Source of the DNA: Clostridium sp. AT4 | Lineage (GTDB): Bacteria > Bacillota > Clostridia > Lachnospirales > Lachnospiraceae | Length of the DNA stretch: 64,000 nucleotides | Direction: 5' to 3' | Assembly (NCBI RefSeq): GCF_001517625.2 | Contig: NZ_LN999828.1 | Coordinates: forward strand, 248,001-312,000 | Shown: piece after piece, positions 1 to 64,000 of the stretch | Layout of the letters: every line of letters starts with the position of its first letter | How positions within the stretch are numbered: position 1 is the first letter of the stretch | Position numbers and translations under genes: made by a program | The notes under the pieces: model-generated | The model's input: only the letters and a program-made list of their open reading frames with translations | Told to the model about the DNA's origin: nothing | The model's database searches: none

Positions 1-1
1 C

Positions 2-835
2 AGCGTTACGATCCGTGTGGAACTGCGCTGGATCTATGTATCCTTAGCGGGTGCATTGCTGTTTCTGGCCTGGATGTACGGCGAGTTGACAAATGGAGTG
101 AAAAAAGAGCTTTATCTGAAGCGCATCTGGCCCTGGGGCGTGCTCTTTGGAGCCTATGTGCTTTTCATGTTCCCTGTGGAGCTTTTTTACAGAGGCTGCT
201 ATCCAAAGCTTTATCTCTGGCCAGATCAGCTGCGCTATAATTCTCTGGCAGAAGAAACTTATGAAAAATATGGGGATGAGATTTTCGGAAAAACCATCTA
301 TATCATGGAAGACACCTATGAGATGAGTGATTTTACAGCCAGAACCTTCTTTAAGGTCTTTGACAAAAAGAGACTGGCCGAGGGAACGCAGGTAAAGAAG
401 ATTGAAAGCATCCGCGACATCGGACTGGTGGATGACAGTATGCTGGTGCTGCGGGAGGATCCGGAGCACAATGGTTTTCAGGATATTACAGATTTTGTAA
501 GGGATTTAAAGCTCAAGGTGGATTACGGCTACTATGAGGACGGCTGGATGGATGAACACGCCTCTCTGACCGTGATGGCGGGAGAAGAAGGAATCATTGA
601 TCTGGAAATCATGTATCCCGGCATTATGAGCGGCGGAGAAATGATTACCATTACAAAGGATCAGGAGGAGCCATTAAAGCTTCCCCTTCACTCCAGTGTG
701 TTGGATGCGCGCCTTACGGCCAGCCCCTGGCAGCTGGTGCACCTGACCTTTGACTATAATTTTTATATGCAGAATGCGATGGAGCAGAGGGGCGAAGACC
801 GGCTGGCAGCTATTGTTCACATTTCGGCAGAATAA
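2..835 (+). CDS. Membrane protein of polysaccharide cluster, C-terminal part (5' truncated by window)
   Basis: The frame is open to the first base, so this is the C-terminal part of a longer protein; a GTG at 17 has no convincing ribosome binding site. Two hydrophobic segments (about residues 6-22 and 40-56 counted from the GTG) are followed by roughly 210 soluble, acidic residues, probably outside the membrane. It lies 37 bp upstream of another polytopic membrane protein and in line with CDP-sugar genes, so a role in surface glycan assembly is inferred. The family is not recognised with certainty. Confidence 0.6.
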   Translation, partial: SVTIRVELRWIYVSLAGALLFLAWMYGELTNGVKKELYLKRIWPWGVLFGAYVLFMFPVELFYRGCYPKLYLWPDQLRYNSLAEETYEKYGDEIFGKTIYIMEDTYEMSDFTARTFFKVFDKKRLAEGTQVKKIESIRDIGLVDDSMLVLREDPEHNGFQDITDFVRDLKLKVDYGYYEDGWMDEHASLTVMAGEEGIIDLEIMYPGIMSGGEMITITKDQEEPLKLPLHSSVLDARLTASPWQLVHLTFDYNFYMQNAMEQRGEDRLAAIVHISAE

Positions 836-872
836 AGCCGGAAATAGCCGGGAATTTTGGAGGTAACGAATC

Positions 873-2345
873 ATGAAGGCAGAAACAAACAGAAAAGACG
901 TATACAGAAAGGCGCTCTGCCTTCTGATTCCCGCAGTGGGGCTGGCGTTTCTTTTATGGTACATCAAAAATGCCACCTGCGATGTGGTTTATTCCGATTA
1001 TATCCGCCTGGTAAACAGCTACCTGCCGGATGTCTATGATCCGGATCGCTTTTTTGTGCCCGATGTCCTGACAAGAATTCCTATTAACTATCTGGGACGG
1101 ATCATCAATGTGGAGCTGTTTGGCTTTTCCATTACTTTTGACCGGGTTCTGGGGGCTGTAAGCACAGCGCTTGCGGCCTGGGTATTCGGCCTGTATTTTA
1201 TCCGTCACAAGCTGGGGAGCATATGGTTTTTTCTTATAATGGCCGTGACATTCAGCCTGAATCAATGGGAGATGCTTACAAATGGAAGCGGCTGGTCCCA
1301 CTTTTTTGCCTTTGCCTGTTTTTATTACCATGAATTGGTTTTTGACCGGGTGTGGACGGGACAGGAGAAGAAAGGAGATACCCTTCGCATGATCCTGCTG
1401 CCAGTACTTATTATCCTTGGAACTGCAGGGCCGTACTGCGCAATCTATGCGGTGGTAATGATCCTGGCTTCAGCAGCGGGAATTGTAAGAGACCTGTGGA
1501 GAAAAAAACAAAAGCAGTCAGAATGTTCCGCTTTGGAAGGGGAAGAAGGGCTGGGATTTAAGGGGGATTTTCGCAGGTATCTGGCATTTCTTTTTGCAGT
1601 TTTGATCCCCCTTCTGCTTTATATCCTCAGCAATTCCTTTGCGGTGGAGGAGCACGCCGGAGCGACGGGACGTTCCCTGGGAGAGCTTTTAATGGATGCG
1701 CCCTCCTTTCCGGTGCGTTTTCTTTTAAAATCTCTGGCGGGAATGCTGATCGGAGGAGAGGAGCTGATCCAGTGGATTTCAGACGGGAAAATCACAGATG
1801 GGTTCTGTTATCTTTTGGGGCTTTTTGTGTCGGCAGGCTATCTGTGGGCTTTATGGATGAATCTGCGGCACAAAATTTATGAGAGATCCCTTTTCCCTAT
1901 GATGCTCCTTACGGGAGGTGCCTTAAATCATGTGCTGATCTTTTTATCCAGATACATTTTTGAAAAGGAAAACTATGCGTTAAGCTCCCGGTATGCCCTG
2001 CAGTTTCAGGTGGGGATTCTGGGAATTATCCTGACCTTTGCCCTGGCAGTACAGATGAAAAGCAGGCTCTCTGCAGCCGGCCGCATCTTTGGGGCTGTAT
2101 TCTGTATTGCAATCCTTCTGGGAAATGGTTATACTACATATCGTGAGATAGAAAAAGCGCCTTACCGGGAAGAACGGTTTGAGATGATGAGGGAGCTTGC
2201 CCCCCTGATGCCGCACCTGACCGATGAGGAGATGATGGAGATGGATCCCGCAGCCCCGGATCTGTATGAATACCGCAAGGGAACGGACAAGCTGCGAAAG
2301 GCATTTGAGATATTGGAAGAGAATCAGTTGAATGTATTTCGCTAA
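873..2345 (+). CDS. Polytopic membrane protein (DUF6056-like), polysaccharide cluster
   Basis: This 490-residue protein has about ten hydrophobic segments, with a large predicted extracytoplasmic loop after the first one (about residues 35-85) containing Asp/Arg-rich stretches. The layout resembles GT-C-like or DUF6056 membrane proteins of Firmicute surface-polysaccharide loci. The ATG at 873 has a GGAGG ribosome binding site 10 bp upstream. Its 3' end is 13 bp from the start of the cytidylyltransferase gene, so the two are probably co-transcribed. Transfer or export of a lipid-linked sugar is an inference from context; no catalytic motif is certain. Confidence 0.6.
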   Translation: MKAETNRKDVYRKALCLLIPAVGLAFLLWYIKNATCDVVYSDYIRLVNSYLPDVYDPDRFFVPDVLTRIPINYLGRIINVELFGFSITFDRVLGAVSTALAAWVFGLYFIRHKLGSIWFFLIMAVTFSLNQWEMLTNGSGWSHFFAFACFYYHELVFDRVWTGQEKKGDTLRMILLPVLIILGTAGPYCAIYAVVMILASAAGIVRDLWRKKQKQSECSALEGEEGLGFKGDFRRYLAFLFAVLIPLLLYILSNSFAVEEHAGATGRSLGELLMDAPSFPVRFLLKSLAGMLIGGEELIQWISDGKITDGFCYLLGLFVSAGYLWALWMNLRHKIYERSLFPMMLLTGGALNHVLIFLSRYIFEKENYALSSRYALQFQVGILGIILTFALAVQMKSRLSAAGRIFGAVFCIAILLGNGYTTYREIEKAPYREERFEMMRELAPLMPHLTDEEMMEMDPAAPDLYEYRKGTDKLRKAFEILEENQLNVFR

Positions 2346-2358
2346 TGGAGGAGATTCG

Positions 2359-3156
2359 ATGAAAGTTGTAATATTAGCAGGGGGCTTCGGCACCCGGATC
2401 AGTGAGGAAAGCCACTTAAAACCAAAGCCCATGATCGAGATTGGTGAAAAGCCCATCCTGTGGCACATTATGAAGTATTATTCCGAATTCGGCTACCATG
2501 ATTTTGTGATCTGTCTGGGCTATAAGCAGTATGTGGTAAAGGAATTTTTTGCAGACTATTTCCTTCACACCTCAGATGTGACCTTTGACCTGGCAAATAA
2601 CCGGATGGAGGTTCACAATAATTATTCCGAGCCGTGGAAGGTAACTCTGGTGGATACGGGACTTAACACCATGACAGGAGGCCGTGTAAAGCGGATTCAG
2701 CCCTATATCGGAAACGAGCCCTTTATGCTTACATACGGGGACGGGGTTTCTAATGTGGACTTAAAGGCCCTGGCAGACTTTCACAAATCCCATGGAAAGA
2801 TTGCCACGATTACGACCGTAAACCTGGGCCAGTCAAAGGGTGTTTTAAATATTGATGATAATGACAGCGTACTTTCCTTCAGGGAAAAGGATGACAATGA
2901 CGGAGCGCTGATCAACGGCGGCTTTATGGTGCTGAATCCGGAAGTATTTGAATATTTAAAGGATGATACTACAGTTTTTGAGAGAGAACCCATGGAGCGG
3001 CTGGCGGCAGAGGGACAGATGAAATCCTTCTATCACAGCGGATTCTGGCAGTGTATGGATACACAGAGAGAGATGAAAAAGCTGGAGGCCTTATGGCAGT
3101 CGGGAAATGCGCCCTGGAAAATATGGAAGGATGACAGAAAGGATCTTAAGCCATGA
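2359..3156 (+). CDS. rfbF: Glucose-1-phosphate cytidylyltransferase
   Basis: Makes CDP-glucose from CTP and glucose-1-phosphate, the entry step to CDP-3,6-dideoxyhexoses and related CDP-6-deoxysugars. The N-terminus has the nucleotidyltransferase signature GGFGTRISEESHLKPKPM followed by EIGEKPILWHIMKYY, typical of RfbF. An in-frame ATG at 2332 lies inside the previous gene; the ATG at 2359, with GGAGGA upstream, gives a 265-residue protein of normal family length. The stop overlaps the rfbG start by 4 bp (ATGA), which implies translational coupling. Confidence 0.93.
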   Translation: MKVVILAGGFGTRISEESHLKPKPMIEIGEKPILWHIMKYYSEFGYHDFVICLGYKQYVVKEFFADYFLHTSDVTFDLANNRMEVHNNYSEPWKVTLVDTGLNTMTGGRVKRIQPYIGNEPFMLTYGDGVSNVDLKALADFHKSHGKIATITTVNLGQSKGVLNIDDNDSVLSFREKDDNDGALINGGFMVLNPEVFEYLKDDTTVFEREPMERLAAEGQMKSFYHSGFWQCMDTQREMKKLEALWQSGNAPWKIWKDDRKDLKP

Positions 3157-4214
3157 CAATTGAGAAATTAAAGGAATTTTATGGAAATAAAAAAGTTCTG
3201 ATCACCGGACACACGGGCTTTAAAGGCTCCTGGCTTACCCGCATCCTGACTCTTTCCGGGGCAGAGGTTACGGGCTATTCCCTGACTCCGCCTACGGATC
3301 CCAGCCTTTTTGAAATTGCCGGTCTGGAGGACACTATAAAGAGTGTGGTTGGAGATATCCGCGACCTGGAGCATTTAAGCCGCGTATTTGAGGAAACCCG
3401 GCCGGAGATCGTATTTCATCTGGCAGCCCAGCCCATTGTGCGGGAATCCTATCAGGAGCCGGTTTACACCTATGAAACAAATGTAATGGGTACGGTAAAT
3501 GTATTAGAGTGCGTCCGCCGGACGGAGAGCGTGCGTTCCTTTTTAAATGTGACTACGGATAAGGTTTATGAGAACCGGGAGTGGGAGTATGGCTACCGGG
3601 AGTGTGACAATCTGGATGGCTATGATCCCTATTCCAACAGCAAATCCTGCTCCGAGCTTGTGACCCACAGCTATAAAAAATCCTTTTTTGAGGACGGACG
3701 CTGCGCCATTTCTACCGCACGGGCGGGAAATGTGATCGGCGGAGGCGATTTTGCCGCAGACAGGATCATTCCGGACTGTGTGAGGGCAGCTGCGGCAGGA
3801 AAGACCATTATTGTCCGCAATCCCTATTCCACCCGGCCGTATCAGCATGTGATGGAGCCTCTGGCTGTTTATCTGGCCATTGCCATGAGGCAGTATGAGG
3901 ACAGAACCTTTGAGGGGTATTATAATGTAGGCCCGGACGACAAGGACTGTGTGACAACGGGAACGCTGGCAGATCTGTTCTGCGCAGCCTGGGGACAGGG
4001 ACAGACCTGGGAGAACCGCTGGGTGGGCGGCCCCCATGAGGCGAATTTCCTGAAGCTGGACTGCTCAAAGATCAAGCATACCTTTGGCTGGACGCCCAGA
4101 TATGGCGTAAAGGAAGCAGTGGAGAAAACTGTGGAATGGTCAAAGGAGTATCTGGAGGGAGCGGATATGACAGAGGTGATGGACCGCCAGATCCGCGAAT
4201 TTTTCATTTCATAG
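3153..4214 (+). CDS. rfbG: CDP-glucose 4,6-dehydratase
   Basis: Converts CDP-glucose to CDP-4-keto-6-deoxyglucose. It is an extended short-chain dehydrogenase: the NAD-binding motif GHTGFKG lies near residue 19, and the catalytic Tyr-x3-Lys is in YSNSK, about residue 160. The downstream GGGDFAADRIIPDC stretch is characteristic of RfbG. Length (353) fits the family. The start overlaps rfbF by 4 bp and rfbH follows, so three consecutive pathway enzymes sit in one operon. Confidence 0.93.
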   Translation: MTIEKLKEFYGNKKVLITGHTGFKGSWLTRILTLSGAEVTGYSLTPPTDPSLFEIAGLEDTIKSVVGDIRDLEHLSRVFEETRPEIVFHLAAQPIVRESYQEPVYTYETNVMGTVNVLECVRRTESVRSFLNVTTDKVYENREWEYGYRECDNLDGYDPYSNSKSCSELVTHSYKKSFFEDGRCAISTARAGNVIGGGDFAADRIIPDCVRAAAAGKTIIVRNPYSTRPYQHVMEPLAVYLAIAMRQYEDRTFEGYYNVGPDDKDCVTTGTLADLFCAAWGQGQTWENRWVGGPHEANFLKLDCSKIKHTFGWTPRYGVKEAVEKTVEWSKEYLEGADMTEVMDRQIREFFIS

Positions 4215-4277
4215 GAAAGGGCGTCCTATGGAATAAAAACGCTCCGCGGGGAGTGCCCTGCGGCGTTCCTATGAAAT
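4206..4277 (+). promoter_or_regulatory. Intra-operon inverted repeat between rfbG and rfbH
   Basis: A perfect 12-bp inverted repeat (ATTTCATAGGAA at 4206-4217 and its complement at 4266-4277) encloses a GC-rich loop and overlaps the rfbG stop codon. No T-run follows the right arm, so it is not a typical intrinsic terminator. It could stabilise or process the transcript, or be a small dispersed palindromic element; function unknown. Confidence 0.45.
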
Positions 4278-4300
4278 AGAATCAAGGAGGAAAACATATC

Positions 4301-5647
4301 ATGTTTGAACATATGACCGAAGAACAGGCAAGAGCGCAGATTCTGGAGCAGGTAGCCGGATACTGCGATACCTTTCATAAAAAGGCGCCATACAGAGAAG
4401 GCGACAGGATTCCCTATGCGTCCCGCGTTTATGACCATGATGAGATGGTAAATCTGGTGGACAGCGCTCTGGAATTCTGGCTGACTTCCGGACGTTATAC
4501 GGATGAATTTGAGAAAAAGCTGGCAGGATATCTGGGAGTAAAATACTGCTCGCTGGTAAATTCCGGCTCATCTGCCAATCTTCTTGCCTTTATGACCCTG
4601 ACCTCTCCGCTGCTTGGAGAGCGCCGCATCAAACGTGGGGATGAGATCATCACCGTAGCCTGCGGCTTTCCTACCACCGTGGCTCCGGCTATTCAGTACG
4701 GCGCCGTTCCTGTATTCGTGGATGTAACCATTCCTCAGTATAATATTGATGTAACCATGCTGGAAGCGGCCCGGTCTGAAAAGACAAAGGCAGTGATGAT
4801 CGCCCACACTCTGGGAAATCCATTTAACCTGAGGGCGGTAAAGGCCTTCTGCGACAAATATGATCTGTGGCTTGTAGAGGATAACTGTGATGCTCTGGGA
4901 ACCCAGTATACCATGGAGGAGGATGGAAGCGAGGTTACAAGATTTACGGGAACCATCGGAGATATCGGAACCTCCAGTTTTTATCCGCCCCATCACATGA
5001 CTATGGGTGAAGGCGGAGCTGTGTATACAGACAACGGCCTTTTAAACCGCATTATGCGCTCCTTCCGTGACTGGGGACGGGACTGCGTATGTCCTTCCGG
5101 CCGCGACAATATGTGCGGACACCGTTTTGACCGCCAGTACGGCGAGCTGCCTTTAGGCTATGACCACAAATATGTATATTCTCATTTAGGCTACAATTTA
5201 AAGGCAACCGATATGCAGGCTGCCATCGGCTGCGCCCAGTTAGACAAGTTCCCGTCCTTTGTAGAGCGCCGCCGCCACAATTTTGACCGCTTAAAGGCTG
5301 CTCTGGCAGGCACGGAGGACAAGCTGATTCTTCCTGAGGCCTGCGAGCACGCAAGACCCAGCTGGTTTGGCTTCCTCATCACCTGTAAGGAAGGCACAGA
5401 CCGCAATCAGGTGGTTCAGCATATTGAGAAAATGGGCGTACAGACCCGTATGCTCTTTGCAGGAAACCTGGTAAAGCATCCCTGCTTTGACGAGATGCGA
5501 AAGAACGGGGAGGGCTTCCGTGTTGTGGGAAGTCTGGAGCATACGGATCGGATCTTAAAGGATACCTTCTGGGTAGGCGTATATCCCGGTATGACGGACG
5601 AGATGATCGACTATATGGCAAAGACCATCCGTGAAGCCATTGCCTGA
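4301..5647 (+). CDS. rfbH: CDP-4-keto-6-deoxyglucose-3-dehydrase (E1), RfbH/AscC type
   Basis: PMP and [2Fe-2S]-dependent enzyme that removes the C3 hydroxyl of CDP-4-keto-6-deoxyglucose. The segment YPPHHMTMGEGGAV has His where normal PLP aminotransferases have the Schiff-base Lys, the hallmark of E1. The iron-sulfur cysteines are visible as C-V-C-x7-C in DCVCPSGRDNMC, with the fourth in VEDNCDALG. Length 448 fits. The partner reductase (E3, AscD/DdhD) is not in this window and must be encoded elsewhere or be replaced by another electron donor. Confidence 0.93.
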   Translation: MFEHMTEEQARAQILEQVAGYCDTFHKKAPYREGDRIPYASRVYDHDEMVNLVDSALEFWLTSGRYTDEFEKKLAGYLGVKYCSLVNSGSSANLLAFMTLTSPLLGERRIKRGDEIITVACGFPTTVAPAIQYGAVPVFVDVTIPQYNIDVTMLEAARSEKTKAVMIAHTLGNPFNLRAVKAFCDKYDLWLVEDNCDALGTQYTMEEDGSEVTRFTGTIGDIGTSSFYPPHHMTMGEGGAVYTDNGLLNRIMRSFRDWGRDCVCPSGRDNMCGHRFDRQYGELPLGYDHKYVYSHLGYNLKATDMQAAIGCAQLDKFPSFVERRRHNFDRLKAALAGTEDKLILPEACEHARPSWFGFLITCKEGTDRNQVVQHIEKMGVQTRMLFAGNLVKHPCFDEMRKNGEGFRVVGSLEHTDRILKDTFWVGVYPGMTDEMIDYMAKTIREAIA

Positions 5648-5670
5648 CAGGAACGGAGGTCGAGGACAGT

Positions 5671-6513
5671 ATGGCACAGACATACGATATGACAAAGGTC
5701 CATGAGGCCAATTTAAAGATATTAAAGGAGCTGGACCGGATCTGCAGAAAGTATAAGATCCGGTATGCCCTGGATGCGGGAACCCTGATCGGCGCAGTGC
5801 GCCACAAGGGCTTTATTCCCTGGGATGATGATGCAGATGTGGTTCTGATCCGGAGCCAGTACGAGGCGTTAAAAAAGGTTATAAAAAGGGAACTTCCCGA
5901 TACCATGGAGCTTTTGGAGCCGGACAGCTACCGGGGCGGCCGGGCATTTTATGACTTTACTCCCCGTATTATTTATAAAAACAGCCAGGTTCATCCGGAC
6001 AGCGACCGGATGGACTATTATGAGGGAAAGTTAAACCATCTCTGGGTAGACCTCTTTATTCTGGATAAGCTGCCCGAGGGAAAGCTGGCGTCTGAGATGA
6101 CCCGCTTTATCCACAAGGCCATCTACGGCCTGGCTATGGGTCACCGCCATGATCTGGATTATAGCAGATACAGCCTGCTTCACAAAATTTTTGTAGGAGG
6201 ACTTGCCACAGCAGGGAAGCTGATTCCCCTAAAGTGGATCATTTCCATGCAGAAATGGGCTGCCTTAAAAGACAGAAAGAGCAAAGGAAGCCGGTGGTAT
6301 TACAGTAATTACCAGCCGGATTACCTCTATGTAACTCTGGAGGATGACTGGTGCACCAAGACGGAGGATGCGCCTTTTGAAGATACGCAGCTGATGATCC
6401 CAAAGGGGTATCATCAGGTACTTACAGAGGTTTACGGCGACTATATGCAGCTGCCTCCTGAGGACAAGCGGGTTCCAACCCATTCCAGCCAGCAGATCCG
6501 GGTATTTGACTGA
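5671..6513 (+). CDS. LicD-family phosphotransferase
   Basis: The N-terminal region carries the LicD signature: RYALDAGTLIGAVRHKG followed by WDDDADVVL (about residues 32-57). LicD proteins are nucleotidyltransferase-fold enzymes that add phosphocholine or similar phospho-substituents to surface glycans. It lies between rfbH and a glycosyltransferase in the same operon, so its acceptor is probably the polysaccharide containing the CDP-derived deoxysugar; that is inferred. The GGAGG site upstream of 5671 supports the start. Length 280 is normal. Confidence 0.88.
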   Translation: MAQTYDMTKVHEANLKILKELDRICRKYKIRYALDAGTLIGAVRHKGFIPWDDDADVVLIRSQYEALKKVIKRELPDTMELLEPDSYRGGRAFYDFTPRIIYKNSQVHPDSDRMDYYEGKLNHLWVDLFILDKLPEGKLASEMTRFIHKAIYGLAMGHRHDLDYSRYSLLHKIFVGGLATAGKLIPLKWIISMQKWAALKDRKSKGSRWYYSNYQPDYLYVTLEDDWCTKTEDAPFEDTQLMIPKGYHQVLTEVYGDYMQLPPEDKRVPTHSSQQIRVFD

Positions 6514-6515
6514 AT

Positions 6516-7493
6516 ATGATAAAGGAGAACCATCCTTTGAGTGAAGATAGAAGCAATCTGAAAAAAAAGATTCTTTCCGTGGTCGTGTCTGTTTACAATG
6601 AGGAACAGGCGCTGAAGGAATGTTATACAGAGATGAAGAGAGTGTTGGATACTCTTTCCTGGGATCATGAGCTGATTTTTGTAAATGACGGAAGCTCAGA
6701 TGGCAGCCTGGAGGTGCTTAAAACCCTGGCTTCAGAGGATCAGAAGGTAAAGCTTATCAGCTTTTCCAGAAATTTCGGACATGAGGCAGCCATGATCGCG
6801 GGTCTGGATTACAGCACAGGCGACGGAGTGGTCTGCATGGATGCAGATCTGCAGCATCCCCCGGAATGTCTTCCCCGGATCATCAGGGCCTTTGAGGAGG
6901 GAAACGAGGTAATCAGTATGGTGCGTACCCGAAACAAAAGCGCAGGCCTGATCAAAAATATCACCAGCTCCGGATTTTACTGGCTGATCAACCGCATTTC
7001 GGATGTTCACTTTGAGCCTAATGCCTCTGACTTTTTTGCGATCAGCCGTTCGGTGGCAGAGGTTTTAAAAGGGAATTACCGGGAAAAGGTGCGTTTCCTG
7101 CGGGGCTATGTCCAGAACGTGGGCTTTCAGAAAACTACTCTGGAATATGAGGCAGGCGTGAGGGTGGCAGGAGAGAGCAAGTACAGCTTAAAAAAGCTGT
7201 TTATCTTTTCGGTTAATACCATCCTCTGCTTTTCCAATATGCCCTTAAAGCTGGGAATTTACGCTGGAATCTTATCGGGAGCAGCCGGGATGGCAGTTCT
7301 GGTCTATACGCTCTTTACCCGTCAGGGAGCTCCCAGTGGATATGCTACCATTGTGGTGCTGATCTGCTTTATGTTCGCCATGATGTTTCTGCTCATCGGC
7401 ATCATCGGAGAGTATATCGCTATCCTTTTTACGGAACTGAAGGATCGTCCGGTGTATATTGTGAGGGAGACGGCGAATATAGAACACAATTAA
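6516..7493 (+). CDS. Family 2 glycosyltransferase, GtrB/DPM type, membrane anchored
   Basis: The GT-A domain begins with SVVVSVYNEE and has FVNDGSSDGS and the catalytic DADLQHPPE motif. Two C-terminal transmembrane segments (about residues 235-257 and 270-295) match GtrB/ArnC-like enzymes that load a sugar onto undecaprenyl phosphate. The ATG at 6516 lacks a ribosome binding site; AAAGGAG at 6521-6527 lies 9 bp before an in-frame TTG at 6537, which may be the true start. It is the last gene of the operon, before a strong terminator. Confidence 0.88.
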   Translation: MIKENHPLSEDRSNLKKKILSVVVSVYNEEQALKECYTEMKRVLDTLSWDHELIFVNDGSSDGSLEVLKTLASEDQKVKLISFSRNFGHEAAMIAGLDYSTGDGVVCMDADLQHPPECLPRIIRAFEEGNEVISMVRTRNKSAGLIKNITSSGFYWLINRISDVHFEPNASDFFAISRSVAEVLKGNYREKVRFLRGYVQNVGFQKTTLEYEAGVRVAGESKYSLKKLFIFSVNTILCFSNMPLKLGIYAGILSGAAGMAVLVYTLFTRQGAPSGYATIVVLICFMFAMMFLLIGIIGEYIAILFTELKDRPVYIVRETANIEHN

Positions 7494-7503
7494 AGATAAA
7501 TAC

Positions 7504-7542
7504 AAAATACCCTGAAAGCCGTTCAGCCCTTCAGGGTATTTT
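7504..7542. terminator. Bidirectional intrinsic terminator
   Basis: Perfect 13-bp inverted repeat (AAAATACCCTGAA at 7504-7516 with its complement at 7530-7542). It has a T-run on one strand and an A-run on the other, and lies between convergent transcription units. Confidence 0.85.
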
Positions 7543-7579
7543 GCCGTACGGGCCAGTGAGCAGGACGCCCGGTCTACAG

Positions 7580-8068
7580 CTACATCCTTCGTGAAAGGAT
7601 CATTCTCCAGATGATAAGGAGACCGGCAAAGGCTGCCATGATGCAGAGCAGAAGCTTTACCATCAGGACGCTTACAAAGCCGGACAGGAGGATCATCACA
7701 TACAGAAGGATAAACAGGGAGTATCCCGCATAGGCCCAGCTTTTAGTACCGATGGCTTGGCTGCGTTCGTCAAACTCCCGGATTTCCTGCTGCCTTCTGC
7801 GCTCAGGATCCTTCAGATAGGAACGGTTTCTTAAAATCAATAAAACTCCGGCAATGATCAGCCCCAGGCCGGTGCCGTAATAGAAGCTTGTCATGAAGCT
7901 GCGGCTTTCCGGTTCCAGATAGAGAATGGGAGACGCTCCGGCCGAAGAAGCCAGAGCCGCTGTGAGAGCGGCCGCACCTAAAATCAAAGCAGCCGATCCA
8001 AGAAAGATCCGAAGCCTGCATCTGCGTACCAAACGGGTCTGACCGTTGTTTTTCATAGATTCTCTCAT
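7580..8068 (-). CDS. Small integral membrane protein paired with an XRE regulator
   Basis: This 162-residue protein has four hydrophobic segments in two pairs, with a charged cytoplasmic loop RRRQQEIREFDERSQAIG between them. That loop is typical of small Firmicute membrane proteins (DUF2178/DUF3796-like) encoded next to a short XRE regulator. Its start codon overlaps the stop of the upstream regulator (ATGA), so it is translationally coupled. Function unknown; such pairs often respond to membrane stress, which is an inference here. Confidence 0.6.
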   Translation of the reverse strand: MRESMKNNGQTRLVRRCRLRIFLGSAALILGAAALTAALASSAGASPILYLEPESRSFMTSFYYGTGLGLIIAGVLLILRNRSYLKDPERRRQQEIREFDERSQAIGTKSWAYAGYSLFILLYVMILLSGFVSVLMVKLLLCIMAAFAGLLIIWRMILSRRM

Positions 8069-8271
8069 ATGTCGTCCTCCTCTTCAAAAATAAAAATTTC
8101 TTCGATGGTCCGTCCGAAATACCGGGCAATTTTGTGCGCCAGTCCCAGAGAAGCGTTGTATCTTCCGTTTTCCAAAGAAATGATCGTCTGACGGGTAACG
8201 CCGACTGCTTCTGCCAGATCCTCCTGTCGGATCCGTCCGGCCCGGCGCAGTTCCTGAATCCTGTTTTTCAT
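8065..8271 (-). CDS. Short XRE-family transcriptional regulator
   Basis: At 68 residues it is essentially a single helix-turn-helix domain: RQEDLAEAVGVTRQTIISLENGRYNASLGLAHKIA carries the classical recognition helix (VTRQTIISLENG). It ends in an acidic tail (IFIFEEEDD), a common layout in regulators paired with small membrane proteins. Expression comes from the promoter at 8370-8398, and it overlaps the membrane protein gene by 4 bp. Confidence 0.85.
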   Translation of the reverse strand: MKNRIQELRRAGRIRQEDLAEAVGVTRQTIISLENGRYNASLGLAHKIARYFGRTIEEIFIFEEEDDI

Positions 8272-8369
8272 CTGTGACCGATTCCACCCTTCTTTTTACT
8301 GACAGCACCTTTCATCAATGGTTCCCCTTTTACGGATCGAGTAAAATGTAAAGCGAACTGTACAAAATA

Positions 8370-8398
8370 AGTATAGGAAACGTTACATCAAAAGTCAA
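8370..8398 (-). promoter_or_regulatory. Promoter of the XRE/membrane protein pair
   Basis: On the minus strand TTGACT (8398-8393), a 17-bp spacer and TATACT (8375-8370) form a good sigma-A promoter about 100 bp upstream of the XRE start codon. Confidence 0.65.
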
Positions 8399-8470
8399 GC
8401 TTATTTTACATTTTGTGCCTTTTTCAGATCCTGTATACAAAATGTTTGGAGAAATTTTATAATTGGGTCA

Positions 8471-8520
8471 TTGACTTTCCGACCTGTAAGTGTTTATAAT
8501 TTGAAAAGTGACAATATGTC
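8471..8520 (+). promoter_or_regulatory. Promoter and possible operator of the TetR gene
   Basis: TTGACT (8471-8476), an 18-bp spacer and TATAAT (8495-8500) form a promoter. The following short palindrome GACA-ATA-TGTC (8510-8520) is a candidate TetR autoregulatory site, though it is short. Confidence 0.55.
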
Positions 8521-8555
8521 ATGTTTACCATTGACTCAAGGAGGCCTTGATTTCT

Positions 8556-9188
8556 ATGCCAACCCAGCGGTTTTTTAAATTAAAGGAAGAAAAAAGACGG
8601 CTGATTTTAGAAGCGGCGGCCCACGAATTTTCCCGTGTGCCCTATTCGGCGGCTTCGATCAATCAGATCATAAAGGAGGCGGATATTTCCCGGGGAAGCT
8701 TTTATACATATTTTGAAGATAAGGATGATCTGATGCGTTATATGCTCCGGGGAATGCGGGAGCATTTCAGAGAACGGGTGATGCTGCTCCTGAAAGAAAT
8801 GGGGAGTCCTTTTGCGGTCTGTTTACAGATGGTGCGGGAGTGGATGGATAAGGGAAATGACCATATCTTTTACAAGATCCATAAAAATCTCCTGTCGGAT
8901 CTGAGCGTTTCCAATCAAAATCAGATCTTTGGCTTCAGAGGATTTACATTAAAGGATGACCCTTATGAGGGTTTTATCAAAGATATTTATGAACACATGG
9001 ATCGAGAGCATTATCCTATGAGCCTGGAGGCTCTTATTTACGGGGCGGATGTAGCCGCTATGGTATGTATTCGGGCGATGAGCCTTTACTGCCAGAAGCC
9101 GCAGGAAAAGGAATCTATTTTACAGGCAACCGAAACAGAGATGAGGATTTTGGAAAAAGGCGTCTGCAGTCTGCAGGCGGCAAAATAG
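8556..9188 (+). CDS. TetR/AcrR-family transcriptional regulator
   Basis: The N-terminal helix-turn-helix is clear: RRLILEAAAHEFSRVPYSAA, INQIIKEADISRGSFYTYF, then DKDDLMRYML. A variable ligand-binding domain follows. AAGGAGG at 8538-8544 favours the ATG at 8556 over an in-frame TTG at 8547. It lies 40 bp upstream of two TolC-like genes in the same orientation and probably controls them. The effector is unknown. Confidence 0.9.
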   Translation: MPTQRFFKLKEEKRRLILEAAAHEFSRVPYSAASINQIIKEADISRGSFYTYFEDKDDLMRYMLRGMREHFRERVMLLLKEMGSPFAVCLQMVREWMDKGNDHIFYKIHKNLLSDLSVSNQNQIFGFRGFTLKDDPYEGFIKDIYEHMDREHYPMSLEALIYGADVAAMVCIRAMSLYCQKPQEKESILQATETEMRILEKGVCSLQAAK

Positions 9189-9228
9189 GATGAAACGGAT
9201 ATAAAATCGTATTAGAGGAGAATGAATC

Positions 9229-10449
9229 ATGAAAAATCAGAAAAGAAAGACAGCCGGCCGTCATATGGCCGCGATCACAGCTGCTATTTTGACTATGTCA
9301 TTTCCCATGAACATCCTGGCGGCATCTAACCGTCCGGATGACAATACCTATCAAGCTCCGGAGGCACCGGCCCCCAATTATAATAAGGATATGAGCCCTG
9401 AATTTGCCTACACGGAGGAAAAATGGGCTTCTCTCAGGGATAACGTGATGGAGTATGGGGAGCTGAAGGATCTGATCCATGAGTATAACCCTACAGTCCG
9501 CAGCAACCGTTCTGCCTATAAGGATCAGAAGGGAAAGGACTTAAATGACGTATATGAGCAGTATATGAACGATATCGATGATATCTGGGATCAGGCAGAT
9601 GCGGCTGAGGATGATGTTACCTGGGCGTCCATGCGGTTTTCCGCAGGCCTTCTCACCAAGCAGGCAGACAACAATTACCAGGATGCAGATATGGAAAAGA
9701 TCCAGTATGACCAGCAGGAGGCTGCTCTGGTATATCAGGCCCAGCAGATGATGGTATCCTTACAGCAGGCAGAAGACAATATAAAGAATCTGGAAAATAC
9801 AAAGGCTCTTCTTCAGAGTCAGTATGAATTTACCAGGGCTCAGGCTGCCGCAGGCATGGCGACCCAGATAGATGTGCTTACTGCTCAGAAAAGCGTCCAG
9901 GATCAGGATACAGCCATCCTTGCTGCCCAGAAGAATAAGGAAAATGTCCACAGAAATCTCTGTCTGATGCTCGGATGGGACGCAGACGCCCAGCCGGAGA
10001 TCCTTGCAGTACCGGAGCCGGATATGTCCCGTATTGATACCTTAAACCCGGATGGGGATGCCGAGGCAGCGCTTGCCAATAACTATGATGTAAGATATTA
10101 CGAAAAAAAGGCAGGAAATCTTTCCAGCCAGGATCTGATCGAATCCAATCAGGCTTCCATTCAGAATGCAAAGGATACGGCTGTGCGATCCTTAAAAACG
10201 CAGTATAATACTGTACTTACGGCAAGAGATGCCCTGAATGCCGCTCAGTCTCAGCTTGCTGCTGAGCAATCCAAATTAAACAAGGCTTCTGCCAGTCTGA
10301 CAGCAGGACAGATTACAAATCTTGAGTATCAGACCACGCTGAATGCTGTAATGACAGCGGAAAGCGATGTAAATACGAAAAAGCTTCAGCTGTTAGTGGC
10401 ATTAGAAGGCTATGACTGGAATGTGAAGGGCCTTACCACCTCCAATTAA
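9229..10449 (+). CDS. Exported TolC-family-like protein, first of tandem pair
   Basis: This 406-residue protein has a Sec signal peptide (hydrophobic core about 12-30, Ala-x-Ala-type cleavage near MNILAASN). The rest is long, Gln/Ala-rich, strongly alpha-helical and coiled-coil-like. Two repeated helical halves (about 130-215 and 300-400) contain SQYEFTRAQAAAGMATQIDVLTAQKSVQDQD and NKASASLTAGQITNLEYQTTLN, both typical of outer-membrane efflux (TolC) repeats. No outer membrane is expected in this lineage, so its location and partner are unclear. No ABC or RND pump gene is adjacent. Confidence 0.75.
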   Translation: MKNQKRKTAGRHMAAITAAILTMSFPMNILAASNRPDDNTYQAPEAPAPNYNKDMSPEFAYTEEKWASLRDNVMEYGELKDLIHEYNPTVRSNRSAYKDQKGKDLNDVYEQYMNDIDDIWDQADAAEDDVTWASMRFSAGLLTKQADNNYQDADMEKIQYDQQEAALVYQAQQMMVSLQQAEDNIKNLENTKALLQSQYEFTRAQAAAGMATQIDVLTAQKSVQDQDTAILAAQKNKENVHRNLCLMLGWDADAQPEILAVPEPDMSRIDTLNPDGDAEAALANNYDVRYYEKKAGNLSSQDLIESNQASIQNAKDTAVRSLKTQYNTVLTARDALNAAQSQLAAEQSKLNKASASLTAGQITNLEYQTTLNAVMTAESDVNTKKLQLLVALEGYDWNVKGLTTSN

Positions 10450-10473
10450 GCAGGATGAAAAGGAGACGATGAA

Positions 10474-11694
10474 ATGAAAACCACATTTTTAAAACGAACG
10501 GCAGCAGCGTCCTTAAGCGTGGTTCTGGCAGCATCTGTGCCCTTTACTGTGCTGGCAGATCAGACAGATCCAAATGTGGCCTATGAACAGGAGCAGCAGC
10601 TTCTCTCAGACGGACATCTGGATTACGGTGAGATTGAGGGACGTGTAAAAAATTATTACGGACCGATGAAAAGCGCCTATGATATGGCAAAGGGAATGGT
10701 AGAGGATCAGGCTGATATTGCTGTAAATGAGCGTATTATGGCAAATGACCTTCTGTCCCAGGCCGATGTGGCAGAGGATATGGCAGAGGAACAGACTGGT
10801 ATGGATCAGGCGATCTCTGCGGCAACCGCCAAGGCGCTGCGCCAGTCTGCCAGACAGATGAGAAATGCGGCATCCATGATGGGTCAGTCCTTAAAAAAGA
10901 CCTCATCTACGGAACGTCAGGTAGACCGCCAGGCCAATTCCCTGATCATGAATGTCCAGTCCATGATGAATCAGTATGAGCAGCTGGTCTCCCAGCGTGC
11001 CATGGCTGCAAAGGGAGTGGAACTGGCCCGGACAGCCAGAGCGCTTCAGGATACCATGCAGTCTCAGGGGATGGCGGTGGACAGCGATGTTTTATCCGCA
11101 GCGGCTTCTCTTTCCTCTGCGCAGTCCCAGCTGGCCAGTCTGGATGCGGGAATGGAGCAGATCTATAAGCTTCTCTGCAGCTTTACAGGATATGACCCTG
11201 CCTCCGGCGTTACCTTTGGAGCAATCCCCTCTGCAGATCTGGCGGCCATTGACGCCATTGACGTAAATGCAGATAAGGAAAAGGCAGTAAATAACAACTA
11301 TAACCTGATCAGCTTAAGAAGCTCTACCGGAGGCGGTATGACCGATTTTCAGGCTCGCACTACAAAGACGACTACACAGACTGAAAACCGTTTAAGAAAT
11401 GTAGAGTATTCAGAAAATACAGTCCGTTCCGATATTCAGGCGCTGTACGATCAGATCCTGGAAAAACGCGCTGCCTATGATGCTGCAAAAACCGCTTATG
11501 AAAGCGGAAAAATGGTCTGGGATGCGGCTCAGATCCAGAAGCAGAACGGAAGTTTAAGCCAGATCCAATACCTTCAGCAGGAACTTGCATGGCTGACCGC
11601 AGAATCAGGATACCACTGTGCAGGTCTGGAACTTCAGCAGGCAATCCAGAATTACAGATGGGCTGTAGCCGGCGCAGCTGTGAGCGTTTCATAA
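10474..11694 (+). CDS. Exported TolC-family-like protein, second of tandem pair
   Basis: Also 406 residues, with a signal peptide ending near TVLADQ and the same predominantly helical Gln/Ala-rich layout. Features include MNQYEQLVSQRAMAAKGVELARTARALQDTMQSQGMAV in the first half and GSLSQIQYLQQELAWLTAESGYHCAGLELQQAIQNYRWAV at the end. It is 24 bp downstream of its paralogue and shares a terminator, so they probably form one operon. Sequence identity to the first copy is low, which suggests an old duplication or hetero-oligomer partners. Confidence 0.7.
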   Translation: MKTTFLKRTAAASLSVVLAASVPFTVLADQTDPNVAYEQEQQLLSDGHLDYGEIEGRVKNYYGPMKSAYDMAKGMVEDQADIAVNERIMANDLLSQADVAEDMAEEQTGMDQAISAATAKALRQSARQMRNAASMMGQSLKKTSSTERQVDRQANSLIMNVQSMMNQYEQLVSQRAMAAKGVELARTARALQDTMQSQGMAVDSDVLSAAASLSSAQSQLASLDAGMEQIYKLLCSFTGYDPASGVTFGAIPSADLAAIDAIDVNADKEKAVNNNYNLISLRSSTGGGMTDFQARTTKTTTQTENRLRNVEYSENTVRSDIQALYDQILEKRAAYDAAKTAYESGKMVWDAAQIQKQNGSLSQIQYLQQELAWLTAESGYHCAGLELQQAIQNYRWAVAGAAVSVS

Positions 11695-11779
11695 ATACAG
11701 TTAATAATTAAAAAATCCCTTTGGGAACCGCACTGCGGCGGAGTGGGATTATGCCGCTGATGCGGCCCGCCGCAGGCGG

Positions 11780-11805
11780 AGAATCCCGCTTGTGGGATTC
11801 TTTTG
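11780..11805 (+). terminator. Intrinsic terminator of the TetR/TolC-like operon
   Basis: The 8-bp stem AGAATCCC/GGGATTCT (11780-11787, 11794-11801) is followed by TTTTG. Further GC-rich inverted repeats lie just upstream (11715-11778). Confidence 0.7.
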
Positions 11806-11865
11806 TGTAAACAGAGAAAAAAGAATGAAAGTTATTAAGACTGCATAAAAATATAAATGACGTCA

Positions 11866-11894
11866 TTGATTTTGTTGTGAAAAGATGCTATTAT
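11866..11894 (+). promoter_or_regulatory. Promoter of the HPr-like gene
   Basis: TTGATT (11866-11871), 17-bp spacer, TATTAT (11889-11894). A strong AAAGGAGG (about 11923-11930) downstream is not followed by a well placed start codon; the gene's own site is GAGGTG at about 11963. Confidence 0.6.
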
Positions 11895-11974
11895 GTTTTA
11901 TAAGAGGAATATATTTTAAGTTAAAGGAGGAAGGTAACCTGCACGTTTTGTTTCTTGTGAATTGAGGTGAGTCT

Positions 11975-12229
11975 ATGGTAACACGGCGTATGGACATAAG
12001 GAAAGGAGGATTTAATCCGATTCCGATTTCTTATCTGATTCAGACAGCGAATCAGTTTGACTGCGACATCTTTGTAACCAATGAAAGTACGACAGCAAAT
12101 ATGAAACATTACGATGAAATGAAGAGATTAAATATGTGTGGTTTTCTCACATTCTGCTTTAAGGGAAGCGACGAGAATGCGGCAGAAAACAGGATACATA
12201 CTATTTTATGGCAAAATACTAACGGATAA
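11975..12229 (+). CDS. Degenerate HPr-like protein lacking the phosphorylation sites
   Basis: At 84 residues it has HPr length and pattern: a first strand, then the helix segment SYLIQTANQFDCDIFV, matching the HPr signature '..A..LVQTAS+F.SDI.V'. The HPr motif GLHARPA, with phospho-His15, reads GFNPIPI here, and the Ser46 region (normally SIMGVMSL) reads KHYDEMKRL. Neither PEP-dependent nor HPr-kinase-dependent phosphorylation looks possible. Unlike Crh, which keeps Ser46, it lacks both. It may bind an HPr partner as a non-phosphorylatable regulator; that is inference. Confidence 0.75.
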   Translation: MVTRRMDIRKGGFNPIPISYLIQTANQFDCDIFVTNESTTANMKHYDEMKRLNMCGFLTFCFKGSDENAAENRIHTILWQNTNG

Positions 12230-12266
12230 GTAAGGAAGTGTAGCATTTCATGCACAAGACAGAATG

Positions 12267-12299
12267 ACAGGAGGCTGTGTGACCAGGCCTCCTGTTTTT
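12267..12299 (+). terminator. Intrinsic terminator of the HPr-like gene
   Basis: Stem ACAGGAGG/CCTCCTGT (12267-12274, 12288-12295) followed by TTTTG. Confidence 0.85.
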
Positions 12300-12335
12300 G
12301 TGTGGTGGTGCGCCTAGCGGCACATAAAATAAAAG

Positions 12336-12376
12336 AAAGAGCAGGTGATATGTCAGTTTTTCCTGCTCTTTTTTGT
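12336..12376. terminator. Terminator downstream of the BCCT gene
   Basis: Ten-bp stem AAAGAGCAGG/CCTGCTCTTT (12336-12345, 12362-12371) with T-runs on both strands. It mainly serves the minus-strand transporter gene ending at 12380. Confidence 0.8.
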
Positions 12377-12379
12377 TGC

Positions 12380-13891
12380 TTATTTTTTTGTTTCATTCAG
12401 ATAGGATCCCGCATCTTTAAAGAAACTCCATATAATAAGAAGAATGATAAAGCTGATGGGAAAGGCTGCAATGATGGATACGGTCTGCAGGTTGTTCATG
12501 GAGTTTTCTGAAAAGATCAGAGCAATGGGAAGAAGCATCAGCGTTACAGCCCAGAAAAGCTTGATGAAGCGGTCCGGTTCCTGTTTCTCATCCAGAGAAT
12601 GGTAGGAGTAGGAGGAAGCGACCATAGTTAAGGCATCAAAGCTGGTAGCGTAAAAAGCGATCATGGTAAGGGCCAGGAGAAGAAGGCCTGCTTTGGCGAA
12701 AGGCATGGTTTCAAAAACTGCCATAATTGCTTCATAGAGGTTCTGGGATTGAACATAAATTGCCATCAGATCCAGCCTTCCATGCATCTGAAGGGACAGC
12801 CCGTAATTTCCAAGAATGATAAAAGAAGTAAAGGTGCCGGACAGTCCGAAGAAATATCCACCCAAAACGGTCTGCCGTATGGTGCGTCCCTGGCTGATGC
12901 TGCCGATAAAAAACGGAGTCGCCACGCACCACACCATCCAGTAGGCCCAGTAAAAAATAGTCCAGTTCTGTGGAAAGGAGGAGGTGCGCAGAGCGTCGGT
13001 CCAGGTTGCCAGAGGGATGAAATTCTGGCTCAGGTTTCCCAAAGAGGTAAGACCTGTTTCTACGATATAGCGCATTTCCCCGCCGCCAAAGAAAAAATAG
13101 GCTAAGAGGACGAAAAAAAGTCCCACACAGGAAGAAGCCAGGCGGGCCACCCCTTTCATGCCAAAGTACACGGCCATTGTATATACAATGCAGATGGCGA
13201 TCAGGATCGCAATCGTAAAGGCCGGCGTTTCCGGAATCCCCGTTACACGGCTTAAAGCCATGGATAAAAGGGGCGTTGCCAGAGAAAAAGTGGTAGCTGT
13301 TCCGGCTAACAGGGCAAATACGGCAGTGAGGTCAATGATGCGTCCCAAAGCTCCATCTACTCGCTTTCCCAAAACAGGACGGCAGGCTTCGGAGTATTTC
13401 TGACGGTTCCGTTTCCGGACATGGAGCATAAAGCCAAAGGCAACAGCTAAAATGATATAAAAACTCCACGGGATCGGTCCCCAGTGAAACAGCGGGTAAA
13501 CAGAGGCCCAGTCCTGCACAGAACCCATATCAGAGATATGAGGTTCTCCCGCATAGAGCATCCACTCGCAGAGGGAATAAAACAGGATATCGGCTGCCAG
13601 GCCGGCAGTAAACATCATGGAGCCCCACTGGAGATTGGAATACCGGGGGGATTTGCCGCCTAGTCGGATGGAGCCAAAACGGGAAAATGCAGCATAGAGA
13701 GAACAGAAAAGCGCTCCCAGCCCCATTAAAAGATAAAAGCTTCCAAACTGGTCTCCGAGAAAGAAGCGGATGGATCCCAGCACAGAAGAGGAGTCTTCAG
13801 GAAAGGCAATAAAAAGAATACACAAAAAAAGGATGCACAGAAAAGGAACAAGGGTGGTAAGCCAGTCCAGCCTTTTTGTAAGGTGCTTCAA
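12380..13891 (-). CDS. BCCT-family (betaine/choline/carnitine) transporter
   Basis: About 12 transmembrane segments with the BCCT signature FHWGPIPWSFYIILAVAFGFMLHVR in the middle and WTIFYWAYWMVWCVATPFFIGSISQGRT further on. Secondary transporter for quaternary ammonium compounds; whether it is a sodium symporter or a precursor/product antiporter cannot be decided here. The minus-strand GGAGG lies 8 bp before a TTG at 13891, which gives 503 residues; an upstream in-frame ATG at 13939 lacks a site. No catabolic genes adjoin. Confidence 0.9.
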   Translation of the reverse strand: MKHLTKRLDWLTTLVPFLCILFLCILFIAFPEDSSSVLGSIRFFLGDQFGSFYLLMGLGALFCSLYAAFSRFGSIRLGGKSPRYSNLQWGSMMFTAGLAADILFYSLCEWMLYAGEPHISDMGSVQDWASVYPLFHWGPIPWSFYIILAVAFGFMLHVRKRNRQKYSEACRPVLGKRVDGALGRIIDLTAVFALLAGTATTFSLATPLLSMALSRVTGIPETPAFTIAILIAICIVYTMAVYFGMKGVARLASSCVGLFFVLLAYFFFGGGEMRYIVETGLTSLGNLSQNFIPLATWTDALRTSSFPQNWTIFYWAYWMVWCVATPFFIGSISQGRTIRQTVLGGYFFGLSGTFTSFIILGNYGLSLQMHGRLDLMAIYVQSQNLYEAIMAVFETMPFAKAGLLLLALTMIAFYATSFDALTMVASSYSYHSLDEKQEPDRFIKLFWAVTLMLLPIALIFSENSMNNLQTVSIIAAFPISFIILLIIWSFFKDAGSYLNETKK

Positions 13892-14132
13892 AATGATAAC
13901 CTCCTTTGATGATACAGGCTTGTATCGTTTTTTGTTCAAAAATTAAGTAATATAAAACATATTGAACATAATACCACCGCATTTTGGAAAAATCAAGAAG
14001 TTTTTCAAAAAAACTGTATGTGTATACAGAATCCTTTTTCGAATGTGTAACAATTTTGTAAGAAAAAAGATCTGTTAAATTTTCAGTTTGTCCGTTATAA
14101 TAGTAACGTTATGAACAAAGGAGGTTTTTGAA

Positions 14133-14684
14133 ATGTTTAACTGGAAGAAAATGTCTCTGGTCCTTTTAGCGGCTGTTTCACTTTTAAGCGGATGTACCAA
14201 GAGTAATATCGTGTCTCCTGAGGGAGGTACAAGAGCCGATGACGGACAGCCTGATACAGAGATCGATAAAAATATTAAAATCGACTGGCTGGAAGTGCGG
14301 GAGGAGCTGCGGGATCAGTATCTGGAGCCATATGGTGCGTTTGCTGATTATGTGATGGATCTGGATGCACGCTATAATGAAGAAACAGGCGTTCTGACGG
14401 TACTGCTGCCTGTAACGCACCAGACAACGCCGGAGGCCGCAGTCGCTTATGCGCAGGATGTCCTGGCTACCATCGGCACTTGTGTACATACCCAGAATTT
14501 CTATTACACGGAGCCTGAGACAAACGAAGAAGGCTACACCACCGACTACGGCAGCTTTTTTGATGAGCATGATGTGCTGGTTCAGGTATTCCCTTATGAT
14601 AAAGAGGGAGAGGTATCCGAGTATATTATCAATGACACCCTAAAGGCGGGAGATGTAAGAGCTCTTGAGCCTGTGAAGAAATAA
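14133..14684 (+). CDS. Putative lipoprotein
   Basis: A 183-residue protein with a lipoprotein signal peptide: charged FNWKKM, hydrophobic core, and lipobox LLSGC with the lipidated Cys at residue 21. The mature part is acidic and soluble, with no recognised domain. GGAGG precedes the start, and a CGTTA..TAACG inverted repeat overlaps a TATAAT about 35 bp upstream. It is 13 bp from the next exported protein, so the two probably work together at the cell surface. Confidence 0.75.
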   Translation: MFNWKKMSLVLLAAVSLLSGCTKSNIVSPEGGTRADDGQPDTEIDKNIKIDWLEVREELRDQYLEPYGAFADYVMDLDARYNEETGVLTVLLPVTHQTTPEAAVAYAQDVLATIGTCVHTQNFYYTEPETNEEGYTTDYGSFFDEHDVLVQVFPYDKEGEVSEYIINDTLKAGDVRALEPVKK

Positions 14685-14697
14685 GGAGGCAGACGCC

Positions 14698-15756
14698 ATG
14701 AGAAGGATCGACCGATATTGGAAACGCTGCGCGGCCGGCATGATGGCTGCTCTTATGCTTATGACGGCGGGAGAGGGAGGTTTTACCAGCTTTGCGGCCC
14801 AGAGCCTCAATTCTCCTTCCAAGATTGTGATCAGCAATACACAGACCCAGGAAGGAAACGCTTCTGCATTACAGAGCGCCCCGGTAACTACGGCAGCTTT
14901 TGGAACGGTAAATACGCCGGTGACAGACGCATCCTCCTATTTTGGAGCCGGACGCATGATCATGCTGGCAAACCATGACACAAGAGCCCAGCAGCTGGCC
15001 GTAATTATCGAAAATGGAGCCGGCGGACTGATCGTGGTAGACGGAGGATGGCAGGAAAACAGCGCCTATGTACTGGAGCAGATCAAGCAGAGAGGCGGTC
15101 ATGTAGCAGCATGGCTGCTTACCCATCCGGATTCCGATCATGTGGGAGCGCTGGCAGATATTCTTTATAACCATAGCAGTGAGATTACCATTGACGGCAT
15201 TTATTATTCCTTTTTAGAGGATAGCTGGTATGCCGAGAAGGAGCCGGCGGTGGCTGCCATGGTATCCCACTTAAAGGGAGCCTTTCAGAAGGTAGATCCC
15301 TCTGTTCTTCACGGAAATATTGTGGCCGGACAGGTGATCGAGGCAGGCCCTGCCAAAATCCAGGTATTAAACCAGGCATATGCGGCAAATAATGACTTTG
15401 TCAATAACAGCAGCGTGGCCTACCTTGTATCCTTAAATGGTACGAATGTCGTATTTTTAGGAGATATGGCCAGATCCGGCGGTGAAAACCTGATGGCCAA
15501 TGTAGATCTGGGGGCATTAAACTGTACCATGGTACAGATGGCTCACCACGGTCAGAACGGGGTTGATTACGAAGTTTACAAGGCGCTCCGTCCATCCGTA
15601 TGCCTGTGGCCCACACCTCAGTGGCTTTGGGATAATGACAACGGCGGCGGAACAGGAACCGGACCGTGGAAAACCCAGGAAACCCGTAACTGGATGGTCC
15701 GTTTGGGCGTAAAGACCTATTTCTGTACAAAGGACGGAGATCAGGTAATTGAGTAG
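14698..15756 (+). CDS. Exported metallo-beta-lactamase-fold hydrolase
   Basis: N-terminal signal sequence (hydrophobic core about residues 12-32, SFAAQ cleavage), then a metallo-beta-lactamase fold. The metal-binding motif is THPDSDHVGAL (HxxxDH variant), with FLGDMARSGGENLM supplying an Asp and AHHGQNG a later His. The pattern resembles ComEC C-terminal-like and other MBL hydrolases rather than true beta-lactamases. It follows the lipoprotein gene by 13 bp. Substrate unknown; an extracellular phosphoester or nucleic-acid substrate is possible. Confidence 0.82.
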   Translation: MRRIDRYWKRCAAGMMAALMLMTAGEGGFTSFAAQSLNSPSKIVISNTQTQEGNASALQSAPVTTAAFGTVNTPVTDASSYFGAGRMIMLANHDTRAQQLAVIIENGAGGLIVVDGGWQENSAYVLEQIKQRGGHVAAWLLTHPDSDHVGALADILYNHSSEITIDGIYYSFLEDSWYAEKEPAVAAMVSHLKGAFQKVDPSVLHGNIVAGQVIEAGPAKIQVLNQAYAANNDFVNNSSVAYLVSLNGTNVVFLGDMARSGGENLMANVDLGALNCTMVQMAHHGQNGVDYEVYKALRPSVCLWPTPQWLWDNDNGGGTGTGPWKTQETRNWMVRLGVKTYFCTKDGDQVIE

Positions 15757-15914
15757 GCGAATAGGGATATTCACATTCTGTTCATAATTCATTCAAAAAG
15801 GTTTTACACAATGAACATTTTTTCTTCATCTTTCATGGGTATACTTTAATCATAGATGAGAGAGAAACATTCATCTATCCCCAATATGCTTACAAGATTT
15901 TTTTCATAATACTC

Positions 15915-15938
15915 GAGCTGATAAGTGATTATCAGCTC
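15915..15938. terminator. Hairpin at the 3' end of the AGCS gene
   Basis: Perfect 10-bp stem GAGCTGATAA/TTATCAGCTC with a 4-nt loop. It overlaps the last codons of the minus-strand transporter and is followed on that strand by an AT-rich tract. Plausible but weak terminator. Confidence 0.5.
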
Positions 15939-17419
15939 TCCTCCCTTTTAATAATACTTTTTTCCAGAAAGAGCGTATCATCATCCGGTGATGCGCTTTT
16001 TCTGTTATACCGAAGCCTGGATCCTGAGTGCATCTTTTTCCAGGTTTTGGGGAGAGAGATTTCCCTGGATAAAAACAGAAGGGCAGTCAGATTGGGAAAG
16101 GCCATCAGGCCGTTCCAGAGGTCGGAAAAAAGCCAGACTGCTTCAGACTGTATGATCCCTCCGGCTAAAATTGCAGATAAAAAGCACAGAGGATAGAGAA
16201 AACGGGAAAAGAGGGCAGGAAGGGAGCAGCGGATCGTAAGATAGGTGAGCGCCTGCTTTCCAAGGTAAAACCATGCGATCACAGTAGCAAAGGCAAATAC
16301 TGCCATGGAAGCGCTGATAAAGGCTTCTCCCAGATTTCCCAGACGGCACTTAAAGGCCCAGGCGGCCAGGGCAGAGCCTTCATAGGGAAGAGAAGCCAGC
16401 CCTGGTGACGCAGCTTCTGCCATACAGAGGATGACAAGGGCAGTGAGCGTGCAGAGGATCACGGTGTCGAAAAACACCTCAAACATGGCCCACATCCCCT
16501 GTTTTTCAGGCGTTGTGTGTTCGGCGGGGCCGTGGAGCACGGCCAGAGTTCCAAGGCCGGCCTCGTTGGAAAATACCCCTCTGGCAATACCGTACCGCAC
16601 GCTGCGGCTGATGAGAAAGCCTCCTGCTCCTCCTGCGGCAGCCCGTATATGAAAAGCAGAGTCGAAAATATCCTTTAATACGCCGGGAAGGACAGGAAGA
16701 GAGGAAAGGATCACGGTGAGGGAAAAGAGGACATAGATTGCAGCGGCTGCCGGGACGAGACGCTCTGCTGTCCTTCCGATGCTCCGGATCCCTCCCCGGA
16801 TGACGGCTCCTGTAAGGAGCGTGAAGCACACAGCCGGGAGCCAGAGAGGAAGGTTAAAGGTAAAGGACAGGGCAGTAACAGCAGAGTTCGCCTGGACCAT
16901 GCTCCCCATGCCAAGGGCGCACATAACGCAGAGTATGCTGTAGAGAACGGCCATAAAAGGGACATTAAGCCCGTGCTCCATATAGAGGAAGGGGCCGCAC
17001 AGGAAGCGGCCGTCCGGTTCGCGGAGCCGGAAGCGGATCCCCAGACAGGTTTCCCCATAGGCCGTGATCATACCGATAAAAGCAGAAACCCACATCCAGA
17101 ACAGGGCGCCGGGGCCTCCGGCAGTAAGTGCAGTAGCAACACCGGCAATATTTCCTGTTCCAACGGTAGCAGCCAGGGCCGTGCATACAGACTGGAACTG
17201 GCTGATGGTTTCCGGGGAACCTTCATCTGGCGTCCTTTCGTTTGTCGCGTTGTTTTTTTTACCCCGGATGATGCTTCCGGCGGTGGCATCCCACCAGAAG
17301 GAAAATCCCCGGAACTGAAAAAAACGGCATTTTACCGTGAGAAATAATCCTGTTCCCAGAAAGATAAGAAGCGTCCATGGTCCCCAGACCATCCCGTGCA
17401 GCAGCTTGAGCCATTTCAT
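15932..17419 (-). CDS. AGCS-family sodium/alanine (glycine) symporter
   Basis: Polytopic protein with the AGCS hallmarks QSVCTALAATVGTGNIAGVATALTAGGPGALFWMW and GEAFISASMAVFAFATVIAWFYLG. Takes up alanine or glycine with sodium across the cytoplasmic membrane. The start was moved to the ATG at 17419 (MKWLKLLHG), preceded by GGAGG on the minus strand, giving 495 residues. Monocistronic; the upstream region (17,420-17,616) is shared with a divergent gene. Confidence 0.93.
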   Translation of the reverse strand: MKWLKLLHGMVWGPWTLLIFLGTGLFLTVKCRFFQFRGFSFWWDATAGSIIRGKKNNATNERTPDEGSPETISQFQSVCTALAATVGTGNIAGVATALTAGGPGALFWMWVSAFIGMITAYGETCLGIRFRLREPDGRFLCGPFLYMEHGLNVPFMAVLYSILCVMCALGMGSMVQANSAVTALSFTFNLPLWLPAVCFTLLTGAVIRGGIRSIGRTAERLVPAAAAIYVLFSLTVILSSLPVLPGVLKDIFDSAFHIRAAAGGAGGFLISRSVRYGIARGVFSNEAGLGTLAVLHGPAEHTTPEKQGMWAMFEVFFDTVILCTLTALVILCMAEAASPGLASLPYEGSALAAWAFKCRLGNLGEAFISASMAVFAFATVIAWFYLGKQALTYLTIRCSLPALFSRFLYPLCFLSAILAGGIIQSEAVWLFSDLWNGLMAFPNLTALLFLSREISLPKTWKKMHSGSRLRYNRKSASPDDDTLFLEKSIIKREES

Positions 17420-17616
17420 AACAAAACCTCCAAGAGATATACCCAAAAACAGACTCCGGGTGTTTTAAACAGGCTTTATACTGTGTATTCAGAGCGGGGG
17501 AAAAGTATGACAGGAAGAAAATGGAGCAGATTTCCGCCTCGCATTTCCAAATAGAGTGTGATAGAATAAGAGTAACAGCAAAAACTACTGCCCCACAGGC
17601 AGAAAAGAGGTGTCTC

Positions 17617-18597
17617 ATGCCGGGATTTACAACCCATTATATATTAGGAATGAAGGCATATAATGACCTTCCTGCCAACTATCTTAAGTTTGTCATTACA
17701 AAGTACCGCTGGCTGTATCAGCTGGGACTTCAGGGGCCGGATATGTTTTTTTACAATCTCCCTATCCTGCGCCATAGAGACCACAGAAATGTAGGCTCCT
17801 ATATGCACGAGCATCGTGTAAATGATTTTTTCCGCTGCGCCTTTGACCGCCTTTCCAGGATTGAATCCAAGCAGCAGAAGGAAGAGGGAATGGCTTTTCT
17901 GTGCGGTTTTATCTGTCATTATATTGGAGATTCCATCTGCCATCCTTATGTCTATGGACGGATCGGCTATGATGTACAGAATCCGGGGGGATACTACCAT
18001 GGCCTTCATGCCAAGCTGGAAAATGATATTGACGCCCTTCTTCTGAAAAAATATAAAAAGAAAAAGCCCTCCCAGTTTAATCAGGCAGCCACGATCTGTC
18101 TCAATGGGATGGAAACACAGTTTATTTCCGTATTCCTTTCCGATTGTATCAATGATGCGTTTTACCGTCTGAGCAGCAAAAATCATTATCAGGTAACAGC
18201 AGGAATGATCCACCGGTCGATTCTGGCCATGCGCTTTGGCTGCCGCACGCTGGCCGATCCCAACAGCCGGAAAAAGGACCGGATTGAGTTTTTTGAGTCG
18301 CTGTTCCTTAAAAATCCCATTGCTTCCAGCAAAATGGTTACAGACGTGGTAGAGGATCCGGTTTGGAGTTTAAATCTGCGTCATGAAATCTGGTGCAATC
18401 CCTGGGACAGGAGCATTGCCTCCAGAGCGTCTGTGCCGGATCTGCTGCGACGGTGTCTTGGGAAACTGAGTACGATCTTCTATATGATCAATGAGATCAT
18501 AGAGGGGTCAAAGGTTCTTCGTCCGGTGGCATTTGAACGGCTTTTGACAGAACTTGGAAATTATTCTTACCACAGCGGCCTGCCATGCAATGATTAA
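17617..18597 (+). CDS. Zinc-dependent phospholipase C-like protein
   Basis: Begins MPGFTTHYILG and has LGLQGPDMFFY, YMHEHR, FICHYIGDSICHPYVYGRIGYD and HAKLENDIDALL. These His/Asp positions match the metal ligands of the zinc-dependent phospholipase C family. There is no signal peptide, as in many Firmicute homologues, so a cytoplasmic role is likely. An in-frame ATG at 17521 would add 32 atypical residues, so the ATG at 17617 is preferred. Substrate unknown. Confidence 0.83.
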   Translation: MPGFTTHYILGMKAYNDLPANYLKFVITKYRWLYQLGLQGPDMFFYNLPILRHRDHRNVGSYMHEHRVNDFFRCAFDRLSRIESKQQKEEGMAFLCGFICHYIGDSICHPYVYGRIGYDVQNPGGYYHGLHAKLENDIDALLLKKYKKKKPSQFNQAATICLNGMETQFISVFLSDCINDAFYRLSSKNHYQVTAGMIHRSILAMRFGCRTLADPNSRKKDRIEFFESLFLKNPIASSKMVTDVVEDPVWSLNLRHEIWCNPWDRSIASRASVPDLLRRCLGKLSTIFYMINEIIEGSKVLRPVAFERLLTELGNYSYHSGLPCND

Positions 18598-18603
18598 AAA
18601 CAA

Positions 18604-18655
18604 TGTCAACCATAAAATACAATTGGTTGACAATCGGGACATCCTGTGATATACC
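18604..18655 (+). promoter_or_regulatory. BirA-type operator overlapping the bioY promoter
   Basis: TGTCAACC (18604-18611), a 13-bp spacer and GGTTGACA (18625-18632) form a perfect 8-bp inverted repeat resembling the Firmicute BirA box. The right arm contains the -35 TTGACA (18627-18632), followed by a 17-bp spacer and TATACC (18650-18655). Binding of biotinoyl-AMP-loaded BirA would block transcription when biotin is plentiful. Confidence 0.8.
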
Positions 18656-18733
18656 ATTCCTGTAAGATAAAACAGGTTTCGTTTCAGGCAGATGAAATAT
18701 CTAAAACGGAACCGGAAAAAGGAGTGGATGGAA

Positions 18734-19321
18734 ATGGATTCAGTTTCTGCAAAAAAATCGAAAAAAATAAGACATAACACTGCTTTTACGACAAGAGAAA
18801 TGGTATTGGCGGGAATGTTTGCAGCTGTTCTGGCAGTCATCTCCCAGCTGTCAATCCCTACGCCCGCAGGTGTTCCGGTGACGATCCAGGTATTTGGAGT
18901 GGCTCTTGTAGGGGCGGTTCTGGGATGGAAGCTGGGACTTTGTTCGGTACTGGTTTATATCCTGATCGGGGCAGCGGGGCTTCCGGTGTTTGCTAATTTT
19001 GGCGGCGGCATCCGGTCGCTTATAGGGCTTACGGGAGGTTATATCTGGGCCTGGCCGGTTATGGCGGTGCTTTGCGGGATCCGTCCAGGACTCAAAAACC
19101 GGATTTCGGATCTGGCGGTGAGGATTTTGCTCTCTCTTATCGGTCTGGTGGCGGTGGAACTGATCGGCGGTCTCCAATGGGCAGCTCTTTCAGGAGACAT
19201 GACCACAGGCGCTGTATTTGCCTACTCTATGGTGGCTTTTGTGCCAAAGGATATTGTGATCACCATATTGGGAGTTATTGTAAGCGAGCCGGTAAAACAG
19301 ATGACTGACAGGATAGGGTAG
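18734..19321 (+). CDS. bioY: Biotin ECF transporter substrate-binding protein BioY
   Basis: S-component of an ECF biotin transporter. Six hydrophobic segments, with TTREMVLAGMFAAVLAVISQLSIPTPAGVPVTIQVFGVALVG near the N-terminus and YILIGAAGLPVFANFGGGIRSLIGLTGGYIWAW in the middle, both diagnostic of BioY. The ECF ATPases and EcfT are not adjacent, so it probably shares a global ECF module or works alone. AAAGGAG upstream suits the ATG at 18734. Its last 47 bp overlap the convergent NTPase gene. Confidence 0.95.
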   Translation: MDSVSAKKSKKIRHNTAFTTREMVLAGMFAAVLAVISQLSIPTPAGVPVTIQVFGVALVGAVLGWKLGLCSVLVYILIGAAGLPVFANFGGGIRSLIGLTGGYIWAWPVMAVLCGIRPGLKNRISDLAVRILLSLIGLVAVELIGGLQWAALSGDMTTGAVFAYSMVAFVPKDIVITILGVIVSEPVKQMTDRIG

Positions 19322-19841
19322 GCAGAAGGGAAGCGAGCTGTTTTAAAAGTTCCGGTTCATTCCGGTTTTCTTCGGTGATCCGCAGGACGGTCACATCAGG
19401 CCTTTGGGCAATTTCCTGCAAAAAGGGAGAGGGGGCCTCCTGAAGAACACCAAGAACGGGAACAGGACCGTCCAGGACTTTAAGAATCATCTGACGAAAC
19501 CGGACTGCTTCTGCTTCATGGGGGCCCAGTTCATCCATGAGGATCAGATCCTTTTGAAGAAAATCAGACAGCGCGTTACAGCCCAGGCGGTCAAACCGTC
19601 TGGGCGTTTCATTTGATGAAAGCGGCGAAGACGTGCCACAGATAAAGAGAAGGTTGGTTTCATCCGGATCTGCAAGGACAGCGGCGGGAAGAAGATGGAC
19701 AGAAAAGCCGGTTTTTAAATATTCACAGGTACGCAGAGTAAAAAAGCCGCCGATCTGTCCGTCAAACGAGCGCAGTGTTTTTTTCAAAAGGGTGGATTTT
19801 CCCACCTGTTTTGCACCGGTTAAAAATACATGGTGTGTCAT
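19275..19841 (-). CDS. P-loop NTPase, THEP1-like, linked to ABC importer operon
   Basis: A 188-residue protein with Walker A GAKQVGKSTLL at residues 8-18 and a Walker B-like LILMDELG around residue 98, the layout of small nucleoside-triphosphatases (THEP1/NTPase_1). Last gene of a four-gene minus-strand operon; its start overlaps the methyltransferase stop by 4 bp. Its 3' end overlaps bioY on the other strand by 47 bp. A role in cofactor or metal handling connected with the importer is inferred from context only. Confidence 0.7.
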   Translation of the reverse strand: MTHHVFLTGAKQVGKSTLLKKTLRSFDGQIGGFFTLRTCEYLKTGFSVHLLPAAVLADPDETNLLFICGTSSPLSSNETPRRFDRLGCNALSDFLQKDLILMDELGPHEAEAVRFRQMILKVLDGPVPVLGVLQEAPSPFLQEIAQRPDVTVLRITEENRNEPELLKQLASLLPTLSCQSSVLPARLQ

Positions 19842-20677
19842 TGGTTTGTTACCTCCCAGAGAAGACGTCCATAGCAGGAGTCGGTGATTTCCGTTATGGT
19901 GCCATCTGTTTCAGTATGATCGGTTAGCCAGGTCATGACAGCGTTTCTGTTTGCAGCAGTACGATCGTCAGGCAAAAACATTTTTTCCATAAGGAAATCC
20001 AGATATTCCTCATCCGGAACGATCTGTTTTTCACTGTGTCTTGGTTCATAACTGGTTTCTGGTTTGTATCCCATAAGAAACAGCATATTAAAAGCGGCAT
20101 AAAACCATCGGCCGCTATTTTCATGCCTCATGGCTTTTTCGGGAAAGACTTCGTTCATAATCTGTTCCATGAGCCGGTTTTTGCGGTACAGATGGGAAAT
20201 ACAGCAGCAACGGCCCCGGCTCATTTCCATGGCCTTTAAAAGCTGGCTGTGACTGCGGACTGCGGGGGTTAAGGAAACGAATACCAGATCGAAAGCCCGT
20301 TTGAAGCCTTCTTTTTTCAAATCCAAAGTATCAAAATCACAAAGATGGAACTGGAGATTGGTAAGTCCCAGGCTTTTGGCATATTCTTTTCCCTGAGCGA
20401 TCATTTCACCGGAAATGTCCAAGGCTGTGACAAAGCGGACTCTGGAAGCGAAGGCAGCTGCAAAGCGGCCCGGTCCGCAGCCGATATCCGCCACTGAGAA
20501 ATCTTTTTTCAGAAGCCCATGGTTCTCCAGAAAAAGGAAATCTTTTTCCAGACGCTCATCCGTTTTTCGATTGTTTTTTCGCTCATGAGCCCAGGAACGG
20601 GCTCGGCGGTCCCAGATATTGGGAGAAGGCTCAGTCTCCTTTTCCATTAAAGAGATAAAATAGGCCAGATCATTCAA
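19838..20677 (-). CDS. Class I SAM-dependent methyltransferase in ABC importer operon
   Basis: The Rossmann SAM-binding motif VADIGCGPGRFAAAFA lies near residue 62, followed by ALDISGEMI and FDLVFVSLTPAV. Length 279. Overlaps the ATPase gene upstream by 8 bp and the NTPase downstream by 4 bp, so it is tightly coupled. The substrate cannot be told from sequence. Its place inside a metal or metallophore importer operon suggests modification of the imported compound or a related ligand, which is inference. Confidence 0.82.
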   Translation of the reverse strand: MNDLAYFISLMEKETEPSPNIWDRRARSWAHERKNNRKTDERLEKDFLFLENHGLLKKDFSVADIGCGPGRFAAAFASRVRFVTALDISGEMIAQGKEYAKSLGLTNLQFHLCDFDTLDLKKEGFKRAFDLVFVSLTPAVRSHSQLLKAMEMSRGRCCCISHLYRKNRLMEQIMNEVFPEKAMRHENSGRWFYAAFNMLFLMGYKPETSYEPRHSEKQIVPDEEYLDFLMEKMFLPDDRTAANRNAVMTWLTDHTETDGTITEITDSCYGRLLWEVTNQ

Positions 20678-21482
20678 GAGAAGTCCGCTCCTTTCCGACA
20701 GGTGCTTTTACGGGCATACAGATGGTTCGGGAATGTCCATACCTGTCTTTTACAGTTACAACATCCATTTCAATGCCATAAACGGCCTGAAGATTTTCGG
20801 GAGTAATTACCTCTTCGGGAGAGCCGAAAGCGGCCACAGAGCCTTTCTTCATCATAAGCACCCTGGTACCGGCAGAGGCGGGATGTTCGGGACTGTGTGT
20901 AGACATAATGATACAGTAGCCCCTGGAAGCAAGATCCTTGATCACATCCATAAGGAGCTGCTGGTTGGCGTAATCCAAGCTGGCAGAGGGTTCGTCCATC
21001 ACAAGGATTTTAGCAGACTGGCAGATCGCACGGGCGATCAGCGCCAGCTGGCGCTGTCCTCCGCTGAGGGAGGTGTATTTTTTATTGGCAAGCTCCAGGG
21101 CATTGACCTTATAAAGAGCCTCAAAGGCTGCATCACGATCGACAGCCTTAGGACTGTCAAAGGCAGAAAAATGGGAGGCACGGCCCATGAGCACCACATC
21201 CAGCACGGTATAGGAAAAGACGGGAGAATGGTACTGTGGAATATAGGCGATACGGTTTGCAAGCTCTCTGGGGGAAAGCTTTAAATGATCCTGTCCGTCT
21301 ATGAGGATACGGCCTCCGGAAAGAGGGATTGACCCCATTATCAGACGGAACAGAGTGGTTTTTCCGCAGCCATTGGGGCCGGCCAGACAGAGAATGTCTC
21401 CTTCGTCTGCTTCGCAGCTTACATTTTTTACAATATCGCCTTTCCCATATCCGCCGGAAACATTCTGCAGTTGTAAAAGCAT
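20670..21482 (-). CDS. ABC importer ATP-binding protein, FecE type
   Basis: Walker A GPNGCGKTTLF, Q-loop YIPQYHSPVFSY, signature LSGGQRQLALIARAI, Walker B ILVMDEPSASLD and switch His in IMSTHSPEH are all present. Belongs to the FecE/BtuD group, energising uptake of iron chelates, cobalamin, haem or oxyanions. It lies 6 bp downstream of the FecCD permease gene. Confidence 0.93.
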   Translation of the reverse strand: MLLQLQNVSGGYGKGDIVKNVSCEADEGDILCLAGPNGCGKTTLFRLIMGSIPLSGGRILIDGQDHLKLSPRELANRIAYIPQYHSPVFSYTVLDVVLMGRASHFSAFDSPKAVDRDAAFEALYKVNALELANKKYTSLSGGQRQLALIARAICQSAKILVMDEPSASLDYANQQLLMDVIKDLASRGYCIIMSTHSPEHPASAGTRVLMMKKGSVAAFGSPEEVITPENLQAVYGIEMDVVTVKDRYGHSRTICMPVKAPVGKERTSLE

Positions 21483-21488
21483 GGTCGT

Positions 21489-22526
21489 TTACTCCTTTTT
21501 CTGAATGATAAGAGATACAAAAAAGGGCGCTCCCATAATAGAAGTTACAACGCCCAGGGGCAGTTCCATGGAAAGAAGGGAACGGGCCAGATCATCCATG
21601 AGAACCAGATAGGTGGCTCCCAGCATGGCGCTGGCAGGAATCAGACGGCCGTAGTCGGCTCCGACCAAAGCCCGTGCCATATGGGGGATCATCAGTCCGA
21701 CCCAGCCGATGAGGCCGCCCAGACAAACGGAGGCAGCGCTGAGGAGCGTAGAAGCAGCAATGAGGATCAGACGGTAAAGACGGATATTGATCCCAAGGCT
21801 TTTGGCTTCCTCTTCATCCAGAGTGAGGAGATTGATGCGCCAGCGCAGAAGAAAGATGATGACCAGTCCCGCAGACATGGGGATCAGGCTCCATAAAAAG
21901 GAGCGGGTATCGGTTTTTGTAAGGCTCCCCATGAGCCAGAAGGTGATCTGCTGAAGCACATCATTGGGATCTGCCACATATTTGATCATGGTTACGCCTG
22001 CGTTGCACAGCGCCATGATCATGGAGCCGGTGAGAACCAGGCTGAGGGTTATGGAATGGACGGATCTGCGGCTGATCAGATAAGAGGCAGCGACCGCTGC
22101 GGTGCCGCCTGCAAAGGCGGAAAGCTGTATAAGCCAGTTAGAGGCGCCGAAAAGGATTGCAAAAGCGGCTCCCAGACTGGCTCCGGAGGAGACTCCCAAG
22201 ATGTCGGGGGAGACTAAAGGATTGCGGAACATTCCCTGATAGGCTGCGCCCGCTGTGGACAGCGAGGCTCCGATAAAGACTGCGGACAGAATCCGGGGCA
22301 GACGAATATTCCAGAAAATGGTAACAGCCTGAGGAAGGATTTCGCCTTCATAGCCGAACCGGGATAAAAATGCCGTTACGACCTGAGAGGGTGACAGGGG
22401 ATAGTAGCCCACCCAGAAGGATAAAAGGACTGCTGCAAACAGAAAGATAAGCAGTCCGGTGTTCAGGAAACAGTAGCGCCGTCTCTGGACCGCTTCCTGT
22501 TTTACTTCAAGATGATGATTCAACAT
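21489..22526 (-). CDS. ABC importer permease, FecCD type
   Basis: A 345-residue polytopic protein of the FecCD/BtuC family. It has the conserved RLPRILSAVFIGASLSTAGAAYQGMFRNPLVSPDILGVSSGASLGA and, near the C-terminus, CLGGLIGWVGLMIPHMARALVGADYGRLIPASAMLGA. Forms the homodimeric channel of the importer with the neighbouring ATPase. Divergent from the solute-binding protein gene; the 140-bp gap holds a promoter and palindrome. Confidence 0.94.
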   Translation of the reverse strand: MLNHHLEVKQEAVQRRRYCFLNTGLLIFLFAAVLLSFWVGYYPLSPSQVVTAFLSRFGYEGEILPQAVTIFWNIRLPRILSAVFIGASLSTAGAAYQGMFRNPLVSPDILGVSSGASLGAAFAILFGASNWLIQLSAFAGGTAAVAASYLISRRSVHSITLSLVLTGSMIMALCNAGVTMIKYVADPNDVLQQITFWLMGSLTKTDTRSFLWSLIPMSAGLVIIFLLRWRINLLTLDEEEAKSLGINIRLYRLILIAASTLLSAASVCLGGLIGWVGLMIPHMARALVGADYGRLIPASAMLGATYLVLMDDLARSLLSMELPLGVVTSIMGAPFFVSLIIQKKE

Positions 22527-22550
22527 GGACGTTTCCGCCTTTCCTGATGC

Positions 22551-22629
22551 TTGACAAAAAAAATTTGCCGTGCTAGTATGAAAATACCGTTATATTTTAT
22601 AAAAAAGTACGATATTTAAAAATATAACG
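22551..22629 (+). promoter_or_regulatory. Promoter and palindromic operator of the ABC importer
   Basis: TTGACA (22551-22556), a 17-bp spacer and TAGTAT (22574-22579) form the promoter of the binding-protein gene. Directly downstream is a perfect 11-bp inverted repeat (CGTTATATTTT at 22588-22598, complement at 22619-22629). The half-sites resemble the CGNTATAT half of ModE-type boxes, although the spacing is longer, so the regulator is not certain. It may control both divergent units. Confidence 0.6.
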
Positions 22630-22666
22630 CATAAAGACCAGAATGTCAATTAAGAGGAGAGGGAAA

Positions 22667-23821
22667 ATGAGACGAGGAAAAAAGATTTTACCGGCAGTGA
22701 TGGCACTTACCCTGGCTGCAGGAAGTATTACAGGATGCTCTGCTTCTTCTGCAAAGACGGAAACAGCCAAAGAAAGCACACAGAGCCAGGCTGAAACGAA
22801 AACAGCCGCACAGAGCGCACAGGCAGAGGAAGCGTCTGAGGCGGCGGGAGAGCGGGAGATAACAGATATGGCAGGCCGTAAGGTTGTGGTGCCGGATGAG
22901 GTTGAGACGGTATTTTCCGCCAGTACGGTAACTGCTATTTTTATGTATACGCTGGCTCCGGATAAGCTTCTTGGATGGAATTATGAGCTGAATGATCTGG
23001 AAAAGAGCGTTATTCTGAAAGAATACCATGACCTTCCTAATTTTGGAATGGGGGATTCCATTAATTATGAGGCGGTCATTGCCGCAGGCCCTACCATTGC
23101 AGTCAACGTGGGAACCATCAATGACAAAATGATATCAGACTGCGATAAGCTGTCAGAGAGCCTGGGAGTTCCGGTTGTGGCTGTAGACGGAGATTTGGCC
23201 GCTTCAGCAGAAGCCTACCGTTTTATGGGAGAGCTGCTGGGAGAGGAAGAGCAGGCTGAAAAACTGGCTTCCTATGCGGAAAAGACCTTTGCAGATATTG
23301 AAAAAATGGAGGTTCCTGAGGACAAAAAGGTACGTATTTATTATGGAAACGGAGAGGATTCCCTGGAGACCGCTCCGGCCGGCTCTGCTCACGGACAGAT
23401 CATCGATATGGTAAATGCAGTCAATGTGGCAGATCTGGAAATGGGAGAAGGCTCCAGAGTGCAGATTTCTGCCGAGCAGCTTCTTGCCTGGGATCCGGAT
23501 GTGATTGTGGTAAACGGAGAGCCAAAGGCGGATACGAGCGGCGCTTCGGCTGCTGAGGCAATTCTGGCCAATCCGGATTACGCATCTTTAAAGGCAGTGC
23601 AGAACCAACAGGTATACGGAACGCCCAATGCCCCCTTTAGCTGGATGGACCGTCCTATGGGGCCCAATCGTATTGTGGGAATCCGCTGGCTGTCCGGCCT
23701 CATCTATCCGGAGTATCTGAATTACAATGTGGATGAAGAGGTAAAGGAATTCTTTGATCTGTTCTACCATGTACAGCTTACCGATGAGCAGCTGGAAAAT
23801 ATTTACAGTGGAGCAGTATAA
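22667..23821 (+). CDS. ABC importer substrate-binding lipoprotein, FecB/MolA-like
   Basis: Lipoprotein signal with lipobox SITGC, a linker rich in Ala/Glu/Thr, then a class III periplasmic-binding fold beginning EITDMAGRKVVVPDEVETVF. The C-terminus contains WMDRPMGPNRIVGIRWLSGLIYPE and ends in a helix, as in iron-chelate and molybdate (MolA-type) binders. RBS AGAGGAGAGGG and ATG at 22667 give 384 residues; an upstream ATG at 22643 lacks a site. The ligand cannot be fixed; the ModE-like palindrome makes molybdate or tungstate a candidate. Confidence 0.87.
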   Translation: MRRGKKILPAVMALTLAAGSITGCSASSAKTETAKESTQSQAETKTAAQSAQAEEASEAAGEREITDMAGRKVVVPDEVETVFSASTVTAIFMYTLAPDKLLGWNYELNDLEKSVILKEYHDLPNFGMGDSINYEAVIAAGPTIAVNVGTINDKMISDCDKLSESLGVPVVAVDGDLAASAEAYRFMGELLGEEEQAEKLASYAEKTFADIEKMEVPEDKKVRIYYGNGEDSLETAPAGSAHGQIIDMVNAVNVADLEMGEGSRVQISAEQLLAWDPDVIVVNGEPKADTSGASAAEAILANPDYASLKAVQNQQVYGTPNAPFSWMDRPMGPNRIVGIRWLSGLIYPEYLNYNVDEEVKEFFDLFYHVQLTDEQLENIYSGAV

Positions 23822-23841
23822 AAACGTATCGGGCAGACACT

Positions 23842-23902
23842 AAAAAGTCCCTTCCGGCTTTCGTCACAGACCTTTGGTCCGACGGAGCGGAAGGGACTTT
23901 TT
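23842..23902. terminator. Bidirectional terminator
   Basis: Fifteen-bp stem AAAAAGTCCCTTCCG (23842-23856) with its complement (23888-23902), T-runs on both strands, between convergent genes. Confidence 0.88.
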
Positions 23903-23918
23903 TTGCCGGAGCAACAGA

Positions 23919-25334
23919 TCAGACGAAAAGCTTTTTGATCATTTCAAACACGCCGGCAGACTGTAAAAACAGCACAGCCATGATGATCGGAGTCACATAC
24001 CGGATCATAAAGGCATACATTTTTTTGCGCTTAAAGGTATGTCCGCTGGCTTCCATTTCCTCGCAGATCCACGTCGGCCGGATGATCCAGCCTACAAAGA
24101 TGCAGGTGAGGAGGGAAATGAATGGCATGAGAAAGCTGTTGCTGATATAGTCCATCAGATCCAGAAGCTGGGCGGATGCTCCGTTTGGCAGCTTCATTTC
24201 AAAGTAGAATACGTTATAGCCCATACAGATGATCACGGAGGCTGCCGCAGAGAGCAGTGCGATCACAAGGCTGGTTTTTTTTCGTGTGGAGTGGAAAATC
24301 TCCATACAGTTTGCAACCAGTGTTTCCAGAATGGATACAGAGGAGGTAAGAGCCGCAAACACAACCATAAGGAAAAATATCATTCCAAGGACTCCGCCCA
24401 GGGGTCCCATGGCTTCAAATACCTTGGGAAGGGATACGAACATCAGGCTGGGACCGGAGGCCATTCCTTCTGTGCCGAAAAATACATAGACCGCAGGGAT
24501 GATCATAAGTCCGGCCAGAAATGCAACCGTTGTATCAAAAATCTCGATCTGGCTTAAGGATTTGCTTAGGTTTACATCCTTTTTTACATAGGAGCCGTAG
24601 GTGATCATGATTCCCATAGAAACACTTAAGGAAAAGAACAGCTGGCTCATGGCATCCAGAAGGATTTCCAAAAATCTGGCAGGAGTAACTCCGTCAAGAT
24701 TCGGCATAATGTAGACTGTCAGTCCCTGAAGGCCGGTCCGCTCTGTTCCGTCTGCTCCGGTACTGCTTAATGTGAGGGAAAAAAGGCCGATCCCGATGAT
24801 CATTAAGAGCAGTCCCGGCATGACGATCCGGGAAAATTTTTCAATGCCCTTTTCTACCCCGCGGTATACGACCAGTGCGGTAAAACATAAAAAGATCAGC
24901 ATGAAAACCACAGGTGATACGGGTGAGGTGATAAAGTCTGTAAAATATCCGTCCTGGGCGGCTGCCTTTCCTGCTCCGGTAAGATAGACAGCCAGATACT
25001 TTAAAATCCATCCGCCGATGACGGAGTAATAGGTCATGATAATGGCCGGAACGCAGAAGGTAAGATAACCTAAAAAGCTCCATTTTTTCTGTATTTTCCC
25101 AAAGGCGTGAAGGGCGTTTGTCTTGGTGCGCCGTCCGATGGCCACATCTGTGACAAGAAGGGTAAAGCCGAAGGTAAGTACCAGCGCCAGATAGATGATC
25201 AGGAACAGTCCGCCTCCGTCCTTGGCGGCCAGATAGGGGAACCGCCAGATATTTCCTACTCCTACTGCGCTTCCTGCTGCTGCCAGCACAAAGCCTAAGG
25301 AGCCTGTAAAGCTGCTTTTTTTCTTTGCTTCCAT
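23919..25334 (-). CDS. Sodium-dependent transporter, NSS (SNF) family
   Basis: Eleven to twelve transmembrane segments with the NSS hallmark LGFVLAAAGSAVGVGNIWRFPYLAAKDGGGLF in TM1, whose unwound part binds sodium and substrate. Probably imports an amino acid; substrate unknown. The preferred ATG at 25334 (MEAKKKSSF, 471 residues) follows GAGG; the longer frame to 25394 adds non-family residues. Monocistronic and divergent from the XRE gene. Confidence 0.92.
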   Translation of the reverse strand: MEAKKKSSFTGSLGFVLAAAGSAVGVGNIWRFPYLAAKDGGGLFLIIYLALVLTFGFTLLVTDVAIGRRTKTNALHAFGKIQKKWSFLGYLTFCVPAIIMTYYSVIGGWILKYLAVYLTGAGKAAAQDGYFTDFITSPVSPVVFMLIFLCFTALVVYRGVEKGIEKFSRIVMPGLLLMIIGIGLFSLTLSSTGADGTERTGLQGLTVYIMPNLDGVTPARFLEILLDAMSQLFFSLSVSMGIMITYGSYVKKDVNLSKSLSQIEIFDTTVAFLAGLMIIPAVYVFFGTEGMASGPSLMFVSLPKVFEAMGPLGGVLGMIFFLMVVFAALTSSVSILETLVANCMEIFHSTRKKTSLVIALLSAAASVIICMGYNVFYFEMKLPNGASAQLLDLMDYISNSFLMPFISLLTCIFVGWIIRPTWICEEMEASGHTFKRKKMYAFMIRYVTPIIMAVLFLQSAGVFEMIKKLFV

Positions 25335-25598
25335 GTTTTGAATACCTCGTTGTCTTGTTGGATTGTAAAAGGGGCCAAATCTGTTTTGACCCAAACAGTA
25401 TGATTATATCGGTTTGCAGAGAAAAAGCAACCGCCGAAAAGTTTCATTAAATGAGAAAATATAATATAAAAATTGAATATAACTGGAAAAATACCGGAAA
25501 AAGAGGTATAATAGCAGAAATATAGTTGGATAAAACGTAAAATGTATATTTATATGAAACATTTCCCTATTTACCGGGAGAAAGGAGGATAAATACAG

Positions 25599-25628
25599 AT
25601 GGGGAGGAAAAAAGGGTGGAGCAGGTGA
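25599..25628 (+). CDS. Nine-codon upstream ORF before the XRE gene
   Basis: ATG at 25599 is 10 bp after the strong AAAGGAGG at 25581-25588 and reads MGRKKGWSR before TGA at 25626-25628. It overlaps the beginning of the XRE frame, and its stop overlaps a GTG (25625) of that frame. It may be a leader coupling or modulating translation of the regulator; unproven. Confidence 0.35.
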   Translation: MGRKKGWSR

Positions 25629-26338
25629 ATCTGTACGTGGGAGCACAGATCCGCAGATACAGAAAAAACAGACAGATGACGCTGCAGCAGCTGGCTGACA
25701 GGATCCATAAGAGCCGGGCCAGTGTGAGCAAGTATGAGACGGGAGAGGTTTCTCTGGATATCGTCACGCTGACCGAGATTGCCAGAGTTCTGGAGGTACA
25801 GCCGGGGCAGCTGGTGGATCTTCCGGTTCAGGAAGAGGAAGAGACCAGGCTCCCTTCCGCAAACAGCGGGATCAGCCCGTTTTTTCAGGCCAGGCGGCTG
25901 TATTTCTATTTTTATGACGGCCGTTATAAGCGGCTGAAGGACGGAATCATTGATATCCGGGAGACGAAAGAGGCGGGGAGTTATGAGGCAGATCTGTCGG
26001 TGAGCGCTGTCAATCCTTCCGGACGCAGCAGCAAGCTGTATTATACCGGAAAGGTCATCTACAGCGATATGCTGATCCGTTTTTCCTTTGTAAACCGCTA
26101 TAATCCTTTAGAGGAGGATCTGCTTTATATTTTTAACCCCTTAGAGCTGCGCGATTCAACGGACGGCCTTCTGTGCGGGATTTCCAGTGCGGATCTTATG
26201 CCCTGTGCCTTTAAGTGTCTGGTGACACTGTACCCTCAGGAGCACACAGAGGAGTTTAAAAAGCGCCTTTTGATCACAAGAAGGGAACTGCAGCAGTGGC
26301 AGAAACTGAATATGCTGATGGTAGATAATATTGGATAG
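25616..26338 (+). CDS. XRE-family transcriptional regulator with C-terminal sensor-like domain
   Basis: The N-terminal helix-turn-helix (IRRYRKNRQMTLQQLADRIHKSRASVSKYETGEVSLDIVTLTEIARVL) is standard. After a linker, about 150 residues of mixed alpha/beta sequence (YFYFYDGRYKRLKDGIIDIRE, LYYTGKVIYSDMLIRFSF) look like a ligand-sensing region not assigned to a family. GTG at 25616 follows GGGGAGG by 8 bp; GTG at 25625 is an alternative. Its target may be the divergent NSS transporter or itself. Confidence 0.8.
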   Translation: MEQVNLYVGAQIRRYRKNRQMTLQQLADRIHKSRASVSKYETGEVSLDIVTLTEIARVLEVQPGQLVDLPVQEEEETRLPSANSGISPFFQARRLYFYFYDGRYKRLKDGIIDIRETKEAGSYEADLSVSAVNPSGRSSKLYYTGKVIYSDMLIRFSFVNRYNPLEEDLLYIFNPLELRDSTDGLLCGISSADLMPCAFKCLVTLYPQEHTEEFKKRLLITRRELQQWQKLNMLMVDNIG

Positions 26339-26366
26339 GAATTTGTTATATGGAGAGAGGAGATAT

Positions 26367-26750
26367 ATGAAATTTTCAACCATACATCACATTGCGATCA
26401 TTGTTTCCGATTATGAAAAATCAAGAGATTTTTATGTAAATAAGCTGGGATTTTCCGTGATACGGGAGAATTACCGGCCGGACAGAGGAGACTGGAAGCT
26501 GGATCTTCGGATCAATGACACTACAGAACTGGAAATTTTTGGAGTATCAAATCCTCCCAAACGAGTGACCAGACCGGAGGCAGCCGGACTGCGCCATCTG
26601 GCCTTTTATACGGAGGATATAGAGAAAGATGTGAAAGAGCTGAAGGAAAAGGGAATTTCCGTGGAACCGATCCGGCTGGATGCGTTTACAGGAAAGAAAA
26701 TGACTTTTTTTGCAGATCCAGATGGGCTTCCTCTGGAGCTGCATGAATAG
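26367..26750 (+). CDS. VOC-superfamily (glyoxalase/bleomycin-resistance-like) protein
   Basis: A 127-residue vicinal-oxygen-chelate protein made of two beta-alpha-beta-beta-beta units. Metal ligands are visible as His in IHHIAIIVSDYEKSRDFY, Glu in TELEIFG, His in GLRHLAFYTED and the C-terminal Glu in LPLELHE. This is the YaeR/GloA2-like subgroup. The ATG at 26367 follows AGAGGAG. Substrate unknown; lactoylglutathione lyase activity should not be assumed in an organism that may lack glutathione. Confidence 0.85.
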   Translation: MKFSTIHHIAIIVSDYEKSRDFYVNKLGFSVIRENYRPDRGDWKLDLRINDTTELEIFGVSNPPKRVTRPEAAGLRHLAFYTEDIEKDVKELKEKGISVEPIRLDAFTGKKMTFFADPDGLPLELHE

Positions 26751-26876
26751 AGAAGTGAATTTTTTCCTTGCAAAATACGCTTTGTTTGCAGTATCATAGA
26801 AACGGATTTTGCAGTACAGAGCATGAGCATTTCAAATGAAACGTAAATTTGATTTAGCCTGGAAGGAAGTGAAAAC

Positions 26877-27728
26877 GTGTTCGAACGGAACGCATTTTTA
26901 AGAGCTTATAATATTGATGAGGCGGATTTTAAGGCAGCCAATGTCCCATGGGAGGAGCTGGCTGCTATTTATGATGACTATTTGTCCATTGAGGGGAAAT
27001 TAAGGGGAATCGGAAAGGAGTTTGTAAATGATTACCTCTATGATATCGAACGGGCGGGAATCCATTCCTATCGTTACCGCACGAAAAGCCCGGGCCATCT
27101 GCTGGAAAAGATTATCCGCAAGCGCAGCGAGCACCCGGGGAGATTTGATCATATTGACCGGACTAATTATCACAAGTATATTACCGATCTGATCGGAATC
27201 CGCGTATTTTTTCTGTACCGGGAGGACTGGATTTATTTTCACAATTATATTACAACGGTGTTTGAAAATGATCCTGAGAACTATGTAGAGGATCGTATCA
27301 GGGATTTTGACGAGGATCCGGAGCATTTTTACATTGCCGAACGGCCAAAGGTTTACCGGAGAAACGGAGATACCCGGATTTACGATGAAGAGCTGATCGA
27401 CATTAAATCGGATGGAATTTACCGGTCGCTTCATTATATTATCAAATACAGGGGCTACTATGTGGAGATCCAGGGAAGAACCCTGTTTGAAGAGGGGTGG
27501 AGTGAGATCGATCACGATATCGTATATCCCTATTTTAAAGATGATGAAATGTTAAAGGATTTTTCCACGCTGTTAAACCGCCTGTCCGGAATGGCAGATG
27601 AAATGAGCTCCTATTTCCGCCGGATGAAGAGCGTCCGGGAAGAGCCGGGGAAGAACCGGAAGGAGAGACGGGCTCTTACAGGCGGCGGAAATATCTGGAC
27701 GGAGCAGGAGGAACGTGAGAGAAAATAG
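26877..27728 (+). CDS. RelA/SpoT-domain protein, small alarmone synthetase-like
   Basis: A 283-residue protein with the (p)ppGpp synthetase fold: KSPGHLLEKIIRK, YITDLIGIRVFFLYRED and YRSLHYIIKYRGYYVEIQGRTLFEEGWSEIDH. There is no HD hydrolase, TGS or ACT domain. The E-x-Q motif (VEIQGRT) resembles the nucleotide-binding site of monofunctional synthetases. Start is GTG at 26877 after GGAAGG. Likely raises (p)ppGpp in response to a local signal; whether it is active cannot be told. Confidence 0.83.
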   Translation: MFERNAFLRAYNIDEADFKAANVPWEELAAIYDDYLSIEGKLRGIGKEFVNDYLYDIERAGIHSYRYRTKSPGHLLEKIIRKRSEHPGRFDHIDRTNYHKYITDLIGIRVFFLYREDWIYFHNYITTVFENDPENYVEDRIRDFDEDPEHFYIAERPKVYRRNGDTRIYDEELIDIKSDGIYRSLHYIIKYRGYYVEIQGRTLFEEGWSEIDHDIVYPYFKDDEMLKDFSTLLNRLSGMADEMSSYFRRMKSVREEPGKNRKERRALTGGGNIWTEQEERERK

Positions 27729-27752
27729 GGGCCGGATTGTCTTGTTTTGGTT

Positions 27753-28718
27753 TTATCTGCCGGATTCCAGCCGGCGGATCAGGGAGTCAAGAATGTGTCT
27801 CCAGAAGACATGAAAGGCCGGATTTTTTCCAAAGCAGCGGACCAGGACTGGGCTGACGGCATAGTATAATCGTATAAAGATACGTCCGGCAGGAGTTTTC
27901 TTCATATGTTCGTCTCTGAAACGGCGAAGGAGCCGGACCTGAGGGCAGTCATAGGAGCCATAGACGCAGGTTGCGATGTAGCAGCCTTCCTTTTGGGAGG
28001 CGGGCTGCGTCTGTTTGTTGGCGGAGGTCTGAGGCTGCTTTGGTGCAGCGTGGCTGGATGAAGCAGCAGATGCTCCCGGCAGAGGCGATTCTAAAACCGG
28101 CTGTGCAGTCTCTTCGTGTACAGGGGCAAAGTGGTGGATACGCTCAACGGGAAGAGAAGCAAGGGTTTGTGTGATTTTCTTTTTTATATACTCTTCATTT
28201 ACGCCGTAGGAGGTCCACAGGTTGATCAAGGGGATTCCGGCTTCCTCACAGATGCAGGCCACCTTTTTGTCCCGTTCCCTCCGCTCAGGCAGCCGGTGGG
28301 TCTGGTCATTGATCTCTATTACAAGAAGAGGGCGGTATGACAGATCTGTAATGATGAAATCTACATTTCGAAAGAGCTCATTCTGATATTTGGCCCCATC
28401 CGTTCTTCTGATAAATGAGGCCAGATTGGCCTGAGCCTGGATCAGGCAGGTATGGGGAAGAAAGGATTTAATACAGTTTAAGTATGCCGTCTCAGTTTTC
28501 GTCACAAGAGATGGTTTTGCTTCATATAAAAATGGAAGCTCCGCTTCAGAGGAGGTCCGGGATACCTGGAAGCCTTCTTCACAGTGGCAGGGGGAACCGG
28601 CATAGTGCCAGCTTCCGCATTTGACGCATTTTATGATCTCACCAGCTTCCCGTTTGGCATAGCAGGTTCTGCATAAGGGATAGCTTCCGCTTTCACTGCC
28701 GCATATTTTACATTTCAT
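27753..28718 (-). CDS. Zinc-ribbon / DUF2726-like / CFI-box fusion protein
   Basis: Three parts are visible. The N-terminus has cysteine pairs (CKICGSE, CRTCYA, CVKCGSWHYAGSPCHC) forming zinc ribbons. Residues about 75-190 resemble DUF2726-type nuclease-like folds: LVTKTETAYLN, VDFIITDLSYRPLLVIEIND, ERRERDKKVACICEEAGIPLINLW. After a Pro/Ser/Ala-rich linker comes a CFI-box-type C-terminus (CYIATCVYGSYDCPQVRLLRRFRDE, then YYAVSPVLV). Minus-strand GGAGG sets the ATG at 28718 (321 residues). Function unknown. Confidence 0.72.
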   Translation of the reverse strand: MKCKICGSESGSYPLCRTCYAKREAGEIIKCVKCGSWHYAGSPCHCEEGFQVSRTSSEAELPFLYEAKPSLVTKTETAYLNCIKSFLPHTCLIQAQANLASFIRRTDGAKYQNELFRNVDFIITDLSYRPLLVIEINDQTHRLPERRERDKKVACICEEAGIPLINLWTSYGVNEEYIKKKITQTLASLPVERIHHFAPVHEETAQPVLESPLPGASAASSSHAAPKQPQTSANKQTQPASQKEGCYIATCVYGSYDCPQVRLLRRFRDEHMKKTPAGRIFIRLYYAVSPVLVRCFGKNPAFHVFWRHILDSLIRRLESGR

Positions 28719-28806
28719 AGGCACAGCCTCCTTATATTTTATAAGAAAATTTTACCACAGTCGGGAAAAAACTGCCAGATCAGAGGAAAAAACTTGAGAA
28801 AATATC

Positions 28807-28884
28807 TTGCTATTTAATCCTCCATCCTTTATAATGTGTGTGTACCAAAGATAAAAGGAGATTGTACTTTCAATGTACAATCTC
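28807..28884 (+). promoter_or_regulatory. guaA promoter and 5'-UTR hairpin
   Basis: TTGCTA (28807-28812), 17-bp spacer, TATAAT (28830-28835). A perfect 10-bp stem GAGATTGTAC/GTACAATCTC (28858-28867, 28875-28884) would form near the start of the transcript. The core of a purine riboswitch is not seen, so the hairpin's role is unknown. Confidence 0.6.
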
Positions 28885-28925
28885 TTTCGATTTATAAGGA
28901 AATAACAGATAGAGGAGATAATCTC

Positions 28926-30467
28926 ATGGCAAGAGAGATGATTATTGTTTTAGACTTTGGCGGCCAGTATAACCAGCTGATTGCCCGCCGTGTCCGTGAA
29001 TGTAATGTTTACTGCGAGGTACATCCCTATAACATGAGTCTGGATCAGATCCGGGAGATGAATCCCAAGGGAATCATTTTTACCGGCGGTCCCGATGTGG
29101 TATTTGAGGATGGAGCACCCCGCTGCTCTAAGGAGATTTTTGAACTGGGTATTCCGGTTCTGGGAATCTGCTATGGCGCTCAGCTGATGAGCTACCTGTT
29201 GGACGGCGTTGTTAAAAAAGCCGTTGTAAGCGAATATGGGCATACAGAAGTAGACGTGGATACAGCCTCTCAGCTTTTTGACGGTGTATCTCCCAAAACC
29301 GTCTGCTGGATGAGCCACGGCGTATATATTGCTGAGGTTCCTGCCGGTTTCCGCATCACTGCTCATACAGAGTCCTGTCCGGTAGCAGGTATGGAGTGTG
29401 CCGAGAAGAATTTCTATGCAGTTCAGTTCCATCCTGAGGTCGTTCACACGAAAGAAGGCACAAAGATGCTTTCCAACTTTGTATATAATGTCTGCGGCTG
29501 CTCCGGCGACTGGAAAATGGATTCCTTCGTAGATACGACAATCAAGGCTCTTCGGGAAAAAATCGGTTCCGGTAAGGTGCTCTGCGCTCTTTCCGGCGGC
29601 GTTGATTCCTCCGTTGCGGCTGTTATGCTTTCCAAGGCCATCGGAAAACAGCTGACCTGTGTTTTCGTAGATCACGGTCTGCTCCGTAAAAACGAAGGCG
29701 ACGAGGTAGAAGCGGTATTCGGTCCCGAAGGTCCTTATGACTTAAACTTCATCCGCGTGAATGCACAGGAGCGTTTCTACGAGAGATTAAAGGGCGTGGA
29801 GGAGCCTGAGGCAAAGCGCAAGATCATTGGAGAGGAATTTATCCGCGTATTTGAGGAGGAAGCCAAAAAAATCGGAGCAGTGGACTATCTGGTTCAGGGA
29901 ACCATTTATCCCGACGTGATTGAGTCCGGACTTGGAAAGTCCGCAGTGATCAAATCCCATCATAACGTAGGCGGGCTTCCGGAGCATGTTGATTTCAAGG
30001 AGCTGGTAGAACCTTTAAGACTGCTCTTTAAGGATGAGGTCCGCAAGGCAGGACTGGAGCTTGGCATTCCTGAAAATCTGGTATTCCGTCAGCCATTCCC
30101 CGGCCCCGGTCTGGGCGTGCGCATCATCGGAGAGGTAACGGCAGACAAGGTGCGGATCGTACAGGACGCTGACGCTATCTACCGTGAGGAGATTGCAAAG
30201 GCAGGAGCAGACAAGAATCTGGGCCAGTACTTCGCCGCCCTTACCAATATGCGCTCCGTTGGATGCATGGGAGATGAAAGAACCTATGACTACGCTATCG
30301 CCCTCCGTGCCGTGCTCACAAGCGATTTCATGACTGCAGAGTCCGCACAGATCCCCTGGGAAGTCCTGGCAAAAGTCACCAGCAGGATTGTAAATGAGGT
30401 CAAAGGCGTGAACCGCGTGCTGTATGACTGTACGGGGAAGCCGCCGGCGACGATTGAGTTTGAATAA
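28926..30467 (+). CDS. guaA: GMP synthase (glutamine-hydrolysing)
   Basis: Converts XMP to GMP with glutamine and ATP. The amidotransferase domain has the nucleophile in [13 protein letters not shown] and catalytic His-Pro-Glu in QFHPEV. The ATP-pyrophosphatase P-loop is [12 protein letters not shown], followed by a C-terminal dimerisation domain ending [15 protein letters not shown] at 28926 after GAGGAGAT gives the usual 513 residues; the longer frame to 28836 runs through the promoter. Its last codons serve as an integration site for the downstream mobile elements. Confidence 0.97.
30456..30466 (+). other. Probable attL: guaA 3'-end direct repeat
   Basis: GAGTTTGAATA forms the last codons of guaA and recurs exactly at 55413-55423, next to the integrase gene of element 2. 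The guaA 3' end is a known site-specific target of integrative elements. The repeat is short, so the exact core is uncertain. Confidence 0.6.
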
Positions 30468-30474
30468 TATATTA

Positions 30475-30516
30475 GAGCCAAGAAATGCCTATTTTACGGG
30501 CTTTCTTGGCTCTTTC
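30475..30516 (+). terminator. guaA terminator
   Basis: Eleven-bp stem GAGCCAAGAAA/TTTCTTGGCTC (30475-30485, 30502-30512) followed by TTTCT. If the attachment core is the guaA 3' end, this terminator is supplied by the element. Confidence 0.8.
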
Positions 30517-30575
30517 TATGTCTGGTGACAATCAAATGACAATACTTTTTTAATATTATTGTAAATAATTTCTTC

Positions 30576-31007
30576 TTATTTAGCTGGGAATTGACTCTTC
30601 CAGTCTAAATACTCTTTTTCTGTAATCTCTTCATTTCTGAATTTCTGGTACATATCAGCCCATGTTCCAATATGATCCAGCATATTTAAAGAATCATGTC
30701 CTTTGTCTTTAAACATGAGTTGTGGTACGCCGGACTCATCTCGGTAGGCGTGCAGACCATATTGATCCTCTAAAGCAAATAATGCGTGCATGACACTAAC
30801 ATAAGTATCAAAGTTTGGATCAGACATGGCGTATGGACTGATTTTTAATGAGTTTGCTATTTTTTCTAATTGTTCTGATGATGGAAAACGATTCCCAAGT
30901 TCATAATTTCTAATTGCCGATTCGCTCAATCCGGACATGATTGCCAATTCTTTCTGTGTATATCCTTGATCGATCCGGAATTTTCTTATTTTCTCACCTA
31001 CTGTCAT
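30576..31007 (-). CDS. XRE-family repressor of element 1
   Basis: A 143-residue protein with an N-terminal helix-turn-helix (IRKFRIDQGYTQKELAIMSGLSESAIRNYELGNRFP) and a C-terminal part (DTYVSVMHALFALEDQYGLHAYR) typical of regulators next to Xis/Int modules of Firmicute mobile elements. Divergent from xis; three TTCA/TGAA-type palindromes lie in the 175-bp gap. Probably represses excision genes. Confidence 0.85.
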   Translation of the reverse strand: MTVGEKIRKFRIDQGYTQKELAIMSGLSESAIRNYELGNRFPSSEQLEKIANSLKISPYAMSDPNFDTYVSVMHALFALEDQYGLHAYRDESGVPQLMFKDKGHDSLNMLDHIGTWADMYQKFRNEEITEKEYLDWKSQFPAK

Positions 31008-31055
31008 AAGAAAACACTCCTTTGCTGATTGTTACTTAAAAGTATAGCATAAACA

Positions 31056-31159
31056 GTTCAAAAATGAAATATAAAAATAAACCGTTCAATTTTGAAATTA
31101 TTCTATTGACAGTACGGAAATGAAATGTTATGATGCATATACACCGTTCGATAATGAAC
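31056..31159. promoter_or_regulatory. xis/int promoter with three palindromic operators
   Basis: GTTCAAAAATGAA (31056-31068), GTTCAATTTTGAA (31084-31096) and GTTCGATAATGAAC (31146-31159) share a GTTC-n5/6-TGAA(C) palindrome and surround a promoter, TTGACA (31106-31111), 17 bp, TATGAT (31129-31134). This is a cooperative operator layout for the divergent XRE repressor. A fourth copy of the motif lies at 55345-55362. Confidence 0.7.
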
Positions 31160-31182
31160 TGAAAAAGAAAGGAGGGATATAG

Positions 31183-31371
31183 ATGGCTAGTAAATTATTT
31201 ATATCAGCAAAAGAAGTAGCGAAAGAATTAGAAGTATCTGATTCCTATGCGTATCGTTTGATCCGTCAGTTAAATGCGGAATTGGAGCAAAAAGGTTTCG
31301 TTGTTGTCAAAGGAAAAATCAGCCGTAAATATTTTGAAGAACGAGTTTACGGTATGAACGAAATGAAATAG
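31183..31371 (+). CDS. Excisionase-like protein (Xis)
   Basis: A 62-residue winged-helix protein: KEVAKELEVSDSYAYRLIRQLNAELEQKGFVVVKGKISRKYFEERVYG. Size, sequence style and place immediately before the integrase match Tn916-family-like excisionases of Firmicute elements. AAAGGAGGG upstream; 14 bp to int. Confidence 0.85.
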   Translation: MASKLFISAKEVAKELEVSDSYAYRLIRQLNAELEQKGFVVVKGKISRKYFEERVYGMNEMK

Positions 31372-31385
31372 CAGGAGGTGATGTT

Positions 31386-32471
31386 TTGACAGTAATCAAA
31401 AACAAAAAGTCAAATACTTACGAGGTAAGAACCTATTATAAGGACTGGACCGGCGTAAGAAAGCAGAAGACGAAAAGGGGATTTAAACGCAAATGTGATG
31501 CCCAGGAATGGGAAAGAGCGTTTAAATTAAAGGAGAATTTGAGTCTGGATATGTATTTTGAAGATTTTGTAGATCTTTATCTGAATGATATCAAATCCAG
31601 AATCAAATATAATACCTGGCTGACGAAAAAGCATATTGTAGAAAAAAAGATTCTCCCATATTTTTCGAAAAAGAAGTTGCAGGAAATAAAACCTTCCGAT
31701 ATTCGACAGTGGCAGAACACCATGATGAACTATCGGAATAAACAAGGAGAAGGCTATTCGCAGGTCTATCTAAAGACCATCCATAATCAGCTGAGTGCAA
31801 TTTTGAATCATGCAGTTAATTTCTATGATTTGAAAAGCAATGCTGCACGCAAGGCGGGATCTATGGGAAAAGAAAGAACAAAAGAAATGCTTTTCTGGAC
31901 AAAAGAAGAGTATATGAAGTTCATTGAAGCGGTGGCGGATAAGCCAATCTCCTTTTATGCATTTGAAATTCTATATTGGTGTGGAGTGCGTATGGGAGAG
32001 TTGTTAGCACTGACACCGGCAGATTTCGATTTTCAGGCTTGTACTATCCGGATCAATAAATCTTATCAAAGATTAGAAGGGAAGGATATTATTACGGATC
32101 CTAAGACTGTGAAGAGTAATCGCATAATTACCATGCCGGAATTTTTAAGCGAAGAATTAGAATCATATATAGGAATGCTGTATGGTTTAAATGAAAATGA
32201 CAGGATATTCCAAATTTCAAAAAGCTATCTTCATCATGAAATGGATCGTGGTGTGAAGTTGTCAGGGGTGAAGAGAATACGAATCCATGATTTACGACAT
32301 TCTCATGTGTCATTGTTGATTAATATGGGATATTCTGCGGTGGCAATTGGAGAAAGGGTAGGGCATGAAAGTGTGGAGATCACATATCGATATGCACATT
32401 TGTTCCCGACAATTCAAACAGAGATGGCGGAAAATCTAAATCAGGAAAGAGAGGAATATCTGGATGAGTGA
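31386..32471 (+). CDS. int: Tyrosine recombinase (integrase) of element 1
   Basis: A 361-residue phage-type integrase with an N-terminal AP2-like arm-binding domain (YEVRTYYKDWTGVRKQKTKRGF), a SAM-like core-binding domain, and a catalytic domain with Arg in WCGVRMGELLAL, HDLRHSH (H-x-x-R) and the nucleophile in ITYRYAHLFP. TTG start at 31386 after AGGAGGTG. Similar throughout to the integrase at 55486-56604, consistent with both elements using guaA. Confidence 0.92.
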   Translation: MTVIKNKKSNTYEVRTYYKDWTGVRKQKTKRGFKRKCDAQEWERAFKLKENLSLDMYFEDFVDLYLNDIKSRIKYNTWLTKKHIVEKKILPYFSKKKLQEIKPSDIRQWQNTMMNYRNKQGEGYSQVYLKTIHNQLSAILNHAVNFYDLKSNAARKAGSMGKERTKEMLFWTKEEYMKFIEAVADKPISFYAFEILYWCGVRMGELLALTPADFDFQACTIRINKSYQRLEGKDIITDPKTVKSNRIITMPEFLSEELESYIGMLYGLNENDRIFQISKSYLHHEMDRGVKLSGVKRIRIHDLRHSHVSLLINMGYSAVAIGERVGHESVEITYRYAHLFPTIQTEMAENLNQEREEYLDE

Positions 32472-32826
32472 AAAAAATAGGGATAACAAGAATCGGTGGC
32501 GTAATGTGACCATAGCGTTTCGAATGTCTCCGGAAGAAAATGAAGAGCTGGATTTAAGAGTAAAACTTTGTGGATACCAGACGAGACAAGAATATATCAT
32601 TGAAAGCGTTTTACATCAAAAAGTCACAGCAGTAGGAAATCCGTTGATGTTAGTACAGTTTAGAAAACAGCTTCGAGGGATTGAAGAGGAACTAAAAAGG
32701 TTAACTACATTAGAGGATGCCGATGAAGAGTTGTTTACACCTATTCGAACAATGTTGGAGATATTAAATGCATTTGCAGAAGAAAGAAACTATGAAAAAA
32801 GGAAAAAAGAAAAAGCCCAGAAATAA
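32464..32826 (+). CDS. MobC-like relaxosome accessory protein
   Basis: A 120-residue basic protein with a ribbon-helix-helix start (RWRNVTIAFRMSPEENEELDLRVKLCGYQTRQEYIIESVLHQKV), as in plasmid mobilisation accessory proteins that bind oriT. Overlaps the integrase gene by 8 bp. It may instead regulate the int operon. Confidence 0.7.
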   Translation: MSEKNRDNKNRWRNVTIAFRMSPEENEELDLRVKLCGYQTRQEYIIESVLHQKVTAVGNPLMLVQFRKQLRGIEEELKRLTTLEDADEELFTPIRTMLEILNAFAEERNYEKRKKEKAQK

Positions 32827-32892
32827 TCTGAGCAAGTTCCCTGATCATCAGAATAACTGATATATCACCTTAACAACTTGAGTATATCACAA

Positions 32893-32911
32893 AATTGTTG
32901 TTGCAACAATT
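32893..32911. repeat. Short palindrome before the RepA-like gene
   Basis: AATTGTTG-TTG-CAACAATT in an AT-rich gap. Possibly a protein-binding or origin-associated site; no more can be said. Confidence 0.3.
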
Positions 32912-32959
32912 GTTAAATTCTGTTTGCCAGGGACTTGCCCGGTTGGGCAGGAGGTGGAA

Positions 32960-33961
32960 ATGGAAGATAATTATAGAGAAGTAAAAAAGGCAGAACCATG
33001 CCTGAAATTGATCCACATGGATCAGGTTGAAGTGGAAGAAATCGAATGGCTCTTTTATCCCTTCATACCATATGGGAAGGTCACTATTATTCAGGGAGAT
33101 CCTGGAGAGGGGAAGACTACTGTGGTGTTGCAGATCATAGCAAAATTAACAAAGGGAGAACCAATACTAAATGAGATAACCGAAGAAGAAACAGGTGTAA
33201 AGCCAATCAATGTGATTTATCAAACAGCTGAAGATGGATTGGGCGATACAATCAAACCAAGATTGTTAGCGGCAGGGGCGGATTGTTCCAGAGTCTTGGT
33301 GATTGATGACCAGGATCAGCCATTAACAATGGTAGATGCAAGGCTGGAAGAAGCGATTATACAGACGAAAGCAAGACTTGTAGTATTAGATCCAATTCAA
33401 GGCTTTCTAGGGGCTGGTGTTGATATGCATAGGGCAAATGAGATTCGCCCATTGATGAAAAGAATTTCTGTATTAGCAGAGAAATATCAATGTGCTATTA
33501 TTCTGATCGGTCATATGAATAAGAATAGTAATGGAAAATCATCCTATCGTGGATTGGGGTCTATTGACTTTCAAGCGGCAGCAAGAAGCGTATTGATTGT
33601 TGGAAGAGTGAAAGATGAACCGGAAATCCGAGTGATCTGTCACGTAAAGAGTTCTCTTGCTCCGGAAGGAGATGCTATCGCCTTTCGATTAGACAAAGAA
33701 AAAGGATTCCATTGGATTGGGAAATATGACATCAGTGCAGAGGACTTATTATCTGGTGATGGACGAGGGCAAAAGATCCGAAGTGCGAAAGAATTTTTAA
33801 AAGAGATCTTAGAGAATGGCTCAATGGAACAGGCAAAAATAGCGGAAGAAGCAGAAGAACGAGGAATTAAAAAGAAAACACTTTGGAATGCGAAGAAGGA
33901 GCTGCAGATTGACTCTGTGAAAATAGGAAATAAATGGTTTTGGATGTTGCAAGAAGAGTAA
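32960..33961 (+). CDS. RepA-like AAA ATPase (AAA_25)
   Basis: A 333-residue RecA-fold ATPase: PYGKVTIIQGDPGEGKTTVVLQI (Walker A), VIYQTAEDGL, RLVVLDPIQGFLGAG (Walker B) and IILIGHMNKNSNGKSSYRGLGSIDFQAAARS. Belongs to the hexameric RepA/AAA_25 helicase-like group common in mobilizable elements. The C-terminal winged-helix-like region AKIAEEAEERGIKKKTLWNAKKEL may bind DNA. GGAGG supports the ATG at 32960. Likely involved in post-excision replication; inferred. Confidence 0.83.
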   Translation: MEDNYREVKKAEPCLKLIHMDQVEVEEIEWLFYPFIPYGKVTIIQGDPGEGKTTVVLQIIAKLTKGEPILNEITEEETGVKPINVIYQTAEDGLGDTIKPRLLAAGADCSRVLVIDDQDQPLTMVDARLEEAIIQTKARLVVLDPIQGFLGAGVDMHRANEIRPLMKRISVLAEKYQCAIILIGHMNKNSNGKSSYRGLGSIDFQAAARSVLIVGRVKDEPEIRVICHVKSSLAPEGDAIAFRLDKEKGFHWIGKYDISAEDLLSGDGRGQKIRSAKEFLKEILENGSMEQAKIAEEAEERGIKKKTLWNAKKELQIDSVKIGNKWFWMLQEE

Positions 33962-34032
33962 AGGAAGATGGCAAGATTACCATATCTTAAAGAATAGGGA
34001 ATCTTGCCACCTTGAACAAAAGGAGTGAAGCG

Positions 34033-34266
34033 ATGAAAAAAGTACAGATTGATTATGAACTGTTTCGAAAATTGATCTTTTATCATCTGGGTTCAAATGA
34101 TCAGTATGAAGAAGAGATTCGAAATGGCTTGGAAGAAAAATTGGATGCATTAGTCAGACATGAACTCTATACGAAGTATAAGACTGCTCCTTCTGAGGAA
34201 GAGCAGGAGAAAGCACGACAGGAATATTTAGATAAGCGTGGAGTGTCAGCCAGTTATCGATGGTGA
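34033..34266 (+). CDS. Small conserved protein of integrative mobilizable elements
   Basis: A 77-residue acidic helical protein (DYELFRKLIFYHL, EEIRNGLEEKLDALVRHELYTKYKTAPSEEEQEKARQEYLDKRG) of a type often found just upstream of Mob_Pre-type relaxases (possibly DUF3847). The ATG at 34033 follows AAAGGAG. Function unknown. Confidence 0.65.
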   Translation: MKKVQIDYELFRKLIFYHLGSNDQYEEEIRNGLEEKLDALVRHELYTKYKTAPSEEEQEKARQEYLDKRGVSASYRW

Positions 34267-34384
34267 TGTTTGTTTGGGGAATATAGAACAGGAGCGTGGC
34301 ACGCACCTGTATCATACCAAACAAGGAGAATTGCTGTAGGGTATAGAGCCGATACCGTACTGGCTGATTTGAAAGCTCCCGGCA

Positions 34385-34460
34385 GGGCGCAAGGGTACTT
34401 TTGATGGACGTTAGGCTGTCGAAAGTGCTTTTGCGTTACTTTTGACAAAAGTAACAAAAC
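34385..34460. other. Candidate oriT of the MobV relaxase
   Basis: The gap before the relaxase gene contains a perfect hairpin, GTTACTTTT-GAC-AAAAGTAAC (34435-34455), preceded by a related TACTTTTGATGG...CGAAAGTGCTTTTGCG segment. Position and structure suit an origin of transfer; the nick site is not defined. The rest of 34,267-34,505 shows no gene. Confidence 0.55.
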
Positions 34461-34505
34461 ATAATTGCCATATCTGGCGTTTTAAAATGAAGGAAAGGAG
34501 ATTTA

Positions 34506-35771
34506 TTGAAGAGGACAATTAGTTTTATGACAGGGAAAGGCTCCCTGAACCATAATAGTAGAAAATTTCATGCAAAGAATACAGATCCGAATAGAACCCA
34601 TTGGAATGTTGAATATTGTAATGAAGATATCAAAGATGTATATCATGAATTGTTTGATGATGCCTTGAAGCGTTACAACGATAAGCAGACTCGGAAAGAT
34701 CGTAAGATCGATGATTACTATGAAAAGATACGTTCTGGAAAACAAGAAAAATTATTTCATGAGGTTATCCTTCAGATCGGTGATAAAGACAATATGGGAT
34801 CAGAAACGATGGAAGGACAACTTGCTGCAAAGATATTAGATGAATACATGAGAGGATTTCAGGAACGAAATCCTACGTTGCGAGTATTTGCTGCTCATCT
34901 GCATTTAGACGAAGCAACGCCACATCTACATATTGATTTTATTCCCTATGTTACAGGAAGTAAGCGAGGACTTGATACAAGAGTATCTTTAAAACAAGCC
35001 TTATCGTCATTAGGATTTAAAGGTGGATCAAGAAGTGAGACGGAGTTAAATCAATGGGTGCAATCGGAAAAGGAAAAACTAGCCATGGTCATGAGAGAAA
35101 ATGAGATAGAATGGGATCAGAAAGGAACTCATGAACCACATCTTTCTGTATTGGATTACAAGAAAAAGGTTCGAGAACAGGAAGTAGAAGAATTAACGGA
35201 ACATAAGAATTTATTGGAACATGATTTGCATGATATCAGTGAATGTGTGAATGAGATTCAAAAGGAAAAAGAACAGGTAGAAAAAGAGAGAGAGATAGTA
35301 ATTCAAAAGACAGAAGTGTTAGAGAAACGATTTTCTGCACTAAATTCAAAAGCTGGACTTGTTGACTCACATGCACGTGAGTATGGATATTATCCGGAAG
35401 AATGGCTGCCAGAAGCCGGAACTTTAGAGTCAGCAAAATCTTATCGAAAGAGGATATTCCCTCTATTGAAAAAAGTTGCAAACATGATACAGTCATTATA
35501 TAGCAAGTATTTGGATTTGAAAAACAAAAATCAAAAGCTATCAGATAGAAACAGTGATCTTGAAAATCGTGTGGATCGATTGCGAGAGGAAGTGTCTATT
35601 ATAAAGAAAGAGAATGTATCTTTGTTAAATGTGGCATACGATATGGATCGGGTTGTAGTTGTTTTAGGAGAAAATAAGGTCAAGGAAGCAATAGAAGTTG
35701 CAAAGCATTTGGAACAGACAAATGCAAAACAAAACATCAAGAGGAAACGTATAGACAGAGATAGTAGATAG
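34506..35771 (+). CDS. MobV-family relaxase (Mob_Pre plasmid recombination protein)
   Basis: A 421-residue relaxase starting KRTISFMTGKGSLNHNSRKFHAKN, the Mob_Pre N-terminus. The metal-binding histidine motif is in FAAHLHLDEATPHLHIDFIPY (HxDExxPHxH). The C-terminal half is coiled coil (about residues 225-285 and 335-385). TTG start at 34506 follows AGGAAAGGAG. Nicks and leads the DNA strand when a helper conjugation system is available. Confidence 0.92.
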   Translation: MKRTISFMTGKGSLNHNSRKFHAKNTDPNRTHWNVEYCNEDIKDVYHELFDDALKRYNDKQTRKDRKIDDYYEKIRSGKQEKLFHEVILQIGDKDNMGSETMEGQLAAKILDEYMRGFQERNPTLRVFAAHLHLDEATPHLHIDFIPYVTGSKRGLDTRVSLKQALSSLGFKGGSRSETELNQWVQSEKEKLAMVMRENEIEWDQKGTHEPHLSVLDYKKKVREQEVEELTEHKNLLEHDLHDISECVNEIQKEKEQVEKEREIVIQKTEVLEKRFSALNSKAGLVDSHAREYGYYPEEWLPEAGTLESAKSYRKRIFPLLKKVANMIQSLYSKYLDLKNKNQKLSDRNSDLENRVDRLREEVSIIKKENVSLLNVAYDMDRVVVVLGENKVKEAIEVAKHLEQTNAKQNIKRKRIDRDSR

Positions 35772-35799
35772 AGGAGTTGTAGAAATCAAATCTATGATA

Positions 35800-35827
35800 A
35801 AAAAGCAAAGTTTAGACGTTGCTTTTT
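35800..35827 (+). terminator. Terminator of the MobV gene
   Basis: AAAAAGCAA/TTGCTTTTT stem (35800-35808, 35819-35827) 28 bp after the relaxase stop. The following AT-rich stretch to 36,050 has no supported gene; TATAAT at 36022-36027 is a candidate -10 for the first resistance gene. Confidence 0.65.
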
Positions 35828-36062
35828 GGGATTGTAAATCAAAGAGAATAGTTTTATATAGGAAAAGAGAGAAAATAGATTTGGCAGACCTTTGAGGATT
35901 AGGTGAATGCTCTGTAGGTAATGTGATATAAGAAAAGGTAAAATGAATTTTGTGGAAATATGCTTTACAAGGTTTAAGTAGGAACTCTGGAAAAAATCTT
36001 CCATTCTTTTTGTTGATGAAGTATAATGTAAGCAACAAATTTGAATTTTAAAAAGGAGTGTG

Positions 36063-36173
36063 ATGACCATGATTTTTGATTTTGAGCCTTGGCAATTAGA
36101 TATTGATATTGACTTAACTAAACAATTATATAGAAGTTGTAAAGGAGACTTTGTATGGGTAGAAAAGAAATAA
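36063..36173 (+). CDS. 36-codon leader ORF overlapping lnu, copy 1
   Basis: Reads MTMIFDFEPWQLDIDIDL, TKQLYRSCKGDFVWVEKK, stop. An AAAAGGAG site precedes ATG codons at 36063 and 36069. It overlaps the resistance gene start by 19 bp, and the lnu ribosome binding site lies inside it. Identical in all four copies. It could be a translational leader, or the remnant of a larger gene; there is no obvious attenuator hairpin. Confidence 0.45.
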   Translation: MTMIFDFEPWQLDIDIDLTKQLYRSCKGDFVWVEKK

Positions 36174-36646
36174 CAACAAAAGAAGATTTAATGAAAGTAA
36201 TAGAATTATTCGAAAATACTGGAATTACATACTGGTTGGATGGCGGATGGGGTGTAGATATTTTAGCTGGTAAACAAACAAGAATTCATAGAGATATAGA
36301 TATAAATTTTGATGCTCAACATACGGAAAAATTGTTAAATGTGCTTTTGAATCTGGGCTATAAAATTGATACAGACTGGAAACCGGTTAGAATAGAGTTA
36401 TATAGTGATGAACTTGGTTACTTAGACATTCACCCGTTCGTTTTAAATGAGGACGGAACTTCAAAACAAGCTGATTTAGAGGGTGGATGGTATGAGTTTG
36501 AAAAAGATTACTTTGGTAGTGTTTTTTTTGAAGGCAAAACAATTCCTTGTATATCTTTAAAAGGCCAAAAAGTTTTCCATTCAGGTTATGAATTAAGAGA
36601 TAAAGATAAGCATGATATTTCAATTCTTGAAAGTTTATCAAAATAA
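36155..36646 (+). CDS. Lincosamide nucleotidyltransferase, Lnu(A)/Lnu(C)-like, copy 1
   Basis: A 163-residue nucleotidyltransferase-fold protein: ITYWLDGGWGVDILAGKQTRIHRDIDINFDAQHTEKLL closely matches the Lnu(A) active-site region (GGWGVD and RDIDI carry the metal-binding Asp residues). LGYLDIHPF and HSGYELRDKDKHDI complete the family pattern. Inactivates lincomycin and clindamycin by adenylylation. AAAGGAG at 36140-36146. Strongly AT-rich. All four copies encode the identical protein. The exact class letter was not assigned. Confidence 0.88.
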   Translation: MGRKEITTKEDLMKVIELFENTGITYWLDGGWGVDILAGKQTRIHRDIDINFDAQHTEKLLNVLLNLGYKIDTDWKPVRIELYSDELGYLDIHPFVLNEDGTSKQADLEGGWYEFEKDYFGSVFFEGKTIPCISLKGQKVFHSGYELRDKDKHDISILESLSK

Positions 36647-36710
36647 CATCGCTGTAATTTCTAAGATAAATTGCAGTTTGTCGGTACGAAGAAAAAGGTG
36701 CAAAAATGTA

Positions 36711-36955
36711 TTGATAAGATTAGCGGTCAAGGCGAGAGGGAGTGAGGTGTAGATATTGACATCAAAAAGGCACTCCCTTATACTTGAGAGAAAAAGGTAA
36801 AAAAAACTCATTGATAAGATTAGCGGTCAAGGCGAGAGGGAGTGAGGTGTAGATATTGACACTCAAAAGGCACTCCCTTATACTTGACGGAAAAAGGTAA
36901 ACAAAACTCATTGATAAGATTAGCGGTCAAGGCGAGAGGGAGAGAGGAGCAAAAG
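36711..36955 (+). repeat. 100-bp direct repeats carrying tandem promoters, upstream of rep (unit 1)
   Basis: TTGATAAGATTAGCGGTCAA begins at 36711, 36811 and 36911: two full 100-bp repeats and a partial third that runs into the rep ribosome binding site. Each full repeat contains TTGACA, 17 bp and TATACT (36756-36761/36779-36784 and the same 100 bp on), plus a GGGAGTG/CACTCCC inverted repeat. They may act as iterons or origin and as doubled rep promoters. Confidence 0.75.
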
Positions 36956-36958
36956 ACT

Positions 36959-38734
36959 ATGGCAAAATACACCAAAAGGAGAGATAAAAGAGGGTATGAG
37001 TGGCAGTCTGCTTATCGGGAGAAAGAAGCCACTATGTTGGCGAGGGGATACCCGGAGGTAAGTCATCATGATTTCTATCGGGCGTTGCTTCCGGCTCGCA
37101 GTCTCCAGCAAGCGCCGGAGGACGGAAAAGGTAATATTATAGCGACACAGATTAGACCGTCTGGCAAAGGAAGAACCCGGCAGTGGGTAATTGATGATAG
37201 TCTGAAAATGCTGGATAAGGTCATAGGAGATAGGTTTGGGCTGATACCGCCTATTAGTTTTTACGGAAAGTCACACACGAAAGAGAACGCTCATGAGCTG
37301 TTTGCGGTGGTGGTGGACGTGGATTATGTAGGCAAACAGCAGTTAAAGAACCTGTTGAAGCAGTTTGGGAATGGTGTGCAGCTTCGTCCGACTTATCTTG
37401 TCAGCTCCGGCAAGGGGGTACATCTTTACTATTTCTTGCAGGAGCCGGTTCAGTTGTATCGAAACCGGGAAGAAGTGCTTGCGGAGCTGAAAGAAGCCTT
37501 TATCCGGCGGCTATGGAATGATACCAGCTCTATCCGTCCGGACAGCCCGGATATAACCGGAATTTATCAAGGTTTCCGGTGTGTGGGGAGTCAGTCGAAG
37601 CTGGGTGCAGATTTCCCAGTAAAAGCCTATAAGCTGTCAGAGAACCGTTACACGCTGGAGGACATAAAAGCCAGCATACCGAGCTGTAAGGTAGACCTTG
37701 CTCCGTTGTACGAGAAGCCGAGAAGAAAAAGTACCGTTACGCTGGAAGAAGCAAAGGAGCTGTACCCGGAATGGTATGAGAAGCGGATCGTGCAGGGAGA
37801 GCCGAAGCAGAAAAGTAAGAAGCAGGGCGGTACGTGGGTATGTAACGAAGCTTTATATGAGTGGTGGAAACGGAAAATAACCGAGGAAGTGAAAGCCGGA
37901 GGGCGTTACTTTTCTATTATGGCGTTGTGCTCTTATGGCTTGAAGTGTGGCATATCCGAGCAGAAGATACGGAGAGACGCCTATGCGTTCCTGGACCATT
38001 TAGAGAGCCTTACCGAGGACGAGGACAACCATTTCAGCCGGGCAGATGTGAAAGACGCTCTTCGGGCATTGAAAGGGGACAGAAAAAGGCTGTCAACGAT
38101 AGCAAGCCGGGAATGGATAGAGGACAACACAAGGGTTGCGATACCTGCAAATAAGCGGAATTACAGAAAGCAAAAAGACCATGTAAAGGTTATGAATACT
38201 ATGAAAGCTTTAAAAAAGCAGTTAGGAGAAGAAGTAAAAGAGGGTAGACCAAAAGGGAGTGGAACAGCGGAGCAGACAGTCAGAGAATGGCAGGAGAGCC
38301 ACCCAGCAGGAAAGAAAGCGGACTGCATTCGAGAGTCAGGATTGAGCAAGCGCGCCGTTTACAAGTGGGGGAAGGAGGGCATACTTGAAATGCCGAAAGG
38401 CATATGCTATAATGCCAGTAGGCAAGAAAGACGAAAGTGCTCATTGTGGCACGCAAAAAGCCCCGGAGGTCGCAACTCCGGGGCTTTTCTATTCCGTTGT
38501 GGCAAGGTGGCTTATTCCTTAGGCTGGCTACCGCCTATTTATCTCCGTCCAGCCATTTGCAGATGTAGTAGGCGACTACACTTGCCAAGACAGAGAGTAA
38601 GAAAGACGAAAATATACTCATGGTGGCACACCCCCTTTCTGTACCTGTATAGGGGTGGTAGCGTCGCTCATTATACCATAGTGGCAGAAATGCCACAAGA
38701 AGCCATTTCCCCTTGTTTATTATCAAAGCCATAA
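36959..38734 (+). CDS. Primase-like plasmid replication protein, stop codon lost (unit 1)
   Basis: The first 472 residues correspond to the intact family. An archaeo-eukaryotic-primase-like domain shows FAVVVDVDYVG (DxD), SSGKGVHLYYFL (His motif) and FRCVGSQSKLG. Then comes a PriCT-like helical region (GGRYFSIMALCSYGLKCGISEQKIRRDAYAFL), and a C-terminal helix-turn-helix (CIRESGLSKRAVYKW). Where other copies end in TGG AAG TAG, this one reads GGG AAG GAG, extending the protein by about 119 residues through the terminator region. Start ATG 36959 after GAGAGGAG. Confidence 0.75.
   Translation: MAKYTKRRDKRGYEWQSAYREKEATMLARGYPEVSHHDFYRALLPARSLQQAPEDGKGNIIATQIRPSGKGRTRQWVIDDSLKMLDKVIGDRFGLIPPISFYGKSHTKENAHELFAVVVDVDYVGKQQLKNLLKQFGNGVQLRPTYLVSSGKGVHLYYFLQEPVQLYRNREEVLAELKEAFIRRLWNDTSSIRPDSPDITGIYQGFRCVGSQSKLGADFPVKAYKLSENRYTLEDIKASIPSCKVDLAPLYEKPRRKSTVTLEEAKELYPEWYEKRIVQGEPKQKSKKQGGTWVCNEALYEWWKRKITEEVKAGGRYFSIMALCSYGLKCGISEQKIRRDAYAFLDHLESLTEDEDNHFSRADVKDALRALKGDRKRLSTIASREWIEDNTRVAIPANKRNYRKQKDHVKVMNTMKALKKQLGEEVKEGRPKGSGTAEQTVREWQESHPAGKKADCIRESGLSKRAVYKWGKEGILEMPKGICYNASRQERRKCSLWHAKSPGGRNSGAFLFRCGKVAYSLGWLPPIYLRPAICRCSRRLHLPRQRVRKTKIYSWWHTPFLYLYRGGSVAHYTIVAEMPQEAISPCLLSKP
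38455..38490 (+). terminator. Terminator downstream of rep (unit 1)
   Basis: AAAAAGCCCCGGAG/CTCCGGGGCTTTT (38455-38468, 38475-38487). Also at 43477-43512; in unit 3 (48499-48534) one stem base is altered. Confidence 0.85.
38535..38621 (-). CDS. 28-residue membrane peptide on the opposite strand (unit 1)
   Basis: Reads MSIFSSFLLSVLASVVAY then YICKWLDGDK: one hydrophobic helix with a charged C-terminus. Strong ribosome binding site AAAGGGGGTG, and its own minus-strand promoter: TTGTGG (38698-38693), 17 bp, TATAAT (38675-38670). Architecture recalls small type I toxin or holin-like peptides that stabilise plasmids, but no antisense RNA has been shown. One conservative change (L to I) in unit 2. 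Confidence 0.6.
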   Translation of the reverse strand: MSIFSSFLLSVLASVVAYYICKWLDGDK

Positions 38735-38736
38735 GG

Positions 38737-38790
38737 AAAAGAGTGTCAAGGGCGGTCATAGACCGCAGCGTTTACCCTTGATACTCTTTT
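38737..38790 (+). terminator. Stem-loop between peptide promoter and mob region (unit 1)
   Basis: AAAAGAGTGTCAAGGG (38737-38752) pairs with CCCTTGATACTCTTTT (38775-38790), with T-runs on both strands. A second small hairpin, TGGTC-TGC-GACCA plus T6, follows at 38889-38907. The 38,622-39,233 stretch holds these, the peptide promoter, the mob promoter and oriT. Confidence 0.7.
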
Positions 38791-39056
38791 TTGTTGGCTA
38801 TAATGCCGGAGGGGAAAACGGCTGTCCGTCCGTTCCGTTACTTCCCCCTGTGCTTCATTGTCCGTTCCGGCGGAAGAAAGTAAAGGGTGGTCTGCGACCA
38901 TTTTTTAGCTGCTGGACTCGCTGAGCAGCAAGCCTAAGCTCATACTGCAGATAAAAAACAAGCCCTTGACTTTCTTCCACCTACACTTCCAAAGTCGCCC
39001 AAGAAGAAGTAAGCTGCACTATATACTTGACAGAGTATACGCACGAATATATCCGC

Positions 39057-39175
39057 TTGATATAGGGTGTCTATCATGCTATAATATGTGTAGCGGATAT
39101 ATTGCAAGTTCCCTAAAGTGTTACCACTTTAGAACTTGTGAGGGTGGCAAGCCCCCCTTCAATCCCCCTTTTTAG
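39057..39175 (+). other. mob promoter and candidate oriT (unit 1)
   Basis: TTGATA (39057-39062), 17 bp, TATAAT (39080-39085) is a near-consensus promoter. Next is the imperfect inverted repeat AAGTTCCCTAAAGTG (39106-39120)/CACTTTAGAACTT (39125-39137), followed by GTGAGGGTGGCAAGCC and a C-rich tract. This is a plausible transfer origin for the MobC/MobA pair. Repeated at 44079-44197 and 49101-49219. Confidence 0.6.
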
Positions 39176-39233
39176 AGAGCCGAAAGGCTCATAATTTGAC
39201 GGTGGTAGCACCGAAGAAAGAGAGGTCAAAGGC

Positions 39234-39395
39234 ATGAAAAAAGAAATGGATAAAATTCAGTTTGAGTACAGATACGAGGTGCAGGAGCTGATGAAAGTAA
39301 TTGATAAATATGTAAAACAGAACCCGGCAGAAAAGGAAAATAAGACGCTGGAGCGTTTCTTTGACTTACTTGATGTCATGGATATGGAGTGGTAA
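39234..39395 (+). CDS. 53-residue helical protein before mobC (unit 1)
   Basis: Starts MKKEMDKIQFEYRYEVQ and ends FFDLLDVMDMEW; acidic and helical. AGAGAGGTC upstream, stop 4 bp before mobC. Identical in all three units. Function unknown, probably part of the mobilisation operon. Confidence 0.65.
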   Translation: MKKEMDKIQFEYRYEVQELMKVIDKYVKQNPAEKENKTLERFFDLLDVMDMEW

Positions 39396-39399
39396 GGGC

Positions 39400-39720
39400 A
39401 TGAACAAGACAAGACCAAAGCAGTTATCATTCCGAGTAAGTGAAGAAGAATACCAGCAGTTGCAGGAGAAGATTTCAGAGAGTGGAAAGAACCAGCAGGA
39501 GTATATCCTTTCCTGTGTGCTGGAGAAGCAGATCGTGAATACGGACGGTATCAAAGAACTTATCCCGGAACTGAAACGGATAGGGAACAACCTCAACCAA
39601 ATAGCAAAGAGGTGTAATGAGGGGGGAATGTTGCCGAGTGAAGCGGAAGTGCGGAAGCATGGAGAGGAGCTGAACAAAGTATGGCAGTCATTAAGGCGGT
39701 ATCTTCAAAGGCGGGCATAG
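39400..39720 (+). CDS. mobC: MobC relaxosome protein (unit 1)
   Basis: A 106-residue protein with the MobC pattern: RPKQLSFRVSEEEYQQLQEKISESGKNQQEYILSCVL, an RHH-like start, then ELIPELKRIGNNLNQIAKRCNEGG, the PF05713-type signature. Binds oriT and helps relaxase nicking. The ATG at 39400 is preferred over an upstream frame start at 39361. Its 3' end overlaps mobA by 40 bp. Identical in the three units. Confidence 0.9.
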   Translation: MNKTRPKQLSFRVSEEEYQQLQEKISESGKNQQEYILSCVLEKQIVNTDGIKELIPELKRIGNNLNQIAKRCNEGGMLPSEAEVRKHGEELNKVWQSLRRYLQRRA

Positions 39721-40790
39721 GGCACGCAATAGATTATGTGACGAAAAAAGAAAAGACAGAGGAGAAGCTTGTCAGCGGTCTGCATTGTGAGCCGGAGACG
39801 GTCAAGGAGGAAATGCAAGCCACAAAGGAGCTGTGGGGCAAGACGGACGGAAGAACCTATAAGCATTATGTGCAATCCTACCATGAGGACGAGGAAATAA
39901 CCCCGGAGCAGGCTCACAAGAACGCTGTCGAGCTGGCAGAGCATACAAAGGCATGGAAAGGGCATGAAGTTCTGATAGCCACGCATATAGACAAGGGGCA
40001 TATACACACGCACTTTATTGTCAATTCCGTAAATTATGAGAACGGTCATAAGCTCCAATGGAGTAAGCACGACCTTAAAGACTTAAAGGAACGGTGCAAC
40101 GAGCAGAGCTGGGAACAGGGCTTGCATGTGCCGGAGAAAGGAAAGACATTTGCTGGAGAAGTCCGGGAAGAAACGGTGGCATGGAGCAAAGACACCTACC
40201 AGCTTTTGAAACAGGCAGAGCAGGGAAAGGTCAAAAGCTATGTGCAGGATATTGCCCTTGCGGTGCTGGATTGTAAGGAAACAGCGACCAGCCGGGAAAC
40301 CTTTATCCGGCTGATGAATGAAAGAGGGTACGGGGTGGACTGGCAGGACAGCCACAAGTACATCACATATACCGACTTAGCCAGGGAACAGGCAGGAGAA
40401 AAGGCTTGTAAAATCAGGGATAACAAGCTGGAAAAATACTACAATATGGATTTTGGAAAGGAGAGTATGGAGCATGAGTTTGAGAGAAATGCACGAACAG
40501 CAGAAGCAGAGCAGTCCAAGAGAGCAGCTTCAAGAGTTAAACCGACAGAGCCGGACAGAGCTGGAAAACAGTCTGCTCAAAGAAGCGTTGGCGATGTCGA
40601 GCGAGAACTGCGAGGAATTGATGAAGCAGTCAAATCAAGAACAAGTGAGGGCAGAGCAGAACAGGCAGAGAGACGCAGAGCAGAACAGGAAGCTCATCAG
40701 CGAGCTGAAGCAGAGCGTAGAGCTGCTGAAGAACAGCAACGAATTGCTTCAAGACGCTATATCGGGCGAGATTGGGAGCCTGAAAGATGA
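39681..40790 (+). CDS. mobA: MobA relaxase (unit 1)
   Basis: A 369-residue MOBP-type relaxase (PF03432). N-terminus AVIKAVSSKAGIGHAIDYVTKK holds the catalytic-Tyr region, and the histidine triad is clear in ATHIDKGHIHTHFIVNSVN. The C-terminal 100 residues are Glu/Arg/Ala-rich coiled coil and are read from DNA that also encodes the mobB-like protein in another frame. Probably active in units 1 and 2. Confidence 0.92.
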   Translation: MAVIKAVSSKAGIGHAIDYVTKKEKTEEKLVSGLHCEPETVKEEMQATKELWGKTDGRTYKHYVQSYHEDEEITPEQAHKNAVELAEHTKAWKGHEVLIATHIDKGHIHTHFIVNSVNYENGHKLQWSKHDLKDLKERCNEQSWEQGLHVPEKGKTFAGEVREETVAWSKDTYQLLKQAEQGKVKSYVQDIALAVLDCKETATSRETFIRLMNERGYGVDWQDSHKYITYTDLAREQAGEKACKIRDNKLEKYYNMDFGKESMEHEFERNARTAEAEQSKRAASRVKPTEPDRAGKQSAQRSVGDVERELRGIDEAVKSRTSEGRAEQAERRRAEQEAHQRAEAERRAAEEQQRIASRRYIGRDWEPER

Positions 40791-41046
40791 GGTTAAGGAA
40801 AACACCGTCCAAGAGGTTAGAAAGGCGTTACAGGCGAATATAGAGGCTATACAGAGGGCTACAAAGCTTCTTGAGAAGCAGTCTGATACACTTACGAGCG
40901 TGATGAAGCAGAAGATGCGGGAGCTTGAGGAAAGTAAGAGCAGTTTTTTTAGATATGAGGGCTTGAAGTTGTACCTGTTTTGGGGCGGTATGGTCTGCAA
41001 TATTTTAGTGTTTCTTATGCTGTTGTATGGTATGAGTAGTAAGTAA
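40474..41046 (+). CDS. MobB-like coiled-coil membrane protein overlapping mobA (unit 1)
   Basis: A 190-residue protein starting MSLREMHEQQKQSSPREQLQ. Long Gln/Glu-rich coiled coil (about 10-150), then one transmembrane helix near the C-terminus (LYLFWGGMVCNILVFLMLLYG). The first 317 bp are nested in mobA in a different frame. Layout resembles MobB/MbeB-type accessory proteins that anchor the relaxosome at the membrane. AAAGGAG lies about 15 bp upstream. Confidence 0.75.
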   Translation: MSLREMHEQQKQSSPREQLQELNRQSRTELENSLLKEALAMSSENCEELMKQSNQEQVRAEQNRQRDAEQNRKLISELKQSVELLKNSNELLQDAISGEIGSLKDEVKENTVQEVRKALQANIEAIQRATKLLEKQSDTLTSVMKQKMRELEESKSSFFRYEGLKLYLFWGGMVCNILVFLMLLYGMSSK

Positions 41047-41084
41047 AAAGAAATCGATAAATTAGAATTTTAAAAAGGAGTGTG

Positions 41085-41195
41085 ATGACCATGATTTTTG
41101 ATTTTGAGCCTTGGCAATTAGATATTGATATTGACTTAACTAAACAATTATATAGAAGTTGTAAAGGAGACTTTGTATGGGTAGAAAAGAAATAA
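41085..41195 (+). CDS. Leader ORF overlapping lnu, copy 2
   Basis: Same 36 codons as the copy at 36063. Here it lies about 40 bp downstream of the mobB-like gene, so lnu copy 2 can be reached by readthrough from the mob operon. Confidence 0.42.
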   Translation: MTMIFDFEPWQLDIDIDLTKQLYRSCKGDFVWVEKK

Positions 41196-41668
41196 CAACA
41201 AAAGAAGATTTAATGAAAGTAATAGAATTATTCGAAAATACTGGAATTACATACTGGTTGGATGGCGGATGGGGTGTAGATATTTTAGCTGGTAAACAAA
41301 CAAGAATTCATAGAGATATAGATATAAATTTTGATGCTCAACATACGGAAAAATTGTTAAATGTGCTTTTGAATCTGGGCTATAAAATTGATACAGACTG
41401 GAAACCGGTTAGAATAGAGTTATATAGTGATGAACTTGGTTACTTAGACATTCACCCGTTCGTTTTAAATGAGGACGGAACTTCAAAACAAGCTGATTTA
41501 GAGGGTGGATGGTATGAGTTTGAAAAAGATTACTTTGGTAGTGTTTTTTTTGAAGGCAAAACAATTCCTTGTATATCTTTAAAAGGCCAAAAAGTTTTCC
41601 ATTCAGGTTATGAATTAAGAGATAAAGATAAGCATGATATTTCAATTCTTGAAAGTTTATCAAAATAA
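41177..41668 (+). CDS. Lincosamide nucleotidyltransferase, copy 2
   Basis: Protein identical to copy 1 (36155-36646). Joins units 1 and 2. The upstream AT tract differs from copy 1 at two sites (ATAAATTAG instead of ACAAATTTG). Confidence 0.88.
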   Translation: MGRKEITTKEDLMKVIELFENTGITYWLDGGWGVDILAGKQTRIHRDIDINFDAQHTEKLLNVLLNLGYKIDTDWKPVRIELYSDELGYLDIHPFVLNEDGTSKQADLEGGWYEFEKDYFGSVFFEGKTIPCISLKGQKVFHSGYELRDKDKHDISILESLSK

Positions 41669-41732
41669 CATCGCTGTAATTTCTAAGATAAATTGCAGTT
41701 TGTCGGTACGAAGAAAAAGGTGCAAAAATGTA

Positions 41733-41977
41733 TTGATAAGATTAGCGGTCAAGGCGAGAGGGAGTGAGGTGTAGATATTGACATCAAAAAGGCACTCCCT
41801 TATACTTGAGAGAAAAAGGTAAAAAAAACTCATTGATAAGATTAGCGGTCAAGGCGAGAGGGAGTGAGGTGTAGATATTGACACTCAAAAGGCACTCCCT
41901 TATACTTGACGGAAAAAGGTAAAAAAAACTCATTGATAAGATTAGCGGTCAAGGCGAGAGGGAGTGAGGTGCAAAAG
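41733..41977 (+). repeat. 100-bp promoter repeats upstream of rep (unit 2)
   Basis: Same arrangement as in unit 1, with repeat starts at 41733, 41833 and 41933. The third, partial repeat keeps GGGAGTGAGGTG before the rep start, whereas unit 1 has GGGAGAGAGGAG. Confidence 0.72.
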
Positions 41978-41980
41978 ACT

Positions 41981-43399
41981 ATGGCAAAATACACCAAAAG
42001 GAGAGATAAAAGAGGGTATGAGTGGAAGTCTGCTTATCGGGAGAAAGAAGCCCTTATGTTGGAGAGGGGATACCCGGAAGTAAGTCCTCATGATTTCGAT
42101 CGGGAGTTGTTTCCGGCTGGCAGTCTCCAGCAAGAGCCGGAGGACGGAAAAGGTAATATTATAGCGACACAGATTAGACCGTCTGGCAAAGGAAGAACCC
42201 GGCAGTGGGTAATTGATGATAGTCTGAAAATGCTGGATAAGGTCATAGGAGATAGGTTTGGGCTGATACCGCCTATTAGTGTTTACGGAAAGTCACACAC
42301 GAAAGAGAGCGCTCATGAGCTGTTTGCGGTGGTGGTGGACGTGGATTAGGTAGGCAAACAGCAGTTAAAGAACCTGTTGAAGCAGTTTGGGAATGGTGTG
42401 CAGCTTCGTCCGACTTATCTTGTCAGCGCCGGCGAGGGGGTACATCTTTACTATTTCTTGCAGGAGCCGGTTCAGTTGTATCGAAACCGGGAAGAAGTGC
42501 TTGCGGAGCTGAAAGAAGCCTTTATCCGGCGGCTATGGAATGATACCAGCTCTATCCGTCCGGACAGCCCGGATATAACCGGAATTTATCAAGGTTTCCG
42601 GTGTGTGGGGAGTCAGTCGAAGCTGGGTGCAGACTTCCCAGTAAAAGCCTATAAGCTGTCAGAGAACCGTTACACGCTGGAGGACATAAAAGCCAGCATA
42701 CCGAGCTGTAAGGTAGACCTTGCTCCGTTGTACGAGAAGCCGAGAAGAAAAAGTACCGTTACGCTGGAAGAAGCAAAGGAGCTGTACCCGGAATGGTATG
42801 AGAAGCGGATCGTGCAGGGAGAGCCGAAGCAGAAAAGTAAGAAGCAGGGCGGTACGTGGGTATGTAACGAAGCTTTATATGAGTGGTGGAAACGGAAAAT
42901 AACCGAGGAAGTGAAAGCCGGAGGGCGTTACTTTTCTATTATGGCGTTGTGCTCTTATGGCTTGAAGTGTGGCATATCCGAGCAGAAGATACGGAGAGAC
43001 GCCTATGCGTTCCTGGACCATTTAGAGAGCCTTACCGAGGACGAGGACAACCATTTCAGCCGGGCAGATGTGAAAGACGCTCTTCGGGCATTGAAAGGGG
43101 ACAGAAAAAGGCTGTCAACGATAGCAAGCCGGGAATGGATAGAGGACAACACAAAGGTTACGATACCAGCAAATAAGCGGAATTACAGAAAGCAAAAAGA
43201 CCATGTAAAGGTTATGAATACTATGAAAGCTTTAAAAAAGCAGTTAGGAGAAGAAGTAAAAGAGGGTAGACCAAAAGGGAGTGGAACAGCGGAGCAGACA
43301 GTCAGAGAATGGCAGGAGAGCCACCCAGCAGGAAAGAAAGCGGACTGCATTCGAGAGACAGGATTGAGCAAGCCCACCGTTTACAAGTGGTGGAAGTAG
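41981..43399 (+). pseudogene. Rep gene with premature stop (unit 2)
   Basis: The 473-codon frame keeps the natural end (VYKWWK, stop at 43397-43399) but codon 123 is TAG: GTGGATTAGGTAGGC, where unit 1 has GTGGATTATGTAGGC. The stop falls directly after the DxD motif of the primase-like domain, so the product would be inactive unless restart or suppression occurs. Other changes (SSGKG to SAGEG at the His-motif loop) also hit conserved positions. Confidence 0.82.
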
Positions 43400-43556
43400 G
43401 GCATACTTGAAATGCCGAAAGGCATATGCTATAATGCCAGTAGGCAAGAAAGACGAAAGTGCTCATTGTGGCACGCAAAAAGCCCCGGAGGTCGCAACTC
43501 CGGGGCTTTTCTATTCCGTTGTGGCAAGGTGGCTTATTCCTTAGGCTGGCTACCGC

Positions 43557-43643
43557 CTATTTATCTCCGTCCAGCCATTTGCAGATGTAGTAGGCGACTA
43601 CACTTGCCAAGACAGAGAGTATGAAAGACGAAAATATACTCAT
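43557..43643 (-). CDS. 28-residue membrane peptide (unit 2)
   Basis: MSIFSSFILSVLASVVAY then YICKWLDGDK; one Leu-to-Ile change from unit 1. Ribosome binding site conserved. Confidence 0.58.
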   Translation of the reverse strand: MSIFSSFILSVLASVVAYYICKWLDGDK

Positions 43644-44255
43644 GGTGGCACACCCCCTTTCTGTACCTGTATAGGGGCGGCAGCGTCGCTCATCATACCA
43701 TAGTGGTAGAAATGCCACAAGAAGCCATTTCCCCTTGTTTATTATCAAAGCCATAAGGAAAAGAGTGCCAAGGGCGGTCATAGACCGCAGCGTTCACCCT
43801 TGACACTCTTTTTTGTTGGCTATAATGCCGGAGGGGAAAACGGCTGTCCGTCCGTTCCGTTACTTCCCCCTGTGCTTCATTGTCCGTTCCGGCGGAAGAA
43901 AGTAAAGGGTGGTCTGCGACCATTTTTTATCTGCTGTACTCGCTGATCGGCAAGCCGAAGCTCATACTGCAGATAAAAAACAAGCCCTTGACTTTCTTCC
44001 ACCTACACTTCCAAAGTCGCCCAAGAGGAAGTAAGCTCCACTATATTCTTGGCAGAATATACGCACGAATATATCCGCTTGATATAGGGTGTCTATCATG
44101 CTATAATATGTGTAGCGGATATATTGCAAGTTCCCTAAAGTGTTACCACTTTAGAACTTGTGAGGGTGGCAAGCCCCCCTTCAATCCCCCTTTTTAGAGA
44201 GCCGAAAGGCTCATAATTTGACGGTGGTAGCACCGAAGAAAGAGAGGTCAAAGGC

Positions 44256-44417
44256 ATGAAAAAAGAAATGGATAAAATTCAGTTTGAGTACAGATACGAG
44301 GTGCAGGAGCTGATGAAAGTAATTGATAAATATGTAAAACAGAACCCGGCAGAAAAGGAAAATAAGACGCTGGAGCGTTTCTTTGACTTACTTGATGTCA
44401 TGGATATGGAGTGGTAA
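44256..44417 (+). CDS. 53-residue helical protein before mobC (unit 2)
   Basis: Identical to the unit 1 protein at 39234-39395. The promoter and oriT-like region precedes it at 44079-44197. Confidence 0.63.
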   Translation: MKKEMDKIQFEYRYEVQELMKVIDKYVKQNPAEKENKTLERFFDLLDVMDMEW

Positions 44418-44421
44418 GGGC

Positions 44422-44742
44422 ATGAACAAGACAAGACCAAAGCAGTTATCATTCCGAGTAAGTGAAGAAGAATACCAGCAGTTGCAGGAGAAGATTTCAG
44501 AGAGTGGAAAGAACCAGCAGGAGTATATCCTTTCCTGTGTGCTGGAGAAGCAGATCGTGAATACGGACGGTATCAAAGAACTTATCCCGGAACTGAAACG
44601 GATAGGGAACAACCTCAACCAAATAGCAAAGAGGTGTAATGAAGGGGGAATGTTGCCGAGTGAAGCGGAAGTGCGGAAGCATGGAGAGGAGCTGAACAAA
44701 GTATGGCAGTCATTAAGGCGGTATCTTCAAAGGCGGGCATAG
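44422..44742 (+). CDS. mobC: MobC relaxosome protein (unit 2)
   Basis: Same protein as in unit 1; one silent change (GAG to GAA). Overlaps mobA by 40 bp. Confidence 0.9.
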   Translation: MNKTRPKQLSFRVSEEEYQQLQEKISESGKNQQEYILSCVLEKQIVNTDGIKELIPELKRIGNNLNQIAKRCNEGGMLPSEAEVRKHGEELNKVWQSLRRYLQRRA

Positions 44743-45812
44743 GGCACGCCATAGATTATGTGACGAAAAAAGAAAAGACAGAGGAGAAGCTTGTCAGTGG
44801 TCTGCATTGTGAGCCGGAGACGGTCAAGGAGGAAATGCAAGCCACAAAGGAGCTGTGGGGCAAGACGGACGGAAGAACCTATAAGCATTATGTGCAATCC
44901 TACCATAAGAACGAGGAAATAACCCCGGAGCAGGCTCACAAGAACGCTGTCGAGCTGGCAGAGCATACAAAGGCATGGAAAGGGCATGAAGTTCTGATAG
45001 CCACGCATATAGACAAGGGGCATATACACACGCACTTTATTGTCAATTCCGTAAATTATGAGAACGGTCATAAGCTCCAATGGAGTAAGCACGACCTTAA
45101 AGACTTAAAGGAACGGTGCAACGAGCAGAGCTGGGAACAGGGCTTGCATGTGCCGGAGAAAGGAAAGACATTTGCTGGAGAAGTCCGGGAAGAAACGGTG
45201 GGATGGAGCAAAGACACCTACCAGCTTTTGAAACAGGCAGAGCAGGGAAAGGTCAAAAGCTATGTGCAGGATATTGCCCTTGCGGTGCTGGATTGTAAGG
45301 AAACAGCGACCAGCCGGGAAACCTTTATCCGGCTGATGAATGAAAGAGGGTACGGGGTGGACTGGCAGGACAGCCACAAGTACATCACATATACCGACTT
45401 AGCCAGGGAACAGGCAGGAGAAAAGGCTTGTAAAATCAGGGATAACAAGCTGGAAAAATACTACAATATGGATTTTGGAAAGGAGAGTATGGAGCATGAG
45501 TTTGAGAGAAATGCACGAACAGCAGAAGCAGAGCAGTCCAAGAGAGCAGCTTCAAGAGTTAAACCGACAGAGCCGGACAGAGCTGGAAAACAGTCTGCTC
45601 AAAGAAGCGTTGGCGATGTCGAGCGAGAACTGCGAGGAATTGATGAAGCAGTCAAATCAAGAACAAGTGAGGGCAGAGCAGAACAGGCAGAGAGACGCAG
45701 AGCAGAACAGGAAGCTCATCAGCGAGCTGAAGCAGAGCGTAGAGCTGCTGAAGAACAGCAACGAATTGCTTCAAGACGCTATATCGGGCGAGATTGGGAG
45801 CCTGAAAGATGA
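44703..45812 (+). CDS. mobA: MobA relaxase (unit 2)
   Basis: Full-length relaxase with the HIDKGHIHTHF triad intact. Differs from unit 1 by few substitutions (SYHKNEE for SYHEDEE, VGWSK for VAWSK). Confidence 0.92.
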   Translation: MAVIKAVSSKAGIGHAIDYVTKKEKTEEKLVSGLHCEPETVKEEMQATKELWGKTDGRTYKHYVQSYHKNEEITPEQAHKNAVELAEHTKAWKGHEVLIATHIDKGHIHTHFIVNSVNYENGHKLQWSKHDLKDLKERCNEQSWEQGLHVPEKGKTFAGEVREETVGWSKDTYQLLKQAEQGKVKSYVQDIALAVLDCKETATSRETFIRLMNERGYGVDWQDSHKYITYTDLAREQAGEKACKIRDNKLEKYYNMDFGKESMEHEFERNARTAEAEQSKRAASRVKPTEPDRAGKQSAQRSVGDVERELRGIDEAVKSRTSEGRAEQAERRRAEQEAHQRAEAERRAAEEQQRIASRRYIGRDWEPER

Positions 45813-46068
45813 GGTTAAGGAAAACACCGTCCAAGAGGTTAGAAAGGCGTTACAGGCGAATATAGAGGCTATACAGAGGGCTACAAAGCTTCTTGAGAAG
45901 CAGTCTGATACACTTACGAGCGTGATGAAGCAGAAGATCCGGGAGCTTGAGGAAAGTAAGAACAGTTTTTTTAGATATGAGGGCTTGAAGTTGTACCTGT
46001 TTTGGGGCGGTATGGTCTGCAATATTTTAGTGTTTCTTATGCTGTTGTATGGTATGATTAGTAAGTAA
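45496..46068 (+). CDS. MobB-like coiled-coil membrane protein (unit 2)
   Basis: Same as unit 1 with small C-terminal changes (IRELEESKNSFFRYEG, YGMISK). Overlaps mobA by 317 bp in another frame. Confidence 0.75.
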   Translation: MSLREMHEQQKQSSPREQLQELNRQSRTELENSLLKEALAMSSENCEELMKQSNQEQVRAEQNRQRDAEQNRKLISELKQSVELLKNSNELLQDAISGEIGSLKDEVKENTVQEVRKALQANIEAIQRATKLLEKQSDTLTSVMKQKIRELEESKNSFFRYEGLKLYLFWGGMVCNILVFLMLLYGMISK

Positions 46069-46106
46069 AAAGAAATCGATAAATTAGAATTTTAAAAAGG
46101 AGTGTG

Positions 46107-46217
46107 ATGACCATGATTTTTGATTTTGAGCCTTGGCAATTAGATATTGATATTGACTTAACTAAACAATTATATAGAAGTTGTAAAGGAGACTTTGTAT
46201 GGGTAGAAAAGAAATAA
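46107..46217 (+). CDS. Leader ORF overlapping lnu, copy 3
   Basis: Identical to the other leader copies. Confidence 0.42.
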   Translation: MTMIFDFEPWQLDIDIDLTKQLYRSCKGDFVWVEKK

Positions 46218-46690
46218 CAACAAAAGAAGATTTAATGAAAGTAATAGAATTATTCGAAAATACTGGAATTACATACTGGTTGGATGGCGGATGGGGTGTA
46301 GATATTTTAGCTGGTAAACAAACAAGAATTCATAGAGATATAGATATAAATTTTGATGCTCAACATACGGAAAAATTGTTAAATGTGCTTTTGAATCTGG
46401 GCTATAAAATTGATACAGACTGGAAACCGGTTAGAATAGAGTTATATAGTGATGAACTTGGTTACTTAGACATTCACCCGTTCGTTTTAAATGAGGACGG
46501 AACTTCAAAACAAGCTGATTTAGAGGGTGGATGGTATGAGTTTGAAAAAGATTACTTTGGTAGTGTTTTTTTTGAAGGCAAAACAATTCCTTGTATATCT
46601 TTAAAAGGCCAAAAAGTTTTCCATTCAGGTTATGAATTAAGAGATAAAGATAAGCATGATATTTCAATTCTTGAAAGTTTATCAAAATAA
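46199..46690 (+). CDS. Lincosamide nucleotidyltransferase, copy 3
   Basis: Protein identical to copies 1, 2 and 4. Joins units 2 and 3. Confidence 0.88.
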   Translation: MGRKEITTKEDLMKVIELFENTGITYWLDGGWGVDILAGKQTRIHRDIDINFDAQHTEKLLNVLLNLGYKIDTDWKPVRIELYSDELGYLDIHPFVLNEDGTSKQADLEGGWYEFEKDYFGSVFFEGKTIPCISLKGQKVFHSGYELRDKDKHDISILESLSK

Positions 46691-46754
46691 CATCGCTGTA
46701 ATTTCTAAGATAAATTGCAGTTTGTCGGTACGAAGAAAAAGGTGCAAAAATGTA

Positions 46755-46999
46755 TTGATAAGATTAGCGGTCAAGGCGAGAGGGAGTGAGGTGTAGATAT
46801 TGACATCAAAAAGGCACTCCCTTATACTTGAGAGAAAAAGGTAAAAAAAACTCATTGATAAGACTAGAGGTCAAGGCGAGAGGGAGCGAGGTGCAGATAT
46901 TGACACTCAAAAGGCACTCCCTTATACTTGACGGAAAAAGGTAAAAAAAACTCATTGATAAGATTAGCGGTCAAGGCGAGAGGGAGTGAGGTGCAAAAG
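46755..46999 (+). repeat. 100-bp promoter repeats upstream of rep (unit 3)
   Basis: Repeat starts at 46755, 46855 and 46955. The second repeat has a few substitutions (GACTAGAGGTC for GATTAGCGGTC) but keeps TTGACA and TATACT. Confidence 0.7.
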
Positions 47000-47002
47000 A
47001 CT

Positions 47003-48421
47003 ATGGCAAAATACACCAAAAGGAGAGATAAAAGAGGGTATGAGTGGAAGTCTGCTTATCGGGAGAAAGAAGCCCTTATGTTGGAGAGGGGATACCCGGA
47101 AGTAAGTCCTCATGATTTCTATCGGGAGTTGTTTCCGGCTGGCAGTCTCCAGCAAGAGCCGGAGGACGGAAAAGGCAATATTATAGCGACACAGATTAGA
47201 CCGCCCGGCAAAGGAAGAACCCGGCAGTGGGTAATTGATGATAGTTTGAAAATGCTGGATAAGGTCATAGGAGATAGGTTTGGGCTGATACCGCCTATTA
47301 GTTTTTACGGAAAGTCACACACGAAAGAGAACGCTCATGAGCTGTTTGCGGTGGTGGTGGACGTGGATTATGTAGGCAAACAGCAGTTAAAGAACCTGTT
47401 GAAGCAGTTTGGGAATGGTGTGCAGCTTCGTCCGACTTATCTTGTCAGCTCCGGCAAGGGGGTACATCTTTACTATTTCTTGCAGGAGCCGGTTCAGTTG
47501 TATCGAAACCGGGAAGAAGTGCTTGCGGAGCTGAAAGAAGCCTTTATCCGACGGCTATGGAATGATATCAGCTCTATCCGTCCGGAGAGCCAGGATATAA
47601 CGGGAGTATATAAAGGTTTCCGAAGTGTGGGGAGTCAGTCGAAGCTGGGTGCAGATTTCTCAGTAAAAGCCTATAAGCTGTCTGAGAACCGTTACACGCT
47701 GGAGGACATAAAAGCCAGCATACCGAGCTGTAAGGTAGACCTGGCTCCGTTGTACGATAAGACGAGAAGAAAAAGCAGCGTTACGCTCGACGAAGCAAAG
47801 GAGCTGTACCCGGAATGGTATGAGAAGCGGATCGTGCAGGGAGAGCCGAAGCAGAAAAGTAAGAAGCAGGGCGGTACGTGGGTATGTAACGCAGCATTTC
47901 ATGAGTGGCGGAAACGGAAAATAACCGAGGAAGTGAAAGCCGGAGGGCGTTACTTTTCTATTATGGCGTTGTGCTCTTATGGCTTGAAGTGTGGCATATC
48001 TGAGCAGAAGATACGGAGAGACGCCTATGCGTTCCTGGACCATTTAGAGAGCCTTACCGAGGACGAGGACAACCATTTCAGCCGGGCAGATGTGAAAGTC
48101 GCTCTTCGGGCATTGTTACGGGACAGTAAAAGGCTCTAAAAGAAAGCAAGCCGGGATTGGATAGAGGACAACACTAAGGTTACGATACCAGCTAATAAGC
48201 GGAATTACACAAAGCAAAAAGACCACGTCAAGGTTATACATACTATGAACGCTTTAAAAAAGCAGTTAGGAGAAGAAGTGAAAGTGGGGAGAACAAACGG
48301 GAGGGGAACAGCGGAGCAGATAGTCAGAGAAATGCAGGTGAGCCACCCAGCAGGAAAGAAAGCGGACTGCATTCGAGAGACAGGATTGAGCAAGCCCACC
48401 GTTTACAAGTGGTGGAAGTAG
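47003..48421 (+). pseudogene. Rep gene with multiple lesions (unit 3)
   Basis: Frame is open to a TAA at 48137-48139 (AGGCTCTAAAAG, where units 1 and 2 read AGGCTGTCAACG), truncating the protein to 378 residues and removing the C-terminal helix-turn-helix. Many further substitutions flank the stop. The original stop position (48419-48421) is still present. Confidence 0.8.
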
Positions 48422-48578
48422 GGCATACTTGATACGCAGAAAAGCATATGCTATAGCGCCAGTAGGCATGCCCGACGAAAGTGCTCATTGTTGCACGCAA
48501 AAAGCCCCGGAGGTCGCAACTCCGGTGCTTTTCTATTCCGATGTGCCACGGTGGCTTATTCCTTAGGCTGGCTCCTGC

Positions 48579-48665
48579 ATATTTCTCGCCGTCCAGCCAT
48601 TTGCCGACGTAGTAGGCGACTACTCTTTCCTAGACAGAGCGTACGAAACACCAAACTATACTCAT
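48579..48665 (-). pseudogene. Broken 28-residue membrane peptide (unit 3)
   Basis: Corresponds to the small peptide gene of units 1 and 2, but substitutions change the helix (MSIVWCFVRSV) and introduce a stop after 11 codons. Confidence 0.6.
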
Positions 48666-49277
48666 GGTGTCAGACCCCCTCTCTGTCCCTGTATAGGGGT
48701 GGTACCGTCGCTCATTATACCATAGTGGCAGACATGCCACCAGAAGCCATTTCCCCTTGTTTATTATCAAAGCCACAAGGAAATGAGTGCCAACGGCGGT
48801 CATAGACCGCAGCGTTTACCCTTGATACTCTTTTTTGTTGTCTATAATGCCGGAGGGGAAAACGTCTGTCCGTCCGTTCCGTTACTTCCCCCTGTGCTTC
48901 ATTGCCCGTTCCGGCGGAAGAAAGTAAAGGGTGGTCTGCGACCCTTTTTTATCTGCTGCACTCGCTGATCGGCAAGACGAAGCTCAAACTGCTGATAAAA
49001 AACAAGCCCTTGACTTTCTTCCACCTACACTTCCAAAGTCGCCCAAGAGGAAGTAAGCTCCACTATATTCTTTTCATAATATACTCACTAATATATCCGC
49101 TTTATATAGGGTGTCTATCATGCTATAATATGTGTAGCGGATATATTGCAAGTTCCCTAAAGTGTTACCACTTTAGAACTTGTGAGGGTGGCAAGCCCCC
49201 CTTCAATCCCCCTTTTTAGAGAGCCGAAAGGCTCATAATTTGACGGTGGTAGCACCGAAGAAAGAGAGGTCAAAGGC

Positions 49278-49439
49278 ATGAAAAAAGAAATGGATAAAAT
49301 TCAGTTTGAGTACAGATACGAGGTGCAGGAGCTGATGAAAGTAATTGATAAATATGTAAAACAGAACCCGGCAGAAAAGGAAAATAAGACGCTGGAGCGT
49401 TTCTTTGACTTACTTGATGTCATGGATATGGAGTGGTAA
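49278..49439 (+). CDS. 53-residue helical protein before mobC (unit 3)
   Basis: Identical to the unit 1 and 2 proteins. Confidence 0.63.
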   Translation: MKKEMDKIQFEYRYEVQELMKVIDKYVKQNPAEKENKTLERFFDLLDVMDMEW

Positions 49440-49443
49440 GGGC

Positions 49444-49764
49444 ATGAACAAGACAAGACCAAAGCAGTTATCATTCCGAGTAAGTGAAGAAGAATACCAG
49501 CAGTTGCAGGAGAAGATTTCAGAGAGTGGAAAGAACCAGCAGGAGTATATCCTTTCCTGTGTGCTGGAGAAGCAGATCGTGAATACGGACGGTATCAAAG
49601 AACTTATCCCGGAACTGAAACGGATAGGGAACAACCTCAACCAAATAGCAAAGAGGTGTAATGAGGGGGGAATGTTGCCGAGTGAAGCGGAAGTGCGGAA
49701 GCATGGAGAGGAGCTGAACAAAGTATGGCAGTCATTAAGGCGGTATCTTCAAAGGCGGGCATAG
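49444..49764 (+). CDS. mobC: MobC relaxosome protein (unit 3)
   Basis: Identical to unit 1. Intact even though mobA downstream is broken. Confidence 0.9.
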   Translation: MNKTRPKQLSFRVSEEEYQQLQEKISESGKNQQEYILSCVLEKQIVNTDGIKELIPELKRIGNNLNQIAKRCNEGGMLPSEAEVRKHGEELNKVWQSLRRYLQRRA

Positions 49765-50834
49765 GGCACGCAATAGATTATGTGACGAAAAAAGAAAAGA
49801 CAGAGGAGAAGCTTGTCAGCGGTCTGCATTGTGAGCCGGAGACGGTCAAGGAGGAAATGCAAGCCACAAAGGAGCTGTGGGGCAAGACGGACGGAAGAAC
49901 CTATAAGCATTATGTGCAATCCTACCATGAGGACGCGGAAATAACACCGGAGCAGGCCCACAAGAACGCTGTCGCGCTGGCGGAGCATATGAAGGCATGG
50001 TGAGGGCATGCAGTTCTGATGGACACGAACATAGAAAAGGGGCATATACATACGCAACTTAGTGTCAATGACGTTAACTAAGAGAACGCTCCTAGGCTCC
50101 AATGGAGTAAGAACGTCCTTAACGACTTACAGGAACGGTGCCACGAGCAGAGCTGGGAACAGGGCTTGCATGTGCCGGAGAAAGGAAAGACATTTGCTGG
50201 AGAAGTCCGGGAAGAAACGGTGGCATGGAGCAAAGACACCTACCAGCTTTTGAAACAGGCAGAGCAGGGAAAGGTCAAAAGCTATGTGCAGGATATTGCC
50301 CTTGCGGTGCTGGATTGTAAGGAAACAGCGACCAGCCGGGAAACCTTTATCCGGCTGATGAATGAAAGAGGGTACGGGGTGGACTGGCAGGACAGCCACA
50401 AGTACATCACATATACCGACTTAGCCAGGGAACAGGCAGGAGAAAAGGCTTGTAAAATCAGGGATAACAAGCTGGAAAAATACTACAATATGGATTTTGG
50501 AAAGGAGAGTATGGAGCATGAGTTTGAGAGAAATGCACGAACAGCAGAAGCAGAGCAGTCCAAGAGAGCAGCTTCAAGAGTTAAACCGACAGAGCCGGAC
50601 AGAGCTGGAAAACAGTCTGCTCAAAGAAGCGTTGGCGATGTCGAGCGAGAACTGCGAGGAATTGATGAAGCAGTCAAATCAAGAACAAGTGAGGGCAGAG
50701 CAGAACAGGCAGAGAGACGCAGAGCAGAACAGGAAGCTCATCAGCGAGCTGAAGCAGAGCGTAGAGCTGCTGAAGAACAGCAACGAATTGCTTCAAGACG
50801 CTATATCGGGCGAGATTGGGAGCCTGAAAGATGA
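49725..50834 (+). pseudogene. mobA: mobA with clustered lesions (unit 3)
   Basis: Identical to the other units for about 80 codons, then a stop (GCATGGTGAGGG at about 50,000; the others read GCATGGAAAGGG) and roughly 30 substitutions within 150 bp. These destroy the histidine triad (CATATACACACGCAC becomes CATATACATACGCAA) and add another stop. From about 50,160 the sequence is again intact. Confidence 0.82.
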
Positions 50835-51090
50835 GGTTAAGGAAAACACCGTCCAAGAGGTTAGAAAGGCGTTACAGGCGAATATAGAGGCTATACAGAG
50901 GGCTACAAAGCTTCTTGAGAAGCAGTCTGATACACTTACGAGCGTGATGAAGCAGAAGATCCGGGAGCTTGAGGAAAGTAAGAACAGTTTTTTTAGATAT
51001 GAGGGCTTGAAGTTGTACCTGTTTTGGGGCGGTATGGTCTGCAATATTTTAGTGTTTCTTATGCTGTTGTATGGTATGATTAGTAAGTAA
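50518..51090 (+). CDS. MobB-like coiled-coil membrane protein (unit 3)
   Basis: Identical to the unit 2 version; lies in the undamaged 3' part of mobA. Confidence 0.73.
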   Translation: MSLREMHEQQKQSSPREQLQELNRQSRTELENSLLKEALAMSSENCEELMKQSNQEQVRAEQNRQRDAEQNRKLISELKQSVELLKNSNELLQDAISGEIGSLKDEVKENTVQEVRKALQANIEAIQRATKLLEKQSDTLTSVMKQKIRELEESKNSFFRYEGLKLYLFWGGMVCNILVFLMLLYGMISK

Positions 51091-51128
51091 AAAGAAATCG
51101 ACAAATTTGAATTTTAAAAAGGAGTGTG

Positions 51129-51239
51129 ATGACCATGATTTTTGATTTTGAGCCTTGGCAATTAGATATTGATATTGACTTAACTAAACAATTATATAGA
51201 AGTTGTAAAGGAGACTTTGTATGGGTAGAAAAGAAATAA
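51129..51239 (+). CDS. Leader ORF overlapping lnu, copy 4
   Basis: Identical to the other leader copies. Its upstream tract is a hybrid: plasmid-type GAAATCG followed by the copy 1-type ACAAATTTG. Confidence 0.42.
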   Translation: MTMIFDFEPWQLDIDIDLTKQLYRSCKGDFVWVEKK

Positions 51240-51712
51240 CAACAAAAGAAGATTTAATGAAAGTAATAGAATTATTCGAAAATACTGGAATTACATACTG
51301 GTTGGATGGCGGATGGGGTGTAGATATTTTAGCTGGTAAACAAACAAGAATTCATAGAGATATAGATATAAATTTTGATGCTCAACATACGGAAAAATTG
51401 TTAAATGTGCTTTTGAATCTGGGCTATAAAATTGATACAGACTGGAAACCGGTTAGAATAGAGTTATATAGTGATGAACTTGGTTACTTAGACATTCACC
51501 CGTTCGTTTTAAATGAGGACGGAACTTCAAAACAAGCTGATTTAGAGGGTGGATGGTATGAGTTTGAAAAAGATTACTTTGGTAGTGTTTTTTTTGAAGG
51601 CAAAACAATTCCTTGTATATCTTTAAAAGGCCAAAAAGTTTTCCATTCAGGTTATGAATTAAGAGATAAAGATAAGCATGATATTTCAATTCTTGAAAGT
51701 TTATCAAAATAA
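51221..51712 (+). CDS. Lincosamide nucleotidyltransferase, copy 4
   Basis: Protein identical to copies 1-3. This is the right-hand junction of the array: the match to the other units ends about 36 bp after the stop codon (GCAGTTTG), where element 1 sequence resumes (GAGAATTGAAAA). Confidence 0.88.
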   Translation: MGRKEITTKEDLMKVIELFENTGITYWLDGGWGVDILAGKQTRIHRDIDINFDAQHTEKLLNVLLNLGYKIDTDWKPVRIELYSDELGYLDIHPFVLNEDGTSKQADLEGGWYEFEKDYFGSVFFEGKTIPCISLKGQKVFHSGYELRDKDKHDISILESLSK

Positions 51713-51791
51713 CATCGCTGTAATTTCTAAGATAAATTGCAGTTTGGAGAATTGAAAAAAACGGAATTTACCTATTAAGACATATAAATTC

Positions 51792-51846
51792 TTGACAATA
51801 AAGCTCCTATATAGTATGTTTTTAATAAACTACTATATAGGAGCTT
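51792..51846 (+). promoter_or_regulatory. Operator/promoter of the MarR-radical SAM operon
   Basis: TTGACA (51792-51797) is followed by a perfect 16-bp inverted repeat, AAGCTCCTATATAGTA (51801-51816) and its complement (51831-51846). The repeat covers the -10 region, and its right arm contains the AGGAGC ribosome binding site of marR. MarR binding would block the promoter; in RNA the same repeat could hide the ribosome binding site. Confidence 0.8.
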
Positions 51847-51850
51847 TTGT

Positions 51851-52288
51851 ATGGAAATGAATGGAGGATTTCTTGTCACCAAAATAAAACAGCTTGGAGA
51901 CCGGATTTTCGAGAAGATTCTCAGTGAAAAGAATATTGATGCGTTTAATGGAGCCCAGGGACGTATTCTTTATGTGCTGTGGCAGGAGGATGGTATCTCA
52001 ATCAGGTTACTCTCGACTAAATGCGGATTAGCGATAACATCTCTTACTACGATGCTGGAAAGAATGGAAAATCAAGGGCTGATAAGCCGTGTTCAGTCTA
52101 AAACGGACAAAAGGAAAACACTCCTGTTTCTGACTGAGAAAGCACATGCCTTAAAGGGCGAGTACGATTCTGTATCTGATGAGATGGGCAGTATTTACTA
52201 CAAAGGTTTTTCAGAGGAAGAAATTACCCGGTTTGAGGAATGCCTCGACCGCATCAGAAAGAATCTTGAGGAGTGGCAGAAGTCATGA
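51851..52288 (+). CDS. MarR-family regulator of the radical SAM mobile pair
   Basis: A 145-residue MarR protein: VTKIKQLGDRIFEKILSEKN, FNGAQGRILYVLWQEDGISIRLLSTKCGLAITSLTTMLERMENQGLISRVQSKTDKRKTLLFLT (winged helix). Matches the regulator type found with radical SAM mobile pair genes. The stop overlaps the next start (ATGA). It probably autoregulates through the 16-bp inverted repeat just upstream. Effector unknown. Confidence 0.88.
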   Translation: MEMNGGFLVTKIKQLGDRIFEKILSEKNIDAFNGAQGRILYVLWQEDGISIRLLSTKCGLAITSLTTMLERMENQGLISRVQSKTDKRKTLLFLTEKAHALKGEYDSVSDEMGSIYYKGFSEEEITRFEECLDRIRKNLEEWQKS

Positions 52289-52974
52289 GTATTTGTATCA
52301 AAGATCAGATTCAGAACATGAATATCGTCATTGGCTGCACAGTGGGGTGTGCATATTGCTATGCCCGCAACAACGTGAAACGCTGGCATATGATTGATGA
52401 CTTCGCTGACCCTGAATTCTTTCCGGGTAAGCTCAAGATGATGGAAAAGAAACGTCCGCAGAACTTTCTTCTTACTGGGATGAGCGATCTCTCCGGATGG
52501 AAGCCGGAATGGAGAGACGAGGTATTTGCAAAGATCCGTGAAAATCCACAGCATCAGTTCCTGTTCCTTACCAAGCGACCTGATTTGCTGGATTTTGATA
52601 CCGATCTGGAAAACGCATGGTTTGGCATTACGGTGACGAGGAAAGCAGAACTGTGGCGTATTGACGCCCTTCGGAAAAACGTTAGAGCAAAACATTACCA
52701 TGTTACCTTTGAGCCGTTATTCGACGATCCCGGCACAGTTGACCTTTCCGGAATCAATTGGATCGTTGTGGGCACCATGACCGGAGCTCAGAGCAGGAAG
52801 ACTCATACGGAGCCGGAATGGGCATGGTCTCTGACGAACCAGGCACATAAGCTCGGCATTCCGGTGTTTATGAAGGAAGACCTTGTCCCTATCATAGAGG
52901 ATGAAAATATGATTCAGGAAATACCGGAAGAATTTAATAAAGTGTTAGAGGTACAGAAATCATGGAAGAAGTAA
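52285..52974 (+). CDS. Radical SAM mobile pair protein A
   Basis: A 229-residue radical SAM protein with cluster motif GCTVGCAYCYARN (C-x3-C-x2-C, about residues 18-25), then LTGMSDLSGW, FLFLTKRPDLL and WFGITVTRKAELWRIDALR, similar to phage Gp37/Gp68 (DUF5131)-type proteins. The ATG at 52285 overlaps the marR stop; the gene overlaps protein B by 13 bp. It is presumably a 4Fe-4S, SAM-cleaving enzyme working with protein B. The substrate is not known to me. Confidence 0.85.
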   Translation: MSICIKDQIQNMNIVIGCTVGCAYCYARNNVKRWHMIDDFADPEFFPGKLKMMEKKRPQNFLLTGMSDLSGWKPEWRDEVFAKIRENPQHQFLFLTKRPDLLDFDTDLENAWFGITVTRKAELWRIDALRKNVRAKHYHVTFEPLFDDPGTVDLSGINWIVVGTMTGAQSRKTHTEPEWAWSLTNQAHKLGIPVFMKEDLVPIIEDENMIQEIPEEFNKVLEVQKSWKK

Positions 52975-53870
52975 TAAATGGAATCCTCATTCGTGAGGTG
53001 GAAACAAAGAACATCATGACTAAGTCTAGTCTGCCGGTAGGCGGTTACTCGGTCAATCCCTATGTGGGCTGTACACATGCCTGCAAGTATTGCTATGCTT
53101 CTTTTATGAAGCGCTTTACCGGGCACAAGGAGGAATGGGGCACTTTCCTTGATGTGAAGCATTGGCCGGAAATTAAAAATCCGAAGAAATATGCCGGACA
53201 GCGGGTGGTCATCGGTTCTGTGACAGATGGCTACAATCCACAGGAGGAGCAATTCGGGAATACCAGAAAACTTCTGGAGCAGCTGATCGGCAGTGACGCA
53301 GATATTCTGATCTGCACAAAGTCAGATTTTGTGGTACGGGATATTGATCTGCTGAAGAAGCTTGGACGTGTAACCGTTTCATGGTCGATCAACACACTAG
53401 ATGAAAATTTCAAGAACGATATGGATTCTGCTTCGAGCATTGAGCACCGTATCGCTGCTATGAAGCAGGTATATGAGGCAGGTATCCGTACAGTCTGTTT
53501 CGTATCCCCGGTATTCCCCGGTATCACGGATTTTGAAGCAATCTTTGAGCGGGTAAAGGATCAGTGCGATCTGTTCTGGCTCGAAAATCTCAATCTTCGA
53601 GGCGGTTTCAAAAAGACAATTATGGATTATATCGCCGGAAAATATCCTGATCTTGTACCACTTTACGACGAGATCTATAACAAGCATAACCGCAGCTACT
53701 TTGAAGCACTTGAAGTAAAAGCTGAGAAAATGGCTAAGAAGTATGATTGTGCCTTTGTGGATAATGAAATGCCTTATGGCAGAGTCCCGCAGGGACATCC
53801 GGTGATCGTAGATTATTTCTATCATGAGGAAATCCGTGGGACAGAGAATACCGGAAAAAGAAATCGCTAA
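52962..53870 (+). CDS. Radical SAM mobile pair protein B
   Basis: A 302-residue radical SAM protein resembling the SplB/Rv2578c group: NPYVGCTHACKYCYASFMKRF (C-x3-C-x2-C), VVIGSVTDGYNPQEEQFGNTRKLLEQL, VSWSINTLDENF and FPGITDFEAIF. The ending is partner-specific rather than a known auxiliary cluster domain. Translationally coupled to protein A (13-bp overlap). Moves as a three-gene cassette with marR and A on mobile elements; reaction unknown. Confidence 0.87.
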   Translation: MEEVINGILIREVETKNIMTKSSLPVGGYSVNPYVGCTHACKYCYASFMKRFTGHKEEWGTFLDVKHWPEIKNPKKYAGQRVVIGSVTDGYNPQEEQFGNTRKLLEQLIGSDADILICTKSDFVVRDIDLLKKLGRVTVSWSINTLDENFKNDMDSASSIEHRIAAMKQVYEAGIRTVCFVSPVFPGITDFEAIFERVKDQCDLFWLENLNLRGGFKKTIMDYIAGKYPDLVPLYDEIYNKHNRSYFEALEVKAEKMAKKYDCAFVDNEMPYGRVPQGHPVIVDYFYHEEIRGTENTGKRNR

Positions 53871-53921
53871 ATTCCAGTTTGTAGGGGAATGGAAGTGCTT
53901 TATGAATATTATAGTACTATA

Positions 53922-55240
53922 AATGAGCAAGTTCGTGATTTTGCATAAAAGAAAGACACCTCGATTCCATGTGTTGTATAATGAAAGTGCCTAAACAAAC
54001 ATTTGCAACATTTACGAAAGAAGGTGTCTCTCGCAAATACTATACATCATTCCTCATTCATATACAACCAGTTTAAAAAATTAAACTTATGCAAATTTTA
54101 TTCGAACCGAGTAATAAACCATCTTATGAGTATCCTAATCAGTATTTTCATTTCAGGATATCATGGAAAAACCACGAACTTTGCTAAAAACAGTTCCTGC
54201 CACAGAACTACGATTGCCCATTTCCTCAATTCCGGAAAATGGGATGATTCCTTACTTTCAGATACGTTAAAATGCTCTGTCATTGAGATTATTTATTCGG
54301 AAGCAGCACGCACCGGAAAGCCTGTTTTCTGTATTGTGGACGATACGATCGCTTCAAAGACAAAGCCTTCGTCACAAGCTTTACATCCGATTGAAGATGC
54401 GTATTTTCACCAATCCCATTTAAAAGGAAAACAGGATTACGGGCATCAGGCAGTTGCTGTTATGCTTTCCTGCAATGGCATTGTTCTGAACTATGCTTTT
54501 GTAATGTACAATAAGTCCATTTCCAAGATTGACATTGTACAAAGCATTGCAAAGGAGCTGCCTGTTCCACCGGTAATGTCCTATTTTCTTTGTGACTGCT
54601 GGTATGTTTCTGAAAAGATAATCAATACCTTTGCACAGAGAGGGTTCCATACCATCGGTGCTTTGAAAACAAACCGTTTGCTGTATCCATCGGGAATGAA
54701 AAAGAAACTTCGTGAACTGGCCGCCGAATTGTCTGTTACACATCGTGAATTTGACCTTGTGACAGTCAAAAAACGAAACTATTATGTGTACCGGTACGAG
54801 GGAAACCTCAACGGCATAGAGAATGCGGTAGTTCTTTTGAGTTATCCGGAAAAAGTATTTGGTAATCCCAAAGCATTGCGTGCTTTCATCAGTACAAACG
54901 CAGCCCTATCTACACAGGAGATTCTTTCCTGGTATGCATGTCGATGGCCTATTGAAGTATTTTTCCGCCAGTGTAAGGAGAAACTGGCACTGGACGGCTA
55001 TCAGATACGCTCTGCACAGGGAATCAAAAGGTACTGGCTGCTTATGTCACTGGCACATTTCATGTGTGCAGTGGGTACTGGTAGGTTCTGCTCGTTTGAA
55101 ACTGGATATCACGAAATCTGTGATACCATTCAGTTGGAAAAGTATCGTTATCTTTTTCAATGCGCAAAGGAAAGTAATGATTTTGATTCATTTATGAAAT
55201 TCGCAGTGTAGTTTTGTGCAATTTTTCAAATTTGCTCATT
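53922..55240 (+). mobile_element. DDE insertion sequence (IS4/IS701-like), 1.3 kb
   Basis: Inverted ends AATGAGCAAG...TTTTGCA (left) and TTGCTCATT with TGCAATTTTT before it (right) bound one transposase gene. TATA flanks both ends (53918-53921, 55241-55244) and is a candidate target duplication, but it is self-complementary so the boundary could shift by a few bases. Inserted just downstream of the radical SAM operon. Confidence 0.78.
54003..55211 (+). CDS. DDE transposase (IS4/IS701-like)
   Basis: A 402-residue transposase. Catalytic residues are visible: first Asp in CIVDDTIASKT, second in LCDCWYVSEK, and the Y-x2-R-x3-E-x6-K signature in YACRWPIEVFFRQCK. Intact and probably functional. 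TTG at 54003 is the longest start; GTG at 54024 is possible. Confidence 0.85.
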   Translation: MQHLRKKVSLANTIHHSSFIYNQFKKLNLCKFYSNRVINHLMSILISIFISGYHGKTTNFAKNSSCHRTTIAHFLNSGKWDDSLLSDTLKCSVIEIIYSEAARTGKPVFCIVDDTIASKTKPSSQALHPIEDAYFHQSHLKGKQDYGHQAVAVMLSCNGIVLNYAFVMYNKSISKIDIVQSIAKELPVPPVMSYFLCDCWYVSEKIINTFAQRGFHTIGALKTNRLLYPSGMKKKLRELAAELSVTHREFDLVTVKKRNYYVYRYEGNLNGIENAVVLLSYPEKVFGNPKALRAFISTNAALSTQEILSWYACRWPIEVFFRQCKEKLALDGYQIRSAQGIKRYWLLMSLAHFMCAVGTGRFCSFETGYHEICDTIQLEKYRYLFQCAKESNDFDSFMKFAV

Positions 55241-55344
55241 TATAGTATAGTATTTAAGATTATTAGTTGATTTTAATGTATAGCATATTGCTGACAATAA
55301 AATGACAATACAATCAGATAAAAACATAGCAAATACATACAAAA

Positions 55345-55362
55345 CAGTTCGAAAATGAACTG
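55345..55362. promoter_or_regulatory. Extra XRE-type operator palindrome near the right end of element 1
   Basis: CAGTTCGAAAATGAACTG is an 18-bp near-perfect palindrome of the same type as the three operators beside the element 1 repressor (31056-31159), 24 kb away. Close by, TGACAATAAAATGACAATAC (55292-55311) matches TGACAATCAAATGACAATAC at 30527-30546 at 19 of 20 positions, so the two ends share subterminal repeats. Confidence 0.55.
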
Positions 55363-55412
55363 TTTCAAAACTAAAACAACTTGAAAGCACTACAAAGCAA
55401 ATAGAACTTTGC

Positions 55413-55423
55413 GAGTTTGAATA
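55413..55423 (+). other. Probable attR of element 1 / attL of element 2
   Basis: Second copy of the guaA 3'-end sequence GAGTTTGAATA, here in CGAGTTTGAATAG. It lies 63 bp from the end of the element 2 integrase gene, the usual integrase-to-att distance. Confidence 0.6.
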
Positions 55424-55431
55424 GTTACTAC

Positions 55432-55470
55432 ATCTCTGGAAAGCCTTGATTTATAAGGCTTTTCAGAGAT
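55432..55470. terminator. Long hairpin terminator at the left end of element 2
   Basis: ATCTCTG-g-AAAGCCTT pairs with AAGGCTTT-t-CAGAGAT around a 7-nt loop, followed by a T-rich tract. It lies between the att repeat and the integrase stop and would insulate guaA and the element from each other. Confidence 0.75.
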
Positions 55471-55485
55471 TTTTCTTTTTATTGG

Positions 55486-56604
55486 CTACAAATTGGCTAC
55501 ATCTGTCAGTTGGCTACTATCTGGGACTGTTGTTCCGTTGATAAGATTTTCAAGTTGTTGTGCGACTTCGGCTTGTTTGTTTGGATACAGATGACTATAA
55601 GTATTTAAGGTTGTCTGTATTTTTTCATGCCCTAAACGGTCAGCAATCAGAAGTGGTTGGCATCCCATTTCAATCAAAAGGCTGGCATGGGAGTGACGGA
55701 GATCATGCACACGAATCTTCTTCACACCGGATTTTTTACATCCTCTGAGCATTTCATGATTCAGAAAACTTTTGGTGTAAGGAAACAGTCTGTCATTTGG
55801 CTGAATCTCATAACATTTATCCATATAACTTTTTAAACAGTCAGCAAGTGTTTGAGGTATTGTGATAACCCGGTTACTTTTTGGCGTTTTAGGAGGCCAG
55901 ACAACATCCCTGCCATTGATTCTTTGGAAGGTTTTGTTGATGGTGATGGTATTATTTTCTAAGTTCACATCTTCCGGCGTTAAAGCACACAGTTCGCCTA
56001 CTCGCATGCCAGTATAGTACATGGTCATGAAGGCTGTATAAGAAGCTGGCTTATCCTGTACAGCTGTAATAAACTGTTCAAATTCTGCCTTTGTCCAGAA
56101 CTGCATTTCTTCTGCATTGCTTTTTCCCATGCTTCCAGCTTTTGTGCATGGATTTTCCCGTAAATCATAATATTTCACTGCATAGTTGAACATAGCAGTA
56201 AGCTGATTATTGATCGCTCTAAGGTAGGTTTGTGCATAAGGCTTCCTGTTCTTATCACGATATGCAGTTAATCCGTTCTGCCATTTACGGATATCCTTTG
56301 GTGTAATCTCATTGATCGGGATTTTTCCGAATACTGGCAGGATCTTTTTATCTACCATATACCGTTTGCTGATAATGGTGGATTCTTTCAGACGGTGTCC
56401 CATATCCTCAAAATATAGATCTACAAAATCCTGAAACATCATACCCATATCTGCATTAGCTTTGTTGAGAAAGTCTCTTTCCCATTCCAGAGCTTCTTTT
56501 TTTGTGGTAAAACCACGTTTTTTCTTGTGGATAGTCTTTCCTGTGTAGTCTTTGACACGCACCTGTGACATCCATTTTCCTGTTGTATCTTTTGTTACTG
56601 ACAA
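55486..56604 (-). CDS. int: Tyrosine recombinase (integrase) of element 2
   Basis: A 372-residue integrase: N-terminal arm-binding domain (WMSQVRVKDYTGKTIHKKKRGF), core-binding domain, and catalytic motifs YTGMRVGELCAL, HDLRHSH and LNTYSHLYP. TTG start at 56604 after AAAGGA. Its 3' end contains three direct TTGGCTAC copies (55490-55517), candidate integrase arm sites. Closely related in layout to the element 1 integrase. Confidence 0.92.
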   Translation of the reverse strand: MSVTKDTTGKWMSQVRVKDYTGKTIHKKKRGFTTKKEALEWERDFLNKANADMGMMFQDFVDLYFEDMGHRLKESTIISKRYMVDKKILPVFGKIPINEITPKDIRKWQNGLTAYRDKNRKPYAQTYLRAINNQLTAMFNYAVKYYDLRENPCTKAGSMGKSNAEEMQFWTKAEFEQFITAVQDKPASYTAFMTMYYTGMRVGELCALTPEDVNLENNTITINKTFQRINGRDVVWPPKTPKSNRVITIPQTLADCLKSYMDKCYEIQPNDRLFPYTKSFLNHEMLRGCKKSGVKKIRVHDLRHSHASLLIEMGCQPLLIADRLGHEKIQTTLNTYSHLYPNKQAEVAQQLENLINGTTVPDSSQLTDVANL

Positions 56605-56651
56605 TTACATCATTCCTTTCATAAGAGCTTTTTGCTCGTTTAATTCAGGAT

Positions 56652-57236
56652 TTATTTGCCAGAAAAAAGAGCATTCTTTCTTTTTAATCGTTCCTCAGTA
56701 TCGAGATTTTCCGGTTCTTCTATCTCTACACCCTGTGAAGCATAGTAGGCAAGAGTTTTGTCTTTCCAATCTTCATAGGAAGCTTGATCCATGCAATACT
56801 GCTGGAAAGATTCCCTGTTATTTTCCCATTCCTCAAGGAACAGGCACATATCTGCATTCTGATCAGCGGATTTGTCTTTTCCGTCAAAAGTTATGGAGCA
56901 TTGCCAGCCGTCATAATGTGGCGGTCTTTTTGTTTCTATGGAAAAGTGCAGCCCGCTTATTTTTTCCAATTGGAACAGGCATTCCATAACGTCAGAGAGA
57001 GAGTCAAATTTGAAATCTCCTGTCTGATGTCCGAGAAGATAGGTAGAAGTCGTATCAAGCACCTTAGCCAATTCATTGACCATTGCGATTGATACTTCAA
57101 TTTCCCCGCTTTCATATTTTTGAATAGTACGGAGAGATTTTCCAAGAAGGTTTGCTAAATCTTTCTGGTTATATCCTCTTTTTTTTCGGAGTGTTTTAAT
57201 TCGTTCTCCTATTGTTGAAACTTCCATTATATTCAT
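56652..57236 (-). CDS. XRE-family repressor of element 2
   Basis: A 194-residue regulator with helix-turn-helix IGERIKTLRKKRGYNQKDLANLLGKSLRTIQKYESGEIEVSIAMVNELAKVL at the N-terminus and an element-specific C-terminus (ISGLHFSIETKRPPH). GAGGTG precedes the ATG at 57236. Divergent from xis; the 210-bp gap is AT-rich and probably holds its operators. Confidence 0.85.
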   Translation of the reverse strand: MNIMEVSTIGERIKTLRKKRGYNQKDLANLLGKSLRTIQKYESGEIEVSIAMVNELAKVLDTTSTYLLGHQTGDFKFDSLSDVMECLFQLEKISGLHFSIETKRPPHYDGWQCSITFDGKDKSADQNADMCLFLEEWENNRESFQQYCMDQASYEDWKDKTLAYYASQGVEIEEPENLDTEERLKRKNALFSGK

Positions 57237-57449
57237 GTTTTATTCACCTCATGGATAATATAACACGAAATAAAACGAATTGCAAGTGCGTGTTATTTAA
57301 AATAATTGTTGACAAATACGAAAGATAGATGTATGATACGAATACGAATTAAAAGTGCATATTAAAAACGTATAAAATAATTTATATGAAATAAAGGCGT
57401 ACTGTGATAGCACTTTCGATAGATAGAAAAAAGAAAAGGAGGATTTTGT

Positions 57450-57644
57450 ATGCAGATTAATGTATCTTATATTACCGCAAATGACATTATGGAGATTCTC
57501 GGGGTTGGGAGAAGCAAAGCCTATGAAATTGTGCGGGTAATGAATGAAGAACTGGAAAATGCCGGATATAACATCATCAAGGGGAAAGTTCCGGTTAGAT
57601 ATTTCCAGAAAAAATATTATGGCTGTGAGATGAAAATGGAATGA
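57450..57644 (+). CDS. Excisionase-like protein (Xis) of element 2
   Basis: A 64-residue winged-helix protein (ITANDIMEILGVGRSKAYEIVRVMNEELENAGYNIIKGKVPVRYFQKKYYG), similar in pattern to the element 1 Xis. AAAGGAGG upstream; the stop overlaps the primase start (ATGA). Confidence 0.85.
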   Translation: MQINVSYITANDIMEILGVGRSKAYEIVRVMNEELENAGYNIIKGKVPVRYFQKKYYGCEMKME

Positions 57645-58294
57645 GTATCTTTCAGACAGTAAAAGAAAATGTAACTGCAAGGCAAGCAGCCGAACAGTAC
57701 GGATTGAAAATAAGTAGAAATGGGATGATCTGTTGCCCCTTTCATGATGACAGGCATCCCAGTATGAAAGTAGACAAAGGATTTTGCTGTTTTGCCTGTG
57801 GTACGAAAGGGGATGTGATCACGTTTGTGGCAGATTTCTTTCATCTTGCACCATTGGAAGCAGCAAAGAAACTGGCAGAAGATTTTCGGATACCGGTTTT
57901 TACGGATAGCTCAAAGAAAAGGAATACCAGTAAGAAGAAAGAAAAACCGAAAAGAACGTTGTACCAGACCGAAAAGAAATTTGAAGAATGGGAACGGGAA
58001 AGTATCCGCATTTTATCGGATTATCTTCATCTGCTGGAAGAATGGAAAGTGAGCCATGCACCTAAAATGCCAGACGAAGAATGGAAAGCAGAATTTATAG
58101 AAGCCTGTCAGCAGACAGAAAAGATAAACTACTATCTGGATTTACTGGTGTTTGGAGAGTTACAGGACAGAATTGAATTTTTATTGGATAGTGGGAAGGA
58201 TGTGAAAAGAATTGAAGAACGAATGGAAGAATATAGACGAAACAACAAGGAACAGACTGGAAGAAGCATTGGATCAGAGGGAAATGAACTCTAA
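57641..58294 (+). CDS. CHC2 zinc-finger primase-like protein
   Basis: A 217-residue protein with a CHC2 zinc finger: MICCPFHDDRHPSMKVDKGFCCFACGTKGDVITFVADFF (C-H-C-C ligands, about residues 27-55). A charged helical C-terminus follows; no TOPRIM domain is present, so catalysis must come from elsewhere. Coupled to xis, and it overlaps the helicase gene by about 80 bp. Likely loads or primes replication of the excised circle. Confidence 0.85.
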   Translation: MSIFQTVKENVTARQAAEQYGLKISRNGMICCPFHDDRHPSMKVDKGFCCFACGTKGDVITFVADFFHLAPLEAAKKLAEDFRIPVFTDSSKKRNTSKKKEKPKRTLYQTEKKFEEWERESIRILSDYLHLLEEWKVSHAPKMPDEEWKAEFIEACQQTEKINYYLDLLVFGELQDRIEFLLDSGKDVKRIEERMEEYRRNNKEQTGRSIGSEGNEL

Positions 58295-59588
58295 GCCGTA
58301 CTCTCAGGAATGGTTTGAGGAGGGGCAGATTGATGAGGTGGCATTTTGTGAAAATTTCCTGCAAAGAATGCCATTGAAGTGTATCAACGGTATTTTTTTC
58401 AGTTACGATGGAATGCTGCTAGATAGCGAAGTGGAAAAAGAAATATACAGAATGGTAAAACCGGTTCTTACGAAAGGAATTTCCAAGAAAGTAAAACAGC
58501 TTTTGGAGGTTCTAAAACTGGAAGCATATTCAGAGGAACTTCCGGTGCAAATGGATCGCATTCATGTGAAGAATGGAACTTACTTTTTGAGTGGCAGTTT
58601 TACAGAGATGAAGGAATTTTGTCTGAACCGCTTGCCTGTAAATTATGAAATGAAAGAAGCAAAGCCAGAACGGTGGTTAAAATTTCTTTCGGAATTGTTG
58701 GAGGAAGATGATATTCCTACCTTGCAGGAATATATGGGATATTGTTTAATCCCATCCAACAAGGCACAGAAGTTATTGATTATCTTAGGAAAAGGCGGGG
58801 AGGGAAAATCACGTATTGGTCTGGTTATGAGAAAAATTCTCGGAACGAATATGAATGTAAGCAATATTCAAAAGGTAGAGCATAATCGTTTTGCAAGGGC
58901 AGATTTGGAATACAGGCTTTTGATGGTGGATGATGATATGAAATTGGAAGCATTGAAAGACACCAACTACATTAAAACCATAGTCACTCTGGAGGATAAG
59001 ATGGATTTGGAAAGGAAGTCAAAGCAGAGTGTACAGGGGAATTTATATGTCAGATTTCTCTGCTTTGGAAACGGGAGTCTGAGTGCTTTACATGATCGTT
59101 CCTATGGATTTTATCGTAGACAGATTATCCTTACGGTCAAAGATGTGCCGCCAGACAGAGTAGATGATCCCTATCTGATTGAAAAACTGCAAAGAGAAGC
59201 AGACGATATTTTTCTCTGGTGTCTGGAGGGATTGAAACGATTACTGAAAAATAAATACCGCTTTACCATCAGCGAATGTGCAAAGAAAAATCTACACGAA
59301 GCTATGGAATCCGAGAATAACATTATCGCTTTTATGCAGTCATCCGGGTATATCCGGCTGGAAGAAAATACAACAGCGACTTCCAAGAATCTTTACCAAG
59401 CATACTGCCGCTGGTGTGAGGACAATACGGAAAAGCCTATGAGTGCAAAAAGTTTTTCAGGGTACTTAAAAGAAAATGAAAAGAAATATCACATTCATTA
59501 TTCTACGAATATTCCCTCAGACAATGGGAAAAATGCCAGAGGATTTCAGGGAATCCATACGCAGATACGCATAGAAAACTATCGTTGA
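58212..59588 (+). CDS. P4/D5-type primase-helicase (SF3 helicase)
   Basis: A superfamily 3 helicase: Walker A GKGGEGKSRIG, Walker B LLMVDDDMKLE, motif C VRFLCFGNG, plus a D5_N-like N-terminus (WLKFLSELLEEDDIPTLQEYMGYCLIPSN). The TTG at 58212 gives 458 residues and lies inside the primase gene. An ATG at 58284 with AGAGGG is the alternative, but the TTG version keeps residues typical of homologues. Acts with the CHC2 protein in replication. Confidence 0.87.
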   Translation: MKNEWKNIDETTRNRLEEALDQREMNSKPYSQEWFEEGQIDEVAFCENFLQRMPLKCINGIFFSYDGMLLDSEVEKEIYRMVKPVLTKGISKKVKQLLEVLKLEAYSEELPVQMDRIHVKNGTYFLSGSFTEMKEFCLNRLPVNYEMKEAKPERWLKFLSELLEEDDIPTLQEYMGYCLIPSNKAQKLLIILGKGGEGKSRIGLVMRKILGTNMNVSNIQKVEHNRFARADLEYRLLMVDDDMKLEALKDTNYIKTIVTLEDKMDLERKSKQSVQGNLYVRFLCFGNGSLSALHDRSYGFYRRQIILTVKDVPPDRVDDPYLIEKLQREADDIFLWCLEGLKRLLKNKYRFTISECAKKNLHEAMESENNIIAFMQSSGYIRLEENTTATSKNLYQAYCRWCEDNTEKPMSAKSFSGYLKENEKKYHIHYSTNIPSDNGKNARGFQGIHTQIRIENYR

Positions 59589-59870
59589 TGCAGATGAGAT
59601 ACAGATAAAAAGAATTTTCCAAAGAAGCGTATATGCGTATATCTTTAGGAAAATCAAGGGGTTACAGGTTTCTGAAAAGTGTGGAAAATACGTTTATACG
59701 CTTATACGTGTAATTTTTGAATTTATCATATTTTTTAGCAGAAGGGAGTGTTGCAGAAGTTAAAGCAGCACAGATACGGGCAAATCAAAAGGGCGGATAC
59801 GCCTATAAATGAAATCGTAAGTCTGAGCAATAATCAGATTATGTAATACAAAAACAGCCCTCGGCGATTG

Positions 59871-59928
59871 AGAGCGAAATACACCCATTGCACAAAACTA
59901 AAGTTTTATGCTCTGTGTATTTCGCTCT
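59871..59928. other. Candidate oriT of element 2
   Basis: A perfect 14-bp inverted repeat, AGAGCGAAATACAC (59871-59884)/GTGTATTTCGCTCT (59915-59928). The loop holds a second hairpin, AAAACT/AGTTTT. It lies 90 bp upstream of the relaxase gene, as expected for oriT. The rest of 59,589-60,018 contains no supported gene. Confidence 0.65.
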
Positions 59929-60018
59929 GCGAGGCTTATGCCAGATACGGCAATCAGTTCGTAAACAGGTGCCTATGCACCTACTCACAATAAAGTCGGC
60001 GGGAGCTAAGGAAGGAGG

Positions 60019-60906
60019 ATGCTTATAGGCAGACATTCATTTATCAGACAAAGCAAGCTGTCCGATGTGGCAGGAAGGATTGATTATATCTCCAATCCGA
60101 AACGGCAGGAATATCTCTATGCGACCTATCAGACAGAAGGAGTAACACCGGAGTTTTGGAAAAATCTTGCAAGAGAAAATCAGTTGGATTTTAAGGCGAG
60201 TGGTTCAGCAGGGAAATGTATTGAAGGGCGTGAGTTTATCATTGCACTTCCTGAAAGTTTTGTTCAGTACAGGGCAGATGATGTGGTAAGGCTTTTTGCG
60301 GAGACTTTTCATAAAAGATATGGTGTGGAGTGCATCGCTGCCCTTCATCATAACAAGACAAAGACGAATTATCATATTCATTTAGTATTCAGTGAACGGA
60401 AAATGTTGGAACAACCCGAAGTAAAGATTGCTACCCGAAATATGTTTTATGATGAGCAGGGAAAGCATAGACGCACAAAGAAAGAGATTTTAGACGAGCA
60501 GGGCAATCTTCGGGCAGGGTGCAGTATTATCCCCAAAGGGGAAGTTTATGAAAGCCATATCTTCACGAAAAAGGATGAATGGTTTAAGAACAAAGCCTTT
60601 ACCCAAGAAGTCAAGGAACTGTTTACCGATACGATCAACCGATATGTAAAAGAGGAATCAGAAAAACTATCCGTATTCCAACAGGGCGGCGTATATCTGG
60701 CAACCAAGAAAATCGGAAAGAACAATCCGAAAGCAGAGGAGATAAAGGCGGACAATGCGGCAAGGCAGGAATGGAATCGGACAGTTGATGTGGCATTAGT
60801 CGAGGGTGTTCCCGAAGAAGATATTTTGAAGATCAAGCAGGAAAAAATCATAGATAAAATGCTGCAATCTATCAGGACACATGGTTGGCTGCCGGATATG
60901 TTCTGA
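60019..60906 (+). pseudogene. MobA/MobL-type relaxase, 5' part, interrupted by IS3-family element
   Basis: The N-terminal 295 residues retain the relaxase signature HHNKTKTNYHIHLVFSERK and N-terminal YISNPKRQEYLYATY. The frame runs into the insertion sequence and stops at its first three bases (TGA, 60904-60906). The catalytic domain may be complete, so residual nicking is possible; the C-terminal part lies beyond the insertion. Confidence 0.8.
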
Positions 60907-60951
60907 TATTGTCAATATTGGTTTACACTTTTTTCTCAAGAATGTTCGACC

Positions 60952-61857
60952 TTATGCTGCCTCCTGTAGCGAAGCATAGTATTGTTGTCGCTTAACCATT
61001 GGAGGTAGTCCACCATTAGCAGAGCAGATCCTCCGATTATTCCAGTAGCTGATGAAGTATCTCCAGATGAGCGTCTTTAACTGCTCTATGGTCATTGAGG
61101 TAGGATCGTAACGACCATAAAGTAATTCCTCTTTGAAGCGTGCCCACATGCTTTCGCATCTGGCATTATCATGGCATCTGCCACCGGCACTGTTCATGCT
61201 TTGAACAATGCCATATCTGTTGATAGCTTTACGATATAGCTCACTGGTATACTGGGTTCCCCTGTCACTGTGAAGAATAGCTCCACGGAGCATCGGGTAA
61301 GCTTTGCAAGCATTCTCTAAGGTTTGTTCGCATCGGGTAGCTCTCATATTTGTATCCATAGCAAGTCCCAATACTGCTAAATCATAGCAGTCAAAGATAG
61401 CTGAAACATAGAGCTTCCCGTCAGAAGCCTTTATTTCAGTCATATCGGTCATGCACTTTTCAAGGGGCTTTTCAGCAGCGAAGTCACGCTTGATTAAATC
61501 GTCGGATTTACTGGCTTCTCTATCAGCTTTGGTAATACCATTCGGCTTACGTTTTGGTTTATGATTAAGACCAATTTCTGCCATGACACGATAAACAGTT
61601 CTCTCACCGGGAATATGTACTCCCTCAGGCTGTTTGAGCTGTAAGGCCTGATACATACGGATTCTTCCATAAGTGTCATTGCATTCATCTTCGCTGCAAA
61701 TATCAAGCATTGCATCTGCCAGTGCCTGATATTTCCAAGGGGTATCTTTTGCTTTTAGGAATTTGTTGAATGCCTGCCTTGAAACATGAAGCACTTTGCA
61801 ATAAAAAGAAATTTTACCCTTAATCCGGCCGTCATCCGTTTTGATTGCAATAAACAT
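60952..61857 (-). CDS. IS3-family transposase OrfB (integrase core)
   Basis: A 301-residue rve-type domain: CMTDMTEIKASDGKLYVSAIFDCYDLAVLGLAM (first Asp), ILHSDRGTQYTS (second Asp), MNSAGGRCHDNARCESMWARFKEEL (Glu). Made as a fusion with OrfA by -1 frameshifting at AAAAAAC (61872-61866); its own ATG also overlaps the OrfA stop. Confidence 0.92.
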   Translation of the reverse strand: MFIAIKTDDGRIKGKISFYCKVLHVSRQAFNKFLKAKDTPWKYQALADAMLDICSEDECNDTYGRIRMYQALQLKQPEGVHIPGERTVYRVMAEIGLNHKPKRKPNGITKADREASKSDDLIKRDFAAEKPLEKCMTDMTEIKASDGKLYVSAIFDCYDLAVLGLAMDTNMRATRCEQTLENACKAYPMLRGAILHSDRGTQYTSELYRKAINRYGIVQSMNSAGGRCHDNARCESMWARFKEELLYGRYDPTSMTIEQLKTLIWRYFISYWNNRRICSANGGLPPMVKRQQYYASLQEAA

Positions 61858-62198
61858 TAATCTCTGTTTTTTGCTGACTTCCGACGGCTGGCTGCGAAAA
61901 AAGCACTTGCTTGCTCAAGGAATTCGTTTTCTTCTTTTAAGCGACGAATTTCCTTATCCTGCTCTTTTACACGCTTTCTGAGTTCAATAAGCTCATCGTT
62001 GAGGGATAAAGCATTCTTGGGCGTATGAACTGCTTCATTTGCACTGAGACGCCCCTCTTTGAAGGCTTTTATCCAAGTGTACATAGTACCCTTTGGAATC
62101 CCTAATTCCTGAGCAGCTTTATGACCGCCGATTTCCTGGGCAAGCTTTACCGCCTGTGCTTTAAATTCATTGTCATAAGATTTTTGATTCTGTGCCAT
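61857..62198 (-). CDS. IS3-family transposase OrfA
   Basis: A 113-residue helix-turn-helix plus leucine-zipper protein: SYDNEFKAQAVKLAQEIGGHKAAQELGIPKGTMYTWIKAF, then LNDELIELRKRVKEQDKEIRRLKEENEFLEQASAFF. The slippery heptamer A-AAA-AAC near its end is in the correct frame for -1 frameshifting into OrfB. Confidence 0.92.
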   Translation of the reverse strand: MAQNQKSYDNEFKAQAVKLAQEIGGHKAAQELGIPKGTMYTWIKAFKEGRLSANEAVHTPKNALSLNDELIELRKRVKEQDKEIRRLKEENEFLEQASAFFAASRRKSAKNRD

Positions 62199-62283
62199 AG
62201 GTTTTTCTCCTGTTCTCGTATTGATTATGATTATATATCAAAATCCTTGAGAATAGGGTGTCAACTTTATTTATACACCATCA

Positions 62284-62656
62284 TTCTTTGAAAAAGCAAC
62301 TGTCAGAGTTACGAGGGTTATTTAAAGGCAAAGAGCGAAAATCACTGGAAGGGAGAATTGAACTGTTAGAGGATTTGGAAAAGCGTCTGCACAAGAGTTT
62401 GGAACAGATCGTAAAACGTGAAGGCTATCCCAATGTGCAAGTCTTTCAGAAGGTTTATAACAAGGCAGAAGAATTGATTATAGAATACAATGAAGAACTA
62501 AGGGCATGGAAAAATCAGACGGAACAGAAGAAAGAAAAATCGTTGGAACAGCCGAAAAAAGCGAGTGTACTGGAAAAGCTGCACCGCTATCAGCAAGAAG
62601 GCAGACAGCAGCCGAAACGTTCAGTTAAGAAAAAATCTATGGATAGAGAACGGTAA
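62284..62656 (+). pseudogene. 3' remnant of the element 2 relaxase
   Basis: After the insertion sequence an open frame continues with SLKKQLSELRGLFKGKERKSLEGR, IELLEDLEKRLHKSLEQI, EYNEELRAWKNQTEQKKEKS and a basic tail, a coiled-coil relaxase C-terminus. Removing the insertion with one TTC does not join the two halves in frame (a one-base shift), so the gene may have been damaged already, or this was a separate overlapping ORF. Confidence 0.6.
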
Positions 62657-62673
62657 GAGAGGTGGAAACGATT

Positions 62674-63032
62674 ATGAAGAAAACAATATTTGAAGAAATG
62701 GGAGACACTTATATCAGACAGGGGGATTATCTTATCCCCTGTCTTACCTTGCGGAGAAGAAAGAACAGAGATTTATCGGCGTATGGGGACAAAAATATAA
62801 ACGTTATTTGAAAGAACATAAGAGAGCAATTTGCATTACTCTGCTTACAAGTGGCAGGCTGAATAGTTATCTTGCTGATATAGAAGAACAAGCACAGGAA
62901 CGCTTTGAAAGGATTGTAGAGCAGATGAAACGGGCACAGGGGATTACAGAGCGGCTAAAAGCAGAAAATTAGATGGAATGGGTAGAGAGAATGAACAATA
63001 TACAAGCGTGTGCGAGGGAGAATTGTGGATAA
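62674..63032 (+). pseudogene. Decayed TnpV-like gene
   Basis: Starts MKKTIFEEMGDTYIRQGD then YLIPCLTL, shifts frame near 62,750, continues AEKKEQRFIGVWGQKYKRYL ... LLTSGRLNSYLADIEEQAQERFERIVEQMKRAQGITERLKAEN, meets TAG, then MEWVERMNNIQA. This is the TnpV pattern of clostridial transposons with at least one frameshift and one stop. Confidence 0.7.
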
Positions 63033-63055
63033 AGAGATTATATATGTATAAAAAG

Positions 63056-63094
63056 TTTGTGGCTGTATTGTAGAAAAATACGGCCACAAATTTT
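63056..63094. terminator. Terminator between tnpV and vsr remnants
   Basis: TTTGTGGCTGTATT (63056-63069) pairs with AATACGGCCACAAA (63077-63090) with one mismatch, followed by TTTT. Confidence 0.7.
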
Positions 63095-63097
63095 AGG

Positions 63098-63549
63098 CTA
63101 TTCATCTGAAATTTCAATAGTGTTATCGGAAAAAATACTATCCCATATAGCTTCTTCAATGGTTTGAAGGCATTCATTTGTATGTTTTTTGATGCCTTGC
63201 CTTCAAAAATGAATAACGGTATAACTAAGAAATAGAAGTTTTTTATCAGTTTCAAAATCACGGGAACGATTACGTTCGATTTTTTTATCTAGTAATCGGG
63301 ATTTTTATCTTTTTCAAGACGCAGTTTTAGAATTTCCCAGTCTTTTCCATGAAAAAAATCACTGTCGCAAAAAATAGCGATTTTGTATTTGGTAAGAACA
63401 ATGTCAGGAGAGCCGGGTAAGATTTTATAGTTTTTACGGTATCAATATCCTTTGTGCCATAGTACTTTTCTGAGTTTGAGTTCGATGGAGGTGTCCTTAC
63501 TGTGGGTTTTTTGCGGATTTTTAGACACAATTTCAGAGTCATGAGACAT
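63098..63549 (-). pseudogene. Decayed Vsr-like (very short patch repair) endonuclease gene
   Basis: Minus strand from ATG 63549: SKNPQKTHSKDTSIELKLRKVLWHKGY-stop-YRKNYKILPGSPDIVLTKYKIAIFCDSDFFHG, then DWEILKLRLEKDKNPDY-stop, a one-base deletion in an A-run, then IERNRSRDFETDKKLLF and VIHF-stop-RQGIKKH. The order SKDTxxE, LPGxPDIV, IAIFxDxxFxHG and RNxxRD is the Vsr pattern. Two stops sit at expected Trp positions and one at an expected Arg, all explained by C-to-T or G-to-A change. Confidence 0.72.
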
Positions 63550-63705
63550 AGATATTTTCACCACCTTTGTGTAAAGAAGTTTAACAATTTGAATAAAAAG
63601 ATGCAAGTACCGATGATCACATGGTATGAATTATTTGATTGACGATATAAACGTTATGATTTATACTAGTGAAGTAAGAATTGATTAAATGACGAGGTAC
63701 CCAAA

Positions 63706-63915
63706 ATGACGATTTCTGAACAAATCAAGGTGCTGTGTGTGAGGTCAGATATTAGTGTAGCTGAGCTTGCACGGCGAATAGGGACAACACCGCAGAATTT
63801 TAATGGGAAAATGAAAAGAGAGAGTTTTACTATAGCTGAACTAGAAGATATAGCAGATGCGGTAAACAGTTCTTTTGAAAGAAAGTTTGTATTAAAAAAT
63901 GGAGAGAAAGTTTAA
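63706..63915 (+). CDS. Small XRE/Cro-like regulator before the methyltransferase
   Basis: A 69-residue helix-turn-helix protein (ISEQIKVLCVRSDISVAELARRIGTTPQNFNGKMKRESFTIAELEDIADAVN). The stop overlaps the methyltransferase start (TAATG). Probably a control protein for the methyltransferase or R-M locus; inferred from position and size. Confidence 0.75.
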   Translation: MTISEQIKVLCVRSDISVAELARRIGTTPQNFNGKMKRESFTIAELEDIADAVNSSFERKFVLKNGEKV

Positions 63916-64000
63916 TGCATAAAAATAAAAAACAGAATAATTATAGTAGATATGCTGCTAATAGAGACGTTATTTCTTTGTTTTCTGGGGCAATGGGGTT
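63915..64000 (+). CDS. DNA cytosine-5 methyltransferase, N-terminus only (cut by window)
   Basis: The 28 readable codons end in RDVISLFSGAMG, the motif I (SAM-binding, xxSLFSGxxG) of C5-cytosine methyltransferases, after a short basic leader. The vsr remnant nearby fits, since Vsr corrects the T:G mismatches left by deaminated 5-methylcytosine. Confidence 0.75.
   Translation, partial: MHKNKKQNNYSRYAANRDVISLFSGAMG

What the first reader, a model, noticed from the sequence alone, without database searches (positions are those of the whole stretch)
36155..51712. Three exact 5,022-bp tandem copies of a resistance-plasmid-like unit with four identical lnu genes
The lnu start codons lie at 36155, 41177, 46199 and 51221, spaced exactly 5,022 bp. 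Each unit has rep, repeats, oriT, mobC, mobA and a mobB-like gene: the content of a complete small mobilizable plasmid, without an integrase. A chromosomal tandem plasmid multimer would raise resistance-gene dosage, could expand or contract by recombination, and could release circles.
Basis: partly seen in the sequence, partly recalled or inferred. Interest (0 to 1): 0.88.

Follow-up and report, generated by a model that had tools for sequence, protein, structure and literature searches.

The report
Resistance plasmid likely threaded into chromosome
The sequence shows three similar but not identical head-to-tail copies of a small gut-bacterial plasmid with a predicted lincosamide-resistance gene inside a chromosomal mobile element; because the copies differ in a way that ordinary evolution does not explain, the array is likely an assembly product that joined a free plasmid to a chromosomal copy of the same gene.

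Summary
Four identical lnu genes spaced exactly 5,022 bp are in the window. The three units between them are not exact: 55, 168 and 182 substitutions separate the pairs, with no indels. The unit is a real plasmid: a Hominisplanchenecus faecis contig closes to a 5,022-bp circle with lnu and the same backbone, and this genome holds a separate 6,754-bp erm(B) sister plasmid. The four cassettes share an identical 638-bp core and lie in a 25-kb integrative element at guaA, so the cassette is where array and chromosome join. Whether the array exists is doubtful. Most private substitutions are transversion-rich, indel-free and absent from relatives, and some break rep and mobA. Most contig ends of this assembly lie in repeats, some in rRNA, yet rRNA copies carry no such noise. 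I favour an assembly join of a free plasmid and one chromosomal cassette (0.55) over true integration by homologous recombination (0.38); raw reads would decide. In passing: a tet gene interrupts mobA of the same plasmid family in S. suis, with a 5-bp repeat at its edges.

The parts
30456..55423 (+). Integrative mobilizable element at the 3' end of guaA; holds the array
   Evidence: 11-bp repeat at 30456-30466 and 55413-55423, both also in relative L136; integrase, NikA-like, AAA_25 and Mob_Pre proteins
31386..32471 (+). tyrosine integrase of the element
   Evidence: PF00589, 66.7 bits against cut-off 27.1
34506..35771 (+). Mob_Pre (MobV-like) relaxase of the element
   Evidence: PF01076, 73.6 bits against cut-off 25.5; the NCBIfam MobV model stays below its cut-off
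36035..36680 (+). first lnu cassette (lnu 36155-36646), at the left flank
   Evidence: 646-bp exact match to the fourth cassette; lnu related to Lnu(AN2) and Lnu(A)
36043..41064 (+). unit A: lnu, direct repeats, rep (stop lost), mobC-like, mobA 39681-40790, mobB-like 40474-41046
   Evidence: 5,022-bp period; 40 differences to the free plasmid L049
41065..46086 (+). unit B, closest to the free plasmid; rep with a premature stop
   Evidence: 27 differences to L049
46087..51108 (+). unit C, noisiest; rep and mobA with premature stops
   Evidence: 156 differences to L049
41724..42023 (+). three direct repeats of about 100 bp before rep (copy B), iteron-like
   Evidence: role not tested
51101..51746 (+). 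fourth lnu cassette (lnu 51221-51712), at the right flank; its left edge is like the first cassette, not like cassettes 2 and 3
51747..53885 (+). right flank: radical SAM mobile pair cassette (MarR-type regulator, pair A, pair B); right limit approximate
   Evidence: TIGR04472, TIGR04471, TIGR04470 over their cut-offs; same block of about 2.14 kb in relatives

Best explanation
The array is likely an assembly product: a free 5,022-bp mobilizable plasmid carrying a predicted lincosamide nucleotidyltransferase gene (lnu) was probably threaded three times into a chromosomal mobile element that carries the same lnu cassette. Shown: the unit exists elsewhere as a 5,022-bp circle; the four cassettes share an identical 638-bp core; a sister plasmid of the same family is a separate circle in this assembly; the three units differ by indel-free substitutions that relatives seldom share. 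Inferred: the strain has one chromosomal cassette (left flank, lnu, radical SAM cassette) plus a free plasmid. In an assembly graph the shared cassette is a branch point with a plasmid loop, and the contig path went round the loop three times, partly through poor alternative sequence. Untested: read support and true copy number. The plasmid itself would replicate through rep and its repeats and would be mobilized by its own relaxase with the help of another element.
For: Free 5,022-bp circle L049. Sister plasmid C1 assembled apart, and no separate contig for the lnu plasmid itself, as expected if it was drawn into C7. Ten of 34 related loci are small contigs with matching ends, each with one mobA. 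Private substitutions: 32 (A), 19 (B), 146 (C), of which 1, 8 and 18 occur in any of the relatives compared; C 41 transitions to 105 transversions and no gap, while natural relatives show more transitions and 3-74 gap openings in six of seven comparisons. Stops in rep and mobA. 23S and 16S copies of the same genome are clean. 12 of 14 contig ends, the two of circular C1 included, share terminal sequence with another end, four of them 285 bp beyond a 23S gene. The fourth cassette carries the left-edge bases of the first, as sequence from a one-cassette chromosome would leave.
Against: A plain graph loop would give identical units; the source of the private changes was not found. The longest stretch common to all three units is 777 bp, so if the differences are real, this assembly could have crossed the array even though it breaks at rRNA; one rRNA operon is crossed inside C7. 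Unit B's changes look more natural (13 transitions, 6 transversions; 8 of 19 seen in relatives). The edge of the fourth cassette could also come from short gene conversion. No reads were seen and the assembly method is not known.
Confidence: 0.55

Rival explanations
1. True integration: the plasmid recombined by a single RecA-type crossover into the identical lnu cassette of the chromosomal element, and a multimer or later unequal crossing-over gave about three tandem units and four lnu genes. The array could then grow, shrink and release circles.
For: The anatomy is what a single crossover predicts: whole units between cassettes with an identical 638-bp core, flanked by element sequence on both sides. 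The same cassette also occurs in a chromosomal contig without the plasmid (G160). A plasmid both free and integrated is on record for S. aureus pUR3912 (PMC8545097, keyword passages).
Against: The private substitutions do not look like evolution; none of the ten related small contigs with matching ends holds a second mobA; the left edge of the fourth cassette is not the plasmid type expected from a simple crossover.
Confidence: 0.38
2. Old decaying array: a true integrate whose rep and mob genes lost function by neutral mutation while lnu was kept by selection or gene conversion.
For: All lnu copies are identical while rep and mobA are broken in some units.
Against: All three units together depart from a free plasmid of another genus at only 6 clustered sites, which leaves little time; no indels and more transversions than transitions in A and C; blocks of 736 and 561 bp outside lnu are also unchanged.
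Confidence: 0.04

Closest known systems
Small mobilizable plasmids of Lachnospiraceae and relatives (L049, L034, L035, L039; C1 of this genome)
   Same: L049: same size, same lnu, same backbone, no gap. The others: same mob genes and, in those four, the same kind of rep at 93-97% in the aligned parts
   Different: Small contigs with one copy each; cargo next to the mobB-like gene differs, e.g. erm(B) in C1
tet-associated backbone pieces in Campylobacter plasmids (e.g. NC_006135.1; known as pTet, recalled) and Streptococcus suis phage-like elements
   Same: Pieces of the same backbone, mostly at 95-100% identity
   Different: Backbone broken up inside larger elements; at most 48% of the unit in one place of the listed plasmid records. 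Among the 34 genome-contig loci the lnu part matched only L048 and L049
Chromosomally integrated resistance plasmids: S. aureus pUR3912 (PMC8545097) and a Salmonella IncHI2 integrate (PMC9019673)
   Same: A resistance plasmid joined to the chromosome; homologous recombination between shared elements is described for release of the Salmonella one (keyword passages only)
   Different: The bridge there is IS26 or Tn1721 in Salmonella; for pUR3912 the passages did not show the mechanism; no three-fold tandem array in the passages seen

Membership tests
Small mobilizable plasmid | Circular, small, own relaxase with accessory mob gene | tested here: met
   L049 closes to 5,022 bp; relaxase PF03432 114.5 bits, NikA-like PF21983 79.5 bits. 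Circularity rests on matching contig ends
Small mobilizable plasmid | oriT nicked by the relaxase | tested here: inconclusive
   Inverted repeats upstream of mobC only
Small mobilizable plasmid | Replication protein of a known family | tested here: not met
   No Pfam or NCBIfam match at E 0.001 for the C1 rep, no meaningful solved relative; only named repA in some listed plasmid records
Chromosomal plasmid integrate by homologous recombination | Whole units flanked by identical cassettes shared with the target | tested here: met
   Cassette identity and flanks; an assembly join gives the same picture
Chromosomal plasmid integrate by homologous recombination | Physical link of unit and chromosome in single molecules | not testable with these tools
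   No reads available
Lnu(AN2) | NCBIfam score over the curated cut-off | tested here: not met
   253 bits against cut-off 340; Lnu(A) 198.7 against 300. Related to solved lincosamide resistance proteins 4wh5 and 4fo1: a lincosamide nucleotidyltransferase-like protein, not filed under a named type
Integrative mobilizable element at guaA (host element) | Integrase, relaxase and flanking att repeats with one copy at the target gene | tested here: met
   Integrase and Mob_Pre relaxase; 11-bp repeat at 30456 and 55413, both also in L136
Integrative mobilizable element at guaA (host element) | Excision and transfer | not testable with these tools
   Sequence only

The most novel reading that the evidence does not exclude
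The array is real and its units are diversified in place by a local, substitution-only mutation process that spares the lnu cassette, a block around the mobC start and a block over the end of mobA and mobB, so that a resistance plasmid parked in the chromosome keeps its resistance gene identical while its replication and transfer genes are scrambled.
Probability: 0.03. Interest if true: 0.85.

Novelty: new member of a known kind. Interest (0 to 1): 0.28.

Why it matters
Taken at face value the array would be read as resistance-gene amplification in a gut bacterium; the sequence itself shows that it should not be counted so without reads. What stands is a family of small plasmids that carries different resistance genes (lnu, erm(B)) among gut genera and has left pieces in Campylobacter and Streptococcus elements. 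The lnu cassette shared by plasmid and chromosome is a plausible recombination bridge and, equally, a trap for assemblers.

Tried and rejected
Templated origin of the private substitutions: no relative shares more than a few, no register shift or strand of the plasmid or window explains them, and BLAST of four patches of C and one of A against the loci then held found nothing closer than the plasmid itself or C1. Read-phasing errors (private base equals its neighbour): not enriched. General assembly noise in repeats: not seen in rRNA copies. Private sites fall in 32 runs by unit against a mean of 83 in 5,000 shuffles: patches, but without a source. A sparing of k-mer-length gaps between variable sites: what uniform placement would give. 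Copy counts in other genomes were not used, since those searches also under-counted the copies in the window's own genome.

Literature: the searches found no paper; some searches listed general precedents or unrelated papers. Only PMC8545097 and PMC9019673 were opened, by keyword passages. This is not a claim that the plasmid is unpublished.

Full report
What is in the sequence. The window is bases 248001-312000 of contig C7 (2.15 Mb) of a 3.41-Mb, 7-contig genome, 97.2% complete. Its family appears to be Lachnospiraceae: the genome G043, in the same family, holds a stretch found letter for letter in L049 of Hominisplanchenecus faecis, which belongs there. From 36043 the sequence repeats with a period of exactly 5,022 bp: units A (36043-41064), B (41065-46086) and C (46087-51108), then a fourth lnu cassette to 51746. 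The four lnu products are identical. The units are not: A/B differ at 55, B/C at 168 and A/C at 182 positions, all substitutions.

What the unit is. One unit holds lnu, three direct repeats of about 100 bp, rep (472 aa in L049, 475 aa in C1), a NikA/MobC-like protein, a 369-aa MobA/VirD2-type relaxase and a mobB-like protein. A scan of genome contigs with the relaxase gave 34 loci. Ten of these 34 have matching ends of 38-127 bp and look circular: L033-L036, L038-L040 and L049-L051; L035 and L036 are the same sequence in two records. L049 is 5,099 bp with a 77-bp end overlap, so 5,022 bp, and aligns to the whole unit without a gap; it differs from A, B and C at 40, 27 and 156 positions. The window's own genome holds a sister plasmid, C1: 6,754 bp after its 127-bp end overlap is removed, with the same backbone at 89-98% in the aligned parts, an erm(B) gene (562.6 bits, cut-off 525) and a transposase piece that I would call IS256-like (not tested). 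The cargo beside the mobB-like gene differs from plasmid to plasmid.

Where the array sits. An 11-bp repeat at 30456 (3' end of guaA; the gene name is from reading the protein) and 55413 bounds an element with a tyrosine integrase, a NikA-like gene, an AAA ATPase and a Mob_Pre relaxase. A relative contig, L136, has the same left part at 96.6%, the repeat at its start and again at the right end, and other cargo in place of the array. To the right of the array lies a separate cassette, the 'radical SAM mobile pair' of NCBIfam. Of 397 family genomes, this one included, 26 match that stretch; in the 14 relatives held as loci (L081-L094, up to 1.5 kb on each side) lnu was not next to it. The lnu cassette was found in 7 of 397 family genomes at E 1e-100, this one included. 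Apart from this genome the whole cassette occurs in G043 (the free plasmid) and in G160, where it lies in a 436-kb contig, in the same 14-kb stretch as two serine-recombinase-like proteins (named by eye) and without the plasmid.

Why the array is doubtful. At 197 of the 201 sites where the units differ, the free plasmid agrees with two of the three units. Private changes number 32 in A, 19 in B and 146 in C; 1, 8 and 18 of them occur in at least one relative compared (some of those loci are duplicates). C has 41 transitions and 105 transversions. The free plasmid compared with C1, L034, L035, L039, L040 and L033 shows more transitions than transversions in each of the six, with 3 to 74 gap openings, while L042 has too few changes (3 and 3, one gap) to tell. 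Between the units there is no gap at all. Changes in rep, summed over the three units, fall at codon positions 1, 2 and 3 in 26, 22 and 33 cases, though C alone leans to position 3 (14, 14, 29). They put stops into rep (B, C) and mobA (C) and remove the stop of rep (A); intact copies exist in L049 and C1. Unit B is the exception: 13 transitions to 6 transversions, and 8 of 19 alleles seen in relatives. Other repeats of the genome are clean: five 23S genes differ at 0 or 1 of 2,884 positions and two 16S genes are identical.

What the assembly can resolve. Twelve of 14 contig ends, counting the two ends of C1, share terminal sequence with another end; four of them end 285 bp beyond a 23S gene. 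C4 ends in an rRNA operon; the end of C7 was not found in the other stretches compared. One rRNA operon is crossed inside C7. This looks like a graph assembly, and C1's 127-bp overlap fits a common k-mer size (recalled). In such a graph a cassette present in both chromosome and plasmid is a branch with a loop. A second hint is the edge of the fourth cassette: it carries the left-edge bases of the first, not those of cassettes 2 and 3, so that first and fourth match over 646 bp. Sequence from a chromosome with one cassette would leave this mark; short gene conversion in a true integrate could too.

The other side. If the differences are real, the longest stretch common to all three units is 777 bp, which even this assembly could cross, so its failure at rRNA does not by itself exclude the array. 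A plain loop would give identical units, and I found no source for the private changes. The anatomy fits integration by homologous recombination well, and integrated plasmids are documented (keyword passages). I therefore give 0.55 to an assembly join, 0.38 to true integration, 0.04 to an old decaying array and 0.03 to a local mutation process.

Verdict. The unit is a genuine small mobilizable plasmid with a predicted lincosamide-resistance gene; the chromosome very likely carries the same cassette inside an element at guaA; the three-fold array is not safe to use as evidence for gene amplification.

Noticed in passing
L046:4719-8939 (S. suis HN129); same edge in 19 of 20 loci listed: mobA of the same plasmid family is interrupted at one site; in L046 the 3.07-kb insert holds a TetM/W/O/S-family gene (1311.7 bits, cut-off 1100) and 5 bp of mobA are repeated on both sides. 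Both sides were seen in L046 and L060 only, and the insert was read in L046 only. One old insertion could explain the mob pieces around tet genes in Campylobacter and Streptococcus.
   Followed up: partly
G000 contig C1 (L009), 6,881 bp: Separate sister plasmid of the same family with erm(B) in the same genome; 6,754 bp as a circle.
   Followed up: yes
51747-53885: Radical SAM mobile pair cassette (MarR-type regulator, pair A, pair B), a block of about 2.14 kb at 90-99% identity in many Lachnospiraceae genomes.
   Followed up: partly
55424-about 60906: A second element with an integrase (55486-56604, minus), an HTH-like gene, a CHC2 zinc-finger protein and a MobA/MobL protein directly follows the right repeat: apparently tandem elements at guaA.
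   Followed up: no
L133:6750-7394: The same lnu cassette (99.7%) in a chromosomal contig of G160, in the same 14-kb stretch as two serine-recombinase-like proteins, without the plasmid.
   Followed up: partly
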